A DNA stretch of 64,000 nt. Origin: a virus. Below, piece after piece: positions 1 to 64,000 of this stretch. Within the stretch, counting starts at the first letter, position 1, and each line of letters starts with the position of its first letter. The DNA lies in the IMG/VR virus record IMGVR_UViG_3300032286_000710, positions 62,001 to 126,000 of that record. The stretch is one strand, 5' to 3'. Below the pieces are notes generated by a model. The model was not told the origin of the DNA and made no database searches. It worked only from the letters and a program-made list of their open reading frames with translations. Made by a program: the position numbers and the translations under genes.

Positions 1-2
1 AT

Positions 3-908
3 GAAAGATATGAGAGCGAATTATGCAAAACTGGCCATAATTTCTATGCGCTAAATACAAAAAATATGAAAAAGTGGAATGTTGAGCAAACACAAGTTCC
101 TGCCAACTATCATATTCTTCCAGACGATCAGCTATGTGATTATTTAAACTATGACTTTATTCTAGTTCAAAGCAAATTTGGTCAATTTCAAGTTGCACAA
201 AATATAAATCAGACTCTAAGTTTGCCAATTATATGTTTAGAGCATACCCTTCCAACCCCACAAACAATTTCTAAAAGTCAGTTAGAACAAATGCGTAATA
301 TGCGTGGGGATGTAAATGTATTTATATCAAATTTTTCTAAAAAAGCTTGGGGCTTAGAAGGTATAATAGTGCATCATGGAGTAGATACTAAAATGTTTGC
401 ACCAAGGGATAATCCAAAGAACTCTAAAATACTTACAGTAGCTAATGATTTCATAAATCGTGATTATTGTTTGAACTATTCTGGATGGAAACGTGTAACA
501 GATGGATTAGAAGTAAGAGTAGTTGGAGAAACTAAGGGATTATCAGAGTCAGCAAAATCAATTGAAGATCTAGTAGATGAATATAATTCTTGCTCAGTAT
601 ATTTTAATAGTTCTACATTAAGTCCAATACCTACCTCACTATTGGAAGCTATGGCTTGTGGATGTGCCGTTGTTTCTACTGCGACTTGCATGATACCAGA
701 TATTATTCAAAATGGGAAAAATGGATACATTTCTAATGACGAAAAAGAGTTAAGATACTATTTGCAGCATATTATAAATGATGAAGGGATAAGAAAAACT
801 CTTGGGCAAAATGCCAGACAAACTATAATAGACATGTTTTCAGAGGAAGGGTTTATTAATACGTGGAATTCAATATTTGACAACATATACGAGGTATCAA
901 ACACATGA
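3..908 (+). CDS. GT4-type glycosyltransferase, 5' end cut by the window edge
   Basis: The frame is open from base 3 with no stop before the first internal ATG at 66, and the 21 extra codons (beginning ERYESELCKTGHNF) read like authentic protein, so the gene almost certainly starts left of the window. At least 301 residues are present. The C-terminal half has the GT-B donor-site pattern, with PIPTSLLEAMACGCAVVST followed by an NGKNGYIS loop, which is the usual GT4 layout although the first Glu of the EX7E motif is not obvious. It probably transfers a sugar from an activated donor in the cytoplasm. It overlaps the next gene by 4 bases (ATGA), so it heads or continues a translationally coupled glycan operon. 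Donor and acceptor cannot be predicted. Family assignment is good; specificity is unknown. Confidence 0.8.
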   Translation, partial: ERYESELCKTGHNFYALNTKNMKKWNVEQTQVPANYHILPDDQLCDYLNYDFILVQSKFGQFQVAQNINQTLSLPIICLEHTLPTPQTISKSQLEQMRNMRGDVNVFISNFSKKAWGLEGIIVHHGVDTKMFAPRDNPKNSKILTVANDFINRDYCLNYSGWKRVTDGLEVRVVGETKGLSESAKSIEDLVDEYNSCSVYFNSSTLSPIPTSLLEAMACGCAVVSTATCMIPDIIQNGKNGYISNDEKELRYYLQHIINDEGIRKTLGQNARQTIIDMFSEEGFINTWNSIFDNIYEVSNT

Positions 909-1321
909 AATTACAGATATTAACAGACATAAAAGATTGTATAGATGGGTACAATCCAGCATTTTTAGATAATGAAGTTTTGAATGTAGATGTTCCAGAT
1001 AATTCCGTATCGTCAATATTAATGATAGGATCTATAGAGAGCGTATCATATAAGTCGCTAGACAATCTATTGAATTCTGTTAGGCGTATTCTCAGAAGAA
1101 ATGGTAAAGTTGTAATAAGTGGTATAGATATTAATTGTATTAGTAGAGATTTGATAAATAGAGTTATAGACGCAAAAACATATAATGAAGTTGTTTTTAG
1201 CAAAAATGGGATATATGATTCTAAAGAATTGTGCAATAAGTTGTCATTTTTAGGTCTTACTATAGAAAAAGTTACTTTAAAAGGATCAGTATATGAATTA
1301 CATGCCTCCCGATCCAACTAA
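905..1321 (+). CDS. Short methyltransferase-like protein lacking the SAM motif I
   Basis: This 138-residue protein resembles the second half of class I SAM-dependent methyltransferases: residues about 28-75 give a VPDNSVSSILMIGSIESVS segment followed by LLNSVRRILRRNGKVVISG, the pattern seen after the SAM-binding strand in Methyltransf_11-type proteins. The glycine-rich motif I (DxGxGxG) that normally precedes it is absent; the protein begins directly at the next strand. It is therefore a shortened relative, either inactive, or acting with a partner. It overlaps its upstream neighbour by 4 bases and its downstream neighbour by 29, so it is part of the same operon of sugar-related genes. Function is inferred from fold-like similarity and context only. 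Confidence 0.5.
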   Translation: MKLQILTDIKDCIDGYNPAFLDNEVLNVDVPDNSVSSILMIGSIESVSYKSLDNLLNSVRRILRRNGKVVISGIDINCISRDLINRVIDAKTYNEVVFSKNGIYDSKELCNKLSFLGLTIEKVTLKGSVYELHASRSN

Positions 1322-2027
1322 ACAAACCAGTTGTAAAAACTGTATATTTGCTATCTATGAAGATAACACACAGGTTGGGTGTGAAGATAATAGGGTTTCC
1401 AAATTTGGGGATTTAGTTATAGAAGCCTATGATGATTCAAAAGAGTTTTATGTAATAAACAGGCTATGTAATCTCTATAGAAATATTAAGTGGAATGATG
1501 GAATAAAAGACGTATCCAAAGCTAAGAAAGAGTCTTGCCTGAGTTTTGACGTATTAATAGATTGTGACGATATAAATGATCAGTATAGGAATAAAATCAT
1601 AGAAGAGATTAGCAAGTTAGACTATCCTAAAGAAAAATGCGTAATATCTCTTTTTCAATCTTATACTTGCGATAAGACCCAAAGAGAAGAAGCGATAGGT
1701 ATTCATGCCCATCATCCTACTACTAATTTATCGGTTTACTTCGACAGGACAGATTACATACATTCATTCCTATCAAAATCTAGGAATTCATTTCATTTAA
1801 TATTGAATAAAAACAACATAGATAATTTTTCTAATTTTATCATCAGTGTTGACAAATTAGTGAATGATGATCTAAAAAGATTTATTTTGTGTAAGGGTGA
1901 CAATAAGCTTACAATATCTAATACAGCCTGTAGAATTATATATCAAAATTTATATTCAGAATATGAAAATAATGTTGCTATTATGATAGAAGATGCTAAA
2001 AAGGAAAATTTATATATTGAGCTTTAA
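1293..2027 (+). CDS. Cys4-motif protein with possible glycosyltransferase region
   Basis: This 244-residue protein starts within the end of the preceding gene. AAGGA eight bases upstream of the ATG at 1293 supports that start over the in-frame ATG at 1302. The N-terminus holds CKNC at residues 14-17, then a Cys near residue 30 (VGCEDNR) and another near 59 (LCNLYRN), a spacing that suggests a small metal or Fe-S site. I associate this type of Cys4 segment with proteins found among phage and environmental glycosyltransferase genes. The remainder has alternating strand and helix character compatible with a GT-A fold, but no clear DxD motif, so catalysis is not shown. Placement between a methyltransferase-like protein and a nucleotidyltransferase-like protein supports a role in glycan synthesis. 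Confidence 0.45.
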   Translation: MNYMPPDPTKQTSCKNCIFAIYEDNTQVGCEDNRVSKFGDLVIEAYDDSKEFYVINRLCNLYRNIKWNDGIKDVSKAKKESCLSFDVLIDCDDINDQYRNKIIEEISKLDYPKEKCVISLFQSYTCDKTQREEAIGIHAHHPTTNLSVYFDRTDYIHSFLSKSRNSFHLILNKNNIDNFSNFIISVDKLVNDDLKRFILCKGDNKLTISNTACRIIYQNLYSEYENNVAIMIEDAKKENLYIEL

Positions 2028-2028
2028 G

Positions 2029-2805
2029 ATGTCTAAAACAAGAACAAAAAAGAACAACAAGATAAAAACTGTTCCAGTTTCAATAAAAGAAGATAAAGTA
2101 CTAGCAGACTTAATAAGCATAGTCATTTTATGCGACTTGCCGGGATATAGAATGAAATCTTATGGCCCAACGTCGCTAGTTAGCATAAACAACAAATGTC
2201 TAATCGACTTACAAATAGATGCCATAAAAAAGACTTTTTCAAACTACGAGATAATACTATGTGTCGGATTTGATTCAGAAAAAATATACAAATATATTAG
2301 ATCAAAATATAAAAACATAAATATCAGATTGGTTGAAAACCAAATATTTAACTCTTGCAACTCATGTGAGGGTGCTAGGTTAGCTATAAATAATACGCTT
2401 AATGACAAAATATTGATATTGGACGGGAGCCTATTGATTCATAAGAAAACCCTTATTAATATAGATACAACTAAAATATGTGCTCTAATAGAAAAACACC
2501 CATCTGAAAATCTAGAAGTTGGTATAAACATAAATTCTGAAAACAAAGCACAACATTTTTCATTTGGTGCTTATAGAACTTGGTCGGAACTAATATATAT
2601 AAGTGGAATAGACGCAATAGAGAATATAAGAAAATTTCTGAATAATGACGAGAGTAAAAAGAAGTTTATCTTTGAGGCTATGAACGATCTTTTAAAGAAT
2701 AAATATGAAATTCTTTGCATAGAGAACAAGTTTCCAATTTATAAAATAAGCAATATTAAGACATATCATAACATAAAGGACAACCATGAAATTTTTAATA
2801 TCTAA
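2029..2805 (+). CDS. Sugar-1-phosphate nucleotidyltransferase-like protein
   Basis: About 258 residues from the ATG at 2029, one base after the preceding stop; an in-frame ATG at 1993 would add 12 residues inside the previous gene, and neither has a strong ribosome site. Early in the protein, LISIVILCDLPGYRMKSYG then SINNKCLIDLQIDAIKK follows the order of the NTP_transferase (GlmU/RfbA-like) N-terminal domain: first strand, nucleotide-loop region, conserved Lys/Leu strand. LILDGSLLIHKKTLINI about 120 residues later matches the metal-binding strand, although the usual Asp pair is reduced. The glycine-rich signature loop (GxGxR) is degenerate, so activity is uncertain. The likely role is making or handling a nucleotide sugar for the neighbouring glycosyltransferases. 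Confidence 0.5.
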   Translation: MSKTRTKKNNKIKTVPVSIKEDKVLADLISIVILCDLPGYRMKSYGPTSLVSINNKCLIDLQIDAIKKTFSNYEIILCVGFDSEKIYKYIRSKYKNINIRLVENQIFNSCNSCEGARLAINNTLNDKILILDGSLLIHKKTLINIDTTKICALIEKHPSENLEVGININSENKAQHFSFGAYRTWSELIYISGIDAIENIRKFLNNDESKKKFIFEAMNDLLKNKYEILCIENKFPIYKISNIKTYHNIKDNHEIFNI

Positions 2806-3595
2806 TTACAGCAACCCTTGGAATACTGAGCCTTATTATTTCAATGGTGGATTAAATTTGCTAGAGGGTGTAAGCTCTGAAATGTTTAACAATAATCAAA
2901 GTGCATATGACAACTTTGATGCAGTTAACCCCGATATTTTTATAACCCACCTAGCTCATATTACCAAAGATATTGTTTCTTACCTTAGTGACAATAAGAA
3001 AGTACATCCCATCATTAATACAAATTGGACTAAATTAGATAATATAAATGGCGTTTGCTCTGCCCTGTTATCGCAAAATATAACACCTATTTTCTTTGGT
3101 TTTAATGACATCAAGGTAGATAATGCTAAATATTTTAGGATATTGCCGGGAGCAGATACTTTTCTAAAAAATGACACCAAGCAGTACTCTATTAATAAAT
3201 TAATTTTTGTTAATAAACAAGAAGAAATTGTAGATCTTGATGGAACATACCACTACGCAACTATAAACCAAGAAGTGTCACAATATGTTGATATTTTTTT
3301 ACCCATTACATTGTTGAACAATATCTTTGACAACTATGACGAGATAGTTTTTAAAAATAGCCTCTACATTGGATCTCAGCTATCTTTTAATGCTATATAT
3401 AGTGGAACTAAGGTTATATTTGACACAAAGGATTCAAATGACTTAGACAAGATAGATAATATATTTAAAGGGCAAAAACTATTATCCTCTGTTAAAAATA
3501 AACATACATGTTTGCACAGGGTGAAGTCGCTGTTATCACAACTGTCTTTATCAGATTTGGCCCATAAGATGGAGGACGAAATAAACAAATCATGA
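2786..3595 (+). CDS. Unknown protein of the glycan cluster
   Basis: A 269-residue protein I do not recognise firmly. It overlaps the upstream gene by 20 bases and the downstream GT2 gene by 4 (ATGA), so it is embedded in the operon. It is rich in Asn, Asp, Ile and Lys, has no signal peptide or membrane segment, and shows regular alternation of hydrophobic strands (FDAVNPDIFITHLAHI, NITPIFFGFND, SLYIGSQLSFNAIYSGTKV) that would suit a Rossmann-like or GT-B-like fold. Such proteins often sit beside nucleotidyltransferase-like and GT2 genes in phage glycan islands. A glycosyltransferase or sugar-handling role is a guess from context only. Confidence 0.45.
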   Translation: MKFLISNYSNPWNTEPYYFNGGLNLLEGVSSEMFNNNQSAYDNFDAVNPDIFITHLAHITKDIVSYLSDNKKVHPIINTNWTKLDNINGVCSALLSQNITPIFFGFNDIKVDNAKYFRILPGADTFLKNDTKQYSINKLIFVNKQEEIVDLDGTYHYATINQEVSQYVDIFLPITLLNNIFDNYDEIVFKNSLYIGSQLSFNAIYSGTKVIFDTKDSNDLDKIDNIFKGQKLLSSVKNKHTCLHRVKSLLSQLSLSDLAHKMEDEINKS

Positions 3596-4329
3596 GCGTA
3601 ACAGTCATACTTAACGGTTATAGAAGACCGCAGGCTTTAAGAGAGCAATATGATGCTATAAAGAATCAAACCCATAAGGACATTAAAGTAATGTTCTGGG
3701 GCAATTATAATGAGGAAACATTCAATCTATTTCCACCAGAAGTTCTATCTCAATGCACTACCGCTTTTTGTAACGAGAACCTTGGTGTATGGGCTAGATT
3801 TGCTTTTGCTTTGAATGCAAATACTAAATATATTTGTATGATTGATGATGATACCATACCGGGAAAGAAATGGATAGAACATTGTCTCAATGTATCTCAG
3901 ACCACTAATGGATTAATAGGTGGTCGAGGAGTAAGATTTACTGATAGTGATTATGCTAATTATCCCGGTTGTAAATATGAGGGGGTTGGCAAAGGCAACA
4001 AAGAAATAAAGAGAGTAGATATAATAGGTCACTCATGGTTTTTTGAAAAAGATTGGCTAAGATTTTACTGGTTAGATATGCCAAATGTTCAGCTTCTTTC
4101 TGGAGGCGAAGATATGCATTTTTCTTACGTCTTACAAAAGAGATTAGGATTGTACTCTTACATACCCCCACAGCCAGAGGATGATCCAGACTTTTGGGCA
4201 TCCAAAAATCCCAGCAAGTATGGAGAAGACATGGTTGCTACTTCAAGAACATCGTCTGGTCATATGCAAGCAAATAGTTATTGGAATTTTATGCTTTCTC
4301 AAGGATATAAACTGGCAAAGGATTCATGA
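3592..4329 (+). CDS. GT2-family glycosyltransferase
   Basis: A 245-residue GT-A glycosyltransferase. The N-terminus (MSVTVILNGYRRPQALREQY) is the classic first strand and helix of family 2 enzymes, followed by IKNQTHKDIKVMFWGN and an ENLGVWARFAFALN segment. MIDDDTIPGKKWIE near residues 83-96 supplies the DxD metal and nucleotide-sugar binding motif. GGEDMHFSYVLQKRLG near residues 165-180 is the usual catalytic-base region (GxED). It has no membrane helices, so it works as a soluble cytoplasmic transferase. Start and end overlap both neighbours by 4 bases, indicating translational coupling with the epimerase that follows. The donor may be the sugar made by that epimerase, but this is inference. 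Confidence 0.85.
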   Translation: MSVTVILNGYRRPQALREQYDAIKNQTHKDIKVMFWGNYNEETFNLFPPEVLSQCTTAFCNENLGVWARFAFALNANTKYICMIDDDTIPGKKWIEHCLNVSQTTNGLIGGRGVRFTDSDYANYPGCKYEGVGKGNKEIKRVDIIGHSWFFEKDWLRFYWLDMPNVQLLSGGEDMHFSYVLQKRLGLYSYIPPQPEDDPDFWASKNPSKYGEDMVATSRTSSGHMQANSYWNFMLSQGYKLAKDS

Positions 4330-5327
4330 TGTTACTTATAGCATTTGGCACTAGACCAGAATGGATTAAAATTAAGCCAGTGGTAGATAAAATCAATGGT
4401 AAAATTCCATTTAGACTACTCTGCACTGGTCAGCATAGTTCACTAATAGATGATAGTTTAAAACAATACTCTTTGTCTTATTTGAAGATACAAGATCAAG
4501 TAGCAAATAGATTGGATTCTATTGTTACCAGTATTTTAAATCAGGTGGATGATTATTTAGATGATATAACACACGTGATGATTCAAGGAGATACTACTTC
4601 CGCTTTTGCTATAGCGTTAGCAGCATTCCATAGAAAATTAAAAATAATTCATTTAGAAGCTGGGTTACGAAGTTGGGACAAAAATAATCCATATCCAGAA
4701 GAATTTAATAGAATTTCTATAGGATCTATGGCAGACATTCATTTATGTCCAACATTACAGTGCAAAGAAAATTTAAGAAAAATAAAGAGCATGTGGAGTT
4801 CACCCTTTGTTGTTGGAAATACTGTTTTAGATAATTTAGTAAATATAGAACCAAGTTTAAGTAATATGGTTTTTGTTACTATGCACAGGCGTGAAAACAT
4901 ACAATTAATAGATAAATGGTTTACAGTAATAAATAATCTAGCTATTTCTCACCCAGAATTAAAATTTGTATTTCCTATGCATCCAAATCCAGAAATAAGA
5001 AAGCATAAAGAGTTGCTCACTCATGTAGAAGCAATCGACCCGCTACCATATATTCAATGTTTAGACTATATTGCTAAATGTGGATTAGTTATAACTGATA
5101 GTGGTGGATTGCAGGAAGAATCCGCTTTTTTGAAAAAGAAATGCATAGTTTGTAGGCTAACCACAGAAAGAACAGAGGGAGAACATACATTCTCAGAGTT
5201 GTGCTATGAGCCAGATATGCTTGAAGAAATATTCAATAGAACAAAAATAGAATTAGTGGATGCTCCATGTCCATATGGAGATGGGAAATCTAGTGAAAAA
5301 ATACTAAAAATCTTGGAGAATCTATGA
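4326..5327 (+). CDS. wecB: UDP-N-acetylglucosamine 2-epimerase (non-hydrolysing, WecB-type)
   Basis: This 333-residue protein converts UDP-GlcNAc to UDP-ManNAc. The N-terminal FGTRPEWIKIKPV is the standard opening of the family. MIQGDTTSAFAIALAAF, the active-site segment HLEAGLRSWDKNNPYPEE, and NRISIGSMADIHLCPT follow in the expected order. VTMHRRENI, FPMHPNP and ITDSGGLQEESAFLKKK are the C-terminal UDP-binding motifs. Length is slightly under the usual 370 or so residues because several loops are short. All main catalytic motifs appear intact. Phages use such enzymes to supply sugars for capsular-like, lipopolysaccharide or virion glycans. It overlaps the neighbouring genes by 4 bases at both ends. 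Confidence 0.9.
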   Translation: MMLLIAFGTRPEWIKIKPVVDKINGKIPFRLLCTGQHSSLIDDSLKQYSLSYLKIQDQVANRLDSIVTSILNQVDDYLDDITHVMIQGDTTSAFAIALAAFHRKLKIIHLEAGLRSWDKNNPYPEEFNRISIGSMADIHLCPTLQCKENLRKIKSMWSSPFVVGNTVLDNLVNIEPSLSNMVFVTMHRRENIQLIDKWFTVINNLAISHPELKFVFPMHPNPEIRKHKELLTHVEAIDPLPYIQCLDYIAKCGLVITDSGGLQEESAFLKKKCIVCRLTTERTEGEHTFSELCYEPDMLEEIFNRTKIELVDAPCPYGDGKSSEKILKILENL

Positions 5328-6043
5328 AGAATTTTAGAAGTGACTTAATTACCTTCAAGGAAAAAATAAAAAACAAACAAAACTTTAGCTTTTCAAAGTA
5401 TGCTGATGGTGAATGGGCGGTCATACAGAATAAGCCATTAAACAATGGTGAATTTTGGTTTAATCCAGACGATCCAGAAGATCAGAAAAAGAGACAAGCA
5501 CTAATAGATTCATTTCAGTATAAACACCCTAACTATTATGTTGGAATTTCTTGTCCATGTTGCCAAGGAATAGATACTTTTAATGAAATGTATGATTTTT
5601 CTGGTCAAAACGATAACCATTTAACTTGGGCCAATCTATGGGTTAATAGCAATTATAATTATTATGTAAGCAACATATTGCCTCTTTATAAAGAGCGTTC
5701 AGTGGTTCTTTTCTGTAATAAAAATGCTACCGTAGAGAGGTTGCCATTTAGACCACATGTTATATTTCGTGTTGAGAATAATGCTTGGGCATATAATTGG
5801 GATGCAATATCATCCGCTAAAAAAATGATATCTAAGTTAACAGAAAAAAATGTACTTTTCTTGTTTTGTTGTGGTCCTTTTGGTAATATACTATGTCACG
5901 AATTAACGAATTATTGTGACGAACACACCTATTTAGATATAGGATCAACGCTTAATCCTTTCCTACAATCTGCTGGATTTGAACGACATTATTATATGGG
6001 AAACAATATTTTTTCAAATCTAACATGCTCTTGGGGAAAATAA
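5324..6043 (+). CDS. GT-D-fold (DUF1792-like) glycosyltransferase candidate
   Basis: The 239-residue product has FSFSKYADGEWAVIQ near residues 21-35, which resembles the (F)SRxGDGE signature of the GT-D glycosyltransferase fold first described for DUF1792 proteins. Further hallmarks are a VLFLFCCGPFGNILCHELT segment near residues 177-195 and YLDIGSTLNPF near 204-214, corresponding to the late strands and the conserved Asp-Gly-Ser-like loop. A pair of Cys-containing motifs (CPCCQG near residue 77) is unusual. It follows the WecB gene with a 4-base overlap. It likely adds a further sugar in the same glycan, but the donor is unknown. Family placement is by motif recognition alone. Confidence 0.6.
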   Translation: MKNFRSDLITFKEKIKNKQNFSFSKYADGEWAVIQNKPLNNGEFWFNPDDPEDQKKRQALIDSFQYKHPNYYVGISCPCCQGIDTFNEMYDFSGQNDNHLTWANLWVNSNYNYYVSNILPLYKERSVVLFCNKNATVERLPFRPHVIFRVENNAWAYNWDAISSAKKMISKLTEKNVLFLFCCGPFGNILCHELTNYCDEHTYLDIGSTLNPFLQSAGFERHYYMGNNIFSNLTCSWGK

Positions 6044-6044
6044 T

Positions 6045-6533
6045 ATGAATTTAGGAATATACATAAGCAATTTGATGGATACCGAACAACTCAATAGTGT
6101 CAGTAAATTGGTAGACGATAATGTATCAAATAAACTAGTTCATGATATTAGTATATTTTATGATGATATCGCTTTTAATCCAAATAATACAAGGTGTGGG
6201 ATGTTTAACTCTACAGACTTGTGGAGTTTTAATGGTAATCTTGTAGTTACATCTTTGAATGCCCTAAATACCGCTTTGAATATAGTGAACAATATTAATA
6301 TATTTTATTATCATGGGTGGCAACAAGAAAAGAATGTATTAAACTTGGTAATGTCTACAAGAAACGAAGTAAAAATTATTTGTAGATCAAAAAAAGACCA
6401 AAAAGAAATATATAGACTAACCGGCAAGAAGCCTGTTGGAGTCTCAGAAAATTTTGAAAATATTGTAGACCTACTATCGGAGTGCAAAGATGAACACAAA
6501 TCAAATAATAACAATGTATACCAAACAGCATAA
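6045..6533 (+). CDS. Small glycan-cluster associated protein
   Basis: This 162-residue protein starts two bases after the previous stop. I recognise its style (LGIYISN... then DISIFYDDIAFNP... MFNSTDLWSFNGNLVVTS, and a YYHGW segment near residue 90) from short proteins lying beside GT2 genes in environmental phage genomes, but no function is known to me. It has a Rossmann-like strand pattern, no catalytic motif that I can name, and no signal peptide. Its last 44 bases overlap the start of the endonuclease gene in another frame, which suggests that the endonuclease gene has invaded or been fused tightly onto the operon end. Confidence 0.45.
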   Translation: MNLGIYISNLMDTEQLNSVSKLVDDNVSNKLVHDISIFYDDIAFNPNNTRCGMFNSTDLWSFNGNLVVTSLNALNTALNIVNNINIFYYHGWQQEKNVLNLVMSTRNEVKIICRSKKDQKEIYRLTGKKPVGVSENFENIVDLLSECKDEHKSNNNNVYQTA

Positions 6534-7257
6534 GAGTACTTATGAGATTGCGGAGGAGTTAAATACTTACCCCAATCGTATAAGGCGTATTCTTATCAAG
6601 AGTGGCGTTAATTTAAAGACTAAAAGTGAGGCACAGAAGAATGCAATAGAGAGTGGAACTGCTACTCATCCAACTAGCGGCAAGATAAGAACACAAGAAG
6701 AAAAGCTAAAGATTAGTTCTGGTCTTAAAAAGTATTGGGATGACATGTCAGATGAGATATACGAATCTCGCGTTGCACAATCTAAGAAAAGATGGGAAGA
6801 ATTATCCGATGTAGAAAAGGATAAAATGATGAGTGCTGCTATTAAAAGTATTCAAATTGCTGGCAAGGAAGGATCTAAATTAGAAAAGTTTTTATATGAA
6901 GAAATAACTCGGGGGGGATATAGTGTTGAATATCACAAAAAGCACCTTATCCAAAATCATGACATGGAACTTGACATGTACGTTCCGTCGATCAAGACTA
7001 TAATAGAGGTAGACGGCCCATCTCACTTCTTACCAATATGGGGAGAAGAGAAGCTTCAAAAGCAAATAAAAGCCGATACCCAAAAAAGTGGTCTAATTTT
7101 GAGCAAGGGTATGGTTATTTTGAGAATAAAAAACTTATCTGACTCGGTTTGTTTAGCCGATAAGGAGAAGTTGAGACTTGACATTTTGAAATGCTTGGGT
7201 AAAATAAAGGAGTCGTTCCCTCCAAAATCAGAAAGGTATATAGAGATTGAAATATGA
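6490..7257 (+). CDS. HTH plus PD-(D/E)XK (Vsr/DUF559-like) endonuclease, possibly homing
   Basis: A 255-residue protein with three parts. Residues 1-45 form a helix-turn-helix (STYEIAEELNTYPNRIRRIL). Residues about 60-85 (SGKIRTQEEKLKISSGLKKYW) look like a NUMOD3-type DNA-binding segment of homing endonucleases. Residues about 128-220 form a nuclease domain: GSKLEKFLYEEI, then ELDMYVPS with Asp162, IIEVDGPSHF with Glu173 and Asp175, and a final MVILRIKN strand, as in Vsr and DUF559 nucleases. GGAG seven bases upstream supports the ATG at 6490 despite a 44-base overlap with the previous gene. It overlaps the recombinase gene by 4 bases. A free-standing homing endonuclease is the favoured reading; a recombination nuclease working with the next gene is the alternative. 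Confidence 0.6.
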   Translation: MNTNQIITMYTKQHKSTYEIAEELNTYPNRIRRILIKSGVNLKTKSEAQKNAIESGTATHPTSGKIRTQEEKLKISSGLKKYWDDMSDEIYESRVAQSKKRWEELSDVEKDKMMSAAIKSIQIAGKEGSKLEKFLYEEITRGGYSVEYHKKHLIQNHDMELDMYVPSIKTIIEVDGPSHFLPIWGEEKLQKQIKADTQKSGLILSKGMVILRIKNLSDSVCLADKEKLRLDILKCLGKIKESFPPKSERYIEIEI

Positions 7258-8009
7258 GTAATATTGAAAGTATTTTTGAAGAAGTAGTATTATCGTCGCC
7301 TAGTAACACAAATACATCAGTTAAGGACGTTGTAGTGTCAGATGTTCCATCCATGCTTTCCCCAGAGTGGCATGACTATGCTATGACTCTATTCACTGAG
7401 TCGGAGATGGTTGATGGTCATCCTCTAGTTGCCGGTTTGAGGCGTGTAGCAGAGCTTGTGCTGGGTCCAATTATGTTTAGTGGGCCAACACAAGTCTTTC
7501 CAGTTCAAAGAGAAGATCATCACGGCAGAGCAACCGTTATATTTAGCGTAGAATTCGCTAATGGTATGAGATATGCAGAAGTAGCAGATTCTTGGGAAGG
7601 TAATACTGATGATATGTTCTGTGCTTTTGCTGTTGCTATTGCTAGCACTAGAGCAGAAGCAAGGGCTTTGCGTAAGGCACTAAAGATTAAGGGTGTTGCT
7701 GCCGAAGAACTAACTAAGAAGGATACAGCAAAGATCGTCAGGGATATTTCTAATACTAAGAATGCTAGCGAGGGCGAGTATGACGATCAGAGTAGAATGA
7801 GTGATGCACAGTACAACTTTATTGATGTAAAGTGTAAGCAACTCAATATTGATGGAGAAAAGCTATTTGCACGTTTTAGTGTTGATAGCGGTAAGAAGGT
7901 TTCTAAAAAGATCGCTAGTGAAATCATTGATTCACTAAACGATTACCAGCGTGATAAGAGTTCAATTCCACAAGATATTACAGGCTATAAACAGGAGTGG
8001 CGTAAATGA
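7254..8009 (+). CDS. Single-strand annealing protein candidate (Rad52/ERF-like)
   Basis: This 251-residue protein resembles phage single-strand annealing recombinases. The core (residues about 40-150) contains VFPVQREDHHGRATVIFSV, a beta hairpin, and AVAIASTRAEARALRKALK, which matches the AxTRAEARALRxAL helix typical of Rad52/Sak and ERF-type proteins. After a flexible linker, residues about 181-232 (MSDAQYNFIDVKCKQLNID and onward to EIIDSLNDY) resemble the small helical C-terminal domain that follows many ERF and RecT-like proteins. It would pair complementary single strands during phage recombination. The upstream endonuclease and downstream zinc-ribbon genes overlap it by 4 bases. Which of the annealing families it belongs to cannot be settled by eye. 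Confidence 0.6.
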   Translation: MSNIESIFEEVVLSSPSNTNTSVKDVVVSDVPSMLSPEWHDYAMTLFTESEMVDGHPLVAGLRRVAELVLGPIMFSGPTQVFPVQREDHHGRATVIFSVEFANGMRYAEVADSWEGNTDDMFCAFAVAIASTRAEARALRKALKIKGVAAEELTKKDTAKIVRDISNTKNASEGEYDDQSRMSDAQYNFIDVKCKQLNIDGEKLFARFSVDSGKKVSKKIASEIIDSLNDYQRDKSSIPQDITGYKQEWRK

Positions 8010-8341
8010 AGATTCTATATACAACAAAGAATGGCAGACTACAGGCAGAAATAGAGGGTGAGTCACAGAAGGATCTATTTAATGAACTAAGTAGATTTCA
8101 AGAAGTATTTGAGGAAACCACATGTGCAAAGTGTGGATCTGATGATATTCGATTTGTGGTTCGCACCGTAGATGATAATCAGTACTATGAACTTCGTTGC
8201 ATGAAGTGTGGTGCTAGACTATCATTTGGTGTCCATAAGAAGGGTGGCGGTCTATTTCCAAAGCGTAAGGATAATGAAGGTAACTGGCTTTCCGATAACG
8301 GTTGGGTTAAGTGGAATCCAAAGACGGAGAAGGCAGAATGA
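8006..8341 (+). CDS. Small zinc-ribbon protein
   Basis: An 111-residue protein with two CxxC knuckles, Cys40/Cys43 (TCAKCGSD) and Cys65/Cys68 (RCMKCGA), separated by a beta hairpin (IRFVVRTVDDNQYYEL), which is a standard zinc ribbon. The basic, Gly-rich tail (KKGGGLFPKRKDNEGNWL) could contact nucleic acid. It overlaps the recombinase-like gene by 4 bases, and zinc-ribbon proteins of this size commonly sit beside phage recombination genes, so a role in DNA recombination or replication is likely but not shown. The stop codon overlaps the start of the next gene. Confidence 0.65.
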   Translation: MKILYTTKNGRLQAEIEGESQKDLFNELSRFQEVFEETTCAKCGSDDIRFVVRTVDDNQYYELRCMKCGARLSFGVHKKGGGLFPKRKDNEGNWLSDNGWVKWNPKTEKAE

Positions 8342-8619
8342 GATGTTTAGCACTACTATTTATGCTGATAGGAATATCAAATGAGGGATTTGCTAATTAT
8401 CCAGTTTACATTGTTCCACAACCAGTTCCAGTTGTTCAGCAACCGGTGGTTGTCCAAACTATGGTATACCAAGCACCACAATTAATAGTTACGGTTCCTG
8501 TACCAGTAGTAGTTTATCCTCAACCAATTATTGATCAAAGAATTTATTGGGGGTATCCTTACTATACAACAACACCTATGCCGGTCGAAAGACACAGACA
8601 TAGGTGCTGGAATTATTGA
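8338..8619 (+). CDS. Small exported Pro/Val-rich protein
   Basis: A 93-residue protein starting at the ATG at 8338, which overlaps the previous stop (ATGA) and lies behind a purine-rich GGAGAAGG. An in-frame ATG at 8311 would bury the signal sequence. Residues 1-19 (MRCLALLFMLIGISNEGFA) look like a signal peptide cleaved after FA. The mature part is dominated by Pro, Val, Gln and Tyr in YPVYIVPQPVPVVQQP-like stretches, ending in a His/Arg/Cys tail. It has no enzyme motif. Exported phage proteins can act in lysis, superinfection exclusion or envelope modification; nothing here decides among these. A strong terminator follows 8 bases later, so it is the last gene of the + strand operon. Confidence 0.6.
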   Translation: MRCLALLFMLIGISNEGFANYPVYIVPQPVPVVQQPVVVQTMVYQAPQLIVTVPVPVVVYPQPIIDQRIYWGYPYYTTTPMPVERHRHRCWNY

Positions 8620-8626
8620 TGATTTG

Positions 8627-8650
8627 GGGGCGGGAAACCGCCCCTTTTTT
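8627..8650 (+). terminator. Intrinsic terminator of the + strand operon
   Basis: GGGGCGG at 8627-8633 pairs perfectly with CCGCCCC at 8638-8644 around a GAAA tetraloop, followed by six T residues (8645-8650). It ends the + strand glycan and recombination operon. The stop codon of the convergent - strand gene begins at 8650-8652; on that strand the hairpin is present but has no T-run after it, so termination in that direction would be weaker. Confidence 0.92.
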
Positions 8651-9378
8651 CATATATATTCTACTGTGAAATATAAACCGTAGTTGGTCTTGCTACCAAT
8701 GCTCTGAGGTTCAGAACTAAGAGCAACATACCAATCGTGTCTCGTTGCAGTTAAAGATATTCCACTGTTGGAAGCATATCCAAGTGTCGTATCTGTATCT
8801 GTGGTATCTGTATTTAAACCACTCATACCGGGAGAGTTTGTTAATGGTAAATCTAGTTGAATTAGAGTAGGATCAAATTCAGTCCATCTAAATCCAGCAC
8901 TTGCTGTGGTATCTTTATTTGCCCTAAAACCTAAACTAGTCATAGTCTGAGAATTAGATGGATGTCTAGCCTCATAAACATAAGTTGAAACCCCACTTGC
9001 TGGTTTTGAAATGTCATTTCTATCAAATATACGAAGCTTGCAATTTTGAACTCTTACGGGAGTAGAGTGTGTGAATCTAAGATTTAGTGGGCATAAATAA
9101 TTGGGTAATTTATCTAAATCTATTGGTGTGCTACCATTTATGGCTACTGTTCCTTTTGCAAGAATAGTACCACTAGTATTCATAGCAGTATTGTTAAGCT
9201 GAACACCTTGAGATGTTCCATTAGCGTCTGTAACGTATGTTGATCGTTGCTGTGAGCCTACTGGTACAGAAACTCCGAATGCAGAACCATAGAAACCCAA
9301 TCCCGATCCGAGAGTGTGTTCTATTAGGGTGGCATTTGTATCACCCAAAACATTAGCATAGAATTTGATTTCAGCCAT
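8650..9378 (-). CDS. Virion structural protein, last gene of the late region
   Basis: A 242-residue protein with no signal peptide and a beta-rich, Ser/Thr/Gly-rich composition. It begins MAEIKFYANVLGDTNATLIE, a start I associate with structural proteins of environmental tailed phages, and contains a VPVGSQQRSTYVT segment and a C-terminal DWYVALSSEPQSIGSKTNYG region. No enzymatic motif is visible. It lies at the end of the tail-tip gene run, behind its own candidate promoter (9411-9421) and a good GGGAG ribosome site, so it may be made in larger amounts than its neighbours. A tail-tip, fibre or decoration role is likely; the exact place in the virion is unknown. Confidence 0.6.
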   Translation of the reverse strand: MAEIKFYANVLGDTNATLIEHTLGSGLGFYGSAFGVSVPVGSQQRSTYVTDANGTSQGVQLNNTAMNTSGTILAKGTVAINGSTPIDLDKLPNYLCPLNLRFTHSTPVRVQNCKLRIFDRNDISKPASGVSTYVYEARHPSNSQTMTSLGFRANKDTTASAGFRWTEFDPTLIQLDLPLTNSPGMSGLNTDTTDTDTTLGYASNSGISLTATRHDWYVALSSEPQSIGSKTNYGLYFTVEYI

Positions 9379-9410
9379 AAAAATCTCCCTGTATTTGTGG
9401 GTTATACTGT

Positions 9411-9421
9411 ATTATACACTT
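9411..9421 (-). promoter_or_regulatory. Candidate late promoter (GTGTATA motif)
   Basis: Reads AAGTGTATAAT on the - strand, 32 bases upstream of the start codon at 9378, in the 46-base gap after the previous gene. It shares GTGTATA with four other gaps. No convincing -35 box is seen. Confidence 0.5.
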
Positions 9422-9424
9422 TTA

Positions 9425-12400
9425 TTAGTTTGCACTTATATCTAGATTTACGTAATTTGATAGCGATAAATTGCTCACATAATCTGGTCCAGTTAGGGTG
9501 TGAAGAATATCATTCACAAAGAAGAAAAATACATCGTACTTTCCTGTTGAGTTCTTATTAAGAGTAATTGTAGTATTTTTAGCACTATGAACATATCCAC
9601 CTTCATCTCCAGCACCTTTATTACTAGATGGTGTTAAAATATGCATTCCATAATATTCTAACTTATCTTCTTTGATAGTTTGGTAAATCTTGCCTGTTGT
9701 TATTTTTACGCTACCACCAGTTCCAAAACTCTGCACATCGCCCTTATTTGGGGTTCCAAAAAGAGGATCATTAAAAGTGGATTCCGTATATTCTCCATAG
9801 GAAATAATTTCGTAATCACTAATATTTCTTGATAGTGGCCCATCCTTTTTTAATTTCAAAATTGCTGGGGTTTTGCCACCACCAAAAGTGAATGTATTTC
9901 CAGCAATATAGCCTTCTCCAACTTCTATAACTTCAAAAGAAGCAGGATTTATACCTATTGTTTTTTTGAGATATCTAAAACCATCTCCTCCCGTCAATAA
10001 CATTCCCCTTCTGCAAGTATTATTTTCCATAGTAATATTAGTATTTTTACTAATTATTGATCCAACGCCAAGTGAAGGTTCTTTAAAATCAACAGTATCA
10101 TTATTTGGATTTAATTGTATTGGTGAAAAATATCTAGCGTCAAACACTGTGTTTGGACAATGATCATATACTTTACAAAATAAAGCAGTTGTTCCTAAAG
10201 ATTTTGGATCACCCTCTTCATTAGCACCCCACTGTTTTACAGAACTATCTCGACTTTTACCAGAGAGATCTAAAATAAATGAAACAAATGGAGCAACACT
10301 AAATTCGGAATTAGCCACACTAGTTAAAGTATATGCTTTTAATCCAAAGTAAGAACTAGTATCGAATGATAATATGCCACCATTAGCTAAGTTAAAAGTA
10401 GCTTTAGCACCAATGATTCCAGCTATATTAGACTTTTCAAGCGCACCGTTCGCTGGAGGAATTAAATTTGGACCACCTCTTGGTTCATTAAATGGGGGTT
10501 TTTCTATGTTCCCATTTGTTACATTTATTAATTTATCGCTAGACAGACCAATTCTACTATATACATTACTTCCAAGATCTTTTCTTTCAGATAATTTATT
10601 CCTCTTCCAAAAAGCAGAAAGCAATTTATCACTCGTATAATCTTTAATTCCAAAAACACTTTCAAATATAGTCTCTAGTTCTGCTTTTAGAGAACCATAC
10701 CCATTTTGAAAATATAGTATACCATCCTTGGGGAGCTTTAAATCAGATAGAGCTAACTCCAATGGAAGTGGAGAAAACTGAACAGCTGTTGAACTCGCTG
10801 GTTTAAGAGCATAAATATCCATATTTTCTGGATTTCTTAAATAACTGCCGCCAGCTTTGTAATTACTAATAGTATTAGATAAAGATGCAACAAAGTTAGA
10901 ACCAACTTGACTATGAAATGTCCAAATATTGTTAAAATCAATAGTTGGATTTCCAGAAGAATTAAATGCAATCTGGGCTGGCATATGGTATAAGTTACTA
11001 TCATGTATATCAAACATTGGTTGTGGTAAATCTCCAGCCATCAAGGTAAGATCACCTCCAGTATAAACTGTGCCATAGCTAGTTATAGATCTACCATCAT
11101 TAGACTTAAATTTTGCAACGCTAGAGCGAGTATAACCCTCCCTAAAAAATAAACCCCAGTTAAAAGGCGTACTAGAATAGTAAGGTAAACTAGAATCTAA
11201 ATCGTCGGCAGGTGTTTTGCTGATATTTGTTCTGAATAAATAATCTCTTTCAGAATTGCCACCTAAAGTTTTTCGTATCAAGTCTGCATCAAAAGATATT
11301 AAATATCCAGTGCTGGGAACAAGATTTTTCATATTAATATTTTCATACTTATTTATATCATAATTAGCTAAGTTAATATTACCTTGTTGATCCATAATGC
11401 CGCTGTCAAGACCAAATATATTTATTTTAGCATTATCTGAAGCATTTTTAGTAGTAGCAGAACTTAATCCATGATAGAATTTTGTTCTTAAATAATTTTC
11501 ATAATCTTGATGTGTAATGTATCTAGAGTTTGTCATATCTCTAAAAAATGAATTAGCATTAACAATATATTTTTGAATTTGTGACCACTCTACTTCTAGT
11601 TTTTTAGATGCTGTGGTTGGTATACCAAAACCCATAGGAATCCACTCACCATTGATGAGACTTGCTAGTACTATTTCTCCCTTCACATAATTTCTGGGGG
11701 TTCTATTTACCATCAATACCTTTTCTTTTGGAGATGAAGCACATCCTACAGTATTTGGACCAAACAAATAAGGGTTCCCATTCTCCACACTCATAGCCAT
11801 ACCACTTCCGGTTGTGAAAGTAGATGCTAATCCACCAGAATAAAAATCATTTATATCTCTTTCATCAAAATCGTCTGGTATATCTGCTATTGGAACCCCG
11901 TCTAAATCTGTGAGTAATCTAAATAGCATTTGTTGGGTTCCAGATTCCCACTGTCCAGTAGATGAATCATAACTCATCCTCATTTTTCCTGCTACTGTAT
12001 TTTGAGGATTGTTATTGCCGCCGGGTAATACTGGAGAATATTGTCCCGGCCCAGTACTCTGCGTAGGTGCATAAGCCCATTTTCCCTGAGTAGCCCTTAC
12101 TGGAGGTCCAGCCCAAACGTTTGATGTTTGCTGTGCAACTCCTCTATCTGCTGTTGCTCTACCGGCTGATTGAAAATATATTTTAACTAAACCACTTTGA
12201 GAACATGTCAAGGCAGTATAATTAGCTGTAAATGTTATACAACCAGAAAAGCTTGTTTGTATATTAGTCCAAACGTGACTTAGTTTATATTTTGTAGCAT
12301 CGTCTGTTATGAACCCTTTTTGCCATAAATCAAAGTCCTCTTGAAACTTTTTTAAGCCAGTAATATTTCCACTAGGAGTGTACCATAAATTATCTTCGTC

Positions 12401-12688
12401 AGCCCCAGCAGAAGTTCTTAATACATATCTTTTGTTATCTTTATCAAACTTTAAAATAGATAAAGTCGCACTATCTCCAAGAAGCTGACCGGTTGGTATT
12501 GATCCGCCAAAGTATTCAAGCACATCTTTATTTGTACTTTCAACCCCATTCTTTTTTTCTTTTCCAAATCTTGCTAAAGAATTTCTAGTATATGAAGCTA
12601 GTCCTATATTCTGAAGAGTTTTTTCTTCAGCTATATAAGAATGATAACTTACAGCAACTGGTAGTCCCGGTCTTCCAAATTGTCCCAT
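9425..12688 (-). CDS. Large tail-associated structural protein
   Basis: A 1087-residue protein lying between the putative hub gene and the last structural gene. It starts MGQFGRPGLPVAVSYHSYIAE behind an AGGAAC ribosome site. Most of it is a low-motif, beta-rich sequence. Near residues 905-930, IEVGEGYIAGNTFTFGGG matches the GxGYxxGDxxTxxGG type of repeat common in phage structural proteins. Early Cys residues are scattered (SFSGCITF, ALTCSQS). No lysin, protease or lectin motif was recognised. Position after the tail hub suggests a tail-tip or baseplate component; length and composition are unlike short fibre proteins. Function beyond virion component is not supported. Confidence 0.55.
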   Translation of the reverse strand: MGQFGRPGLPVAVSYHSYIAEEKTLQNIGLASYTRNSLARFGKEKKNGVESTNKDVLEYFGGSIPTGQLLGDSATLSILKFDKDNKRYVLRTSAGADEDNLWYTPSGNITGLKKFQEDFDLWQKGFITDDATKYKLSHVWTNIQTSFSGCITFTANYTALTCSQSGLVKIYFQSAGRATADRGVAQQTSNVWAGPPVRATQGKWAYAPTQSTGPGQYSPVLPGGNNNPQNTVAGKMRMSYDSSTGQWESGTQQMLFRLLTDLDGVPIADIPDDFDERDINDFYSGGLASTFTTGSGMAMSVENGNPYLFGPNTVGCASSPKEKVLMVNRTPRNYVKGEIVLASLINGEWIPMGFGIPTTASKKLEVEWSQIQKYIVNANSFFRDMTNSRYITHQDYENYLRTKFYHGLSSATTKNASDNAKINIFGLDSGIMDQQGNINLANYDINKYENINMKNLVPSTGYLISFDADLIRKTLGGNSERDYLFRTNISKTPADDLDSSLPYYSSTPFNWGLFFREGYTRSSVAKFKSNDGRSITSYGTVYTGGDLTLMAGDLPQPMFDIHDSNLYHMPAQIAFNSSGNPTIDFNNIWTFHSQVGSNFVASLSNTISNYKAGGSYLRNPENMDIYALKPASSTAVQFSPLPLELALSDLKLPKDGILYFQNGYGSLKAELETIFESVFGIKDYTSDKLLSAFWKRNKLSERKDLGSNVYSRIGLSSDKLINVTNGNIEKPPFNEPRGGPNLIPPANGALEKSNIAGIIGAKATFNLANGGILSFDTSSYFGLKAYTLTSVANSEFSVAPFVSFILDLSGKSRDSSVKQWGANEEGDPKSLGTTALFCKVYDHCPNTVFDARYFSPIQLNPNNDTVDFKEPSLGVGSIISKNTNITMENNTCRRGMLLTGGDGFRYLKKTIGINPASFEVIEVGEGYIAGNTFTFGGGKTPAILKLKKDGPLSRNISDYEIISYGEYTESTFNDPLFGTPNKGDVQSFGTGGSVKITTGKIYQTIKEDKLEYYGMHILTPSSNKGAGDEGGYVHSAKNTTITLNKNSTGKYDVFFFFVNDILHTLTGPDYVSNLSLSNYVNLDISAN

Positions 12689-12701
12689 AATTTGTTCCTA
12701 T

Positions 12702-15700
12702 TTATGTTGGTAGTGTTATATCATCATCATTAATGGTAGTTTCGCCGGTTTCATACAACCTATTATTAGCTCTATAATCTGTATATCTAATGTTGGGCAT
12801 ATTCGGGTGGTCAGGTTCATTAGAAAATGGAATAAACATTTCATCAAAAGCAACAGATCCCGCATTATATTCTGCTGTTTGTCTTTGATTGTCACTATCA
12901 AATTTATTTGCCGTGTCGAATATATCTTGTTGATTTTGCATAGAGGCGGCATAAATATTATCTAATCCATTGACATTACCCAAAGTGGGGCTATAAGATT
13001 GAGATTCATATCTTGCAACAGATGCTACTATATGATTCATTGCTCTTGGGGCGGTGGGAACTGTTCCATTATTTCCAAACAAATTAACAGATCCGACTAT
13101 ATTAATACTAGTTTGACCCTTACCTATACCCTTTCTAATAAGGGCATTTCTTTCATCTCTTAGTCTTTGTCTCTCTCTGCTAATTTTAGAAATCATATCC
13201 TGTTTCTGCTTTTGCAACTTCCCAAAACTAGCTGTATATAAATCCATTTTATATGTTGTCTTTATTCCGCCCTCTGATACATCTACACTCACATTTGTAA
13301 CAAGTGGACCACCAGATAGTAACACTTGACACAAAGAGGCTGTTGGTATACCGGGATAAGTAAATCCGCCACGTTCTGAGAATAATAGTAGACTATTTGC
13401 AAACTGGGCTTGTAACATTCCAGCACTGTGCATTAGTTCATAACCAGCATAATTCCAAGGAGATAAATTTTCATCTTTGATAAACTCTACTCTACCGCCA
13501 ATGTTTACATATGCTGAACCTTGAGGATCAACCTGAGAAGATACCCAAGGTCCATAACATCTTTCGTTAGATATCATTGGTATAACTACTAAGTCTGGAT
13601 AAACTGGTGATGGTGCATTATTTTGTATTTGTTGAGGAAATCCAAACTGTAAAGATGATTTTGCTTTTTTAGCAGCTAACCAAGCAACACTTCGGGCTTC
13701 GGCAGAATAAGTAGAGCAAGTAGAATCACCAGCTAAAATATTTGTTTCAGAAGCTGCTTTTGCAAATGCTGGTTCTGCAAATTCTGGCAAACCCTTAACA
13801 ACGTCTACAGTGAGATAATGTTTAATATCATATGTATTATCTTTTTGATTTGCAGAGTCTCTGTATCTAGCATCTTTCGTGGGAATTACTTTGCTTGGTA
13901 GTGTTATCAATGCATAAACATTGCTGGTATCTAAGTCTGCCATATCAGATTTAATAATATAACTTCTAAGTACAGGTTCATATTTTTTACCAAAAACTAA
14001 TCTATTAGCTGTTGGTCCAGCACTAGTGTTTGGATAATAATTTTTTTCTATATATCTAAAACTATCAACATTAACTCCAGTTCCCGGTACGAATTTTGGT
14101 GGATCAGTTACATATGTAATGCCAGAGCATGGAACAAAAATCTTTCTAGGTCTTGAAACTTTCTTTTTATAATCACCTTCTCCGACTTGCCCATAAGTTT
14201 GTATGCCGCTAGTTATCATCTTTGGCGGCATGTAAAACTTTTCATCAACACTGCATTTAACAAAGGCACACTGTTTGGGAGCGTGAGGATTATTATCTGG
14301 CCTATCTGCGTCTGCTTCATTAAAGCTTGTCCATTTATCTTCACCAACATTATCTAAAAATTCACATAAATCTGGAACCATTCCCTGTAGTGTAATTAAC
14401 TGCTGAGTAAAATCTTCCGAGTTCATAGACCCCAATGCTAAATGTTGACTGTTATCAAATCTAACATAAGCAGACATTCTACCATTTTCATCTAAAAAGT
14501 TGGTTAAATCTTGAGGTATCAAAGCTTGATTCACAGCTTTTGGTATAGCGTTATCTGGTAATCTTGATATTTGATCTATAGTTAAAGTATTAGCATATAA
14601 ATCAAATGGAAAATATCCCCCAAGATTTGTTGGGATATAATTAAATTCATACTTATCAGAAATAGGATTGTAATTTGTTCTTAAAGCTCCATTATATTTA
14701 GCCTGTTTATCATCTATGCCACTATTAAGAAAATACTTAATCATATTTTTACCACTATCTCTATCTCCGCGATATTGAGATAAAAATGTTGTAGAAAACT
14801 CATCACCTATACCAGATGTTGACGGTCTTGGTTTGAAACCAAATGGTCCGACCGCATATTCACCGGCAGTTGAGCCACCCTTCCAAGTGATTTGATTTTC
14901 ATGAAATAAGTTAACTTTATTTGGTATTTTAACCAAGAACTTTTTGCCTAAATTTTCATCAGCCACTTTTTTAAGAAATTCATAAACCTTAAGGGCATTT
15001 TCTGTTCCTTTTTTGGCTAATCTTGGAAGAATAGCACCTATAGAATGTAAGGCTTCTTCTGCCCTGTTTAATAAATCAATATCGGGCTGACTAGACATCA
15101 AAGCTCCACTAATAGCAGCATAGTAATTTTTTTCTGCTTGTGTCAAAGTGCCATATTCTTCAGCAATATATTCTAACTCTTTTAATTGATTATTTCTAAT
15201 TTCTTGATAGTTATCAGCGTTTGAATCACGCATTGTAGCAGCACCGGTAATCATGCCAGTAAGTCTAGATTGAAGCTTTGTTAAACCGCCCTCTGGTATT
15301 CCTAGCTTAGTCATGCGTTTATAATAAAGTGGGTATCCATATGGTGGATTACACGGGCTTTTAGGTAATTTATCTGTTCCAAACGGTGTGTCAGAATATG
15401 TTTCAAATACTGATCTTGGAACTGTGACGGCATAGTTATTAGATATATTGGTTGGTTCTGAAATACCCCCAAAAGATGCTGTTTGATTTAAAGCTGATCC
15501 TTCAATACTATCATCACCCTCTATGGATTCTAAATAAGTATCATTGTATTGTTGTAAGAAATTTTTCCAACAATCATAAGAAATTGATGCACACCTTAAT
15601 TCCATTTCGGTAGCAACATAATATGATCCAACACCATTTGCATTCAAGCCAGTTGTGTCTAATAATATTTGCTGATAAGCACCCCAACCCTTTGGAATAG

Positions 15701-17384
15701 TAATGGCATTCTGCCCAAGTGTTCCGTAGTATGGTAGTACTTGTTGTTCTAATTGTTTTTCTAATGTCCATTGTTTCCAATCCGCATCATCAGATTCACC
15801 GCCACTACGTCTATTTCTGGCATTTATAAAATCTCTATCAGCATTAGCTGAAAAACAATACATATCTACTTCTTGTGCGCCAACAACAAACTTATCAGTT
15901 GTCACATTAGAAAGCTCGTAACCAACATCTTGATTTTCTACTAATATTCCAGAAGATGCTAAACTATCTATATAGGTTTTTATAGCCCCATAAACTGGAG
16001 CATGTGATCTATCTATACTATCTAATCTAATAATTCCAGCAATAAGCTTTCTAGGGTCTGCACTTTGGTTATTGTATAAAAATTGACAAGCGGGATGATT
16101 GATAACAGGTAGCAAAGATACAAATAAGTCTCTGCTTGTCACATCGCAAACTTCTAAAGCTAAATCTAACAAATTAATCTGATCAAAATCTAAGAAATAC
16201 ATAGGTGGCAAGTTTGGCAATCCGCTAAAATCTACAACGTAATTGTAACCTCTGAAATTGATAACCTTACCAAAGCCCATATTTTCATACTCTGCTGGAA
16301 GAGTATATTCTAAAGACATTAATGCCCCAAGTGCTTGTTTAATTCTATAAAATGGTATCCCCTGCGGACCTCTTCTTGAAAATCCAGTTCCAGTTACAGG
16401 AAATGAAGATTCTGTAGATCCAAACATTCCGCCAGTAGATGTAAACCAGCAATCTACTTGACTAGTAGCACTCATAGATCCGCTATAAGAAATGTACCCG
16501 TTGGTTGGATTAACATATTTAGTAAGAATATTGTAATTATGAAAATTACTTTGTAAAATACCAGACAGTGCTGGTGTCATATTATATTCTAAAAATCCAT
16601 GAATATTAAATACATTTTGGGTGTTAAATGTAGTACCGGCGTAATTATTTAGAACCAATACAACATTAGAAAGTATTTCTCTTGGATCTGTTACTTGTAT
16701 AGAGTATAGTGGATTTCCACCGGGACCACGGTTTTGCATATATGATTGTAATATACCGCCAAAAACAATATGATCTGCTCCGCGAGCTTGAGATATATAT
16801 GAAGAAAAATCATAAATTGTTTTATTTTCTAGATCTACATATTGATTTGGACTTAAAGATGTAAAATTATCTTTATCAAAACTGCCACCACCGCCAACAT
16901 TTCTAGTACCTATAGTATCAAAACCATAAGTTTGATCAAAAGTTTTTATATAAGCTTCTTCTACTGTGGCAAGATTAGGGCCAAACTTAAAATATACCGG
17001 TGTTCCAGCTATTGGTGGCACAAATCTATCACCATTACCACTATGATAAACATCATCACCCTGACCTTGAGCAGTTTTATCAGAATTATTGAACTCATCA
17101 TTAATTAGGTCTATAGACAAGCTAGAACTGCTATCACCAAATCCACCATTCATACTAAAATTACGAATAGAAGCTCCAAGAAAAGTTTGTTGTGGATATC
17201 CTCTATCATATGTATTTGGAGTAGTTGGATCTATTGTCCAACCGCCACCACCCAAACCTTGAGGTATTACGCTACCACTTTTAGCTGGCCAACTTGTACC
17301 GTAATAACCAGAAGCTGGAATAACACTATTGCCATCAATACCGGCTTGAACTGTTATTTGATTTGGTGTTCCGCTTGTTAACAT
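12702..17384 (-). CDS. Tail hub / tip protein candidate
   Basis: A 1560-residue protein. Its first part (FLGASIRNFSMNGGFGDSSS, then PVYFKFG, VFGGILQSYMQN and YSIQVTDPREILSNVVLVLN within about residues 65-250) follows the layout of tail hub domains: an antiparallel barrel describing a field and offset, then a DPRE-type strand as in siphophage and myophage hub proteins. Two long helical stretches are visible, residues about 713-820 and about 1385-1420 (QKQDMISKISRERQRLRDE), the latter a probable coiled coil. It sits four genes after the tape measure, where hub and tail-lysin genes are expected. No peptidoglycan hydrolase motif was recognised. The hub assignment is moderate. Confidence 0.5.
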   Translation of the reverse strand: MLTSGTPNQITVQAGIDGNSVIPASGYYGTSWPAKSGSVIPQGLGGGGWTIDPTTPNTYDRGYPQQTFLGASIRNFSMNGGFGDSSSSLSIDLINDEFNNSDKTAQGQGDDVYHSGNGDRFVPPIAGTPVYFKFGPNLATVEEAYIKTFDQTYGFDTIGTRNVGGGGSFDKDNFTSLSPNQYVDLENKTIYDFSSYISQARGADHIVFGGILQSYMQNRGPGGNPLYSIQVTDPREILSNVVLVLNNYAGTTFNTQNVFNIHGFLEYNMTPALSGILQSNFHNYNILTKYVNPTNGYISYSGSMSATSQVDCWFTSTGGMFGSTESSFPVTGTGFSRRGPQGIPFYRIKQALGALMSLEYTLPAEYENMGFGKVINFRGYNYVVDFSGLPNLPPMYFLDFDQINLLDLALEVCDVTSRDLFVSLLPVINHPACQFLYNNQSADPRKLIAGIIRLDSIDRSHAPVYGAIKTYIDSLASSGILVENQDVGYELSNVTTDKFVVGAQEVDMYCFSANADRDFINARNRRSGGESDDADWKQWTLEKQLEQQVLPYYGTLGQNAITIPKGWGAYQQILLDTTGLNANGVGSYYVATEMELRCASISYDCWKNFLQQYNDTYLESIEGDDSIEGSALNQTASFGGISEPTNISNNYAVTVPRSVFETYSDTPFGTDKLPKSPCNPPYGYPLYYKRMTKLGIPEGGLTKLQSRLTGMITGAATMRDSNADNYQEIRNNQLKELEYIAEEYGTLTQAEKNYYAAISGALMSSQPDIDLLNRAEEALHSIGAILPRLAKKGTENALKVYEFLKKVADENLGKKFLVKIPNKVNLFHENQITWKGGSTAGEYAVGPFGFKPRPSTSGIGDEFSTTFLSQYRGDRDSGKNMIKYFLNSGIDDKQAKYNGALRTNYNPISDKYEFNYIPTNLGGYFPFDLYANTLTIDQISRLPDNAIPKAVNQALIPQDLTNFLDENGRMSAYVRFDNSQHLALGSMNSEDFTQQLITLQGMVPDLCEFLDNVGEDKWTSFNEADADRPDNNPHAPKQCAFVKCSVDEKFYMPPKMITSGIQTYGQVGEGDYKKKVSRPRKIFVPCSGITYVTDPPKFVPGTGVNVDSFRYIEKNYYPNTSAGPTANRLVFGKKYEPVLRSYIIKSDMADLDTSNVYALITLPSKVIPTKDARYRDSANQKDNTYDIKHYLTVDVVKGLPEFAEPAFAKAASETNILAGDSTCSTYSAEARSVAWLAAKKAKSSLQFGFPQQIQNNAPSPVYPDLVVIPMISNERCYGPWVSSQVDPQGSAYVNIGGRVEFIKDENLSPWNYAGYELMHSAGMLQAQFANSLLLFSERGGFTYPGIPTASLCQVLLSGGPLVTNVSVDVSEGGIKTTYKMDLYTASFGKLQKQKQDMISKISRERQRLRDERNALIRKGIGKGQTSINIVGSVNLFGNNGTVPTAPRAMNHIVASVARYESQSYSPTLGNVNGLDNIYAASMQNQQDIFDTANKFDSDNQRQTAEYNAGSVAFDEMFIPFSNEPDHPNMPNIRYTDYRANNRLYETGETTINDDDITLPT

Positions 17385-17389
17385 TATTA

Positions 17390-17806
17390 TTACCTAAATT
17401 GTCTACCATATATTTCAAATCTATTAGAAGCCAAAACGATACTTCTCATTACATTAATTCTTGTTCCTTGACCATCAGCTGGTGCAGAAAAATTACTAAT
17501 TCCAGCATTACCCAAAGCTCCAGCAATATTCCCAGCACCATTGTTGCTAACCGTAATATGATGTATATATGAATTATATGCAGTAAAATCTGTTATACCA
17601 CTAATAGCAGATAAATATCCATTTGAAATTCCAGCAGATGGAAAATTTAAATAATTTGGGGCTATAGAACTTCTATTGCTTTCTAGTGGCGAGTATGTTA
17701 AACCATTTGTCAATCCAATAATGCCACTAGACATTGGCCTCATTAGCTGAATAGAGTTATCAGCATAAGTTTCTTCAATGTTTGCTTGTTCTGATGTTGT
17801 TACCAT
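17390..17806 (-). CDS. Small tail-tip protein, unknown
   Basis: A 138-residue protein between the 606-residue tail protein and the hub candidate, overlapping the former by one base and five bases before the latter. The sequence is rich in Ser, Asn, Gly and Ile (for example GIIGLTNGLTYSPLESNRSS), with SIVLASNRFEIYGRQFR at the end, all compatible with a small beta protein. I recognise no family. The tight linkage suggests an interaction with the hub or the preceding tail protein. Confidence 0.55.
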   Translation of the reverse strand: MVTTSEQANIEETYADNSIQLMRPMSSGIIGLTNGLTYSPLESNRSSIAPNYLNFPSAGISNGYLSAISGITDFTAYNSYIHHITVSNNGAGNIAGALGNAGISNFSAPADGQGTRINVMRSIVLASNRFEIYGRQFR

Positions 17807-19626
17807 TATCTATTTAACTCATATGTCCAGTTTACAGTTAGTGAATATCTACCAGACTTAGCATCCCAACTCTCTTGAGGTGGACTAACAAAGTATTTTC
17901 TTATACCTTGCTCTTGTACAGGACTATAAGCATGAATTATTGAGTTGATCTGACTCTTAAATGGTTCATTTAAGCTTGGTTTAGATAAAACTCCAAACTG
18001 CCGTATCCCTTGTGTTCCAGCAACGCCAGATGAATAATACTTATCCATAACTAATTCTACATTTAGATTACGCTGATATTCTGTTCTTCCCCCTATATAT
18101 TGAAGAACTGGTCCAGTTTGTCTTCCAATAACTGGTATAACTGCAAATACATCGCCGGGGTAAGTATCACTATAAGTAATACTCTCAGATAAAGCTCCGC
18201 TAATTATATTTGTTGGGCGACTATCATATTCAACATTATATGTGATTTCACCCGTGAATTCATTACTTCCTAAAGCTATAGATAAAGGAATATGATTTAA
18301 GCCTTGATGAGTAAGAGATTGTGATCTTTTAAATAAATGGCAACTTGGTCCATACTGACCAGTATTACTAACTTGATGCCACTTATATAAAGCGTTTTGA
18401 TATTGAGTATTTACATTACCACCACCTAGATTTATGGGAGTTGTTGTGTTAGATCCCCCGTATAGTTTTCCACCAGCGGATTGACTAGACAATCCTTTAA
18501 TAGTTCCATCTATACTAACTTTGTATAGTCCAACGTCAGAACCTTTAGATAGCGACATTCTATAATCTTCATAAGCAGAACCACTAGACAATAACCAAAC
18601 ATCGGTTAAAGTAAATGTACCAGCAGTAACATCTATGGATTCTGTTCTTAGATGATTATATCCACCCCAAACTTCTTTGGCTATATTTAAATATCCACTA
18701 CCAAAATATGGGCCTAAAGTATATTCTGGAAATTGTTCATATCCAGTTGAGTTATCAGTAGATACATTATTAGTATCTTTCAAAACGCTTAGATATACAT
18801 AATTTTTAGCCTGCTCCCAAGCTTCTTTTCTTTTAGTAACAGTTCCAGTAGGATAATACATTGTTCTTCCGGTAGCACTTATATTCCTCGTTAATCTATA
18901 AGTTCTTATGGAAGTGATATCTCCATTATTGTAAGTAGTATCTGTTTTAGTTCCGCCCTTACCTTCTTCAACATCAATAGACCAGCTTTCACTATAATCA
19001 TCAATAAAACCGCTGGCGGCTAATGCTGAAGCTAATTCTACTCTATTTCCATTGTTATTTCTATATGGTTGACTATCTGTTCCCGTTGGAGTGTGCGTGG
19101 AGTTGACTAAACCATCAGAAATAATTTTATCACCTTGATCTAAGAGTACTTCTGCTCTTAAATTAATAGTATATTTACAAGTATTTACATATAGTCCTTC
19201 TTCAAAACTTATAGATTGCACCGTAGGGTAGAATCTCAACACTGGAGTTTCGGGACCAGAGCCATTATTTTCAAGATCATCATCTACTTTTACTGGTAGT
19301 AATTCAAAACGTTGTCCGTCTTTTTTAAAGACTTCTCTAATTAAATTTTGTTTATGTATTATAGAAGCCATGGCACTGCCAATACCTACTGATTCATGTG
19401 CTGGCCTGTTATAAGTTTTTGCCCAAGGGGCTGAAGGGTCGCTTATAGCAGCACCAGCACTATAAAAGGGAGATCCTTCGTCAGACAAGATAGTGCCATT
19501 AAGAGTTATATCATAATAACTGCCGAGCATACCGGTTTTATTTCTGATTGCATTCTGTGTAATAGAAATAAATGGAGTGGGTCTTAAAACTATATAAGTA
19601 CCCGGCTGATATTCAATAGATAGCAT
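17806..19626 (-). CDS. Tail structural protein (distal-tail region)
   Basis: A 606-residue protein whose start codon overlaps the stop of the giant gene by one base. It opens MLSIEYQPGTYIVLRPTPF, followed by a YPTVQSISFEEGLYVNTCKY segment near residues 145-165 and ends with YSLTVNWTYELNR, a strand pattern that recurs in tail and tail-tip proteins. The middle part contains SWSIDVEEGKGG and TYRLTRNISATGRTMYY, also like barrel strands. No enzyme motif or signal is present. Its position between the giant tail protein and the hub supports a distal-tail or hub-adjacent role. A precise homologue is not recognised. Confidence 0.55.
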   Translation of the reverse strand: MLSIEYQPGTYIVLRPTPFISITQNAIRNKTGMLGSYYDITLNGTILSDEGSPFYSAGAAISDPSAPWAKTYNRPAHESVGIGSAMASIIHKQNLIREVFKKDGQRFELLPVKVDDDLENNGSGPETPVLRFYPTVQSISFEEGLYVNTCKYTINLRAEVLLDQGDKIISDGLVNSTHTPTGTDSQPYRNNNGNRVELASALAASGFIDDYSESWSIDVEEGKGGTKTDTTYNNGDITSIRTYRLTRNISATGRTMYYPTGTVTKRKEAWEQAKNYVYLSVLKDTNNVSTDNSTGYEQFPEYTLGPYFGSGYLNIAKEVWGGYNHLRTESIDVTAGTFTLTDVWLLSSGSAYEDYRMSLSKGSDVGLYKVSIDGTIKGLSSQSAGGKLYGGSNTTTPINLGGGNVNTQYQNALYKWHQVSNTGQYGPSCHLFKRSQSLTHQGLNHIPLSIALGSNEFTGEITYNVEYDSRPTNIISGALSESITYSDTYPGDVFAVIPVIGRQTGPVLQYIGGRTEYQRNLNVELVMDKYYSSGVAGTQGIRQFGVLSKPSLNEPFKSQINSIIHAYSPVQEQGIRKYFVSPPQESWDAKSGRYSLTVNWTYELNR

Positions 19627-22600
19627 TATTTACCTCTTACTTGTAAGTTAAGATTGTCGTTGAGACTTCCTATCCCGCTAGGTGCAAATAGATTTAGAGA
19701 AGATGTGATTCCAGAGGGACTTTCTATGAATAGATTTAGTCCAGATGGAGAGGTAGAAACCACATCTGTCATGACGCTACCGTACAATCCTAATGTATTA
19801 TACACATAAGCTGAATTTTCAACATCTATAAATAGGTTGATTTGTGAGCTTGGGGGCGGGTTTTGCCCTTCACAAAACAAAATCATGCCATTTTCTAGAA
19901 TTTGACCATACTGGTACTGACCGATAATAGATTCAATATATGGCCTATGAGATATAAAACCTCTTGTTGATGGATCTTGCCCTGATACTTCAACGAAAAT
20001 TTCACCATCTGAGTTAGAAACCACTACTCCGCTACCATAGTATGAGATATTATTACCACTATTACTAAATCTTAAGTTTACTATATGATCATCACCTGAC
20101 CATGTATCGCCAAATACCTTTGCGTCTATCCATGCACCAGAATTAGCCAGAGATGGTCGCTGCTTTCTTAACATTATATCTTTAGAGTATGCTGCCCCGA
20201 TATTTAGTATGCCGTCGCCAGAAGCTGTATAACATCCGGCAAATATTGTATAATCAGCATCACTTCTATAGGGTCTAGATAGGTATACATTACTACCAAA
20301 TCTTTCAGAAATTGATAGAGATCCACTTGGAACCTTTGGAGATGGTAAAATCTTTTCTATCAGCTTCCATCCCTGTTTCTTGTTTTCCCAATCAGTAATT
20401 TTATTTTCATAAACATAAATCGCTCCGGTATTCTTACCATAAATACCATCACTATTTAGTGTTGCTCTAACTCCAGAATATCCTAAATCACTAACATTAT
20501 AAGTTGGTATATCAAACTGTGGGTTGAAGTTCTTTCGTGCAAACGAGCCACTATTAAACACAACCCCATAGTAATTTCCATAATCATGATTTGGGGAGCC
20601 AACAATTATAGTATCATTTTGCATAGCAACAGAATGACCAAAGTGATCTGATAATGTATTAACTCCGCTTAGTTGTCCCATTAATGATTGTGGTCTAAAT
20701 TTCCTAGAGCATGTCCAAGAATCTTCGCTAGGCTTTTCAAACATATAGACTGAGCCAGCACCACCATCATACCCAAGACGTAATTGCAATCCACTTGACC
20801 AAGGTGTAATACTTTCAGAACCAAATGCAGAGAATGGAGAACCAACAAGAATCTTTTCTCCTCTTACACATACTGAATATCCGAATAAATCACCGCGATA
20901 TCCAGATGGCAATTTGTCTAGATCTAAATAATCGTAACCTTTATCTTTTAATAGCTGTGGTAATCCACCAGCAATAGTAGCGTCAGAATACATAATGCCA
21001 TCTACAATACCACTAAATCTAGCGGTAGACGCGCTACTTATTTGACTACTCAAGAATCCACTTATAAATTGATTTTTAATTTCAAGTATTTTCTTTTCTT
21101 CTGTTTCGTCTTTCCAAGGAATATCTGGACGAGTTACATACTTAGGATCATATTGTGATTCATATTGGTTAATAGTAGATAGTGCTACTGTTCCAGCATT
21201 ACCAAAATTGACATTAAGACCACTTAAAGCACCCTGACCAAAGTATTTACTTGGACTTCCACGTTCTGGAGAAATTAATTTCTTGTATTTATCAAATTGT
21301 CTACCATATGTTGTTGATGGGAAATTTGTTTCTGGATATAAACTTCTGATAAAAGTGAGAGTATCTACTGGTATTACTCCACCTTCATCTGCCACATATC
21401 TACCCTGTAATATACTAGAGTCTGTTATAACAGTAATTCTTGATCTAGCAACACCAACATTAAATGGTGAGAGTATTTCTACTTCTTGTGCCGCCACAAC
21501 TGGACCATCATCTATAAGTTGACCACCAAGCCCCTTGGCTAAACACTTATCTGAACAGTACTTGGTATTATCTGTGCTTATTGGTCTAATTAGTTGAACA
21601 GTTTCTGTAAAAGCTGGTTCTTCTTCAGATATCTTAACTGTCTCAAATTGATTTGTTGGAATTTGCGATCCAACTACAGTATTAGATTGATAAACTGGAA
21701 TTAATACTCCAGATATACCCATTAATTTAGTTGTCTTGGGAATAAATTGGGAACCAATTGCAAATCTCTGAATGGCGCAAGAGATATAAACATTTATATT
21801 ATCTACACCACTGCTAACCTGTAAATCAATAGTTTTTGTTGCAGTCCCTTCGCATCTGGCAGTCGGAACACCATTTTCAATTAATTTGTAAGGGGTAACT
21901 TCTCCATCACTATTTAACTCATTCACTTGAGAAGAAGCGTAGTCAATAGGATATGGTAAATTGGGAAGATATGTGGCATTTTCAATATCAATATCTAAAG
22001 GTGCAGTTTCTGATGATGTTTCAGATAGTGTTGTTATAAATAGTTTGTAGCCAGAGCAAGGAATAGCTGGAATAGATAGCTTTGTTACTCCAGCATTCAT
22101 GTCCCAATATATATTTGTATTTGTTTTTGGAACGTCATCATAAATTGGTTGATCATTATAGGCTACCCCTATGCCACCAGATGTTAGTTTTAACGGATAG
22201 AAAGTTACTCCAGCTGTGAAGTATTCGATCTTATTATTATTAAATTGTCCACCAGCTTGATGACCATCATTAATTTCAAAACCAGAATTGTTCTGTGCAT
22301 ACTGATCTAAGTATGTAAGGAAAACTGGCCCAACGGATACGCCGAGCTTAGAGCATAATGTTTGTGCGTTCTTAAGACTATCTAGATCATTACCACAAGT
22401 TATAATAAGTTTTTTATCTCCATAGGCTAACCAAGTTTTAATGTCGCCTAATTCTAGTGAAGATGGTTGACTAACTATATTTGCGACCCAAGCCACATTA
22501 AACACGTTAGTAAGACAAACTCTATCTGCTACTGTGAATGATGTATCAACATCTTCTACTACCTTATTTCCATTTCTGAATACAGTCTTCAACAACGAAT

Positions 22601-25600
22601 TAGCATATCCATCAGTGAAGCTTTTTCGCCCCGTCCAAGCACCGAGTTGGGCAATATCAGAATAGCCCTTAGTCTTTAGATTCTTTGATACTAGATTAGC
22701 ATAAAATTTAACATTTTGATCCCCTTGACCACTATATAACGCGGATTTAGATTCTGTTTCAACACCAGCCAAAATTATAATTTTAGATGTTGTTTTTGCG
22801 TATGAATGTTCAACACAATAGTAGTTCTTATCTGCTACAACTTCTTTAGATATATAGGGTGTTACATTTATCTTAGAAATTCCCTTGGCTTGTAATAAAC
22901 CTTCTTCTGGTTGATAGAATCTTCCTTCACTGATGCTGCTGCTAACATTTAGAGATAGGCCCGATGGAACAGTGCCAGAATCCCATATGAAATCTGGAAC
23001 TTGACTAACTGGGCTACCAAATGTATAGTATGGTGTGCTTGTATATACAGTTTCGTAAATTGGAAAGTTTTTATACTGTGCTGGAACTGCTGGGTAATTC
23101 ACATCATAAGTAACTTTCTCTGCCGCTGCCAATAATGGAATCGGTTCAAAATTAGCTTTTGGATTATCTGGGAATTCAGTATCACCACATGCGGGTTTAT
23201 ATGATCCAAATATGAAAGGCCAGTTATGACCGTATATTAATAATCCGCCGTTTGTGCAGCAAGATGCATTCCATTGAGATCTCAAATCACCGTAATGAAT
23301 AAGAGGCATTTCGCACCGTGACTGAATTTGTACTGTAGTTTGCTCGGGAGTACAATCACCAACTTCTTCGCATGGCATTATTTCTTTGTAGCCGGGATAA
23401 TAAATCTTGATATCAGCCACACCACTTCCTCTCAAAGAAGTTCTTTGAACATAAGTGGATGTAGAACCTTGTGGTATAAAAGATGGAATAATATTATTGA
23501 AAGTTGAGTATCCAACTGGTAAAGATTCATATTTACTTCTAGCTGGAACAATTCTCATGCGAGAGTTGAGTCTTTCAAGTAGCTTATTAAGAATGTCATT
23601 AGAGTTTTTGTATTTTCCAGCATCTTCCCAGATTGGATCATTTGCTACTAAAACTAAATTTCTATCTCCAAGTGCTAACCAATTATAAATATTATTGTAT
23701 ACTTCATCGCTTTCAGTTATTGCGTCCTCTTTTGGAGTAATAATGAATACTAATCCGGCTTCCTTTGGAATACTATTCTGAGCAAATTCTGTTTTAACAA
23801 AGTTTTTATCTTCAAAGATATCAGCTAAATAATGGAAATGACCAGAATCTGGAGTGTTATTACTATCAATTTCATGTAAATTTCCAAATCGCCCGTACTC
23901 TATAGCTTGATTATGTGGATAATACTTACGTGACTCAAATACATGAATTGATCCAGCATTAACGCTAGATGACCAAGATGATTTGACATTGTTTGGAACT
24001 ATACTATATGGATCATTATATCCAGTTGAATACTTACCACCATAGTTATAATAAATATTACTATCATTATATAGATTCAAACTATCTGTTGGTGCGCTAG
24101 CGACTACAACGCTACCATCTTCGTTAACGTCAACACTATAACCTAATCTTGAAGTTGGCGCGACAGCATCGGGAATAAATGACCAACTCCCATTTGGTTG
24201 CATACTGCTATAATCAAACGTATAGATATTTTGATATTCTTCTATACCAAGATCAACTCTAGACTTGAATTTATGTTCTGGTGTTAATGCCAGATATAAA
24301 GATTTAATATCTTCAGAATTTTTAATGGATTGATCGTATGAGTATAATGCAGGAGCGTATTTTTCTGGATAATTTCTAATCACCCAATCTGGTAGTAATG
24401 AATAGAACCTATCTCTTTCTTCTTCTTTTCTCTCGTACATTGTTACAGCTTGATTTATATATGGAGAACCAATTACTACTAATTCTCCATCATCGCTGAT
24501 GCTGACAGCGTGACCAAAACGATCTGGATTTGAATAAGTAACATTTGGAGATCTTATTTCTTGTATAAGATTCCAGTTGCCACTTTCTTTTTCAAAAATA
24601 TACGCTTTTCCGCCACTTTCTGGAGGAATATTGAAAGCCCCAAGATTAGTATTAAATGTTCCAACGCTAGCGGTTAAAAATCTAACTTGATTATTTTTTA
24701 CTAGGTTGCCGGTATCTAAAACTTCAGAAAGTATTGATGTGGACATTTCTACCCAATTTTCAGCATCATAAGTATCTGGAATATACTCAATTACTTGTCC
24801 AGATTCCTTTACTCCATTGAAATCTCTAAGCCCATTATCAAAACTATATTTCTTGTAAAAACTAATAAATTGATCAATAGCTGGCTCTAGAGAATCTCTT
24901 CCTAAAGAACTACTGTTATCTACATATAAACCAAGGATTGGAGGTATATTATTATGAATCTTAGTAGCGTCATAGGGGAAAGCTTCAAAGAAAGCATCTT
25001 TCATTCCACTTACAATAGCTTCTGTTTTTGTAAGATTTAATTCATACCCATCATTTCTACTTATAGAATTTAAAACCATGAAATCCGGTTTATCTGGAAA
25101 GCTTGGCGGAACAATATCTGGACTGTCAGCAATTGGTTGACAAATCATTAACTTAGTATTGAATTTAATTCTTGGATTGCCAAAGTAATTAAATATTATA
25201 TCTTTATCTTTTATGGCCTCAAGAACTTCTTCATATCCTATAGTTCTGAATGGTCTATTAGGAAGTGGTGCGTGAATTCTAGGTGTAAATTCATCTGTGA
25301 AAACCATTAATCCAATATTAACACCGGATGGTGGATTATTATCAAATATTCTTGGAGTCCATTTAGCACTTGGGCCACCGACAACAATTGTCTGACGAGA
25401 ATTCTCGCCTAATGACTTTTCATTTTTATTTACAGATAGATCTACTGAATGTCCGAACTGTCTTCCCTCTTGACCAACAAACCACTTTGTTTGAGTTGGT
25501 TTTAAGTTATACGATAGACCCAGATCTAGTTCTGATTGAGTATAGTAATCCTTCAACATGCCAGATGGTAATGTTAGGGCGGTTTCTAATACCCAAGGAG

Positions 25601-28600
25601 ACTTGTAATTATCCAAAGGCCAATTATATCCACTCGGTCTTTCTTGTCTTCTATATACAAATACAGTGCCAGCTTCTTGTAGTGTTAAGTTTGATCCAAC
25701 CCCACTATTATATACTATTGATCTTTTTGGTGATCCTATTGCTAGTAAATTATCTTTAGATGCAATTGATTTTCCAAATTCATCGCCAGAAGTTTTAGTA
25801 ACACTAGATAGTAATCTAAATCCACTGTAATCTGTTGAAACTTGATTGGTTTCATTTTTGTTATATTCTACTTCTACTATTTCTGTTGGTATATCTATAG
25901 GATTTGTAGAACCAGACTTGCCAGTTATATTGATAGAGTAGGGGAGGTTGGGAGCCAAACCTGTATATTTTCTAATTCCATAGAAGTGACCACTATATGG
26001 CATAATGTCATAAACAACTGTGTTGAGAGATGACTCAGTGGAGATGAAGTCATTACTTTCTGTAGAAAGTGTAAATAGGTTTTCTGTGGCTATATTAGTA
26101 GCTTCGTTTTGACTAATAGTATGTCTGAATGACCCACTAGGATAAGAAAGGTTTGTATATGTAGATTTAGCTCTGAATATACCGCCATCAACACAAACCT
26201 CTGGGTCATACCACTTTACTCCATGAATATCTACCACTGCTTCTGAGCATCTGTTGTTATAAGAGCAAGTTCCATAGCATAGTAAATCAACTCCACGAAT
26301 ATTATCGTCAGAATCAACATAAGCATAGCTATTATCTTGAACTGTTATATTTTGACCAACATTATCATGAGTCCACTTAATAGATGCACTACTGTTAGCA
26401 AGAGAATCAGATATTGGATAATTTACAGTATGTAAGCTTAAAGATCCAGAATCTACAACTCTACTAAAATCATCGCTCAATACAAACAGTGGGGTGTAGT
26501 TATTTATTTCAGTTGAAAATTCTTGTCCATATACATAGAATGGCATACTAGAATATGGGTAAAAATCTTGAGACTTAGATATTCCCCGAATAGCCAAGTT
26601 TATATATTCATTTTTAACAATATCATCTTGTACTAAAGTGCTTAAATTGACATATGATTCAGAATAGTATCCAGATCCATATATAGATAAGGGCATATTT
26701 GTTTCTGTCATGAATTGACCACTAACAGATAATCCTAATCCCTTTATTGGAGATGAGCCAAACATATCTCCAAATACTTGATCTTCTGTAGAAATTGATC
26801 CAATAGATATAGTATGCATAGTTAGATATGGACTATAGCAAGGATATCCGCTACTACCAACAAACATATTAAGACCAGATCCAATTGGTCCATTTCCACT
26901 AACAAATAGATTAACACCAGAGTAAATAATAGGCCCATTTTCTGGAGCAAATAGATTTAACTTTGATACTTGATATTGTTGACCGCTGGTAACTAAATTT
27001 AATTGACCACTTGATTTTTCACTAATATATATAGCATCGTCTAGCCGAACATTTGAACTATGTAATTTAATCAGTGATGAAAATGGTCTTCCAGATGGAT
27101 AAACTAAATCGTATTGCAAAAACATATCGTCTATGTCTTGAGAAAAATATTTTTCCTTAAATTCTTTTGTATACGATTCTTTATCAAATAAAGCCCAAGG
27201 CTCTGAATCATCTAACAAATCCGTAAAAGAGAATTTACTAGTAAGTTTTCTTATACATCCAGATGGTTCTAAATAATGAGTTGATCTATTTATTAAACCA
27301 AATGATTTACTTGGTCTATCGGCATTATCTTGAGTCTTGGCATATAAACTAACAATTAATTTGGGGCCAATTTTCCCATTTGGCCATACTATATCATTGC
27401 TTGTGTCATGCTCTACAATAGTATCAACACAAATAGCTTCTTCATTGAATTTATAACCCCGTGGCAATGTTTTAGATATTCTAGGAGCAATTGCATAGAA
27501 TCTATCTTTGTCAATAGTTGGAATATTAGATAGATTAAATCTTAAAAAATCATTTTCTATTTGAGTGTGATATGCAACTCCAGAAAGATTTACATTTGAC
27601 GGGAGTGGTAAATTAGTAATTTGACTATAACCAGAACCATTGTGCTTCAAATTAAAACTTAAGAAATCCTTGCTATCTCGCTTGGTGAAAAAATCAAAGT
27701 CTGGAGAGAATTGACATACTCTGAAGTCTCCAAGATGCCATAACGAAATGTCATCATCAACATATGAATATTGATTTGATCTTGCATTGGCTGAGAATAT
27801 ATTGTTAAAGTGCATCCTATGAGAAGAAAAGAACTCAGATGCTGTTAATTGATTTAAAAAGCCAAAAGCGTTTGGATTATATTCTACAATATTGCATCTA
27901 CCATTAGACCAGCCCACTTCATGCAAGAACATTGGCAACGGAGGGGATGCTGAATACTGATTTGAATAACCAATATAAGAAGTACCACCAGTTAATATTT
28001 TAGTTGATATTTGTGGCTGAGATGCCGCCCTCATATTATTGAATGATGTAGCTAACTCATTCTCTGTATACAATTTATATCGATAAGTATTATCATCATT
28101 ATATGTAATTAAGACGGATAATGGAAATTGATACTGACTTATATTTTGAGTATCACTTAGTGTAATAATATTGTCATTAGAGTCTTTAACTTTAAGTTTT
28201 AACACTCCGCTTTCATACACAAGAACAATTGACCAAGTTATATTATTTTCATAAGCAAAAATTAAATTATTATTTAATAGCGTATTTGTTACTTGGTCTG
28301 GAGTAAATCTAAGGAATAAAGTGAATCCAAAATTTTTAGAAGTATCTCCATAATTAGTAAATGAGTCATTATTTAATATGTATAGTTCTAATTGATCATC
28401 TGATGATATTCTAGCTGCTCTATCAAAAGCATCAAATATATTATCTTTCCAAGATATGGTTTTATATGGGGTTGTAGTAAGAGTAAAAAGCTGATTAGAA
28501 GAATATCTCCAGCCAAAATTAGATAAAATATTTAAATTGTTCTCTGTTTGACCAACAACAGTTCCGCTTGATGATAGGATATTGTCACCAACGACGTTTG

Positions 28601-30839
28601 TGAAATCTACATAAGAAGTTAGGAATGGGCTTAGTGAAGGAGTATGATTAAACGAAAGATCAAATTGTTTTGGATTAAAATAATCTCTACCAGAAAGAAC
28701 ATTTCCATCATTACCCCTCCATCGTCTGGAATAATTTGATTTTATATACTCTGGTGTTGTTAATCCTGTTAATACTCCGCTAAGTTTTACATTGGTGTTT
28801 ACCTGTGTTCCATTAACATTTGATGATGGTAATAGAGTAATATTTTTACGTAAAGCATTTTTATCTACCGGACTACCAAGAGTATGCATTTGAAGTGCAT
28901 TAGCAGGCTTATAATATACAACTAATTTGACACTGCAAATAGATGCCCCACTAGGAATAGGACAAATATCTAAATATAGATTTTCAAAAAGAGAACTAAT
29001 AGAGTATTTCTTATATCCAAGTTCATATGGATTTTGATAAATGTCTAGTGGGATAGTATATTCTTGGAAAGATGTACTATTAACCAGCGGGGTGCTATTA
29101 AGTATATAATGATCACCTTCTGGAGAAGAGTCTTTTTTAAAGTACTCGGATTGATCTGAAAGACTACTATCAGAAATACCAAATGTCTTATAGGTGTAAC
29201 CAGAGATATCTGGCACTGAATTAGTATCAAAAACTAGCGCACCGCTATTTTGTACAAATCCGCCAACTGCCTGTGTAACATTTAATAATTTATCATCACT
29301 GTATCCAACAACATCTATTGTATAGTCTGGAGTACCGGTAGCTTTTTTAGCAATTACTTTTAGTTCTAAACTGTCTATATCAAAGAAGTTATCGTTATCT
29401 AAATAATTTACAAGTTTGGCATCATTAAAGTCTTTACTGCCGCCAAAAGAGAATGCCCCATCTATATAATTGTCATAAGCTTCTCTGTCGGGCTTTGTAT
29501 TAAACTTTAATACTATTCTTCCACTATCTGAAACCGGGGAAGAATTTATTACAGTAATATAATCTCCAGTTAAGTCATTTCTAATTTTATTTAGTAAATG
29601 GGAAGCACCAGAAGATGCTGTGTTATCATAGTTTATGTTATTTGTAGTTGATCGCCAAATGCTGCTAGCCTGTGGATAAATACCATTATCAAAATTATAT
29701 GTTAATAGTTCAGTTGGAAGTAGTGTTCTCTTTTCTCGTTCAGATTTGTCTCTAACTTGAGAGTAAAAGTTTAGGTAACTATCACGAAGTATTCCAACAC
29801 CGCCACTGCTACCAATTTCAAGCGATGATATATTTAGGCTAATGAATGGATTGGGGCTTATATTATTTGGATTGATTATACACGATTGTTCGTAACCAGT
29901 ATCAAAATTGCTAGTAAATGGGTAAGCATTACAATCATATGCTATATTTAATGTAATAGTATAAGAACCGGCAGCATCCATCAATGGATATTTGCTGTCC
30001 CAAGTTGGTAGCAATAGATTATTAACTAGCGGTTTAGATAAATAGGTAGTATAATAAGTATCACCACGGATTAGCATATCTTCATATTGAATTATTAAAT
30101 TGCCGCTAGGATCTTCAAATTTAATATCATATATTTTATACTGTTGTGGTTTTCTTTGTATATAACTATCAAATGGTGCTGATGCTCTAATAGCTAAATA
30201 GCTTAGTTTAGCAACTGATACTGGCTTTGCAACGCGAAACTTATACTGAATATCACCAGAAGTAAAAATTGTAATAGTAAGAGCAAATGATTTTGAATCA
30301 TCAGATATAACAGATCCAACCTTGCCATTATCTACATAGTCTCCAGTAAAAACCCCCTCATCAATACTGCTATATATGTTAGTTGGATTAAATATATTAT
30401 TTTCAACTTTGTAGACATTTATACTAGTATTAGTAAGTTTACTTTTGAAAGAAATATCTTGAATAGGATATAGTTTTTCATAAGCTCTAAAGCCGGGTTT
30501 GTATCCAGCAAACTTATCTGTATAAGAACTCTTAAAATTTCCAGAAGAGGATATTCTTGAATTAACACCAAGGTTGGCGGTTGTATATCCCCTAATATTT
30601 CCAATGCCAAATTCAGAAAAATCTTCTTTGGGCGAGAAATCGACATTCTCATTAGCTAATAATTTAGCAGTACCAGATAGCGAGGTCTTTAGGTTTCTAT
30701 AAACACCTTCTTGTAATCTGATAGTTGCAATAGAAGAGGGTCTAGACGAAAGACCATGATTAAAAGATAAAGTTGCTAGCAGGCGACTATCAGCACCTAG
30801 CCTAGTCTTATCGTTTGTACTGCAAAGTAAAGAACTCAT
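19626..30839 (-). CDS. Giant virion protein with FG-GAP propeller motifs and vWA-like insert
   Basis: At 3737 residues this is the largest gene here, overlapping the tape-measure gene by 4 bases (ATGA). Residues about 814-984 look like a LamG/concanavalin-type domain. Seven FG-GAP-like motifs appear: FGKSI...LLAIGSP (about 1690), FGHSV...IVVGGP (1805), FGHAV...LVVIGSP (2105), LGYSV...VVVASAP (2235), FGYSV...KILVGSP (3320), FGHSV...TIIVGSP (3400) and FGSNV...IFAGCY (3512). Several are followed by a closing strand such as AGSVYMFEK. Near 1970, LYVDNSSSLGRDSLEPAID has the DxSxS pattern of a vWA metal site. Two GATase-like segments (about 2360-2430 and 2684-2836) share a W-L-A-x-G-D strand. LNLF repeats lie near 1294-1330 and at the C-terminus. 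It probably forms tail-tip or side-fibre adhesion structures; the role is inferred from position and domains. Confidence 0.65.
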   Translation of the reverse strand: MSSLLCSTNDKTRLGADSRLLATLSFNHGLSSRPSSIATIRLQEGVYRNLKTSLSGTAKLLANENVDFSPKEDFSEFGIGNIRGYTTANLGVNSRISSSGNFKSSYTDKFAGYKPGFRAYEKLYPIQDISFKSKLTNTSINVYKVENNIFNPTNIYSSIDEGVFTGDYVDNGKVGSVISDDSKSFALTITIFTSGDIQYKFRVAKPVSVAKLSYLAIRASAPFDSYIQRKPQQYKIYDIKFEDPSGNLIIQYEDMLIRGDTYYTTYLSKPLVNNLLLPTWDSKYPLMDAAGSYTITLNIAYDCNAYPFTSNFDTGYEQSCIINPNNISPNPFISLNISSLEIGSSGGVGILRDSYLNFYSQVRDKSEREKRTLLPTELLTYNFDNGIYPQASSIWRSTTNNINYDNTASSGASHLLNKIRNDLTGDYITVINSSPVSDSGRIVLKFNTKPDREAYDNYIDGAFSFGGSKDFNDAKLVNYLDNDNFFDIDSLELKVIAKKATGTPDYTIDVVGYSDDKLLNVTQAVGGFVQNSGALVFDTNSVPDISGYTYKTFGISDSSLSDQSEYFKKDSSPEGDHYILNSTPLVNSTSFQEYTIPLDIYQNPYELGYKKYSISSLFENLYLDICPIPSGASICSVKLVVYYKPANALQMHTLGSPVDKNALRKNITLLPSSNVNGTQVNTNVKLSGVLTGLTTPEYIKSNYSRRWRGNDGNVLSGRDYFNPKQFDLSFNHTPSLSPFLTSYVDFTNVVGDNILSSSGTVVGQTENNLNILSNFGWRYSSNQLFTLTTTPYKTISWKDNIFDAFDRAARISSDDQLELYILNNDSFTNYGDTSKNFGFTLFLRFTPDQVTNTLLNNNLIFAYENNITWSIVLVYESGVLKLKVKDSNDNIITLSDTQNISQYQFPLSVLITYNDDNTYRYKLYTENELATSFNNMRAASQPQISTKILTGGTSYIGYSNQYSASPPLPMFLHEVGWSNGRCNIVEYNPNAFGFLNQLTASEFFSSHRMHFNNIFSANARSNQYSYVDDDISLWHLGDFRVCQFSPDFDFFTKRDSKDFLSFNLKHNGSGYSQITNLPLPSNVNLSGVAYHTQIENDFLRFNLSNIPTIDKDRFYAIAPRISKTLPRGYKFNEEAICVDTIVEHDTSNDIVWPNGKIGPKLIVSLYAKTQDNADRPSKSFGLINRSTHYLEPSGCIRKLTSKFSFTDLLDDSEPWALFDKESYTKEFKEKYFSQDIDDMFLQYDLVYPSGRPFSSLIKLHSSNVRLDDAIYISEKSSGQLNLVTSGQQYQVSKLNLFAPENGPIIYSGVNLFVSGNGPIGSGLNMFVGSSGYPCYSPYLTMHTISIGSISTEDQVFGDMFGSSPIKGLGLSVSGQFMTETNMPLSIYGSGYYSESYVNLSTLVQDDIVKNEYINLAIRGISKSQDFYPYSSMPFYVYGQEFSTEINNYTPLFVLSDDFSRVVDSGSLSLHTVNYPISDSLANSSASIKWTHDNVGQNITVQDNSYAYVDSDDNIRGVDLLCYGTCSYNNRCSEAVVDIHGVKWYDPEVCVDGGIFRAKSTYTNLSYPSGSFRHTISQNEATNIATENLFTLSTESNDFISTESSLNTVVYDIMPYSGHFYGIRKYTGLAPNLPYSINITGKSGSTNPIDIPTEIVEVEYNKNETNQVSTDYSGFRLLSSVTKTSGDEFGKSIASKDNLLAIGSPKRSIVYNSGVGSNLTLQEAGTVFVYRRQERPSGYNWPLDNYKSPWVLETALTLPSGMLKDYYTQSELDLGLSYNLKPTQTKWFVGQEGRQFGHSVDLSVNKNEKSLGENSRQTIVVGGPSAKWTPRIFDNNPPSGVNIGLMVFTDEFTPRIHAPLPNRPFRTIGYEEVLEAIKDKDIIFNYFGNPRIKFNTKLMICQPIADSPDIVPPSFPDKPDFMVLNSISRNDGYELNLTKTEAIVSGMKDAFFEAFPYDATKIHNNIPPILGLYVDNSSSLGRDSLEPAIDQFISFYKKYSFDNGLRDFNGVKESGQVIEYIPDTYDAENWVEMSTSILSEVLDTGNLVKNNQVRFLTASVGTFNTNLGAFNIPPESGGKAYIFEKESGNWNLIQEIRSPNVTYSNPDRFGHAVSISDDGELVVIGSPYINQAVTMYERKEEERDRFYSLLPDWVIRNYPEKYAPALYSYDQSIKNSEDIKSLYLALTPEHKFKSRVDLGIEEYQNIYTFDYSSMQPNGSWSFIPDAVAPTSRLGYSVDVNEDGSVVVASAPTDSLNLYNDSNIYYNYGGKYSTGYNDPYSIVPNNVKSSWSSSVNAGSIHVFESRKYYPHNQAIEYGRFGNLHEIDSNNTPDSGHFHYLADIFEDKNFVKTEFAQNSIPKEAGLVFIITPKEDAITESDEVYNNIYNWLALGDRNLVLVANDPIWEDAGKYKNSNDILNKLLERLNSRMRIVPARSKYESLPVGYSTFNNIIPSFIPQGSTSTYVQRTSLRGSGVADIKIYYPGYKEIMPCEEVGDCTPEQTTVQIQSRCEMPLIHYGDLRSQWNASCCTNGGLLIYGHNWPFIFGSYKPACGDTEFPDNPKANFEPIPLLAAAEKVTYDVNYPAVPAQYKNFPIYETVYTSTPYYTFGSPVSQVPDFIWDSGTVPSGLSLNVSSSISEGRFYQPEEGLLQAKGISKINVTPYISKEVVADKNYYCVEHSYAKTTSKIIILAGVETESKSALYSGQGDQNVKFYANLVSKNLKTKGYSDIAQLGAWTGRKSFTDGYANSLLKTVFRNGNKVVEDVDTSFTVADRVCLTNVFNVAWVANIVSQPSSLELGDIKTWLAYGDKKLIITCGNDLDSLKNAQTLCSKLGVSVGPVFLTYLDQYAQNNSGFEINDGHQAGGQFNNNKIEYFTAGVTFYPLKLTSGGIGVAYNDQPIYDDVPKTNTNIYWDMNAGVTKLSIPAIPCSGYKLFITTLSETSSETAPLDIDIENATYLPNLPYPIDYASSQVNELNSDGEVTPYKLIENGVPTARCEGTATKTIDLQVSSGVDNINVYISCAIQRFAIGSQFIPKTTKLMGISGVLIPVYQSNTVVGSQIPTNQFETVKISEEEPAFTETVQLIRPISTDNTKYCSDKCLAKGLGGQLIDDGPVVAAQEVEILSPFNVGVARSRITVITDSSILQGRYVADEGGVIPVDTLTFIRSLYPETNFPSTTYGRQFDKYKKLISPERGSPSKYFGQGALSGLNVNFGNAGTVALSTINQYESQYDPKYVTRPDIPWKDETEEKKILEIKNQFISGFLSSQISSASTARFSGIVDGIMYSDATIAGGLPQLLKDKGYDYLDLDKLPSGYRGDLFGYSVCVRGEKILVGSPFSAFGSESITPWSSGLQLRLGYDGGAGSVYMFEKPSEDSWTCSRKFRPQSLMGQLSGVNTLSDHFGHSVAMQNDTIIVGSPNHDYGNYYGVVFNSGSFARKNFNPQFDIPTYNVSDLGYSGVRATLNSDGIYGKNTGAIYVYENKITDWENKKQGWKLIEKILPSPKVPSGSLSISERFGSNVYLSRPYRSDADYTIFAGCYTASGDGILNIGAAYSKDIMLRKQRPSLANSGAWIDAKVFGDTWSGDDHIVNLRFSNSGNNISYYGSGVVVSNSDGEIFVEVSGQDPSTRGFISHRPYIESIIGQYQYGQILENGMILFCEGQNPPPSSQINLFIDVENSAYVYNTLGLYGSVMTDVVSTSPSGLNLFIESPSGITSSLNLFAPSGIGSLNDNLNLQVRGK

Positions 30840-33800
30840 ACTACTCCCGAATTTTCCTTTAGTCTTCCGCCGTCACCGGCAACTAATCTAGTTTTGACAA
30901 GGTTAAAAATCTCTTGTTTTACTTGAGATGTTACAGCCTTTAATAAACCGCCATCATTTAGGTTAATATTTACGTTTGTAGAATCTAACTTGATAGTGAT
31001 CTTACTATCCCTTAAAGACTCAACATTCTTAGATAATTCTCTATTGAAATTTTCAAGGGCGGTAGCAAAGTTTGACATTCCTTGGCTTTGCTGTTCTGGA
31101 CCATTACTACCTTGACCTCTATATCTAACCACGCCACCGCTTGCCATAAGGGCTGTGCCACCACTACTAGATACACCTCCAAGCCCACTATTCATCGCTT
31201 GTAATATTTGTAAATTATTGCCCCGCTGGACTGCACCCCTATTTACTACAAATTCACCGGGAGTTAGCATCGCTGGGATAGTATCAGTTCCGCGAGGCAC
31301 GAAAATACCACGACTTGCATATACCATGCCACCTCTAGACATTGCTTTTTGGTCTTCTATTGCTTGAGCCTCTGCCGCAGCCTTATTACCCTTGGCCATA
31401 ACCTCCTTAAACTTCAAATCAGCACTATTTACATTAATTGTGGCTGTTTCAACTTGCATTTCGGCCATTTGAGTTCCCATATTGCCAGTTTCGCCTAGCA
31501 TTCCACCTAATTCACGAAGCCTAGCCTTACTAGCCTCTTCTTCTGCGGTAGTTCCAGCCATAACTTGGGCGGCTCTCATGTCTGTTACACCCCTAGATGA
31601 TAAAGCAGCATTGGCAGCAGTTTCTGATAGACCACCAGCACCAGCTAATTGCTGACCATATAAACTTTGAACGCCAGCTTCTTGTTGACGTTGAATATCT
31701 TGAGATGCCATTCCAAGAGCATCAGCACCATAAAGATTTTGTAATCTGGTATCACCACTAGCTATAGCAGCGGTAGCACCAACGGCAGATTGCTTCTTGA
31801 AAAAATCTTCTACATCTCCCTTAATAAGAGATTCCATAGAATCTTTTTCAAGTTTATTCTTTTCTTGAGTAATCTTAAGTTGTTCTTCTTCTAGCTTGAT
31901 TAAGCCCCTAATGGTATCAATTTGTGTTTTGTATGCTTTCTGTAGATCTTTTTGTGCTTCATCTGCTTCAACGCCAGATCTCTTTTCCATACCGCCCTGC
32001 TGAGTTCTTCTTCCTTCTATATTAGAGAATCCTGCCATAATCTCAGCATTTCTTCTTCTTAAATCTCCAACATCTCCACTCTTCATATTTGTTAATCCTA
32101 GTCTGCTGCTTTCAACATTAGACTTAGCTAACAAATTATCTTTTCTCTCTCGTCCAGTAACGGCTTGACCGCCATACTTACCTTGAATTTCTCTACCTTC
32201 CATCACAAGATCAAGAGCTTCTTGTTGTGCTGCTACAAGATTTCTCTCAGAATCAATTCTCTTCTTGGTAAAGTCAATTAATACCTGTTCTGCTTTTGCC
32301 CTTTCTTGAGAAATTTTCATTATGGGTTCAAGCATTTTTTGCTGAGATTCAGTGAGCTTATCTCCAAAAGCACTTAAATCTCCACCAATTATCTTATCTA
32401 CATCACCCGGTTCTAATTCTAATGATTGTATAACTTTCTTGAGGTTTTCTTTTGCTTCACCATTTCCCATATCTTTAGTTAATTCTTCTGCAAATTTATC
32501 CTTTAGCTTATTAGCATTTAAACCCTTAAAATCTTCAGCTTTCATTGACTTTTTGATATTGGCAAATGCTTGAGTATAATTAGACTGAGCTTTAGTAAAT
32601 GCAGCAACATTGCCTTCAAACTTTTGAATATATTTTTCAGAAGATCCAAACTCTCTAAGATTATCTGAAACTCCCTTTACAGCACTTTGGATTTCACCAG
32701 AATCCATAGCCTGTGCAGCACTACTCATTGCTGATTGTAAAAACTCAACGTCATTTACGAATGATGATCCGCCCACTTCTAAACCGGCAGAGAATTTACT
32801 CATGCTAGCTGATAATGCAGTAGCGGTTGCTGTTGCAGAACGTAAACCAAGATTTAAGGCATTATATAATTCTTTCTGACGTTTAACTTCTTTTTCTATA
32901 TTCTCTATTTCTTTATTAACTTGTTTTAACTGTTCTTCCATTTGAGCAGCAGCGGCAAAAGCTGCTTTAGCTCCTTGTTCATCTCCCTTTAATGCTAAGT
33001 CTCTACCTAATGCTTGTTGAGATTTCATTCCAGCCAATAAGCCTTTAGTGGCTTCGGCTTTAACCTCATTTGTACTTTTACCCCTAGCTACTCCAGATCT
33101 AATAGCGGCTTGTCTAGCTGGAGCTTCAATATTAAAAGCTTCTTGCTGTTGCTTGGCGGCTGAGTTTATTTGATCTGCACTTTCTTTTCCTAATCTTGTA
33201 TTACGCGCCCCCGTAGTCTCCATAAATGGATTTAAACCACCTAAAGCTCCAACATTTCTTAGAAAACCACTATCACTATAAGCATTTGATCTATTTTTGA
33301 CATTTTCTTTCGCAAATGAAGAAGCCCGATCCATTTGAGCATTTGCTTCTCCGCTTTTAGCTCTAATCTTTGCCAAAGCATCAGAAGCTGAAATAGTTCC
33401 TTTTTCAAAATCGCTCATTGCTTCTGTAGAAACTTTTTGAGCTTCTTCTAATGACTTTTGAGTTTTTACCGCTCCAGCTTGGGCTGCGGCTAACGCTACA
33501 ACGCTATCAGTTGTTGTTAAAAATGATTGACTAGCGTTAATAAGACCAACGCTAAAACCAACAATAGCACCAGCTGCTGCACCCACCGCTGTTCCTAGAA
33601 CCGGAATAATACTACCAATAGCAGCACCAGCCGCTGTTGCTGATAATACTCCACCAGCACCACCGGCACCTTTTTCAAAATTTGCTTTTTCAAGGGCAAC
33701 CTTTTTAGCACCTTCTACGTCGCCTGATTCTATAGATTTTTTTAATCTACCATCAAAATTGTAAATACTTTCTGCAACAATCTTAAAAGCTTCTTGAGCA

Positions 33801-36800
33801 AGGTATGCACCACCAGCAATAGCGAGTAATGGGCCAGCCAGTTGAGTTACAGCATTAACAGTTTTCATAATGGCTACAGATGAATCTCTGCCAAATCCCA
33901 ATCCTTGAGATGCGCTAAGAATACCTTTTTTAGCACCTGTACCTAAACCACTACCGCCAAAAAATTTCATAATAGACTGCGATTTTAATTCTATGCCAAA
34001 GGCTTGTAAAGCAAATAATACTCCAGCTAGCGTAGTTACAATTCCAAGAAAAGAATGTGATAATTTAGTCAAAGCAGATGAGTTTTCGTCAAGGGGAGGA
34101 AGCATGGCTTGTAATGACGCTGTAACCATTGATACAGCAATAGCTGCTCCACCAATATCTTTTGGCATCATTCCACCTAAACCGCCAGAGCTTGGGCTTT
34201 GAGATTGCCTTTCACGATTTTTAATTCTAGCTTGGGTATAAGATTGTTGTCTATCTGCTTCTCTAAAATTAGATTGAGTGCCACCCTGTAATGTAGAAGT
34301 TACGGCGGTAGTTGCAGCTTGTTTATTGGATTTAGCTTGTGCTATTAAAGCACTTTGCCTATCCATCAACTGGGTTTGTTTGTCTATAGTTACTGCGTGT
34401 TTTTTCTTTATACCTTCTAATTTTTGTTCTTCAGCAATAGCTTTCTTATCTATTTCAATCCTTTTCGACTCAGCATCAATTTTCATCTTAAGGATTTTAT
34501 TAGCGGCTGGACCAGTTGCAGCTGCTTTTCCTTGTTGTGCGGCTAGAGTTGCTAGCACTTTGTCGTAATTGCTAATTCTTCCATCTAAAGCCGAAGATTC
34601 TTGATATAAAGCATTAGTAATCTTACCTTGTTTGTCTAATGAGGTAGATAATATTTTGAGATAATTACCAGTTTTTTTCATTTCTTGGGATGTGGCAGCA
34701 ATTTCACTCTGAATTGCTTTATTATCAGCTAATCCAGAAATACTAGATTTAACACTACTAGATGTTACCCCACCCCCAGCAGCAAAGTGTTGAACAACTC
34801 CACCGCTAGCATATTTGCCAACTTTATTCATCCTATTTAACGCACCGTAACCAATCTTTTGTGCAGATGATCTATTAACAACAAACTCACCGGGAGTTAA
34901 TAAGGCGGGAACTGTGTCAGTACCAACTCCACCACCAGCTGCAAATTCACGGCGACCTTCATAGTCACGCATAGTCTTGCCTCGTACAGCTAAAGATGAG
35001 GCTATTCTGTTCTGATTATTAGCTTGATTTTGCTGCCATCTTCCATAAGCTGCGGACTGTGGTGGCTTATATGTTGTAAGCCATTTTGGGGGTTTAATGC
35101 TACCTTTTCCACCCCAACTGGTATATATAAAATCTCCCCTATCGTTTCTTGAAGTAAATAAATCGATAGCATCTTTTTCGCTTAGAGATGGATTACCCTG
35201 CAATTCTCTCATTGCTTTAACAACGTCAGAAGCTAAATATTTTTCAGTTCCTTGATTTATTACTTCTCCACCTTCTGCAAACTTTTGAATAAGGCCACCA
35301 AGATGTGCTTGTACTGCTTTTTTACCTTTAAAAGCGTCTATAGTTCTGGGCATCACAGATTTTTCTGAAGACATTGGCCCCATAAATTCTGTTTGATTAT
35401 TTATTAATCTTATATAATCATCAAATACGTCTAATGCTAATTGATTATTAATTTTTTTGGTAAATTCATCTGAAGAAATATTAGTTCCTCTATGCCCCGG
35501 ACTAACTTTAGCATCTACATAATTTATACCAGCTAAATTTCTATACATGCTACCTATTGGTCTAACACCTCTAGTAAAATCGAATGGTCTTCTAGATTCA
35601 GATCCAGAAATAGGCTTATCATTAAATGAATCTAAAATAATTTCAAATAAAGATCCAATTAAACCTTTTGGCAAAGATTTTCTAAAATCTTCTGTAAATG
35701 TTGGTGGAGAAGCTCCAGATACACCCATGCTATTAGCAAGTTGACCAGCACTTTGAATTACGGCATTTTCTATTGCTGGACCAAGAGCATTATTAAATGC
35801 TTGGTATTCATCTTTAGTTACCCCTTCTGCTTTGGTCTGATAAATTTTAGAACCAAAACCAAGAGCTTGAGACATTATTGCATCTAATTGCCCTTTTGGG
35901 GTATTACCGCTATATCTTTGTAATAAACTAGAATTACCAAGAGGAGGAATGCCGGGAGTAGCGGTCAATACGCTTCTAGCATTTACGGAAGCTGATCCAT
36001 TTATGGCAGTAGCTGTATCTGGCTTTTGATTGTTTAATAAATCGCCTACAGCCATACCTGCATTACTTTGAGTAGCTATTCCTCCAGCTGCATATCGGTT
36101 ATTATTCATAGCAGCTAGTGTTCCAGCACCCATCTTATTAACGCTACTCTTGCGTATAACGAACTCGCCGGGAGCTAACATTGCTGGCACAGTATCGCCA
36201 TTACCACTACCGGGAACTAATCCGCCCCTAGCAAACCCAAGAACTTTACCGCCCTTATTATATGTTCTGCCAGAAGCAGCACCGCTCATCATACCACCAA
36301 AGAAACTACCCATACCCTTAACTAGTTTAAATGCTGTTAAAGCAGCAAGCATTGGTAATAGGGGCTTGATAGAATCTCCGATTTTAATTAATGCTGAAGC
36401 TAATGATAATGCTGTATTTGCCATCACTTGGAAAGTAGAAGTTTCAGTAATACTACGTACTAATGCCAAGAATTCTTCTTTAACTTTCATTATTCTAATC
36501 GCAAGTGCCGCTTGTGAAGATGCAGCATCTTGAGTTAAAGAATCGCCCGCCTTCATTGCAACATTAAGCGCAGATTGAGCAGTAGAAAATTGCTGTAACA
36601 GTGGAAGAACTTTACCAATCTGTCTGAATCCACCAAGCTCTTCTGCAATTCTAATGAAAGTAGTATCACCTTCACCAAGTCCAGCTAGTGCTTCGCTTAG
36701 TTTTTTAATAGCCTCATATGGGCCAACGAACTTACCATTCAAGTCTACAAGCTCAACACCAAATTGTTTTAAGAACTCAATAGTCTTGGGTCGCTGAATA

Positions 36801-37606
36801 CGTGTGAAAATAGTACGTAAACCAGTACCAATACTTTCAGCACTTTCTCGGGTTGTGGCTCTTACACTAGTAAATAATGCAAGAAGTTCATTAAGATCAC
36901 CACCAGATGCTTTGAACACACCGCCCGTTCTACGAATAACGTCAATTAAGTCACCAGCTTCAACGGCGAAAGCACCAGCAACAGCATTAATAGAGCCTAA
37001 TTGTTTTTCTAATGATCCAACCCCCTCTTTGAATTGAGCTAGAACAGCAATAGCACCTTCGGCTGTTTCTGTTATACTATCAAAGTTTGGAGCTAATGCA
37101 GACTTTGCTAAAGTCTTTAAAGCTACCGCTGTATCTTCAGCACTTAAACCAGCTTGGGCCAAGATAGTAGAAACATTAAGTAAATCAGAAGACGCAACAC
37201 CAAAACCAGTAGATAAATCAGTAATCTGTTTAGTTAGTCCACGAAGCTGAGTCAAACTTTTTCCAGTGACCTGAGAGACTTTAATTAATTGTCTCTCAAA
37301 GTCAATGGATGTTTGAACAGCGTCACTAAGAGTGCTAGTGAATAAACCAACCGCCCTTGTGGCAATAGAAAAGGCAGCAAAACGCCTAATGGATAGAGCA
37401 AATGCTTTACCCATGCGTTCTGCTGCTGTTGTTGCTTGATTAGTTGCTTGAGCTACTTGCTGAATTTGTTTTTGAGCTTGTCCAGCATTCTGGACTTGTA
37501 TGTTAACACTAACGCCATTTAACTGGCTTTGTATTTGTTGTACAACTTGCTTAACATTATTCGGGGCTTGTAACTGTAATTGTGCGGTCAGTACGAATTT
37601 GGACAT
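30836..37606 (-). CDS. Tail tape-measure protein
   Basis: A 2256-residue protein that sets tail length and is later ejected with the DNA. After an N-terminal coiled-coil region, residues about 95-380 match the PhageMin_Tail domain (SIDFERQLIKVSQVTGKSL, ASSDLLNVSTILAQAGLS, LGGFRQIGKVLPLLQQF). Three copies of a DTVPAxLxPGEFVxxxSxxxK motif lie near residues 470, 900 and 2110, a hallmark of tape-measure proteins. Hydrophobic, Ala/Gly-rich segments near 1176-1200, 1255 and 1330-1362 could cross a membrane. Long Gln/Lys/Glu-rich coiled coils fill the rest. AAGGAG precedes the start. By the usual rule of about 0.15 nm per residue the tail would be roughly 340 nm long. Confidence 0.93.
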   Translation of the reverse strand: MSKFVLTAQLQLQAPNNVKQVVQQIQSQLNGVSVNIQVQNAGQAQKQIQQVAQATNQATTAAERMGKAFALSIRRFAAFSIATRAVGLFTSTLSDAVQTSIDFERQLIKVSQVTGKSLTQLRGLTKQITDLSTGFGVASSDLLNVSTILAQAGLSAEDTAVALKTLAKSALAPNFDSITETAEGAIAVLAQFKEGVGSLEKQLGSINAVAGAFAVEAGDLIDVIRRTGGVFKASGGDLNELLALFTSVRATTRESAESIGTGLRTIFTRIQRPKTIEFLKQFGVELVDLNGKFVGPYEAIKKLSEALAGLGEGDTTFIRIAEELGGFRQIGKVLPLLQQFSTAQSALNVAMKAGDSLTQDAASSQAALAIRIMKVKEEFLALVRSITETSTFQVMANTALSLASALIKIGDSIKPLLPMLAALTAFKLVKGMGSFFGGMMSGAASGRTYNKGGKVLGFARGGLVPGSGNGDTVPAMLAPGEFVIRKSSVNKMGAGTLAAMNNNRYAAGGIATQSNAGMAVGDLLNNQKPDTATAINGSASVNARSVLTATPGIPPLGNSSLLQRYSGNTPKGQLDAIMSQALGFGSKIYQTKAEGVTKDEYQAFNNALGPAIENAVIQSAGQLANSMGVSGASPPTFTEDFRKSLPKGLIGSLFEIILDSFNDKPISGSESRRPFDFTRGVRPIGSMYRNLAGINYVDAKVSPGHRGTNISSDEFTKKINNQLALDVFDDYIRLINNQTEFMGPMSSEKSVMPRTIDAFKGKKAVQAHLGGLIQKFAEGGEVINQGTEKYLASDVVKAMRELQGNPSLSEKDAIDLFTSRNDRGDFIYTSWGGKGSIKPPKWLTTYKPPQSAAYGRWQQNQANNQNRIASSLAVRGKTMRDYEGRREFAAGGGVGTDTVPALLTPGEFVVNRSSAQKIGYGALNRMNKVGKYASGGVVQHFAAGGGVTSSSVKSSISGLADNKAIQSEIAATSQEMKKTGNYLKILSTSLDKQGKITNALYQESSALDGRISNYDKVLATLAAQQGKAAATGPAANKILKMKIDAESKRIEIDKKAIAEEQKLEGIKKKHAVTIDKQTQLMDRQSALIAQAKSNKQAATTAVTSTLQGGTQSNFREADRQQSYTQARIKNRERQSQSPSSGGLGGMMPKDIGGAAIAVSMVTASLQAMLPPLDENSSALTKLSHSFLGIVTTLAGVLFALQAFGIELKSQSIMKFFGGSGLGTGAKKGILSASQGLGFGRDSSVAIMKTVNAVTQLAGPLLAIAGGAYLAQEAFKIVAESIYNFDGRLKKSIESGDVEGAKKVALEKANFEKGAGGAGGVLSATAAGAAIGSIIPVLGTAVGAAAGAIVGFSVGLINASQSFLTTTDSVVALAAAQAGAVKTQKSLEEAQKVSTEAMSDFEKGTISASDALAKIRAKSGEANAQMDRASSFAKENVKNRSNAYSDSGFLRNVGALGGLNPFMETTGARNTRLGKESADQINSAAKQQQEAFNIEAPARQAAIRSGVARGKSTNEVKAEATKGLLAGMKSQQALGRDLALKGDEQGAKAAFAAAAQMEEQLKQVNKEIENIEKEVKRQKELYNALNLGLRSATATATALSASMSKFSAGLEVGGSSFVNDVEFLQSAMSSAAQAMDSGEIQSAVKGVSDNLREFGSSEKYIQKFEGNVAAFTKAQSNYTQAFANIKKSMKAEDFKGLNANKLKDKFAEELTKDMGNGEAKENLKKVIQSLELEPGDVDKIIGGDLSAFGDKLTESQQKMLEPIMKISQERAKAEQVLIDFTKKRIDSERNLVAAQQEALDLVMEGREIQGKYGGQAVTGRERKDNLLAKSNVESSRLGLTNMKSGDVGDLRRRNAEIMAGFSNIEGRRTQQGGMEKRSGVEADEAQKDLQKAYKTQIDTIRGLIKLEEEQLKITQEKNKLEKDSMESLIKGDVEDFFKKQSAVGATAAIASGDTRLQNLYGADALGMASQDIQRQQEAGVQSLYGQQLAGAGGLSETAANAALSSRGVTDMRAAQVMAGTTAEEEASKARLRELGGMLGETGNMGTQMAEMQVETATINVNSADLKFKEVMAKGNKAAAEAQAIEDQKAMSRGGMVYASRGIFVPRGTDTIPAMLTPGEFVVNRGAVQRGNNLQILQAMNSGLGGVSSSGGTALMASGGVVRYRGQGSNGPEQQSQGMSNFATALENFNRELSKNVESLRDSKITIKLDSTNVNINLNDGGLLKAVTSQVKQEIFNLVKTRLVAGDGGRLKENSGVV

Positions 37607-37639
37607 GATTCTCCTTTACTGATGCCACACAACTCTATC

Positions 37640-38518
37640 TCATTCACTATCCGTTGCTGTTGACTTCTTTTTCTTAGTGGGTTTTTCTGTTTCTTCTGCT
37701 TTTACTTCTTTATCCTCATCGTCTACATATGTTACGGTAGGAATATAGTTACCATTTTCGTCAAGAACATTGCCATCTTTATCTACTCTTTGACCTTGAT
37801 CATTGAGCCAATATCCTTGATTATCTATTCTTCGCCCATCTGTATCTACGGTTTCGCCCTTATCGTTTACCAAGCTTAGATTATCGTCCACAAAGTGGAA
37901 CATTTTAAGGAACTTATTCTCTGGTAGTTTGGCCTCAAAGTCCTTATCTACAGAATACATCATACCAGCTAAACTAGAAGCTGCACTAAAAGCGATCTGA
38001 TCGTCGGATCTTTCCTTATAGTCATCTAGATCATTATACACTTTCTGTCCATTTTGATAAAAAGCAGAATTTGCCACAAGGTAGTCAAACCTGACATTAT
38101 CGGAAATGGATTCTGCGGTGTTTTGCTCAAGACTCATTTTTTCAGCAATTAAGTCTCTAAGCTCATTTCTCTTAATTCTCATTTGAATAGCAATGTTCTT
38201 GCCCTCAGAAGCCTTAAGCTTTTTGCCACCACTACCACTAACGTAGAGTTTTCTTTCAAGATTTGAAATCTCTTGAATTACCTTCTTCTGCTCTTCGTCT
38301 TTGCCCTCGTCCCAAATGCCCTGCTCTTTCATGAACTTTTCAAGTTCCTTTTTGGTCATAATTCCTTCACGAACACAATCGGTCCAAGCCTTTGCTCCAA
38401 CTCTTTGGGCAGAAGAAATTAATGAACTACTGGGGCGTTTGACTACAATCTTTACGGCTTCTTCTTTTCCGTCTTTGGTAATCTTTACATCAACGATCTT
38501 TTCCTTATCCTGTGACAT
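37640..38518 (-). CDS. Tail assembly chaperone-like protein (copy 2)
   Basis: The start is taken at the ATG at 38518, which has a GGAGG directly upstream; a GTG four codons earlier overlaps that site. The 292-residue product has REGIMTKKELEKFMKEQGIW near the N-terminus, a helical centre (MRIKRNELRDLIAEKMSLEQ), NTAESISDNVRFDYLVANSA, and FYQNGQKVYNDLDDY. These are shared with the 347-residue gene two positions upstream. The C-terminus carries short repeats of DxxGxxVDxxGxxID type and an acidic Lys/Glu tail. Its place immediately before the tape measure is where tail assembly chaperones sit. It likely binds the tape measure during assembly and would not be expected in the finished virion. Confidence 0.6.
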   Translation of the reverse strand: MSQDKEKIVDVKITKDGKEEAVKIVVKRPSSSLISSAQRVGAKAWTDCVREGIMTKKELEKFMKEQGIWDEGKDEEQKKVIQEISNLERKLYVSGSGGKKLKASEGKNIAIQMRIKRNELRDLIAEKMSLEQNTAESISDNVRFDYLVANSAFYQNGQKVYNDLDDYKERSDDQIAFSAASSLAGMMYSVDKDFEAKLPENKFLKMFHFVDDNLSLVNDKGETVDTDGRRIDNQGYWLNDQGQRVDKDGNVLDENGNYIPTVTYVDDEDKEVKAEETEKPTKKKKSTATDSE

Positions 38519-38533
38519 GGTTTCCTCCACTTA

Positions 38534-38866
38534 TTAGTTATTAGGGTTAATTACGGGTATCTTCATCTGATATCTTGTCCACTCAATTTCATATTGAGCT
38601 AATTCTGCATCAATATTTCGTGCTTGATTATTTCCTCGGTCAAGTATTTCTGACCTGACTTTATTATATAAATTTTTCATTACTTCTTGGTCTTTTGTTA
38701 GCGGACTTCCAGATTCGTTAGTCCACAAAAAACTAAAGTTTTCTTCTAGTGTGCTTAAAGCACCTATCATAGTAGTCTGTATTTTCTTTTTGAGAATCTT
38801 AGATAACCTATCTCTTGAGTCAGCTTTATATTTTGATTCTCTTGTTTTCTTATAGTCTGGTTCCAT
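38534..38866 (-). CDS. Small conserved tail-assembly region protein
   Basis: A 110-residue, mostly helical, highly charged protein (KADSRDRLSKILKKKIQTTM, then ALSTLEENFSFLWTNES). It lies between two related chaperone-like genes, 3 bases after the first, whose final codons provide its GGAGG ribosome site. No signal, membrane helix or catalytic motif. I associate the LSKILKKKIQTTMIGALSTL pattern with unannotated proteins of other environmental phages in the same place, but cannot name a family. A role in tail assembly is inferred from its neighbours. Confidence 0.55.
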   Translation of the reverse strand: MEPDYKKTRESKYKADSRDRLSKILKKKIQTTMIGALSTLEENFSFLWTNESGSPLTKDQEVMKNLYNKVRSEILDRGNNQARNIDAELAQYEIEWTRYQMKIPVINPNN

Positions 38867-38869
38867 ATT

Positions 38870-39913
38870 TTATCCTCCCATTTTTCCTCTCATTTGATTA
38901 GTAGTCATCATTTCTATATTACGTCTTTGATCTGGCAAGTTTTGATCTTCTACGTATCCCTTCTTTTGAATTACTGCATCTCTTTGTTTTTTAATTGCCT
39001 TACCAAGTGGATCATTCATATCGTGAATTTTATTTATTCTCTTATTATCATTAGAAACTATAAATACTTCTGATGAATTCTTTATTCTTTCATTTTTTGT
39101 ATCATTCTCAAATTCTTTTTCTACTCTATCTTTTTCTCGTTTTTGGTGCTGAACTATAAACCAACCATCTAGCATATCATCATCTTCTATTACTTCTTTA
39201 TTTGGACACTCCATAGATTCTTGAATATTATCATACATTTGCGACCAAACTAAAAGATTTTTTTGGTTATATGTTAATTCTGTGCTTGAAGGATTGGCAA
39301 ATAGCGGAGATCCAGAATTTTCTCTAGTTATCCATACAGATTTCCAAGGATCATTTCTAGCTAATTCTCTAGACTTATTTTCTGGTATAAAATGAGACTG
39401 CCATTCATCTACAACATATTGCAACGACAATTCTTCAAAATTATAGAGCTTACCATTGAAGTATGTCGTATTTTTTACTATCCAAGCTAATCTTTCCGCA
39501 GAGGCAACGCCTTCGCATGTATTTTGATGATATATATACTTTTTATTTAAATGTGCCGTTAATTGTGATTCACCGGCTCGTATATATTTTCTTATATTAT
39601 TAGCTAATGTGTCATTATCCCTAGCGTTGTAGATTTCTACTTTTAATCTCTCAATATCTTTTTTGAATCCTTCCTCTCTTTTATTATCATGCATAGTCCA
39701 TAATTCATTTTCCATCATCCACTGATCCATATCCTCTTCTGTCATTATCTCTTCAGAATAAGCCTTATCATAAGCCTCTTTATATATTAGACAAGATTTA
39801 AAAGATTGATCAAGTGTTAACGGGCATATTTCTAATTCTATGTCCTTGTGCTTTATAAATACCTTTCCAGATCTTATCATAGAAATAAAAAACTCCCGCT
39901 CATGATGTTTCAT
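38870..39913 (-). CDS. Tail assembly chaperone-like protein (copy 1)
   Basis: A 347-residue, charged and mostly helical protein. SEEIMTEEDMDQWMMENELW near residues 54-73, a central helix region with IRKYIRAGESQLTAHLNKKY, and WIVKNTTYFNGKLYNFEEL align in order with the gene just before the tape measure, so the two are paralogues. The ATG at 39913 lies inside the loop of the terminator that follows the tail tube gene and has no good ribosome site. An internal ATG at 39880 (residue 12, MIRSGKVFIKHKD) has GGGAG 12 bases upstream and would start beyond the hairpin. Which is used is open. Probable assembly factor between tail tube and tape measure. Confidence 0.55.
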   Translation of the reverse strand: MKHHEREFFISMIRSGKVFIKHKDIELEICPLTLDQSFKSCLIYKEAYDKAYSEEIMTEEDMDQWMMENELWTMHDNKREEGFKKDIERLKVEIYNARDNDTLANNIRKYIRAGESQLTAHLNKKYIYHQNTCEGVASAERLAWIVKNTTYFNGKLYNFEELSLQYVVDEWQSHFIPENKSRELARNDPWKSVWITRENSGSPLFANPSSTELTYNQKNLLVWSQMYDNIQESMECPNKEVIEDDDMLDGWFIVQHQKREKDRVEKEFENDTKNERIKNSSEVFIVSNDNKRINKIHDMNDPLGKAIKKQRDAVIQKKGYVEDQNLPDQRRNIEMMTTNQMRGKMGG

Positions 39914-39935
39914 ATAGACATCTCACAAGCGGGAG
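39887..39935 (-). terminator. Intrinsic terminator after the tail tube gene, overlapping the next start
   Basis: On the - strand CTCCCGCT (39935-39928) pairs with AGCGGGAG (39900-39893), followed by six T residues (39892-39887). An inner GATGT/ACATC pairing extends the stem. The annotated ATG of the next gene (39913-39911) lies in the inner loop. Confidence 0.8.
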
Positions 39936-39984
39936 CATTTATTTTGTTTTCCTTTTGAATCCTAATAATCAGCTAATTTATGTA

Positions 39985-41172
39985 TCAAGCACCACGATAA
40001 GATGGTCCGTATCCAGAGGTTGGATTATTTGGGCTAGCTATTAAGTCTTGTGGATGAGTAACAGTCATGCTATTATAGGTTGAATAACTATAAGTCATAC
40101 TACCATTACCACCGCCAGCATCAGCACCTTGGTAGTTAACTGAAGATAATCTGCTCTTTGTACCCAAATCAAATACTGTGCCGTCGTGTAATTTAATCAT
40201 GATGGTTTCTTCTGAAGTATTATTACCATAATTTTCACTAGTTGAAGGAAATTTGCCAACATCACCTTCTTCATAGGCATTAATGAAATCTCCAGATACA
40301 GCAATAACTTCAAATTCGCATGTTACTTCTACTGGGAAATTAGCAAATCGATAGTATGGAGCTTTTCTACCTAATTCTTGGATACTTTCTCTATTTAAAT
40401 CTGTGCTAATTGAAATATTTTGAAAGTGAACATTTGGCTTTAGTGAAGAAGAATTCCAAGCATTTCCAGCTGTTGCGCTTTGGGCAACTCCGTAAATAGA
40501 TTTTGGAAAAATAGAATTTTTTATATCTACATTTTCTCTTCTTTGAATACCACCGTAAGTAGTTCCAGCCTGTAAATTCTTTGGTTTATCAAGATTTCCA
40601 ACCGCCCCGACCCAATCTAACTGTAAAGCAACCGCACTTGTAAATTTGGAAGTATTCCAAGCTTTATGATTGCCAACTAGAGTGAGAGATTCTGTGCAGT
40701 TACCATCTGTTGGAAGAGTATAGCTTATACTACTCACATACATACCACTCATTTGAACTTCTGCTGTAGCATTAGCAGCAGCATCAGCGATATGCTCAAC
40801 AGTGTCTGGGAAAACACCTAAATACACATTGCATCTTTGTTTTGATCTTGCTACTAGTGATAGTTTGCTGGCACTACTAAGTCCAGATTCTTGATCTACG
40901 CCACATGTGGCAACATGATACATGAGTGGAAATCCGTCAAGCACCTTTTCTAGTGTAACTTCAACGTCTGGTACACCTTCGATATTTTCGTAAATATGGA
41001 TCTGACCTAGTTCGAAAACTTGTTCTAGATTGAATGTTGTATTTAGGCCAATGCTTTGAACGCCATGTAAAGCCTGTACTCCCGTTGACATTGGCGTTAG
41101 AGTGCCAGCGTTATCATATAGTGGCTCAATAGCGACCGCTTGGCAAGCGTAGAAGATTCTGTTGTTGGGCAT
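39985..41172 (-). CDS. Major tail tube protein
   Basis: A 395-residue protein I assign as tail tube subunit. The segment FNLEQVFELGQIHIYENIEG followed by VPDVEVTLEKVLDGFPLMYH (residues about 47-87) is the characteristic tube-protein pattern seen in many environmental long-tailed phages. A second strand set, PNVHFQNISISTDLNRESIQ and FPVEVTCEFEVIAVSGDF near residues 245-295, completes a tube-like beta barrel. The gene has its own candidate promoter (41209-41219), an AGGAGAG ribosome site and a strong downstream terminator, fitting a highly expressed protein present in many copies. It precedes the chaperone-like and tape-measure genes as expected. No sheath gene is adjacent. Confidence 0.78.
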   Translation of the reverse strand: MPNNRIFYACQAVAIEPLYDNAGTLTPMSTGVQALHGVQSIGLNTTFNLEQVFELGQIHIYENIEGVPDVEVTLEKVLDGFPLMYHVATCGVDQESGLSSASKLSLVARSKQRCNVYLGVFPDTVEHIADAAANATAEVQMSGMYVSSISYTLPTDGNCTESLTLVGNHKAWNTSKFTSAVALQLDWVGAVGNLDKPKNLQAGTTYGGIQRRENVDIKNSIFPKSIYGVAQSATAGNAWNSSSLKPNVHFQNISISTDLNRESIQELGRKAPYYRFANFPVEVTCEFEVIAVSGDFINAYEEGDVGKFPSTSENYGNNTSEETIMIKLHDGTVFDLGTKSRLSSVNYQGADAGGGNGSMTYSYSTYNSMTVTHPQDLIASPNNPTSGYGPSYRGA

Positions 41173-41208
41173 AATTCTCTCCTATTTTAAGATGGTAAGC
41201 TCTAGTTA

Positions 41209-41219
41209 CTTATACACTA
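41209..41219 (-). promoter_or_regulatory. Candidate late promoter (GTGTATA motif) for the tail tube gene
   Basis: Reads TAGTGTATAAG on the - strand, 36 bases upstream of the start codon at 41172 in a 50-base gap. A TTGAAA lies 19 bases further upstream, which may be chance. Confidence 0.5.
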
Positions 41220-41222
41220 AAT

Positions 41223-42194
41223 TTATACTGAAGTTTCAATTGTCTCAAGCGTCATCCTCACAATACCAGCATAGAAATTGCTATTTACTAGCTTCATATT
41301 TTGAACGCTAGAATTTTTTAATCTCAAACTCCCACGATAGTACTTATCTATTAAATCTGGGTATCTTAAAGCTCCAGAAACCGGAAATCCGTGATAATCT
41401 AGAGGAAATGCGCCACTTCTGGCTATGTTATTACTATTAAACATGTATATAGTCTTCTCGTTTTGCAAAGAAATAATATCTACTAATTTATTTCTAGTAT
41501 ATTCATCCTCTGCCAAACAGTGGAAAAGTAAATCTGTTTCAACAAATTGACCACCCCCAAGCTGATATCCCCTCATTGTTCGACGGGGAACTACTTCTAT
41601 AGCTATTACTGGTAATTGAATCCTGGCCTCTGTTGGGAGTTCATATTTACCTTTATTTAATACATTAAAGTCAGTATTAAGATCTAATGATGAGTATTGA
41701 ACTTCAGCCAGCCAAGGAAGGCTATTAGCATAAACTATATTGATGTACCTATAACTATACTCGGCTTTTACGATGCTGGATGTAGGAATAGGATTATTAA
41801 AGATAATTCTACCATTAAAATAGTCTACTTTATGGGCATATGTGCCATTAGTGTTGGATGGGTAAAATGTATTGTTTACATAAACTCCAGAAATACCGGG
41901 AATTGAGTTATTATTTCCAACAATTGGAGAGGGAGTATAAGAAACCCCGCTTTGCCATACCCAGTTTTGCCTAAAACTTTCCCAAGCCTTACCGCTAGGA
42001 AAGGAGGAATTGGAGGACATTCTAAGTTTACTATAATCTACACCTTCTGGAGAAAGTTCGCCAAGGGATACATTCATGTAGTTCCCTTTTTCTAAAAGCG
42101 ACCACTCCAAAAATTCAACTATATTATCTTGCAGTTCATTATTTAACGTACTGTCAAATACACTGTCAAATCCTTTAAGATTTAGATAGTTCAT
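41223..42194 (-). CDS. Neck/tail connector-type structural protein
   Basis: A 323-residue protein starting MNYLNLKGFDSVFDSTLNNE. It is followed by VEFLEWSLLEKGNYMNVSLG and, near residues 118-150, by VDYFNGRIIFNNPIP then SIVKAEYSYRYINIVYAN, a strand-turn-strand seen in virion connector proteins. The C-terminal half has LPVIAIEVVPRRTMRGYQLG and ends with VRMTLETIETSV. The gene lies between a neck-like protein and the tail tube gene and shares one base with its upstream neighbour. A tail-terminator or tail-completion role fits the position, but I cannot assign a family. Confidence 0.5.
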   Translation of the reverse strand: MNYLNLKGFDSVFDSTLNNELQDNIVEFLEWSLLEKGNYMNVSLGELSPEGVDYSKLRMSSNSSFPSGKAWESFRQNWVWQSGVSYTPSPIVGNNNSIPGISGVYVNNTFYPSNTNGTYAHKVDYFNGRIIFNNPIPTSSIVKAEYSYRYINIVYANSLPWLAEVQYSSLDLNTDFNVLNKGKYELPTEARIQLPVIAIEVVPRRTMRGYQLGGGQFVETDLLFHCLAEDEYTRNKLVDIISLQNEKTIYMFNSNNIARSGAFPLDYHGFPVSGALRYPDLIDKYYRGSLRLKNSSVQNMKLVNSNFYAGIVRMTLETIETSV

Positions 42195-42832
42195 TATGCA
42201 CCTAGTATATTTTCAAAGATTTTAGCTATTTGTTTTTCTTGTTCACTGCCGGTTAAAGCGCGAGTTATAAAATTATTTTGATCTGTTCCAGAAAATTGTG
42301 GGGGTACTCTAAAAGAACCTCCCTCTTTCATGTTACCTAATCTAGATCGTCCCAAGCCAGTTTGTGGGTTGTATTCATATCCAACTACTATAATTTCATC
42401 TCCCCTATTTAATAACCAATCTAGCCAGTGTAAATCTCCATCTTTATAAATAGAATGACCTTGGGGGAGATTTAATAAATTAGCAAAATTGTCTGGTTGA
42501 ATATTAACTTCAATACCGCCACCCTTTAGTTTATTATTATATGGAACTACCGATATACTTGTTGAGCTTACTACCGAAGATATAATAGCATTAATTATAG
42601 AAGCTGCACTAATAGTTATGCCGAACTGACCAATCAAGGATGAAGTGCCTCCAGAAGATAAAGATTCCATTTCTGGTTGGCTTGATATCCAAGACGGTAA
42701 TAACAAATTTATTTCTTGAAGTATTTTAACTTTGCTAGATTTCATAGAAGCATTGAATTGAGTAGCTATAGCAGATAGTATATTATTTTCTATCTGATCA
42801 ACTGACTCAAGTAATTTGAGCGTAATGCTCAT
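42194..42832 (-). CDS. Neck/tail completion-type protein
   Basis: A 212-residue protein overlapping its upstream neighbour by 4 bases. The N-terminal half is helical (QIENNILSAIATQFNASMKS, and a hydrophobic ISAASIINAIISSVVSSTSI segment near residue 75-95). The C-terminal part has LHWLDWLLNRGDEIIVVGYE and FRVPPQFSGTDQNNFITRAL, a pattern I have seen in unannotated head-tail joining proteins of environmental phages. No catalytic motif is present. Position among neck-type genes suggests a role in closing the head or completing the tail; this is inferred. Confidence 0.5.
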   Translation of the reverse strand: MSITLKLLESVDQIENNILSAIATQFNASMKSSKVKILQEINLLLPSWISSQPEMESLSSGGTSSLIGQFGITISAASIINAIISSVVSSTSISVVPYNNKLKGGGIEVNIQPDNFANLLNLPQGHSIYKDGDLHWLDWLLNRGDEIIVVGYEYNPQTGLGRSRLGNMKEGGSFRVPPQFSGTDQNNFITRALTGSEQEKQIAKIFENILGA

Positions 42833-43311
42833 ACTCTACTCCATAGACAAGAAAAATATCTAGTCTGCCTTAATCCCATGGGAATATGTTCGCCCATCCT
42901 TTGAAATCTCATCTCTTTATAGTCGGCTATATCTTTATGAACTATAAGGGCTTTTGCTTTTAAAATTTGCGGCAAATCTTTCATAAATCCGATGGTTTGA
43001 ATTACATTGTCTGGCACTTGGATAGCACCGGTTACATTAATCCATTCTTTTGGATTCCAGTATACTTTAAGTTTTATATCTGTTAAGACTTCTACCTCTT
43101 TAATTATTTTATTGCTACGCTCATAGTCACCATCATGGAGTCTATGTACATTAATAGAATTTCTCTCTGGGATATTGTTCGTTGGAGTATAAACTATTTC
43201 TTCCATCTTATCAATAGAAACCAGCTGGCAAGTTACCCCAAAAATATCAAAGGTAGAATCTATTACGTCGTAGTACTTTTCAAAAACGCTCTCTGGCACA
43301 TTTACTGGCAT
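42829..43311 (-). CDS. Head-closure / neck-type protein
   Basis: A 160-residue protein that begins MPVNVPESVFEKYYDVIDST. YWNPKEWINVTGAIQVPDNV near residues 84-103, followed by IQTIGFMKDLPQILKAKALI, is a strand and loop layout frequent in small head-closure or neck proteins of long-tailed phages. It is coupled to the next gene by a 4-base overlap. It could seal the portal after packaging or attach the tail; the family is not certain. Confidence 0.5.
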   Translation of the reverse strand: MPVNVPESVFEKYYDVIDSTFDIFGVTCQLVSIDKMEEIVYTPTNNIPERNSINVHRLHDGDYERSNKIIKEVEVLTDIKLKVYWNPKEWINVTGAIQVPDNVIQTIGFMKDLPQILKAKALIVHKDIADYKEMRFQRMGEHIPMGLRQTRYFSCLWSRV

Positions 43312-43318
43312 AAGTCAC

Positions 43319-43831
43319 CTATATTGTTAGATTGATAGCGTTTAGTTCTTCTAGTGTTGTAGACTCATTAATAGATTGTTTTAAAACAGCATATGAATTG
43401 CTTAAGGTAGCTCTGGCTTGACCGTATTGTAACATTAGTTGAGTAAACTCTAATAGCGATAAACCATGAGAATTGCCTTCAGTATCAACTATATATGATG
43501 GATCAGTAAGGCCAATATTGTTGGCTTCTTTAGCTAGTATGAATGCTCCAGTTAATAACGTAATGTCTTGAATATCTATACCTAGTTTATATCCGGCCTG
43601 AGTTGTCCAGCCAGATTTTACAGTTTGAGTCCAGAGTTGATCTAATTGTTTTAATTTTTCTATCTTAGCTTTATCTAAAGGCCAAGAAGCTATAATGTTT
43701 TCAATCTGTTGTAACTGCTGTGATGATGGATTATTATCTTTTAAGTATTTTACAGTTATAATAGAATCAGCTTCTATAACAGTTAGAACGGGAATAATAT
43801 TAGAAATTTTATTTAATAGAATATTTAACAT
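43319..43831 (-). CDS. DUF4376-like fibre-associated protein
   Basis: A 170-residue helical protein. Residues about 75-155 (GWTTQAGYKLGIDIQDITLL, TGAFILAKEANNIGLTDPSY, GNSHGLSLLEFTQLMLQYGQ) resemble DUF4376, a domain frequently encoded just after phage tail fibre genes or fused to tail-fibre assembly factors. Here it directly follows a 600-residue fibre gene and overlaps it by 7 bases. It may be a fibre chaperone or a small virion component. The domain call is by pattern recognition. Confidence 0.55.
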   Translation of the reverse strand: MLNILLNKISNIIPVLTVIEADSIITVKYLKDNNPSSQQLQQIENIIASWPLDKAKIEKLKQLDQLWTQTVKSGWTTQAGYKLGIDIQDITLLTGAFILAKEANNIGLTDPSYIVDTEGNSHGLSLLEFTQLMLQYGQARATLSNSYAVLKQSINESTTLEELNAINLTI

Positions 43832-45627
43832 TCATATGTCCCCATTATACCATATTCGCCTTCGTATCTATTCAATAATACCAGCGGATTACCATCTGAA
43901 CCTTTGTCTACGGGGAATAATTTAACATATCCAGACGGACTGTATGTTATTTTTGATATAAGGGTTTTATTCATAGTAACACCATAGCTATTGCCAATTG
44001 CGTCGGAATGCATTAAACCACTCGCTAAACTACCATAATAATAATTGCCCAATATGTCAGTACACTCTGCGTAATCGCCAGTTTCATCTTCTGGAACTAT
44101 TCCGCATATATATGTACTCTCTTCAACACCATTTAAAAAACACCTGACTACTAATGACAAATCAATATTAGAATCAATCAAACCATTAACTACTTCTACT
44201 GGATTAATTGGAATTTTATTCCAATATGAGTATGATGCTAGCCAACTTAAATTGGCTGATGATGATTTAGATGCTACTTGTCTAATTACTTTATTTTCTG
44301 AATTATAAATCAATCTTTGCTTTGGTGTATCAGTAAATCTATGTGAACTATTTATTAGTGATGTTTTAACGGTTCCTAAGTATCTTGCTAAAGGATATCC
44401 ATATCCACCAGAGGGAGAACAATAAACACCCTTAATTTTAGAAATTGGATAAATTCTATATGAATTACCAGAATTTGGAACATATGACCCACCATCTTCG
44501 GTATATATATCTGTTTCATGCCCGAACCATCTTTTAGTATAAAATTTTAGTTTGCTATTTTCAATATAACCAAATACATCATGTATATTATCTGACTGTG
44601 GGGTAAAGGGTGACTGTTCCAAACTTGATGAGTTAGTAACTAAAACTCCGCTTCCAGAAACGCCATCAGAAAAATCAATAGTAGACCAAATAATTTTTCC
44701 AGACTGTATAGATGGCAATGAGATGTAACTTCCATTATGTGGAGTAAAATATAACTGTGTACCAGATCCATCAAAAACGGACTGTGTGCTACTTAAAGAC
44801 AGTCTTCCGTCATTTATACTTGCATTACCTATTTCTAAACTTTTTAAGTATACGCTAGATAAATCTGGTATATCTTCTACTGTTAATGGTCTAAAAACTG
44901 GATAGTTGGGACTACATGGTGGTGAACAGCCACTGGGAGGACCGGCAAAAAATGTTCCAGCATTTTGTTTTTTAAATAGTATATTTTGATTAACAACGCC
45001 ACTTAGCTGTATTACAGAAGCAGAGTTAACATCAGTCTGGTTCATCTCAAAATGAGTTAATTGAGTTCCACCAACGTAGGATGATAATCCGTTATTACCG
45101 GACGGAAAAAATACTCCACTGTTACCAACAACAAAACCAGAAGCTTTAATATTAGAAGATGAGCTTGAACCACCAACATCTATTGATGCTGTAGGATTAT
45201 TTTTATTAATACCAATACGCCCGTTACCAGAATCTACTGTGAACTTATTACTGTATGATAAAGCATTAGAAGAATTCCAAAATGCTAAACCGCTACTTTG
45301 TGGAACTGGAAACAGACCAGATGTACTAAACACAGCATTATTGGCTGGATAAGTAACATATATCTCTTTTAAGCCCTCGGTAAAGCTTACTAAGTTGTTA
45401 CTATTAGTACTCTTGATAGGAAATCTTTTGATCTGATTATTGGAAGATAAGTATAATCCAGAGCCGATTTCGTAGTTAGTGCCGTCAGTAACAGCATAGA
45501 ACAATTCGCCGCTGTTTGAATATACAGATGAGAATGAAGAAAATCCCTGTACAACTCCACTAAGAGAGAAGTTGCCAGTACCAATAGTATAGGTTCTTTC
45601 TTTTATTCTATCGTATATATTTATCAT
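43825..45627 (-). CDS. Tail fibre protein with virion-attachment N-terminus
   Basis: A 600-residue protein. Residues 1-75 (DRIKERTYTIGTGNFSLSG, VVQGFSSFSSVYSNSGELFY, then YEIGSGLYLSSNNQI) match the conserved N-terminal module of many phage fibre and side-tail proteins (ERVxETTxTxGTGxxxLxG type). PLTVEDIPDLSSVYL near residue 250 is a common fibre motif. The C-terminal third is different, with GLMHSDAIGNSYGVTMNKTL and a final CxxDxxG style YAECTDILGNYYYG. It overlaps the 313-residue fibre gene upstream by 4 bases. Receptor-binding or fibre role is likely; the receptor is unknown. Confidence 0.65.
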   Translation of the reverse strand: MINIYDRIKERTYTIGTGNFSLSGVVQGFSSFSSVYSNSGELFYAVTDGTNYEIGSGLYLSSNNQIKRFPIKSTNSNNLVSFTEGLKEIYVTYPANNAVFSTSGLFPVPQSSGLAFWNSSNALSYSNKFTVDSGNGRIGINKNNPTASIDVGGSSSSSNIKASGFVVGNSGVFFPSGNNGLSSYVGGTQLTHFEMNQTDVNSASVIQLSGVVNQNILFKKQNAGTFFAGPPSGCSPPCSPNYPVFRPLTVEDIPDLSSVYLKSLEIGNASINDGRLSLSSTQSVFDGSGTQLYFTPHNGSYISLPSIQSGKIIWSTIDFSDGVSGSGVLVTNSSSLEQSPFTPQSDNIHDVFGYIENSKLKFYTKRWFGHETDIYTEDGGSYVPNSGNSYRIYPISKIKGVYCSPSGGYGYPLARYLGTVKTSLINSSHRFTDTPKQRLIYNSENKVIRQVASKSSSANLSWLASYSYWNKIPINPVEVVNGLIDSNIDLSLVVRCFLNGVEESTYICGIVPEDETGDYAECTDILGNYYYGSLASGLMHSDAIGNSYGVTMNKTLISKITYSPSGYVKLFPVDKGSDGNPLVLLNRYEGEYGIMGTYEC

Positions 45628-46565
45628 GTTACGGTTACTGTAACGGGTGGACTACCAGAACCACCCGGTTCTGTACCGAATATTACCAAATCATTTAAGT
45701 CTGCATCTACGTATTGACCGCCATCGTCTTGTACGTAGAAAGTTAATTTTCTTAATGAAGTGGCATCATTTCCAGATCTAAATGATAAACCAACTGTATT
45801 AGTTTGAAAATCAGTGCCATTTGTGGATGTGCCTCTAGCATTACTAGATCCAATAGCAGCATAATTATTGTCAGCTAAAATGCCAGAGTGGAATGTGATA
45901 GTAAACTTACCAACTCCATCTTTATTTATACCAGAAACACCAAACGAATCTCTAACGACGGGAAGGCTATTAACTCCACTAGCATCAAAATTGATCCAAG
46001 CTTTTGCAACTCCACGGGCAGAACTCATACGAGATTTATCTTTTAAGAAAGTAAGTGATGTTCCACTACCAACATTAATAATTTCACCGGTAGAACTTAC
46101 ATAACTAAACTGTAAGCCTCTATAACCATTATTGTTTGTTACATCAGCAGAGCCGCTGGAATTAATCCAGTTATTTCTCATACCTAAACTTCCTGTCATA
46201 GCTCTGCTACCATTAGATGTTAGGTATTGAGTATGTGGATCACCAGCACTTAAATCAGCTAAATTATTGTGAGATAAACCTTGTGGGCCGGGATAAGCAA
46301 CATACTGCATCCCACCACCATTAATGAAGTTAATACCAGAACCAACATATAGTGTACCACCATTATTTCCATCTTTTTGAAGTCTTACGTCATTTACAAA
46401 TGGTGTTTCAGAATTGAAATTACCACTAGCCACAATTTGGTTTATAGAATCAACAGTGTCCACAATGCTGTTTCTAACATCGGCGGCTGAAATCATACCA
46501 GCATTGTTATCTGGTATAACGCTACCAACATATGAAATTAAACCACTTTTTGATCTAACAGTCAT
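45624..46565 (-). CDS. Fibre protein with DPHTQYL repeat
   Basis: A 313-residue protein. Residues 1-45 (SKSGLISYVGSVIPDNNAG, ISAADVRNSIVDTVDSINQI) closely resemble the N-terminus of the 1068-residue fibre gene, so both probably dock on the same virion site. Residues about 100-128 contain HNNLADLSAGDPHTQYLTSN then RAMTGSLGM, the well-known tail fibre repeat. The C-terminal region (about 190-300) has VGKFTITFHSGILADNNYAA and reads as a beta-sandwich tip. It sits between neck-type genes rather than at the tail-tip end of the module. Confidence 0.65.
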   Translation of the reverse strand: MTVRSKSGLISYVGSVIPDNNAGMISAADVRNSIVDTVDSINQIVASGNFNSETPFVNDVRLQKDGNNGGTLYVGSGINFINGGGMQYVAYPGPQGLSHNNLADLSAGDPHTQYLTSNGSRAMTGSLGMRNNWINSSGSADVTNNNGYRGLQFSYVSSTGEIINVGSGTSLTFLKDKSRMSSARGVAKAWINFDASGVNSLPVVRDSFGVSGINKDGVGKFTITFHSGILADNNYAAIGSSNARGTSTNGTDFQTNTVGLSFRSGNDATSLRKLTFYVQDDGGQYVDADLNDLVIFGTEPGGSGSPPVTVTVT

Positions 46566-46577
46566 CTTAATCCTCCA

Positions 46578-47096
46578 TTAATATCTGAAATAGCCGCCTC
46601 TAGAATCATAATCACCGTGGGTTCTAACAACGTAGTCACTAGCTGGACTATAGGGGCCAAGAATGGCATGTCCAACTATGCTACCACCAGCACGGTAATC
46701 TAGTAGTAGTTTAGCATATTTATCAGAGAGGTCTTTGTATAAAACTGATAGGGTAGAGGCTACTCCCCTTAAGTCTATAGCAGAGGGTCCATCTTTGATA
46801 GAGATTGCATTTGAAGCTTCGGTCTTTAGTTCACTACCAATTATAATACAAGCAGTTTTTAATGCAGTTAAATTAATAAAAGCATTATCTTTATCCCCAG
46901 CAGTTGGGTCTGGCGAAAGATCACCGTTGGCAATATCTATAAAATAAGAATTAGTAAAATCCGTTTCTATAGTTAGCATTTGTGCGCTAACGAGAATAGA
47001 TGTTTCTATCCTATCATCAGAATATTTGTAATTAGATGGTTCTAGGTCATTGATTAAATGCCTGACCATTAACGGTATCTGGCTTCTCCAAGACAT
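46578..47096 (-). CDS. Head-tail connector / neck protein candidate
   Basis: A 172-residue protein beginning MSWRSQIPLMVRHLINDLEP. The motif DRIETSILVSAQMLTIETDF, then NGDLSPDPTAGDKDNAFINL and LKTACIIIGSELKTEA, is a helical bundle layout like head-completion adaptors that bind under the portal; I have seen close patterns in structural proteins of aquatic phages. AGGSIVGHAILGPYSPASDY near the end is strongly conserved in that group. It has its own candidate promoter (47134-47144). Connector role is inferred. Confidence 0.55.
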   Translation of the reverse strand: MSWRSQIPLMVRHLINDLEPSNYKYSDDRIETSILVSAQMLTIETDFTNSYFIDIANGDLSPDPTAGDKDNAFINLTALKTACIIIGSELKTEASNAISIKDGPSAIDLRGVASTLSVLYKDLSDKYAKLLLDYRAGGSIVGHAILGPYSPASDYVVRTHGDYDSRGGYFRY

Positions 47097-47133
47097 AAAA
47101 AGTCCCCGTTTTTGTTTTTTGGCTTCTCTATGT

Positions 47134-47144
47134 AATATACACCA
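47134..47144 (-). promoter_or_regulatory. Candidate late promoter (GTGTATA motif) for the neck gene
   Basis: Reads TGGTGTATATT on the - strand, 37 bases upstream of the start at 47096 within the 51-base gap. No terminator hairpin is seen between it and the preceding gene. Confidence 0.5.
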
Positions 47145-47147
47145 AAA

Positions 47148-47750
47148 CTAGATAGTATCTAGATCTTCGTCGTTTTCTGGAACCGGCTCATTTGCTAGCA
47201 ATTTGCGGGATTTTTTAATGGCTCGACCCACCAATAACTTACCTAAAGCATCCATAAATGGAAGACCCCTTCTACTAGCCTCTTCACGAAGCCACCCAAC
47301 CACAGTGTCCATATTTTGCTCACACCAATCATTTCCATGCTCATTCATTTCTAGGGCATGACGTTTACATGAGCAACTATCTGTCATTTGAATTCCAACA
47401 CTTTTAATCATTTTAGAAAGAATAGTGCCGGGGTGATTGGGGTGTTCTTCTAAGGTCTTTGGGTAAAGTGAACGTATATATTTGGCAGGGTCATCGCCAA
47501 GCATACTTTCTATCTTTTGTTCAGCCTGAGATTTAGTCCAATCTCCAATTAAATCATAATCTGATCCACTCCAAATAACCATATTGATTGGTAAAGAAAG
47601 CATTTGGACAGAAATGGTCTTTGAAGTTGGATTATCCATAAAGATGAAGTTTAATTGATCAAATTTAACCTCTGGTGGATTAATAATCTTTCCAGAGTTA
47701 TCTGAATATGGTGGGGGGTTAATAGTAATTTGATTTTTTAAAGTAATCAT
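47148..47750 (-). CDS. Cys-motif protein of unknown function
   Basis: A 200-residue protein. The C-terminal half carries HPGTILSKMIKSVGIQMTDS, CSCKRHALEMNEHGNDWCEQ and MDTVVGWLREEASRRGLPFM. This CxC...MNxxG...C arrangement with a following WLREEA helix is shared by unannotated proteins in many phages and some bacteria; the three Cys and a His could bind metal. The N-terminal half has MLSLPINMVIWSGSDYDLIG. A GAAAGGAAA ribosome site lies in the 69-base gap upstream. Function unknown; it separates the adhesin island from the neck genes. Confidence 0.55.
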   Translation of the reverse strand: MITLKNQITINPPPYSDNSGKIINPPEVKFDQLNFIFMDNPTSKTISVQMLSLPINMVIWSGSDYDLIGDWTKSQAEQKIESMLGDDPAKYIRSLYPKTLEEHPNHPGTILSKMIKSVGIQMTDSCSCKRHALEMNEHGNDWCEQNMDTVVGWLREEASRRGLPFMDALGKLLVGRAIKKSRKLLANEPVPENDEDLDTI

Positions 47751-47777
47751 AATTTTCCTTTCATTTTAAAATGTACT

Positions 47778-47794
47778 CTACTATTATATAGTAG
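47778..47794 (-). promoter_or_regulatory. AT-rich palindrome upstream of a Cys-motif gene
   Basis: CTACTAT and ATAGTAG arms flank 3 bases in the 69-base gap before the start at 47750. Read on the - strand it contains TATAAT. It may be an operator, a weak hairpin or a divergent version of the promoter seen in other gaps. Confidence 0.3.
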
Positions 47795-47819
47795 TTAGTA
47801 TCAAGCTCCAAAACACTCA

Positions 47820-50800
47820 TTAACTAGCACAATCACAAGGTGAATTACCAATGTTAGACTGAGTAAAACCATCTAGAGTACAACATCTACATCTACCACC
47901 ATACTGATTGATGCACTCACCGTAAGTAATATCCCAAGTTTCTCCACCGCACCAAAGCTCACAATTGCTGTAAAATCCTTCTGGCGGGTCGCCAGTATAG
48001 TTACATGGAACCCATGAGCGGCCACCAAATACGGGATCTTCGTACCAACCCCGGAACTCTGGTTGGGAAATAGTACCGGCAGTCTTACAGGTTCCATTAC
48101 AGCATATTTCATTTGTAAAACATGTAGAATTACCACAAGGAATCTTGCATATTCTATAAACTCTTCCAGTAGCAGCATCTGTGATAGTAGAACAAACTTG
48201 ACCGGGAGGACAGCAATTACCATCACAACAAGTATAATTAGCTGGACAACAATTACCTTCACAGCATGTTTCCCCAGCCTTACACTTATTTACACACTCA
48301 TTATTTACACATTGCAGACATTTCTCACTATTGCAGCATTGTCCTCCGCAGCAAGGAGCAACTTGCGCACATCTATCTACACAATTACCACTTATGCATT
48401 CTTGACAAGTCGCAGCATTACACGGTGGATCACAAGGAACTGGTGGTGGATCGGGAGTAACTACGGGTATACAACTTCCAGCACTAGGTGGACAACACTG
48501 ACCACCAGTTAAACTCCATCCACATGGACAACAAGTTGGGGCTGAACTAGAACCTCCGACTTTACACAAGTTTGCAGTAGCACACGGGTCTATGGTTGGA
48601 GGGGCAGAAGTTGTTACAGCGGGAGTTGTTGTTACTTGTGATGTTGTAGTAGCTTGTGACGTAGTTGTGGCTGACGGAGTTGTAACAACAATGGGTGTAG
48701 TTGTGGCTTGTGGGGTTGTTGTAACTTGTGAAGTTGTGCTAGTACTAGTGCTTGTTGTGGTACTAGTAGTGGTGCTAGTAGTTGTAGTAACACATTCATA
48801 ATATTCACAATGTCTAGCATCGTATAATTTATTAATTGTGCCATTGCATTCTGTTGGAGGTTGTACCGCTATGCAACTTTTAGGATTACATATCCAATCA
48901 GCAATACAGGTTCCATAAAAGTTCATTATTTTATCTGGAGGAATTACATCATTATTTTGATCATAACATGGGCCAGCTGGTTGATCTGGTTCTTTTGGGC
49001 AATATAAATTAACATTACAATCTATATAAGAATTATCGCAAGTAGAAAATATTCTAAGTTTAACACTTGGTGGATTTCCAACAGATGCTGTTGATGGGAT
49101 AACAATATTAGTAGGATCATTAGATTCTGCCCCTATAGATATCTCATTTGGTCCAGATCCAACTATTGCCCGAACATTAGTATTTGCTGAAATACGAATA
49201 GTAATGTTTGTGTTTGGACTATTTCCACCAATGCCCAATCCGTAATTTCCAGAAGGCGGTGGATCAGGACATGCTAGAGGCGCACAAGTTGTAGTAGCTC
49301 TAGGAGTTGTGGTAACAACTTGTCTGGTAGTTGTGGTAGTTGTATATGGGGGGTTACTTGTTGTACTAGTACTTGTGCTTGTAGAAGTACTAGTAGAAGT
49401 ACTTGTGCTAGTTGTTGTGGAAGTACTTGTACTTGTTGTGGTAGTTGGATTTACTATGTCACATCCCAAACTGTATATACAATGTTTTATACAGAATTGA
49501 TCAAAAAATTCTTCAATCAAACTGCCGCACAGTGGATATGTTGGCGGGCAAAAAGCTGGTCTACAAGTTGTGCTAGTAGATGTAGAAGTACTAGTACCAG
49601 TTGTAGAAGTTCCAGTAGTCGAGGTGCTAGTACTGGTACTGGTAGAAGTGCTTGTGCTAGTTCCTGTTGTAGAAGTACTAGTACTAGTGGAAGTACTTGT
49701 GCTGGTGGTCGTTGGAGCAATTGTTGTCGTTGTGGTTGTTGTAAATGGAATAGTAAAAGTTATTGTATTTGATAAAGTATCTAAAGATATTGGAGTATTT
49801 CCAATTATGATAGTACCAGCTGGAAGATGAGATATAAAATAATCTAAAGCGTTAGATGACACAATTTGAGATGTTGTATTACCGTTAGAATCTTGAGTTA
49901 CAACTAAACATCCAATATTATCTTGATAATCTGTAGTTATTCTAATTATATAAGTGCCATCTGGCAAATTAGTAAAAGTATATGAGGGGTCTGTTGTTAC
50001 AACCGGACTGCTCCAAGTTAATCCACCATCGCTAGATATTTCTATTATATATACTGGTGTTCCACCACCAGTTGTGCCACCGCCGGTTGGTAATTCCCAT
50101 GTAATTGTTCCACTATTAGGACTAGTTGGGGTTACTATAACATTAACAACTGGGCCGATTTGAACAGTATTAATAGTAAAACTATTACTATATCCATTAG
50201 TACCATCAACGCTAGATACTATTCCAGTAATTCTGACTATGTATATTCCATCGGAAAGATCTTTTATAAGTTGACTATTCAATGCTGTTGTTGATATATT
50301 AGTCCAAGTCTGGCCGTTATTATTAGATATATCTACTCTATAAGAAGTACCACCACTAGAATCAAAAACGTCCCAAGTAACTAAAACGTCGTTTATATCG
50401 ACATGTTTAATCTGTATTCCAGTTATTGGGTCTAGTTTTCTGTCTTGTGGGCAAGGAACATCAATATTTTTAGATGATGGAGATAAGCTTATGCTTGGAG
50501 AACCACCACAACAATTTAAATCGTAAGAACAAATACTTTTAATTGATACCAAAAGTTTTTTGTTAAATAGATTGGTTGCGATAGATTTACAATCTTGAAC
50601 TACTATTTTTTCGTCCTGTAATAAACTTATATTTTCAAATCCAAACACTGTATCAGATAAATACTGTTTTATGGAAACCTGTATAGAGTTTGTTAAGCTG
50701 ACTGTAAGTGGGAACTTTTTATCCCAAAATATTTCAAGTCCAGTAATTACAATATTACCATTAATTTTACATTTTTCAGAAGTTGTTATAAATTCTTGAC

Positions 50801-50939
50801 CATTATTTAGAGTACTGTCCTCATTATGAACAAGTTTAAGAATAATCTCACCCTGAGTGTGCAGCACCCTTAAGCCAAGTCCATATTCTGAATACTTGGT
50901 TCCTTTAGGTATTAATATTGATCCGCATGGACAATTCAT
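47820..50939 (-). CDS. Multi-domain adhesin: Fn3-like, mucin-like linkers, Cys-rich C-terminus
   Basis: A 1039-residue protein. Residues about 172-260 and 262-345 look like two fibronectin type III domains (VLVTWDVFDSSGGTSYRVDI and GTITWELPTGGG, each with a DGxYIxRIT strand). Three Thr/Ser blocks follow (about 400-458, 499-552 and 718-779) separating small Cys-containing modules. Residues 786-1037 are extremely Cys-rich, with CCGGQCCNSEKCLQCVNNEC and CCEGNCCPANYTCCDGNCC type repeats recalling granulin-like or knottin modules. The start overlaps the upstream gene by 4 bases. There is no signal peptide, consistent with a virion protein rather than a secreted one. It is likely an extended stalk and tip adhesin. 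Disulfide formation would have to occur outside the host cytoplasm. Confidence 0.65.
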   Translation of the reverse strand: MNCPCGSILIPKGTKYSEYGLGLRVLHTQGEIILKLVHNEDSTLNNGQEFITTSEKCKINGNIVITGLEIFWDKKFPLTVSLTNSIQVSIKQYLSDTVFGFENISLLQDEKIVVQDCKSIATNLFNKKLLVSIKSICSYDLNCCGGSPSISLSPSSKNIDVPCPQDRKLDPITGIQIKHVDINDVLVTWDVFDSSGGTSYRVDISNNNGQTWTNISTTALNSQLIKDLSDGIYIVRITGIVSSVDGTNGYSNSFTINTVQIGPVVNVIVTPTSPNSGTITWELPTGGGTTGGGTPVYIIEISSDGGLTWSSPVVTTDPSYTFTNLPDGTYIIRITTDYQDNIGCLVVTQDSNGNTTSQIVSSNALDYFISHLPAGTIIIGNTPISLDTLSNTITFTIPFTTTTTTTIAPTTTSTSTSTSTSTSTTGTSTSTSTSTSTSTSTTGTSTTGTSTSTSTSTTCRPAFCPPTYPLCGSLIEEFFDQFCIKHCIYSLGCDIVNPTTTTSTSTSTTTSTSTSTSTSTSTSTSTTSNPPYTTTTTTRQVVTTTPRATTTCAPLACPDPPPSGNYGLGIGGNSPNTNITIRISANTNVRAIVGSGPNEISIGAESNDPTNIVIPSTASVGNPPSVKLRIFSTCDNSYIDCNVNLYCPKEPDQPAGPCYDQNNDVIPPDKIMNFYGTCIADWICNPKSCIAVQPPTECNGTINKLYDARHCEYYECVTTTTSTTTSTTTSTSTSTTSQVTTTPQATTTPIVVTTPSATTTSQATTTSQVTTTPAVTTSAPPTIDPCATANLCKVGGSSSAPTCCPCGWSLTGGQCCPPSAGSCIPVVTPDPPPVPCDPPCNAATCQECISGNCVDRCAQVAPCCGGQCCNSEKCLQCVNNECVNKCKAGETCCEGNCCPANYTCCDGNCCPPGQVCSTITDAATGRVYRICKIPCGNSTCFTNEICCNGTCKTAGTISQPEFRGWYEDPVFGGRSWVPCNYTGDPPEGFYSNCELWCGGETWDITYGECINQYGGRCRCCTLDGFTQSNIGNSPCDCAS
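48603..48788 (-). repeat. Thr/Ser/Pro mucin-like block 3
   Basis: Encodes about 62 residues of the adhesin, starting with TTTSTTTSTTTSTST and changing to TTTPQATTTP and SQVTTTP units. It is the most Pro-containing block and lies just before the Cys-rich end. Confidence 0.85.
49287..49445 (-). repeat. Thr/Ser mucin-like block 2
   Basis: Encodes about 53 residues, mainly alternating Thr and Ser, then a TTTTTTRQVVTTTPRATTT section. Codons for both residues are mixed, so the DNA is a degenerate rather than perfect repeat. Confidence 0.88.
49566..49742 (-). repeat. Thr/Ser mucin-like block 1
   Basis: Encodes about 59 residues following the second Fn3-like domain, starting as a Thr run and continuing as alternating Ser/Thr with TTGTST punctuation. 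The same TTGTST unit recurs in the neighbouring 311-residue protein. Confidence 0.9.
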
Positions 50940-51439
50940 ATTGAGTACTTCTTATTATGTTTATTTAAGATATTTATGTATTTTGATGCTGATTCCAAAT
51001 TTTGCTTTGATGTGTGATAAATTATACATTTTTTGACAGAATCTATATATTCCCCTTCTGAGAGAATAGTAACTATATTATTAAAAAAAGCATGTTTAAT
51101 TTGATTGCTTTTGTTAAAATTGTAATCTACAAATAATGCATCGTGAATAAATATTTCAATTGTTTTTTCTTTTACGAGCAAAACTATCCTATCCAATGAA
51201 TATAAAGATTTAAAATTAATATCAAAGTATTCCTTTAAATATCTATACAGTTTTTTAAAATTTGTTATAGATGGATTTATTAATAGATCTATATCTTTAG
51301 TGTGTTCGCATAAGTTATATATTTTTCCAACCTCACTACCAATAAGTACAAAATTAACATCAAAAGAACGTAATGATGATATTACTTCTTCTACAGATAG
51401 AATTAATTTAGTTTTATTTTTGTAAATTTGTGATGACAT
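50936..51439 (-). CDS. Nucleotidyltransferase-fold protein
   Basis: A 167-residue protein between two mucin-like adhesin genes, overlapping one by 1 base and the other by 4. VNFVLIGSEVGKIYNLCEHT followed by KDIDLLINPS (Gly34-Ser35, Asp49, Asp51) is the GS...DxD motif of the Pol-beta-type nucleotidyltransferase superfamily (MNT, DUF6036 and AbiEii-like). LDRIVLLVKEKTIEIFIHDA supplies the third strand where the last Asp is normally found. It is rich in Lys, Ile and Asn, unlike its Thr/Ser-rich neighbours. It could modify a protein or RNA by adding a nucleotide, or act as an antitoxin-like factor. No HEPN partner gene is adjacent. Confidence 0.55.
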   Translation of the reverse strand: MSSQIYKNKTKLILSVEEVISSLRSFDVNFVLIGSEVGKIYNLCEHTKDIDLLINPSITNFKKLYRYLKEYFDINFKSLYSLDRIVLLVKEKTIEIFIHDALFVDYNFNKSNQIKHAFFNNIVTILSEGEYIDSVKKCIIYHTSKQNLESASKYINILNKHNKKYSI

Positions 51440-52374
51440 TAAAATTTAAATATTCCCATATTGAACGAAGAAGCCTGTGGATTTGATGGCGTTACAGGAA
51501 GAAGCAAACAAGCATTTGCGCCACAAACCCATCCAAAATATGGACAACATACCATATAAGACCCATTAGATGAACACTCAGAACTACCGGGGGGACATTC
51601 GCAAACGTTTCCAGAACAACAAGCACCATGACCATTATCAGTATATCCCGGTGGACAATTGGGTGGTGGTGGAGTTGGGGGTGAGGTAGTGGTGGTGCTA
51701 GTACCAGTAGTACTAGTGCCGGTGGTCGAGGTGCTAGTACCAGTAGTAGAAGTTCCAGTAGTTGAAGTGCTAGTACCAGTGGTAGAAGTGCTGGTACTGG
51801 TTGAAGTACCGGTGGTGGAAGTACTGGTGCTGGTTGAAGTGCTGGTGCTAGTACCAGTTGTTGAAGTATTAGTAGTAGAAGTTCCAGTAGTGGAGGTGCT
51901 GGTGCTTGTACTAGTACTTGTGGATGTACTAGTGCTAGTGCTAGTAGTAGTTGTACTACACGGTAAAACATTCACCCCTAAAGAAAAATTAGCACTACTA
52001 AGCACTGATCCTATTAAATTATTAGCAGTTACAGTAACGCTATAACTTCTTTGAGTTGCATTAGTATAATTAAAATATAACCCACTACTACTGATATCAA
52101 AAAAGTTTTTGTCGTTTCCAGATAGATTTAATGAATATGGTTCACATCCAATATTATTGATTAATATAGTAGATATTTTAGTAAATAGATTACTTAACTT
52201 CTTGTACTTAGGAGTAAACTGATAAAGACTATCTTTTTCTGGACATGGAACATTATTCTTTGGCAAGACAAAAAAATCAATATCTTCTGGAGATAATGTG
52301 GTGGTAGTTACCGGTTCTGCATAAGTTAAATATGGTGCTGGCTGTTTGAAGCACGGGTCATTTGGTCTGCCCAT
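51439..52374 (-). CDS. Virion protein with long mucin-like Thr/Ser stalk
   Basis: A 311-residue protein starting at the ATG at 52374, with AAAGGA seven bases upstream and 12 bases after the previous stop; an ATG 11 codons earlier overlaps the preceding gene and lacks a site. Residues about 40-138 form a beta domain (FTPKYKKLSNLFTKISTILI, then SYSVTVTANNLIGSVLSSAN) like a cadherin or Ig-type fold. Residues about 140-231 are almost wholly Thr/Ser/Gly. A Pro run (PPTPPPPNCPPGY) leads to a Cys-rich end with CCSGNVCECPPGSSECSSNG. The layout of fold, mucin-like stalk and Cys-rich tip matches the 1039-residue adhesin downstream. Confidence 0.65.
   Translation of the reverse strand: MGRPNDPCFKQPAPYLTYAEPVTTTTLSPEDIDFFVLPKNNVPCPEKDSLYQFTPKYKKLSNLFTKISTILINNIGCEPYSLNLSGNDKNFFDISSSGLYFNYTNATQRSYSVTVTANNLIGSVLSSANFSLGVNVLPCSTTTTSTSTSTSTSTSTSTSTSTTGTSTTNTSTTGTSTSTSTSTSTSTTGTSTSTSTSTTGTSTSTTGTSTTGTSTSTTGTSTTGTSTTTTSPPTPPPPNCPPGYTDNGHGACCSGNVCECPPGSSECSSNGSYMVCCPYFGWVCGANACLLLPVTPSNPQASSFNMGIFKF
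51682..51957 (-). repeat. Long Thr/Ser mucin-like block
   Basis: Encodes about 92 residues built from alternating Ser/Thr and TTGTST units. Ser is written with AGT, AGC, TCT and TCA, and Thr with several ACN codons, so the protein pattern is kept while the DNA has drifted. The opposite strand therefore shows long but spurious Val/Leu-rich frames. Confidence 0.92.
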
Positions 52375-52385
52375 AGATATATCCT

Positions 52386-55300
52386 TTAATGATTGCAGCA
52401 GACGCAAGCTGTATCGCTAGCACTCACCCATATTGGTTTATATTCATCGTTAACTCTAGCAGCTATTACATAAGCTCCAGAATGAATAACAGAAGTTGTA
52501 TCTCTGTTGGTAATATAAATACTTCCAATATTTGCCCAGCTAGCATCTTTAGATATTAAAATACCACTGGTTTTAGAAGAAGAATTTACTGGGGCTTGCA
52601 AACCATTTGGCATAAAACCTTCAATAAAAGTACTATTTATTTTGGCTATACCACTATTGGCTAGAGCTATACCACTATTCCCAAGAGCTATTCCGCTATT
52701 AGCCAGATTGGTAGCATATGGAATTCCGCTAGATGTATTGAGGGAAGTTCCATCACTAAATCTTACAAAACCTTGTAATCTTAAATCCCCATTAAGTTGA
52801 GCGTATGGTCTTGATGAGCCATCATAAGATACTGTATTTATAAGTGGTGAAGCATTGTGGCTAAGAGTAAATAGATCTGCCGAGTTATTTCCACTAAATT
52901 TGAAAGTTAAAGTATTGTCTGGATAGTTATTACCACCGCTATCAATAACTTCAATGACATTAGCCTTTAAACATAAGCTATCAGAGTCATTTGCATTATT
53001 GATATACAATCTTCCGCCGCTTGGCAAAGTAAGTCGCTTGTCAGTGTTTGTCGGTCCAAGTTTACCATCTAATAATACAAGCCCATTATTACCTACTAAG
53101 AAATTATGTGATCCACTATTGCTAGCACCAATATTGTGACCAATAATTATGTTGCCGCTGGTATTAGCTAAATCGGCAGTTTTATTAAATGATTTGTTAC
53201 CAATGATAATATTATTGGATGTATTATTTAATCCGCTAGCAGATGACTCACCAATTACAATATTGTTGTTTCCTGACGATAGATTATATAAGGAATCATA
53301 ACCCATAGCAAAATTGCCAGAGCCAGATAAAATACTATAAAGAGCTTGATAACCATAAGAAATATTGTTTTTGGTTGCGCCTGTTATAGCTTTTCTTCCA
53401 GATGGAGATAAATATCCAGCAAAAGTATTACCGTTAGTGTCAGTATAAACGGCCCTACCATCTACATTATCTAGCTTATTAACAACTAAATCTGTAGAGT
53501 TGCCAGAGCCATCCATAAAATATAATGAATTGTATTGATTGGCAAATCCCTTTTCTGCTCTTAAATTATATAGTTTACCATAACCGCCGGATGGGTTTAC
53601 AGTTGAATCACCAACCCCTAGGCTATCTTTTAAGCTTATAACTGGTAGTTTAGCAATACCGCTATGTCCAATTGTGATTGTAGCGTTTGTAATTCCACTA
53701 GAAAGTATACCAATCTCGTTTGTATCTTTCATTCTAATGAAATTAGTAGCATTAGAATTCTTATATATAATTACATCAGCAATGCCGCTATTGTTTAGAT
53801 ATGCAATTTCTACGCCGCTGGCTTCACAGTTTTCTCTTGCTAATAATTGAATAGCGGCTTTATAATATCCAGTATTTTCAGTAGTAAATCTACCGATACA
53901 ATGAGTTGAGGATCTAGCATTGAAAATAGTTTTTGGTAAAACATTTTCTGTAACAGAAGCTATATTCGTAACTCCCATCACAGACCCATCTTGATCGTTT
54001 TTCATAACGACCAAACCGTTTATAAACTTAGAGGTACGATCATATGATCCTACTACTAGCCTATCTGTAAGCGGGCCTATTATTCCTAAATTGGAATCGT
54101 CAATGTATTTAATTTCAAATCCACTTAGCTTATCTTTGTTGCTATTTAATGAATCTTTTTGTCTAACCTTTGTGCCTGTTAAGAACCTTTGACTAACACT
54201 AACGCCAGATTCAATAGACGATACCGACATAACATAATTTGTCAACTCGCCAGAGTTAGATAAGAAGTTTACATTACCAATACCAGCTAGAACTCCATCA
54301 GATGCACCGGGATTTGATCCTAAAACATTCTTTCTAGATATGTAGCTTATACCACTATTAAAGAATAGTCCATAGCAATCGTTGTTACTAACTCCGCTAT
54401 CATTATAAGAAATAAAACTATTGGCTTGGATATAGGCTGTACTTGGGACTTGAAAACTAGTATTGGTTCTGAAGGTAGATTTTTCGTATTCACCAACAAA
54501 GCATGGCATACCAGAACTTGGTGGATAGTAAGATAGAGTATACTGCCTACTATTAGTAGACTTTAATATCAAACCGCCGCCCGATAATCCTGTGTCTGAA
54601 TATAATGGATTAAGTTCATTATTAGTGCCTAAATATAAGTATATTCCACTATAGTTTTGAGTATTAACGATTACACGGTTGTTAATGGTAGCAGTACCAT
54701 CTACAATAATATCTTGAAAATAACCTCTAGACCATTTTCTACCTGCTGCACCAAGATCATATGTAGAGTTAAGGGCTGGTAAAAATGATCCTCTATTAGC
54801 TATACTATAAGTCGTATCTTGGTATAAAGATGTACCATTAGAGAAATCAATAGATCTAGATAAAAATAATGTTCTCCAATTATATAATATATGACCTAGA
54901 TTTAATACGGCATTACCAGACGGTGTTATATCTCCACCAACTTGAAGCTTACCGTATGAATGTAAGCTTTTAACCCCGACGCCTAATTGTATTGTTGATA
55001 GGTCGCCGTATACTAACGGAGTTAAACCAGAGCCATTCGGGTTACTGCAAATATAACTTCCATCAACAGGATGGTAAGCAATGAATAGCTTGTTGCTAGT
55101 ATTTTTATCAACATAATATCCAGCACCATGACCAATAGCAATGTTGCCATTACCAGACTTATTATTATGTAGAGTATAGTTGCCAAGCCCAAGATTTAAA
55201 TTACCGACAGTGTTGCCAGCAAGGGCATAATAACCCAACGCAACATTACTTTGACCATAGATATTGCAAGATAAAGAATATGATCCAACAGCAGTATTTT

Positions 55301-55592
55301 TAGCACTCTGATAGCTGGATTTTAATGTAGAGAAGCCAATAGCAGTATTATCTTGACTAGAATATCCAGCTAACGCAATGTTTTCTAAAGTTAACTGACC
55401 AACTTTAGTATTTCCGTCTGAAAATGTTGCAAGATTAAGAGATGTTAAATTTTGAGATGAGGTAAGATTATGAACAGAATCTATTATATCTAATAAATTA
55501 TGTCTAATGTCGTAGGGGGATATTTGACCATATGATTGATCAGATATCTCACTGTTAATATTATTTACAAGTTGAGACTTGCTTAATATCAT
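52386..55592 (-). CDS. Tail fibre with YadA-like head repeats
   Basis: A 1068-residue protein. Residues 1-48 (SKSQLVNNINSEISDQSYG, ISPYDIRHNLLDIIDSVHNL) share the docking N-terminus of the 313-residue fibre gene. Residues about 82-160 contain NTAIGFSTL, NTAVGSYSL, NVALGYYAL, NLNLGLGNYTL and NIAIGHGAG, a left-handed repeat of the YadA/trimeric autotransporter head type. A second set, YGYQALYSILSGSGNFAMG and NNIIIGNKSF, lies in the final third. ANSGIALGNSGIALANSGIA before the end looks like a trimeric coil. It ends CVCCNH. It probably forms a trimeric, calcium-free stalk fibre for receptor binding. Confidence 0.72.
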   Translation of the reverse strand: MILSKSQLVNNINSEISDQSYGQISPYDIRHNLLDIIDSVHNLTSSQNLTSLNLATFSDGNTKVGQLTLENIALAGYSSQDNTAIGFSTLKSSYQSAKNTAVGSYSLSCNIYGQSNVALGYYALAGNTVGNLNLGLGNYTLHNNKSGNGNIAIGHGAGYYVDKNTSNKLFIAYHPVDGSYICSNPNGSGLTPLVYGDLSTIQLGVGVKSLHSYGKLQVGGDITPSGNAVLNLGHILYNWRTLFLSRSIDFSNGTSLYQDTTYSIANRGSFLPALNSTYDLGAAGRKWSRGYFQDIIVDGTATINNRVIVNTQNYSGIYLYLGTNNELNPLYSDTGLSGGGLILKSTNSRQYTLSYYPPSSGMPCFVGEYEKSTFRTNTSFQVPSTAYIQANSFISYNDSGVSNNDCYGLFFNSGISYISRKNVLGSNPGASDGVLAGIGNVNFLSNSGELTNYVMSVSSIESGVSVSQRFLTGTKVRQKDSLNSNKDKLSGFEIKYIDDSNLGIIGPLTDRLVVGSYDRTSKFINGLVVMKNDQDGSVMGVTNIASVTENVLPKTIFNARSSTHCIGRFTTENTGYYKAAIQLLARENCEASGVEIAYLNNSGIADVIIYKNSNATNFIRMKDTNEIGILSSGITNATITIGHSGIAKLPVISLKDSLGVGDSTVNPSGGYGKLYNLRAEKGFANQYNSLYFMDGSGNSTDLVVNKLDNVDGRAVYTDTNGNTFAGYLSPSGRKAITGATKNNISYGYQALYSILSGSGNFAMGYDSLYNLSSGNNNIVIGESSASGLNNTSNNIIIGNKSFNKTADLANTSGNIIIGHNIGASNSGSHNFLVGNNGLVLLDGKLGPTNTDKRLTLPSGGRLYINNANDSDSLCLKANVIEVIDSGGNNYPDNTLTFKFSGNNSADLFTLSHNASPLINTVSYDGSSRPYAQLNGDLRLQGFVRFSDGTSLNTSSGIPYATNLANSGIALGNSGIALANSGIAKINSTFIEGFMPNGLQAPVNSSSKTSGILISKDASWANIGSIYITNRDTTSVIHSGAYVIAARVNDEYKPIWVSASDTACVCCNH

Positions 55593-55607
55593 ATTAAGCT
55601 CCAGTAA

Positions 55608-56354
55608 CTATTTTAGACTAATTTCTAACGAATTTGCATCAAACCTTATGTTGTCTCCAAGGTAAACATATCGTGGGTTAGTTAACTTAGCATACATTAG
55701 CAAGTTGCCAGAACCTACAGTTTCATGATCTAAAATAGCTATACCAGAAACCCAGCCCCATTCAGTAAACGCAGAGTTAAATACCATCTGGTTTTTATTT
55801 CTGATAAATCCATTGCCTTCATAATCTGGGTAGCTAGATTTAAGAGTAACTCCAGACTGAAAAATATTTGTGCCTTGAGGAGCAAAAAAAGTTACAGATG
55901 GAAATTCTTTAGCAAATGTATATACTATTGCTGATCCATTGCCACCTTTTGAGGTGCTATAATCTTTTGCGGCCTGCTCGTTTATGAACATTGGATAGAA
56001 ATATCCATACTCTGGCTGTGTACTAAAAGTAACAACCCCATTAGTACCAATAGTGCCACTAGCTTTTACTCCAGATACGCTATATGCTGTGGTAACATCA
56101 ACTCCAACTGAATTCCAAGTATTATCACCGCTAGTAGCTGGTGGTCCCAAAACAATTCTTTTATAATTCGTTGTAACAAAATTTAAACCATTAGCTACTC
56201 CAGACGCTAATTCTGGTATGGTAGAGCCAGTATCAGAATCGGCTGGAACACCGCTTGTTAAAGCAATTGCTATTGTAGAAGGTCTGGGGAAAGCGGTATT
56301 TCTAAATATATGACTCAATAAGCCAGACTCAAGATAATCCGATAGTGCGGCCAT
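55608..56354 (-). CDS. Virion protein, fibre/adhesin-associated
   Basis: A 248-residue protein beginning MAALSDYLESGLLSHIFRNT and continuing with FPRPSTIAIALTSGVPADSD. This opening, and a later MVFNSAFTEWGWVSGIAILD with GNLLMYAKLTNPRYVYLGDN, follows a widespread phage structural family in which a small N-terminal helix is followed by a beta sandwich; a long insertion (residues about 70-190) is present here. It lies directly after the major capsid protein behind its own promoter candidate and AGGAG site. Role in the virion is uncertain. Confidence 0.6.
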   Translation of the reverse strand: MAALSDYLESGLLSHIFRNTAFPRPSTIAIALTSGVPADSDTGSTIPELASGVANGLNFVTTNYKRIVLGPPATSGDNTWNSVGVDVTTAYSVSGVKASGTIGTNGVVTFSTQPEYGYFYPMFINEQAAKDYSTSKGGNGSAIVYTFAKEFPSVTFFAPQGTNIFQSGVTLKSSYPDYEGNGFIRNKNQMVFNSAFTEWGWVSGIAILDHETVGSGNLLMYAKLTNPRYVYLGDNIRFDANSLEISLK

Positions 56355-56396
56355 ATTTTTCTCCTATTCATATCCTTGGATAACGTTATCTAAGTT

Positions 56397-56407
56397 ATTA
56401 TACACAA
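56397..56407 (-). promoter_or_regulatory. Candidate late promoter (GTGTATA motif) after the capsid terminator
   Basis: Reads TTGTGTATAAT on the - strand, immediately after the terminator T-run and 42 bases upstream of the start at 56354. The terminator-promoter pair isolates the capsid gene from the adhesin island. Confidence 0.55.
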
Positions 56408-56439
56408 AAAAGCCACCCCCAATCGCTTGAGGATGGCTT
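56406..56439 (-). terminator. Intrinsic terminator after the major capsid gene
   Basis: On the - strand AAGCCATCC (56439-56431) pairs with GGGGTGGCTT (56419-56410), with one mismatch, around a loop of about 11 bases, followed by TTTTT. It lies about 30 bases after the capsid stop codon. Confidence 0.8.
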
Positions 56440-56469
56440 GATTGCGACCGATATCTTTAGATATCTAGA

Positions 56470-57480
56470 TTAGAATGAGCCAAGGATCACTCTACGATTA
56501 TCTAGAACACCAAAGCCAAGTTCAGCCCAGCCGTAATAGCCAGCTCTTTGCTGACGATGTAGGGCTGGATCTTCGAATACCTGTAGCTGTTGCTTAACGG
56601 GCATTACGAAGCTATCACCCATAGACTGATCAATACCAACTACGAGTTCAACGTCACCGCCGGTTGCTAATGAGCCACCAAGATCAGATGTGAAGAAGCT
56701 CTGGTACTGTTGACCTTCGCCTAGTTCGTCTAGGTCATGGAGGTTAACACCAAAGATTCTAGTCACAACAGAAGCGGCTGGATCAGCATTATAAATCTCA
56801 CGACGAGTAACGTCATCAACTTGATCTAGACCCCAGTTACGAATGTCTTCTAAAGCTTCTGGCGATAGATACATATCGGTTAGACGGCCACGACCAACTG
56901 ATGCCGAGTTACCACCCGAGTTTCTACGCATAACTGTCTGCATGAGTGATACTAATCTCTTTGAGAATAGACCAGCTGTTGCATCAGCATCATAGACGAG
57001 GATGTTACGATCAACGCCAGCGGCGAGAAGAGTGTGCCAGCCGTCATCGTTCATCTTCTTGGTGAAACCGGCTTCCATCACCTGCATTGCACGACCAACG
57101 ATGTCCCATCTGGCTTCGCGGGCAAAGCGAAGAAGATAGTCAACCGATGAAGCGATTGTGTAGGTGGGGATCATCACATAATCGCCTTCGACCGAACGCT
57201 CTGGAATTCTACCGTGACCGGGATTAGTGTAAGCAACATGCTCACCTTCAAGGCCGGGGGAGATAAGATCAAGAGGGAATTCGGTTGTTGAACCGGCTTC
57301 TACATTGATGGTTTCGAAAATATTACCGAGGATATTACCAACTAAAATTCCCTTACGGAGTGGGAGTTCTAGTGCTTTGGCAAACTCACGTTGAGCGGCC
57401 ATAGCCACATTGATATCGGCATCCCCTGACTTACGTAGGAGAGCGATAAAATCATCGCTAGGTCTTTCTGTTATTGGCAT
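56470..57480 (-). CDS. Major capsid protein (HK97 fold)
   Basis: A 336-residue protein that builds the icosahedral shell. It follows the protease-scaffold and decoration genes as expected. N-arm region FIALLRKSGDADINVAMAAQ is followed by LELPLRKGILVGNILGNIFE and an E-loop-like segment. The spine and P-domain include RWDIVGRAMQVMEAGFTKKM, and the A-domain includes YLSPEALEDIRNWGLDQVDD and VMPVKQQLQVFEDPALHRQQ, ending WAELGFGVLDNRRVILG. The G/C content, especially at third codon positions, is visibly higher than in neighbouring fibre genes, as in highly expressed genes. A ribosome site AAGGAG and a strong terminator flank it. Whether it is auto-crosslinked cannot be told. Confidence 0.85.
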   Translation of the reverse strand: MPITERPSDDFIALLRKSGDADINVAMAAQREFAKALELPLRKGILVGNILGNIFETINVEAGSTTEFPLDLISPGLEGEHVAYTNPGHGRIPERSVEGDYVMIPTYTIASSVDYLLRFAREARWDIVGRAMQVMEAGFTKKMNDDGWHTLLAAGVDRNILVYDADATAGLFSKRLVSLMQTVMRRNSGGNSASVGRGRLTDMYLSPEALEDIRNWGLDQVDDVTRREIYNADPAASVVTRIFGVNLHDLDELGEGQQYQSFFTSDLGGSLATGGDVELVVGIDQSMGDSFVMPVKQQLQVFEDPALHRQQRAGYYGWAELGFGVLDNRRVILGSF

Positions 57481-57505
57481 GTTTAATTCTCCTTGTTTAT
57501 ATTAG

Positions 57506-57973
57506 TCAGGGAAGGTTTACTTCTACTTTAGCATAACCGTCAGCATCCTTATTACTAAGGAAACGGCCCACTAATAGAAGACCAGAAAGTGCTGGACTGT
57601 CTACGCGAACATTGCCAGCATTTACGTGGCAAGCATAAGCTCCACTACCAGCAATAGCACTGCCGGTAATGTTATTTGTTACAACGTAACCCTTGCGGAG
57701 TACTGTAACCTTGCCACCCTTCTGAACCTCATCTTTATACTGATTGAGGTGAGTACGGGTTAGATCCTTATTCACAACATCATTTAATAAAATACCTACT
57801 GGTGCTGTTAAGCTTGTGGCAGCAGCATACTTTACAAGGTTAACGCCTTGATCCATAGCTGCACCAGAACCAGCTGTATCATGAACTACTACGCCGCCGC
57901 GAGTTGCTGTCCCGGCATTGTAGAAGAAACTGATATCAGTTTGAAACTCATATCTATCTGCTTTTAGGGCCAT
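57506..57973 (-). CDS. Capsid decoration/stabilising protein candidate
   Basis: A 155-residue beta-rich protein just upstream of the capsid gene. MALKADRYEFQTDISFFYNA, then GVVVHDTAGSGAAMDQGVN and VGILLNDVVNKDLTRTHLNQ, is a pattern I associate with head decoration proteins coded next to capsid genes. KVTVLRKGYVVTNNITG and LLLVGRFLSNKDADGYAKVE finish the barrel. No catalytic motif. It shares the higher G/C codon usage of the capsid gene, consistent with a protein made in many copies. Alternative: minor head protein. Confidence 0.65.
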   Translation of the reverse strand: MALKADRYEFQTDISFFYNAGTATRGGVVVHDTAGSGAAMDQGVNLVKYAAATSLTAPVGILLNDVVNKDLTRTHLNQYKDEVQKGGKVTVLRKGYVVTNNITGSAIAGSGAYACHVNAGNVRVDSPALSGLLLVGRFLSNKDADGYAKVEVNLP

Positions 57974-57990
57974 AGTTTTTCTCCTTTATA

Positions 57991-59394
57991 TCACTTACGT
58001 AAAACGTTGTTTGTTAGCCACTCTGCCACACTAGCTCTTGTGGACTCTAGTTCTTCGCCTTCATCAGAAGCAGCTACAAGAGTGGCTTCTGTTGTTTTTA
58101 CTTCTTCAAAAAGTTGTTCTGGGACTTCTGATTCAGAAGCTTTACTAGAAACTTCTTTTTCTTCGTCTACAGAATTATCTTTTTTGTCTTCTTCTATATC
58201 TTTTTTAGTTTCTTTTTTTGCTACCATCTTCTTTTTATAAACGGCAACAATAGCTTCGAAAGCTGAGTCATCTAAAGCATCATGAAGTGGAAGAACTTCA
58301 TCAGCTTCTGTTTCTTCAAAGCCAGCACTAACAAGTTGACCTTTTCTATCACGGTCTTTTTCTTTCTTCTTCATGTTCTTCATTTCATCATTTAGTCCAG
58401 CTAATTCTTTTTCTAGATTAGCAAGAGTCTCTTCTAGGGTTGCAACCTTTGAAGCATAAGCTTGAATTTCAGTATCTTTAGCAGCTAAAGCGGCTTCTAA
58501 TTCTGAAGTATTGTTTTCAATCTTGACTTCTTCGGCTACAACTTGTACAGCTTCTTCTACCACTGGGGCAGTATCTAGCTGCTTCTCTTCGATGTTTTCT
58601 GACATATTAACTTCTCCTTCTGAAACATTGGAAATAGTTTGTTCTTCATTAACAGAGAAAGCCTTGCTAGAATCAAGAATTATACTTCTTGGGTTTGCTG
58701 GTCTGGATACTAGACCCTTACCAGAAAAAGAAATATCTCTCAATAATCTACCAATTTGATAGCCTTCGTATTCTCCGGTTCCACCGTATGCTCTAAGATG
58801 TTTTGTTAAAAATGCCGAGTCTTCACTTCGTGCTACAACTTTGGTCTGGCCAGAGGTGTCTTTAACGGAGTAATCAAAACCGGCGAATAAACATTCCATC
58901 GAAACGAACCACTTACCTTGCTCTATCTCTGATATAATCTTACTCATCCTCTCTCTGTTCTCTGGATTAGTCCAACTGTTATAAATTACAGCTTCGGTTA
59001 CAATGTCAAACTGAGATGGGGCGGCATCATTTTCAGTTGCGCCTATTTTATTGCCATCTTGATCAACAACATAACTTCCAGTGATATGTCCTATAATGTC
59101 ATTTTCATTATGCATTAAGTTGAATTGTTTATCTTCTGGAGTACTACGAGCCGCCCAAGTTTGCTGCGGATCGAAAACATCGTCGTTTTTATTCCATCCA
59201 GTAGAAACAAGAATTGACTTGATATAGTAAAGATCAATTTGATTAGGATTACTAGAAGCCTTTACTTTATCAATCAATCTCTTAATTGAATTTTTTTCGG
59301 TTGTTAAAACTGCTTGCGAACAATAAGCTATAGTCGTATCACTTTTGATACGTTCTGATAGCCCGTCAGATATTTCTTGTGCATAAATCTTCAT
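57991..59394 (-). CDS. Prohead protease fused to a scaffold domain
   Basis: A 467-residue protein. The N-terminal ~240 residues form a T4 gp21/HK97-like serine protease: NLMHNENDIIGHITGSYVV with His95, KWFVSMECLFAGFDY with Ser165, and GRLLRDISFSGKGLVSRPAN closing the fold. Residues about 260-345 are acidic then heptad-patterned (EAALAAKDTEIQAYASKVAT, LEETLANLEKELAGLNDEMK), a coiled coil typical of scaffolding proteins, followed by a Lys/Glu-rich tail. The fusion suggests that scaffold removal follows self-cleavage during head maturation. A candidate promoter lies 26 bases upstream. It precedes the decoration and capsid genes in the usual head order. Confidence 0.8.
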   Translation of the reverse strand: MKIYAQEISDGLSERIKSDTTIAYCSQAVLTTEKNSIKRLIDKVKASSNPNQIDLYYIKSILVSTGWNKNDDVFDPQQTWAARSTPEDKQFNLMHNENDIIGHITGSYVVDQDGNKIGATENDAAPSQFDIVTEAVIYNSWTNPENRERMSKIISEIEQGKWFVSMECLFAGFDYSVKDTSGQTKVVARSEDSAFLTKHLRAYGGTGEYEGYQIGRLLRDISFSGKGLVSRPANPRSIILDSSKAFSVNEEQTISNVSEGEVNMSENIEEKQLDTAPVVEEAVQVVAEEVKIENNTSELEAALAAKDTEIQAYASKVATLEETLANLEKELAGLNDEMKNMKKKEKDRDRKGQLVSAGFEETEADEVLPLHDALDDSAFEAIVAVYKKKMVAKKETKKDIEEDKKDNSVDEEKEVSSKASESEVPEQLFEEVKTTEATLVAASDEGEELESTRASVAEWLTNNVLRK

Positions 59395-59420
59395 ATTTTT
59401 TCCTTGGTGTCTCTCAAGAT

Positions 59421-59431
59421 AATATACACAA
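59421..59431 (-). promoter_or_regulatory. Candidate late promoter (GTGTATA motif) for the head genes
   Basis: Reads TTGTGTATATT on the - strand, 26 bases upstream of the protease-scaffold start at 59394 in a 66-base gap. It could drive protease, decoration and capsid genes up to the terminator at 56406-56439. Confidence 0.5.
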
Positions 59432-59460
59432 AAATCGTATAAACATATTAAATTGATTGC

Positions 59461-59841
59461 TTAACGATCACCAATTAGAGAGGCATTAAAGTTTTGAGGA
59501 GTCTGTGGCGGGAGGTTATCATTGTCGATAACTGTTACAGTTCCATCTTGGTTCATAGTAAACTGACCAACTAAAGATAATGAATTATATATTGCTTCGG
59601 GCTTTATACTAGCAATAAATTGGCCTAAAGCGTAGTGTAATCTAAATACTTCCACCGCGTTTGGCCCAAGGGCTTCAGCAATTTCTGATGGTTTTAATCC
59701 ATAGGGATTTCTCCAAAATAAAACCGTACCATCATTAAAAGAGTCAGTTATTTGATGAAATGTCTGACGGGCTTGATCGATCATTTGCTTGGCAGATTGT
59801 TCTGCTAGATTTGGCTGAACATTACCATCTAAAATACTCAT
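59461..59841 (-). CDS. Small protein upstream of the prohead protease
   Basis: A 126-residue protein. The segment SFNDGTVLFWRNPYGLKPSE followed by IAEALGPNAVEVFRLHYALG resembles a short family found near phage structural genes (FWNNPxGLTPxEVxxALG type), whose function is unknown to me. It is helical with a Pro/Asn-rich C-terminus. The start codon overlaps the stop of a 58-residue gene. It may be a minor head protein; no enzyme motif is visible. Confidence 0.6.
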   Translation of the reverse strand: MSILDGNVQPNLAEQSAKQMIDQARQTFHQITDSFNDGTVLFWRNPYGLKPSEIAEALGPNAVEVFRLHYALGQFIASIKPEAIYNSLSLVGQFTMNQDGTVTVIDNDNLPPQTPQNFNASLIGDR

Positions 59842-60014
59842 ATTATTTCTCCATTATTTAGACTTGATAAGTAGCTTTCAACCACAGTATTTACTTCTTC
59901 TTGAGTTGGATAATGATCAAATTTGAAGAATTGAGTTGAGTTTTCATCAACCGATACTCTCACTCTGTATTTATCAGCAGCATCAAGAAAAACTTCAGTA
60001 ATTTTATAGTTCAT
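59838..60014 (-). CDS. Small 58-residue protein
   Basis: A short but convincing frame: ATG at 60014 behind AAGGTG, 58 codons, and a TGA that overlaps the ATG of the next gene (ATGA), the same coupling used elsewhere in the module. It begins MNYKITEVFLDAADKYRVRV and continues with FFKFDHYPTQEEVNTVVESY, giving two strands and a helix. It fills nearly all of the 181-base gap between the beta-helix adhesin and the 126-residue gene. Function unknown. Confidence 0.7.
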   Translation of the reverse strand: MNYKITEVFLDAADKYRVRVSVDENSTQFFKFDHYPTQEEVNTVVESYLSSLNNGEII

Positions 60015-60022
60015 AATTCACC

Positions 60023-63000
60023 TTAAACTTGAGTTATACTTAAATCATCTACATATCCAGTATATGTTGATCCTCCCCAGCATTCTGCCAAAATTTCAAC
60101 AACGCCAGTTTCTGTTGGGGTAAAACTTAAACTAACTTGTTGCCAAGTATCTGCCGATTCTGTCATATACGAAACAACATCGCTAGATACACCACCTATT
60201 TGACCCCCCTTTATTCTTAATCTCATTACTAAACCAACATTAGTTCTTCTCATCCACGCCCTTACTGTAACTAAACTATTAGCACTAACAGCTATTTTTG
60301 CTAAACTTAAATCTAAAGGATAGTCAATATATCTAGCTGTATTAGTGGGAGCCATGGCCCAAGCTATACCATTGTTAGTATTCCTTACGCTCGTAGTAGT
60401 ATATATTAATCCATATTCACAGAAAATATTATGATTATTTGTAGTTTGATCATGATTATGAGAAAATATTTTAGAGTTTAATCCATATCCAGCTGCATTA
60501 TAAATTGTTTCTGTGGTATCGTTCACCGCACAATTTACTAAATATAATGCTGGAGAATATGATCTAACTGATGCTGTTGAATTGGTAGAAAAAGTACAAT
60601 TTTTAACTGTAATATCAGATCCAAATGAATTATCTATACCATATGTCCAGCTATCAGAAATAATACCACTATTACAAATCAATAAATTTCCCGGTGTAGG
60701 ATTAATACCAACAATATTATTTTTGATGATGAAATTATTTAAATAGTTACCCTGCACATTATAGTATGTAAGACCATTTCCATTATTACTCATAATAGTA
60801 AAATTATTTAAGTAGCATTGACCAGCATTACTAAACATATAAACGCCACCAAGACTATTATAACAACAATAAATATTATTGTATACAACATTCTTAATTT
60901 CTCTTAGGTATAATCCACCATTTCCTTCATTGTTATTAAAATGACAATTAGAAACTGTAGATGAGGTTGCTCCGTTAGGAGAAAATCCAAAATAAAATCT
61001 AACACAACACATTCTATCTACATTTAAGCATGATCCCGGTATATAATAATTATACATTCCATAACCATAACCATTTCTACCATCAAACCAACTTTCTCCC
61101 GTCCTTGTACTCATGTCTGTTCTATTCCATCCAAATAAATAATTAATTGGATTTGTTGGAACAGCACCGCCTCTTTGAAAATTTAACAAAGAAACATTAT
61201 TTGTGCTTGTTGCTGTGGCAAGTGGTACTTTAATAGTTTCTCTTTTGTATGTTGTTACTGTTTCGCTTGTCCCATCATATCCCGGTATCTGCATGTTTGC
61301 GGTCCCAATTGAAATTGGACCCCACTGACCACCAGTATCAAGCATCACTCTTGTTCCGTTAATACTTTGGATACCACACCAAGTTTCTCCGCTGGTATTT
61401 TTACCAATCAACGAACAAAGATTAAGACTATCGGCACTAGAACTTGCTTTGCAGGCAATAATATTAGATAGCAGGAATGTTTGAGTACCATTGTCGGTAT
61501 TCACATAGAAACCTATGCTTTGAATGCTAGATCCTAAATTTGTTGCAAGATCTATGGTTATCGGTGTCCATCTATTAAGTACCGTTAAATTCTCAATATT
61601 GAATGTATTTACTGCTGTTGCTCCAGCAGTATCACTACATAATACTAATGATATTGCTCCACTTGCGCCAATAGTTCCTGCTGTTTGTTTGATCCAAAAA
61701 CTTAGTTGTTGATATCCACTTAAGTTTAATGATCCAGTAGCTTTATAAGCGGCTAATCCCGTTGTAAAATTTGGTCCAACTGCTATGGAATCTGAACAGT
61801 CGCCCTCTTTAATACCGCCTGCGACATCAGTAGTAACTAAAGATGTTGTTATATCAGCAGTTTGTGGTGTCCAAGCTGTTCGTCCATTTCCTCTATTTCC
61901 GTGACTAGCAATATTAACTATTGGGGATGATGATAATATTACTCTTTGATTGGAAACTTTTCTTAAAAATCCAACAGTTCCTCCAACTGCATTTCCCGTT
62001 GATCCTACAAGTGCGCAGGTTGAACCGGTAACACTAGTCACTTCCCATGTTCCATTAGCATTAATATTAGTTGTATGGCCTGTTATTACAACAGTATCTC
62101 CATTACTTATTCCTAAAGTTGCCATAGTGCTAGCACAACTTACAACAATAGGAGATGCATTTGTAGTGCTATTTATACTAGAACTTCCTTGCATTTTTGA
62201 ACCAACCCATGTGGCACTACCAATGCTGGTAGGGTCTGGACTACTCATTATTTTGACCGTATCATCACTAACTAATCTTGTTGATAAAGCTCCATTAGTT
62301 ATAGTTTTCCATCTTCCGCCAATATAATATTGTCTAATAGCACTTTGAACAGATACGGGCGATGCAGAAGTAGGTGATTGATTTATTCGTAAACTAGTAG
62401 AACTAAGCCATTGAGTAATATAATATTGAATATAACTAGTACCATTATATATACTTAAACATTGTTCTGGTGGTTTTTCATAACTCGTTGCTGATGATCC
62501 TTGTTCTATTTGTAATCCACAAATATATAAACCACTTAATGAATCTCCATTATAATTAACAGTAGTCAAACCGGTATCAGTATTAGGTATTAAAATAATT
62601 TGTATATTATCACCAACCCCAGCCGTTGTGGCGGTTAATGTTAATCTATACCACCCATTTCCTAATGGAGTACTTATTGATGATGTTGCACTTGCTCCGG
62701 TTGCTTCTACTGTTCCATTACTAAGATTAAACCTTGCGGCTTTTGCATCACTATCTAGTCTTAAAATAATTTTTGTTCTTTCAGAAGCTTTTGCATAAAC
62801 AGATATTGTATATGGTGTGGTTGCTAAAAAAGGAGTATAATATGTTGCACTTTGAAAATAATGAAAATTAAGAATTGAATCTTCAGTAAGTCTATATACA
62901 GACGCATCTACACCGGTTGGACCAGTTATGGAATCTTTTGATAAGATAACGGAAGTTAAAATAGAATTTAAATAAAGTGAATTAGAGTACCAAGCTAAAT

Positions 63001-63178
63001 TTTTAGTTGGTGCTAAAGTATTATTGTTTAGAAAATTTGCAGTTGCAGATGAGAATGTGCCAAATACTGTACTGACTCCAGTTGCTGTTGCTCCGTCAGC
63101 AGCATTAGCTAATAAAGTAAAGCTACTACCAGCATAATTATCGTTTCCATTATCATAATCTACAAAAAATGTTGTCAT
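60023..63178 (-). CDS. Beta-helix adhesin with carbohydrate-binding-like domains
   Basis: A 1051-residue protein. It opens MTTFFVDYDNGNDNYAGSSF, a typical start of right-handed beta-helix proteins. Residues about 70-235 form a jelly-roll segment (YTISVYAKASERTKIILRLD, NGWYRLTLTATTAG, LQIEQGSSATSYEKP) common in phage tail and receptor-binding proteins. Residues about 740-893 show short Asn-rich rungs (NNEGNGGLYLREIKNVVYNN, YNSLGGVYMFSNAGQCYLNN) of a parallel beta-helix. Residues about 940-1051 form a second carbohydrate-binding-like jelly roll ending YTGYVDDLSITQV. It probably binds or degrades a surface glycan. No catalytic residues can be assigned by eye. Confidence 0.65.
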   Translation of the reverse strand: MTTFFVDYDNGNDNYAGSSFTLLANAADGATATGVSTVFGTFSSATANFLNNNTLAPTKNLAWYSNSLYLNSILTSVILSKDSITGPTGVDASVYRLTEDSILNFHYFQSATYYTPFLATTPYTISVYAKASERTKIILRLDSDAKAARFNLSNGTVEATGASATSSISTPLGNGWYRLTLTATTAGVGDNIQIILIPNTDTGLTTVNYNGDSLSGLYICGLQIEQGSSATSYEKPPEQCLSIYNGTSYIQYYITQWLSSTSLRINQSPTSASPVSVQSAIRQYYIGGRWKTITNGALSTRLVSDDTVKIMSSPDPTSIGSATWVGSKMQGSSSINSTTNASPIVVSCASTMATLGISNGDTVVITGHTTNINANGTWEVTSVTGSTCALVGSTGNAVGGTVGFLRKVSNQRVILSSSPIVNIASHGNRGNGRTAWTPQTADITTSLVTTDVAGGIKEGDCSDSIAVGPNFTTGLAAYKATGSLNLSGYQQLSFWIKQTAGTIGASGAISLVLCSDTAGATAVNTFNIENLTVLNRWTPITIDLATNLGSSIQSIGFYVNTDNGTQTFLLSNIIACKASSSADSLNLCSLIGKNTSGETWCGIQSINGTRVMLDTGGQWGPISIGTANMQIPGYDGTSETVTTYKRETIKVPLATATSTNNVSLLNFQRGGAVPTNPINYLFGWNRTDMSTRTGESWFDGRNGYGYGMYNYYIPGSCLNVDRMCCVRFYFGFSPNGATSSTVSNCHFNNNEGNGGLYLREIKNVVYNNIYCCYNSLGGVYMFSNAGQCYLNNFTIMSNNGNGLTYYNVQGNYLNNFIIKNNIVGINPTPGNLLICNSGIISDSWTYGIDNSFGSDITVKNCTFSTNSTASVRSYSPALYLVNCAVNDTTETIYNAAGYGLNSKIFSHNHDQTTNNHNIFCEYGLIYTTTSVRNTNNGIAWAMAPTNTARYIDYPLDLSLAKIAVSANSLVTVRAWMRRTNVGLVMRLRIKGGQIGGVSSDVVSYMTESADTWQQVSLSFTPTETGVVEILAECWGGSTYTGYVDDLSITQV

Positions 63179-64000
63179 TATACATTCCTATTTAAAGAAG
63201 CTTGAAAAGATTTAATTATATTGTAGTAAGTTGAAACTTCTGTAGAATTCATTTGGTTTCCTATTGAATATGCTCCAAGTCGGTCTGCACCAAAACCGGC
63301 TAGAGTTCCTTTCCTATTAGTTGCAAAAATTGCTACTCCATAAGCTGGAAAAGTTTGATAAGTAGGAACTCTAGATGATAAAGATCCAGTATCTTGTAAA
63401 CCATTTCTATATAAAATTTGTGATGATCCGGCAGAGCGAGAAGAAGAACATAAGCTAAAGAATGCTGATGTTGTAGATGTGTCGCCTTGACTACCAACAC
63501 TAGATGCCAAACATGATCTTAATACATTGGAACTACCATAATCCATATTAAAAGTAGTCCAACCAGAATCAAACGCATTATCACATCCAAGTATATGCTG
63601 AGATATTACTGGGCTTGGAACACAATTAAAAGCAGCAAGATGACATCCATCATTCATAGAAGTTGGTAATAATCCAGTAAATAATCCTTTAGTAGAACTA
63701 TTTCCTATTAATCCACCGTTAGATCCCGTTTCATTATAATCAGATGAAACAAAGTTAAAATTTATATCTGAAGCATAACCAAAAATTGTTTGACTGCCAC
63801 CGGCTGAATAATTAGTTGGCCCAACATATATTGGAACTAGACAAGCTTGCAAATTATTTCCACAAAATAAATTGAGCCTATAGAATTTATTTCTTAGCCC
63901 CGCATTATCTATAGCATTACAAAAAATATTTAACGATGATATCGTAGAACTGTTAACAGTACCACCATTCCAATAAACAGTATTAAGCCAGTTTTGCACA
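63178..64000 (-). CDS. Tail or virion protein, 5' end cut by the right edge
   Basis: The frame is open to the right edge of the window, and the only early start-like codon is a GTG two bases from the edge, so the gene very likely begins beyond it. About 273 residues are visible. QNWLNTVYWNGGTVNSSTIS followed by LNIFCNAIDNAGLRNKFYRL and NLFCGNNLQACLVPIYVG is a domain common to phage tail and receptor-associated proteins. The remainder (GSQTIFGYASDINFNFVSSD, GCHLAAFNCVPSPVISQHIL, and a C-terminal SIGNQMNSTEVSTYYNIIKS) is beta-rich. It overlaps the start of the beta-helix gene by one base. Confidence 0.65.
   Translation of the reverse strand, partial: VQNWLNTVYWNGGTVNSSTISSLNIFCNAIDNAGLRNKFYRLNLFCGNNLQACLVPIYVGPTNYSAGGSQTIFGYASDINFNFVSSDYNETGSNGGLIGNSSTKGLFTGLLPTSMNDGCHLAAFNCVPSPVISQHILGCDNAFDSGWTTFNMDYGSSNVLRSCLASSVGSQGDTSTTSAFFSLCSSSRSAGSSQILYRNGLQDTGSLSSRVPTYQTFPAYGVAIFATNRKGTLAGFGADRLGAYSIGNQMNSTEVSTYYNIIKSFQASLNRNV

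Follow-up and report, generated by a model that had tools for sequence, protein, structure and literature searches.

Seven FG-GAP units (PF01839) form the integrin alpha propeller, including the forms with an I domain, such as alphaX and alphaL, and FG-GAP propellers are also known in bacteria (PMC3192720). In integrins, the I domain follows the end of blade 2 (PMC12422189; PMC3192720), and the spacing between the glycine and the proline of the Cage motif is 13–20 (PMC3192720). Proteins with FG-GAP_2 (PF14312) repeats, found in bacteria and phages, are built from the same A-B-C-D unit. One of them, gp108 of Sinorhizobium phage Phosso (PV764938.1, L243:6220–17298), annotated as hypothetical, has laminin-G-like stretches in addition to about 35 FG-GAP_2 units (Pfam E = 1.5e-172). 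Fold matches in BFVD include FG-GAP proteins from giant viruses of algae and amoebae and from uncultured Caudovirales, e.g., A0A6J5S3H5, labeled “FG-GAP repeat.” For FG-GAP propellers in phage tails, we found no report in the open literature, most subscription journals lying outside the scope of this search.

The window analyzed here is a stretch of 64,000 nucleotides, positions 62001–126000 of a 166,604-base IMG/VR virus record. On its minus strand, a gene for a giant protein of 3737 aa (19626–30839) lies directly downstream of, and overlaps by four bases, the tail tape measure gene (30836–37606, minus strand, 2256 aa; PhageMin_Tail PF10145, E = 1e-25, and PHROG tape measure families), and is followed by genes for 606, 138, 1560, and 1087 residues. 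Searches of viral contigs yielded 55 non-redundant relatives from uncultured phages, 31–85% identical to the giant protein over residues 1617–2359 (n = 55). In the relatives, the tape measure gene is likewise followed by that of the giant protein and then by genes for about 600, about 1580, and about 1000 residues. As both the adjacency to the tape measure gene and the gene order are conserved, in the window and in the relatives, the giant protein is most likely part of the tail tip. Queries with two parts of the protein gave no match at E ≤ 1e-3 among 50,697 phage records of INPHARED. An additional relative, L121 (VFHP01000009.1), comes from a contig of 93.7 kb assigned to a SAR202 MAG, an assignment that may be a host lead or a binning artefact. 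The phage window also carries, on the plus strand, a UDP-N-acetylglucosamine 2-epimerase gene (4326–5327; PF02350, E = 1.5e-66).

All seven FG-GAP motifs that the first-pass annotation had recognized in the 3737-residue protein were confirmed in their places. The protein matches Pfam FG-GAP_2 (PF14312) with E = 5.6e-12 and 46.1 bits, above the cut-off of 23, and a family profile was built from all seven units, with the layout FG (strand A), GAP (strand B), AG-x-V (strand C), and W... (strand D), and tested with each blade left out in turn. With the leave-one-out profiles, the seven places again scored at least 5.5 bits, and no other position in the 3737 residues exceeded 0 bits, which rules out a blade count other than seven; composition-shuffled copies of the protein reached at most about 2 bits with the family profile. 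The units, supported by the family profile and the relatives and all encoded on the minus strand, are those of blade 1 (residues 1685–1705, 25725–25787), blade 2, strands A–B (1793–1824, 25368–25463), blade 3 (2106–2127, 24459–24524), blade 4 (2229–2251, 24087–24155), blade 5 (3316–3336, 20832–20894), blade 6, which is the best Pfam stretch (3397–3417, 20589–20651), and blade 7 (3512–3536, 20232–20306). Blade 7 is the most degenerate, with AGC replacing GSP; it was missed by the profile built without it and found by all others. The repeats have the aromatic residue and glycine of strand A and, except in blade 7, the GAP-like proline after strand B, and the C–D motif after GAP, which makes a four-stranded blade, is clear in blades 1, 2, 5, and 6 and partial in blades 3, 4, and 7. 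The G-to-P spacing, 15–17 in five blades, falls within the range of 13–20 given for the Cage motif (PMC3192720). The seven units are present and colinear in 55 out of 55 relatives, where the complete propeller region spans about 1900–2300 residues, and no shorter relative was found.

Both sequence and fold comparisons relate these units to integrins. A profile of residues 1617–2359, with no integrin in the query, retrieved 19 PDB sequences at E ≤ 1, all 19 of them integrin alpha chains; the matches are weak, the best being integrin alpha6 (E = 0.0021). AlphaFold models of the two halves of the propeller region had mean pLDDT of 79.8 (residues 1617–2359) and 82.6 (residues 2360–3559). In Foldseek searches against the PDB, the sole match of the first half below 1e-3 was integrin alphaX (4nen_A, E = 7.7e-7), whereas the second half had 43 such matches, 42 of them integrin alpha, with 253 columns aligned to the best-fitting one at 4.9 Å. 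Superposition of the first-half model on complete integrin chains is poor (TM 0.17, rmsd 19), as would be expected of half a ring with large inserts, though this is no proof of it. Taken together, the sequence profile and the fold matches are good evidence for an integrin-type propeller, and, with each of the separately modeled halves matching integrin propellers, the seven blades may well close into one ring. The propeller thus appears genuinely to belong to the FG-GAP superfamily, and homology at the superfamily level is a better reading of it than convergence with integrins, which had initially been considered the likelier explanation. The calcium-binding loops of the integrin alpha propeller (blades 4/5–7) are not reproduced, the Dx[DN]x[DN]G motif being found in 19 out of 56 sequences in blade 4 and in two out of 56 in blade 6, and being absent from blades 5 and 7.

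Between FG-GAP units 2 and 3 lies an alpha/beta domain of about 240 residues (residues 1826–2067, 24639–25364, minus strand), conserved in the relatives and modeled with pLDDT mostly 80–95. It carries a DNSSS motif of the form D-x-S-x-S (residues 1974–1978, 24906–24920, minus strand), read in the sequence and conserved in the relatives. The layout proposed at first, with this segment inserted between blades 2 and 3 as the I domain is in integrins, holds in the number of units, in the type of the propeller, and in the presence, near blade 2, of an alpha/beta domain that carries DxSxS, as in I-domain integrins, but not in the point of insertion. A profile of the segment after the insert (residues 2066–2099) matches strands C–D of blades 1, 5, and 6 (P = 5e-5, 3e-8, and 7e-5, respectively), whereas the strand before the insert has no match to C–D of the other blades (P = 0.31, 0.009, and 0.17), and with the insert removed in silico blade 2 matches blades 1 and 5 over the full length (4e-10 and 1e-10). 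Hence, residues 2068–2099 (24543–24638, minus strand) are taken as strands C–D of blade 2 itself, an insertion between blades 2 and 3 is excluded, and the insert, as placed by these profiles, sits in the B–C loop and splits blade 2 between strands B and C. The position is two strands away from that of the integrin I domain. In propellers, the B–C and D–A loops lie on the same face, and from this geometry the insert may project from a side similar to that of the I domain.

The blade 2 domain is one of three interruptions of the propeller chain. In blade 3, strand C is separated from strand D by a helical insert of about 70 residues in the AlphaFold model (2141–2212, 24204–24419, minus strand). 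The long insertion between blades 4 and 5 noticed earlier was confirmed as about 1000 residues (2313–3312, 20904–23903, minus strand), comprising alpha/beta and beta-sandwich domains according to the model, the fold matches, and Pfam matches in relatives; the profile search gave no match for the last strand (D) of blade 4, and therefore the insertion is placed in or after blade 4, i.e., inside this blade or between it and blade 5. Its segment 2364–2439 (23523–23750, minus strand) resembles DUF4350 and GldG: the copy in the window gives E = 0.096, and the blade 4 insertions of relatives match DUF4350 (PF14258) in 24 out of 38 members, with the best value of 1.6e-7, and GldG-type ABC_transp_aux (PF09822) in four out of 38, with the best value of 6.8e-6. 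Unlike these families elsewhere, the segment lies inside the propeller protein of a phage and seems itself to be interrupted by a beta-sandwich. Among the fold matches of the second half, MAM-like and carbohydrate-binding-module-like ones occupy ranks 43–48 (E about 1e-3 to 2e-3), and insecticidal-crystal-protein domains are matched as well at E about 1e-3. The protein differs from integrin alpha in the insert inside blade 2, the large extra insertion at blade 4, and its being encoded by a phage; from Phosso gp108, where most of the about 35 units lack such inserts, in having seven units with domain insertions; and from the FG-GAP proteins of giant viruses and uncultured Caudovirales in size, those among the matches listed having 265–1400 residues.

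Outside the propeller, degenerate SG-x-LNLF-x-x-SG repeats were seen at 26400–27089 (residues 1251–1480) and 19629–19922 (residues 3640–3737), and they are abundant in relatives as well. A LamG-like domain in the N-terminal half seemed plausible by eye, and Pfam gave no support for it. In several relatives, the first approximately 1490 residues and the remainder are encoded by separate genes, with ATGA overlaps or short gaps, the split at residue 1490 or its equivalent, often an ATGA overlap, falling at L019 4784, L021 4835, L025 4769, L006 about 14488, L056 4057–4070, and L062 4154–4166, which supports the view that the N-terminal part and the propeller are two modules of one machine. An apparent intron in L055 (5309–6314) proved to be frameshifted coding sequence inside the blade 2 insert and is probably an assembly error.

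In comparisons of close relatives, the fewest changes fall in the propeller cores, and most inserts are less conserved. Change is fastest in residues 791–1010, in the insert of blade 3, and in parts of the insertion at blade 4. Moreover, relatives carry N-terminal fusions of adhesin-type modules, namely, RCC1, cadherin-like, Big_9, and Calx-beta; in one pair (L012:5813–10400 and L013:3259–7800), such modules are seen to diverge fast between the two. Because the cores change least and the relatives add adhesin-type N-terminal modules, we consider it probable that the giant protein is a tail-tip protein in which one FG-GAP seven-bladed propeller serves as a scaffold for inserted domains, the whole acting as an adhesin or receptor-binding hub. 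In this long-tailed phage, the giant gene product would sit at the tail tip; its second half would form a single integrin-type propeller with entire domains intercalated in its chain, that is, the alpha/beta domain with the DxSxS-like motif in the B–C loop of blade 2, the helical piece in blade 3, and the approximately 1000 residues in or after blade 4. The propeller would provide a rigid, conserved scaffold for display, from which the inserted domains and the N-terminal half would protrude and contact the host cell surface, so that the protein could bind receptors at the tail tip. The MAM-like and carbohydrate-binding-module-like fold matches may be counted in favor of the adhesin function.

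Alternatively, the propeller could be solely a building block of the baseplate or tail tip, the receptor being bound by the products of separate tail fibre and spike-like genes that are indeed present elsewhere in the window (45624–46565 and 52386–56354). The strong conservation of the giant protein across its family would suit a purely structural part, yet the inserted and N-terminal regions diverge faster than the scaffold, and relatives gain adhesin-type modules; we regard this explanation as rather unlikely, and favor the propeller as a scaffold that displays adhesive domains.

A more specific question is whether the displayed blade 2 domain is of the vWA type, as the first-pass annotation suggested for the DxSxS segment near residue 1970. 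The motif itself is real and conserved: over 53 aligned members it reads D46/E7-x-S41/T12-x-S52/G1, i.e., [DE]-x-[ST]-x-[SG], with E replacing the first D in the subgroup L097, L098, L101, L104, L109, L110, L111, and L117 (E-x-[ST]-x-S), a substitution that would be unusual for a MIDAS. The evidence does not establish a vWA fold: searches of Pfam and of PDB sequences with the insert brought no convincing match to vWA, and no isolated vWA or I domain occurred among the best 50 fold matches of the whole model of residues 1617–2359. A vWA profile, made of 77 domains found via PF00092 and PF13519, aligns over no more than 33 columns (P = 0.0055), which cover the strand with DxSxS and the helix that follows it, the remainder of the vWA fold staying unmatched. 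Of 90 overlapping windows of the giant protein compared with this profile, those with DxSxS scored best (P = 0.001), followed by residues 3059–3210 (P = 0.003). The SDR profile, used as an alpha/beta control, gave 0.33 with the insert; a response-regulator profile was left out because of antisense ORFs. Finally, the order of elements in the model is strand–helix–strand–(strand)–helix–strand (DxSxS)–helix–strand–helix; counting the main strands of the insert, the motif is on the third, whereas in vWA it is at the end of the first one, and the stretch of only about 95 residues between it and the resumption of blade 2 is too short to hold what remains of a canonical vWA domain. Taking all this into account, a canonical vWA domain is not supported.

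These data bear on the possibility of a true integrin-like head, in which the insert would be a vWA/I-type domain equivalent to alphaI, binding its ligand via a metal at DxSxS. It could draw on the conserved motif (with E for D in seven out of 53), on the rank of the DxSxS windows in the vWA comparison, and on the top fold match of the first half, alphaX being an I-domain-containing integrin. The latter match hints that the blade 2 insert may align as well, a hint on which we do not lean; no I-domain integrins other than alphaX occurred among the best 50 fold matches of the first half. However, with about 25 independent windows among the 90, P = 0.001 is only suggestive, and the insertion in the B–C loop, the end of the vWA similarity after about 33 columns, the place of the motif on the third strand with a short remainder behind it, and the lack of isolated vWA or I domains among the best 50 matches make such a head decidedly unlikely. 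The insert might also be a circularly permuted vWA domain; it is possible that its N-terminal strand and helix resemble vWA from strand 2 onward, with the DxSxS strand towards the end, and the N-terminal part alone compared with vWA strand 2 gave only P = 0.03. Rotating the vWA profile in steps of eight columns neither lengthened nor improved the match, and permuted vWA was not retained. That the insert is such a permuted domain with a working metal site on the same propeller face as the integrin I domain, an independent phage invention of a “propeller plus I domain” adhesion head, is a speculation to which we give very little credence.

That the seven units constitute two partial propellers (four and three) or an open array, as the approximately 1000 residues between units 4 and 5 could suggest, is very improbable, seven being the number of the integrin-type ring, kept in 56 out of 56 sequences, and both halves matching the same closed integrin fold.

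The conserved insertion architecture in an FG-GAP tail protein appears to be a new form of a known type of propeller. It means that phage tail proteins use integrin-type propellers as scaffolds that tolerate insertions, the conserved family concerned occurring in many uncultured phages and, at such similarity, in none of the annotated isolates. If the inserts bind receptors, host specificity would be readable from the domains carried on a fixed scaffold, and the family would provide a natural test of the repeated evolution of a “propeller plus alpha/beta insert” for adhesion.

Follow-up and report, generated by a model that had tools for sequence, protein, structure and literature searches.

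The minus-strand open reading frame at positions 47820-50939 raises the question of how a phage comes to carry a protein built like an animal extracellular mosaic, and how such a protein could mature. The frame starts with ATG, encodes 1039 amino acids and lies in a 64,000-nucleotide stretch (the window) that corresponds to positions 62001-126000 of a 166,604-base IMG/VR virus record. The initial annotation described a phage adhesin combining Fn3-like domains, three Thr/Ser blocks and a Cys-rich end with repeated CCxGxCC units, and it proposed that the protein, having no signal peptide, would have to fold after lysis or with help. The mosaic itself is present, with two Fn3-like domains, three Thr/Ser blocks and a Cys-rich end bearing CCxGxCC units, and a mosaic adhesin is the likely reading of the gene. 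The fuller reading, in which a modular adhesin on the virion surface has an anchor at its base, a spacer and, at the far end, a ligand-binding, disulfide-rich tip that is exchangeable and oxidised after lysis, is favoured here with somewhat better than even confidence.

Relatives were collected with genes that flank the adhesin. A scan with the capsid protein gave at least 596 confirmed relatives, the best 80 of which were kept as loci L005-L084, and two downstream neighbours served as further queries, one set holding 17 loci and the other the best 80 of 101. Viral contigs scanned with residues 786-1039 yielded none, and relatives of the distal region were reached through the neighbouring genes.

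Anchor, spacer and gene order

The N-terminal domain (residues 1-150; 50490-50939, minus strand) carries the pattern CxCG...PxG...SxC...CC. A profile of this domain gathered 34 ORFs, amounting to 22 distinct sequences with the window included, in which L145 is a weak member (E 5.5e-4) and some sequences are truncated copies of one another. C2, C4, G5, P10, S134 and C136 are invariant in 14 of these domains (19-85% identity to the window), and the L128 domain, which stands outside the 14-sequence alignment, lacks the first two Cys. The AlphaFold2 model built from the 14 sequences is all-beta, and its pLDDT blocks run from 72 to 95 across residues 1-140. In the phage collection this domain had a single match at chance level (E 0.7) and the whole adhesin had none, so that no cultured relative was found there; the whole adhesin also had no match in PHROGs at E up to 0.1. 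It is proposed that this conserved beta domain would attach the adhesin to the particle, close to the head-neck region.

Two Fn3-like domains follow at residues ~172-260 and 262-352 (49884-50426, minus strand), recognised by Foldseek and VIA matches to Fn3 pairs. The predicted model of residues 174-352 matches such pairs with a best Z of 10.0, and the second domain (262-352) alone is matched over 91 residues at 2.7 A, pLDDT being low in both cases. No Pfam fn3 sequence match to the adhesin was found; an Fn3-like fold is supported for residues 174-352 by the model, whose confidence is low in that part. In L010 the two domains are 83% and 98% identical to those of the window. In PHROGs, the corresponding Fn3-like part gave weak matches to a baseplate wedge family in L010 (7.8e-4) and L094 (7.3e-5), and L094 has a further weak match to a minor head protein (5.9e-3). 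Foldseek also matched the Fn3-like part to lambda tail-tip chains and phage minor tail proteins, with low TM-scores. The arrangement is similar to that of modular phage fibres and receptor-binding proteins with Fn3/Ig-like domains, in which a conserved virion-proximal domain and an Fn3-like spacer precede a variable distal part, but the adhesin differs from them by its Thr/Ser tracts, its Cys-rich tips and the absence of a PHROGs match.

The location of the protein can be judged from its N-terminus and from the surrounding genes. No hydrophobic stretch was found at the N-terminus: the maximum 12-residue hydropathy in the first 40 residues is 0.78, as against 2.78 by the same measure in the phage's own thioredoxin. 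The absence of a signal peptide is thus supported by this hydropathy measure. An NCBIfam match to the T9SS sorting domain TIGR04183 (28.7 bits, cut-off 23) would suit a protein that leaves the infected cell by export or release, or stays within it, and is no part of the virion. However, T9SS sorting domains are C-terminal by definition, and this match is internal (residues 194-238), within the Fn3-like part. With the hydrophobic N-terminus also absent, T9SS export was rejected, and since gene order places the adhesin among structural genes, a non-virion protein of any kind appears quite improbable.

The operon runs along the minus strand from the major capsid protein (56470-57480; phrog_2522 at 1.2e-4, and the major head protein of Bacillus phage G, 23%, 5e-8) through a head fibre-like protein (55608-56354; Pfam Gp80, podophage GP4 fiber I, 1.7e-22, and phrog_240) to a fibre or virion structural protein (52386-55592; phrog_6002 at 3.4e-27, phrog_4636 at 1.2e-14, and synteny) that borders the cassette. 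The cassette comprises a second Thr/Ser- and Cys-rich protein (listed as 51439-52407), a nucleotidyltransferase-like ORF (50936-51439) and the adhesin. Its other border is a conserved neighbour with a CxC..H..C motif (47148-47750), followed by a second conserved gene (46578-47096), which has no family match and is a probable head-tail connector. Among the further genes beyond it is a tail-fibre family match (45624-46565). An adhesin role is supported because the gene lies among structural genes, from capsid and fibre to downstream tail genes, and because the anchor is conserved and the distal end variable. Gene order and family hints point to a probable place on the virion surface.

The second cassette protein has an N-terminal domain, an 86-residue Thr/Ser block in two runs and a Cys-rich end. 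Its likely start is at 52374 (51439-52374, minus strand) and not at the listed TTG, because the homologues in L007, L094, L096 and L127 begin at the Met of MGR. In L038 a single ORF joins the anchor domain to a match to the N-terminus of this protein (41%, 58 residues, E 2.4e-7), and by eye L025 and L029 resemble this fusion. The two window genes may therefore represent pieces of a single cassette, split or duplicated. In the ORF between them, G34, D49 and D51 (the G and DxD residues) are invariant in five aligned sequences, although those of L006 and L121 are identical and a third is 83% like the window. Its Pfam nucleotidyltransferase matches all fall below cut-off, where unrelated families score equally, and a scan with it found the sister phage alone. 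In L006/L121 and L178, T-rich/Cys proteins end in a fused domain like it, so that its link with the cassette recurs. A role for 47148-47750 as a dedicated helper of the Cys-rich protein was rejected, as in L097-L100 this gene lies upstream of the capsid gene and the listed stretch has no Cys-rich ORF.

The Cys-rich tip

The adhesin contains 73 Cys, 46 of them within residues 786-1039 (254 aa). This amounts to 18% of the distal region, and the frequency in 25 further window ORFs on the minus strand (16,133 residues) is 0.7%. CCxGxCC units are found at residues 863, 892 and 904, with CCNGTCK at 946; shuffling the segment 20,000 times never gave three such units. The tip can be divided into module B, which holds the CCxGxCC units (residues 786-957; 48069-48584, minus strand) and has relatives in L007, L127/L126, L128 and partly in L094 and L006, and a C-terminal Cys module (residues 958-1039; 47823-48068, minus strand). 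Two further Cys-bearing parts lie upstream. The small module A (residues 459-497; 49449-49565, minus strand) is 55% identical to L094 over 42 residues, sharing all four Cys of L094 and having six itself, and the middle region with 12 Cys (residues 552-716; 48792-49286, minus strand) had no relative at E <0.01 in the loci searched.

Cys was found to be selectively retained among the relatives. Between the window and L007, 25 Cys of module B are shared (of 28 and 26, respectively) at 33% identity elsewhere, and in the ungapped columns of a four-phage alignment Cys is kept in 19 of 26 positions as against 11 of 80 for other residues. The match in L094 is poorer, with nine of the 12 Cys of L094. 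The last 82 residues of the adhesin have a weak counterpart (E 0.004) where the other cassette protein of L127 ends; all eight aligned Cys of the window are paired with Cys, and L127 has ten there. Similarly, the C-terminal end of 51439-52407 retains ten of ten Cys in L010 at 51% identity elsewhere. In the four-phage alignment L127 and L128 lack one CCxGxCC segment, so that the units act as indel-prone repeats. Because Cys is retained far better than other residues, the alignments identify the tip as a real domain, probably stabilised by disulfides, and the Cys-rich distal domain of the initial annotation was borne out.

The kinship suggested for this domain fared differently. The initial annotation had called it granulin-like and had named granulin, knottin or bacterial Cys-rich repeats as possible matches to a profile search. 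Against Pfam, residues 781-1039 were without a match at E up to 10, a PDB search with a three-sequence profile gave nothing up to E 10, and the Cys region had no match in NCBIfam or PHROGs, nor module B in the phage collection at E up to 1. A single marginal SH3 match to the PDB (E 0.046, residues 177-204 of the 259-residue segment) was judged to be chance. The predicted model of the tip has a mean pLDDT of 55, with short strand pairs or hairpins and pLDDT blocks of 83 at best; EGF-type proteins led its Foldseek matches, all with E above 0.4 (best 0.47), and VIA-align gave none at Z 2 or more. The signature of granulin (PF00396) is absent from four proteins compared. Kinship with granulin, knottin or known Cys-rich families was therefore not supported. 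Animal mucins and granulins also set Thr/Ser-rich tracts beside Cys-rich modules, but no homology was found. The mosaic, the Thr/Ser stalks and the selectively kept Cys domain of the proposed adhesin thus hold; the granulin kinship found no support.

Retained Cys clusters would also fit metal binding. If the modules bound zinc or a similar metal in the reducing cell, they would need no oxidation and could still be part of the virion; the missing signal peptide and the CxC..H..C motif of the neighbour at 47148-47750 agree with this. However, the Cys region matched no family, zinc-binding or other, and its Pro/Gly-rich CCxGxCC spacing and short predicted hairpins resemble disulfide-rich modules, a likeness that is suggestive only. 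Metal binding is accordingly held to be unlikely. On the favoured disulfide reading, the distal modules would fold and become cross-linked once the virion leaves the reducing cytoplasm, and the tip would bind a surface ligand. Folding after lysis is plausible because, according to the available text of the cryo-EM reports, virions of the Agrobacterium phages Milano (PMC10811340) and 7-7-1 (PMC12796354) contain extensive disulfide networks. The same text places these networks in the sheath, the baseplate and, for 7-7-1, the capsid, with Cys at 2.1% of the Milano structural proteins (PMC10811340; PMC12796354), whereas here Cys reaches 18% in one distal region of one protein.

Redox genes offered little further guidance. 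A thioredoxin-fold protein is among the products of the record; its N-terminus is signal-like and it carries a WCKYC site. Thioredoxin was found in 10 of 19 records, by eye with a hydrophobic N-terminus in all ten. No thioredoxin match came from the records of L068 and L035, both with Cys-rich cassettes, or from those of L007 and L094 (pieces of 90 and 64 kb), and one is present in the record of L051, where the part of the cassette that is seen has no Cys-rich ORF. As this distribution does not track the Cys-rich cassettes, thioredoxin was given little weight and a link between the tip and a disulfide enzyme was rejected. Glutaredoxin was matched in four of 19 records at E up to 0.001, never over the cut-off and at the thioredoxin places. 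Erv/Alr was matched in none of 19, the control likewise being without any match.

Thr/Ser tracts and sugar genes

The three Thr/Ser blocks, which divide the domains from one another, lie at residues 397-458 (core run 410-458; 49566-49751), 498-551 (core run 499-528; 49287-49448) and 717-785 (core run 718-737; 48585-48791), all on the minus strand; the outer limits are approximate and the core runs narrower. Among 43 window ORFs, only the adhesin and 51439-52407 reach 37 Thr/Ser in 40 residues, the next highest value being 18. The tracts use 11 different Thr-Ser dicodons in the adhesin and 13 in its neighbour, and Thr-codon entropy in the adhesin is 1.52 bits inside the runs and 1.48 outside. 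Since the codons are mixed, the tracts are maintained at the protein level and do not simply reflect DNA slippage. Their length varies between sister phages and their composition is kept. Together with the Fn3-like domains they would form a spacer or stalk, flexible or glycosylated.

By composition the description mucin-like is apt. Its strongest form would be a mucin made by the virus, whose tracts are densely O-glycosylated by phage enzymes and serve as a glycan coat or decoy, not as a specific adhesin. The window does carry sugar genes on the plus strand (66-6043), namely GT1 (66-908), GT2 (3592-4329), UDP-GlcNAc 2-epimerase (4326-5327) and a GT-D-like gene (5324-6043; E 0.027, below cut-off), and the tracts are kept at the amino-acid level. 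Moreover, glycans on capsid and tail-tube subunits of mycobacteriophage virions are reported, as cited in the available text of PMC12619734. Across records that may be fragments, GT2 was found in 10 of 17, GT1 in 11 of 17 and the epimerase in six of 19 (five over cut-off). However, GT1 and GT2 also occur in G008 (the record of L044, where the cassette is absent) and GT1 in G010 (that of L051, where the seen part of the cassette has no Thr/Ser run), and the epimerase is absent from the record of L006, although the L006 adhesin has Thr/Ser runs. A link between glycosyltransferases and stalks was therefore rejected, and because these enzymes are not specific to phages with Thr/Ser stalks, a phage mucin is unproven. 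O-glycosylation of the stalks is possible; a coat or decoy in place of an adhesin has a low probability. A broader proposal is equally doubtful, in which virus-encoded mucin-type glycoproteins would have stalks O-glycosylated by the phage's own transferases, exchangeable tips oxidised via its exported thioredoxin, a cassette-linked nucleotidyltransferase modifying adhesin or glycans, and mini-intein-like inserts maturing related versions.

Several glycosyltransferases are also found in moraphages, likewise large aquatic metagenomic phages, which use a family B DNA polymerase according to the available text of PMC12619734. In the present record a polymerase III alpha-like gene was read, matching a phage gene annotated as DNA polymerase, and the contrast with moraphages rests on that gene.

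Exchange of modules and its meaning

For comparison of the cassette place, 82 loci were examined (the 80 capsid loci, L094 and L096). The 52 that include the fibre gene's end and extend 400 bases or more past it were kept and the other 30 dropped; many intervals run off the locus. The anchor domain was found in 17 of the 52, Cys- or Thr/Ser-rich ORFs without it in 11, and neither in 24. Such proteins had been thought rare in phages, yet within this lineage Cys-rich, Thr/Ser-rich or anchor-bearing proteins occupy the cassette place in 28 of 52 loci, and the full combination in nine. Twenty-seven intervals are closed by a downstream marker, 12 of them without any ORF in between. Six are firmly empty, closed by the 46578-47096 homologue (L008, L009, L012, L014, L043 and L044), and represent three pairs of near-identical contigs; the other six are closed by a looser marker. 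As many loci have no ORF or differing ORFs there, the cassette appears to be accessory and highly variable. Because every locus was fetched through neighbouring genes, its constant genomic place is partly by construction, and anchor copies elsewhere would be missed.

The nearest relative, L010, is 89% identical to the window over residues 1-409 but has a different tip, without a module B match at E up to 1. Conversely, L007 shares 49% identity in the anchor and 46% over 119 residues of module B (E 3.2e-18). In L006 a FGE-sulfatase-type domain lies between Thr/Ser tracts (E 1.2e-19, above cut-off); we take it to be akin to the C-type lectin fold of phage variable proteins, and such a lectin-like module favours ligand binding. 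Judged by these alignments, modules behind the same anchor are exchanged between phages, the tip especially, which is replaced by other Cys modules or by a lectin-like one. Cassette proteins elsewhere reach 1823 aa (L045), 1368 aa (L079) and 1790 aa (L175), and hold 121, 126 and 158 Cys, respectively. Attempts to name a host were inconsistent: a genome-contig scan with the capsid protein (two peptide patterns) gave four MAG contigs, from SAR202, Alphaproteobacteria, Chitinophagia and Flavobacteriales, and was set aside.

Phage proteins of this kind were not described in the literature covered (titles and abstract openings, most subscription papers and preprints lying outside). From its relatives, the adhesin is best seen as one member of a family that is shuffled within an uncultured lineage of phages, and not as a one-off. 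If this is true, a widespread metagenomic phage lineage would attach, to host or particle, by mucin-like stalks with swappable Cys-rich tips and not by the usual fibre folds. How a virus whose particles form in a reducing cytoplasm matures disulfide-rich domains would then become testable, and the swapped tips would provide a natural set for studying attachment in the environment.

C-terminal ending of nine Cys-rich proteins

Nine Cys-rich proteins (8-15% Cys) from a remoter phage group were found to end in two hydrophobic residues followed by Pro in 9/9 cases, which are not independent as the phages of loci L101, L104 and L107 are mutually related. The endings seen are LLP, LIP, IVP, FLP, and IIP, and the proteins are encoded at L101:4758-5753, 6183-7052, 7062-7901, and 11088-12140, at L104:5718-7064, 7086-7919, and 11466-12614, and at L107:10901-11845 and 13492-14337. 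Among 1108 distinct ORFs with a length of 110 aa or more, this ending occurs in 12; the other three are a copy in L105, an ORF of 566 aa in L109, and a low-Cys ORF in L106. In L101, L104, and L107, no other ORF that is 150 aa or longer carries it. It is possible that this ending is a C-terminal tag common to these Cys-rich proteins. It is absent from the adhesins of the window.

Domains and repeats accompanying the cassette

The cassette of Thr/Ser- and Cys-rich genes is associated with a nucleotidyltransferase-like domain, which forms its own ORF in the window (50936-51439) and in its nearest relative, L010, and is found as a fusion in L006/L121 (L006:16542-17813) and L178 (7873-8928). In the L006 protein, a small Cys module is preceded by 18 exact copies of TTTTVAP, a VNTR-like array. 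Next to a fibre gene resembling 52386-55592, L175:232-5604 encodes a protein of 1790 aa with 158 Cys, composed of repeated GACC-type modules.

Other genes of the phage record and Hint-like stretches

The phage record containing the window encodes both a thioredoxin-fold protein (L085:12184-12525) and, as read by eye only, a trypsin-like protein with GDSGG (L085:15630-16433), each with a signal-like N-terminus. Its putative DNA polymerase III alpha (L087:13611-17470) seems to be divided between an ORF of 541 aa and another of 533 aa, separated by an exonuclease-like ORF.

Five Cys-rich cassette proteins (L068:15922-18282, L070:14530-16996, L079:16001-20107, L080:11624-13684, and L084:11117-13018) contain a mini-intein/Hint-like segment, 142-144 residues long, that begins with CF(I/T) and ends in HNC. 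Three of these were scanned with Pfam and all three gave Hint-type matches, every one below the cut-off. Maturation of these five proteins may involve splicing or cleavage.
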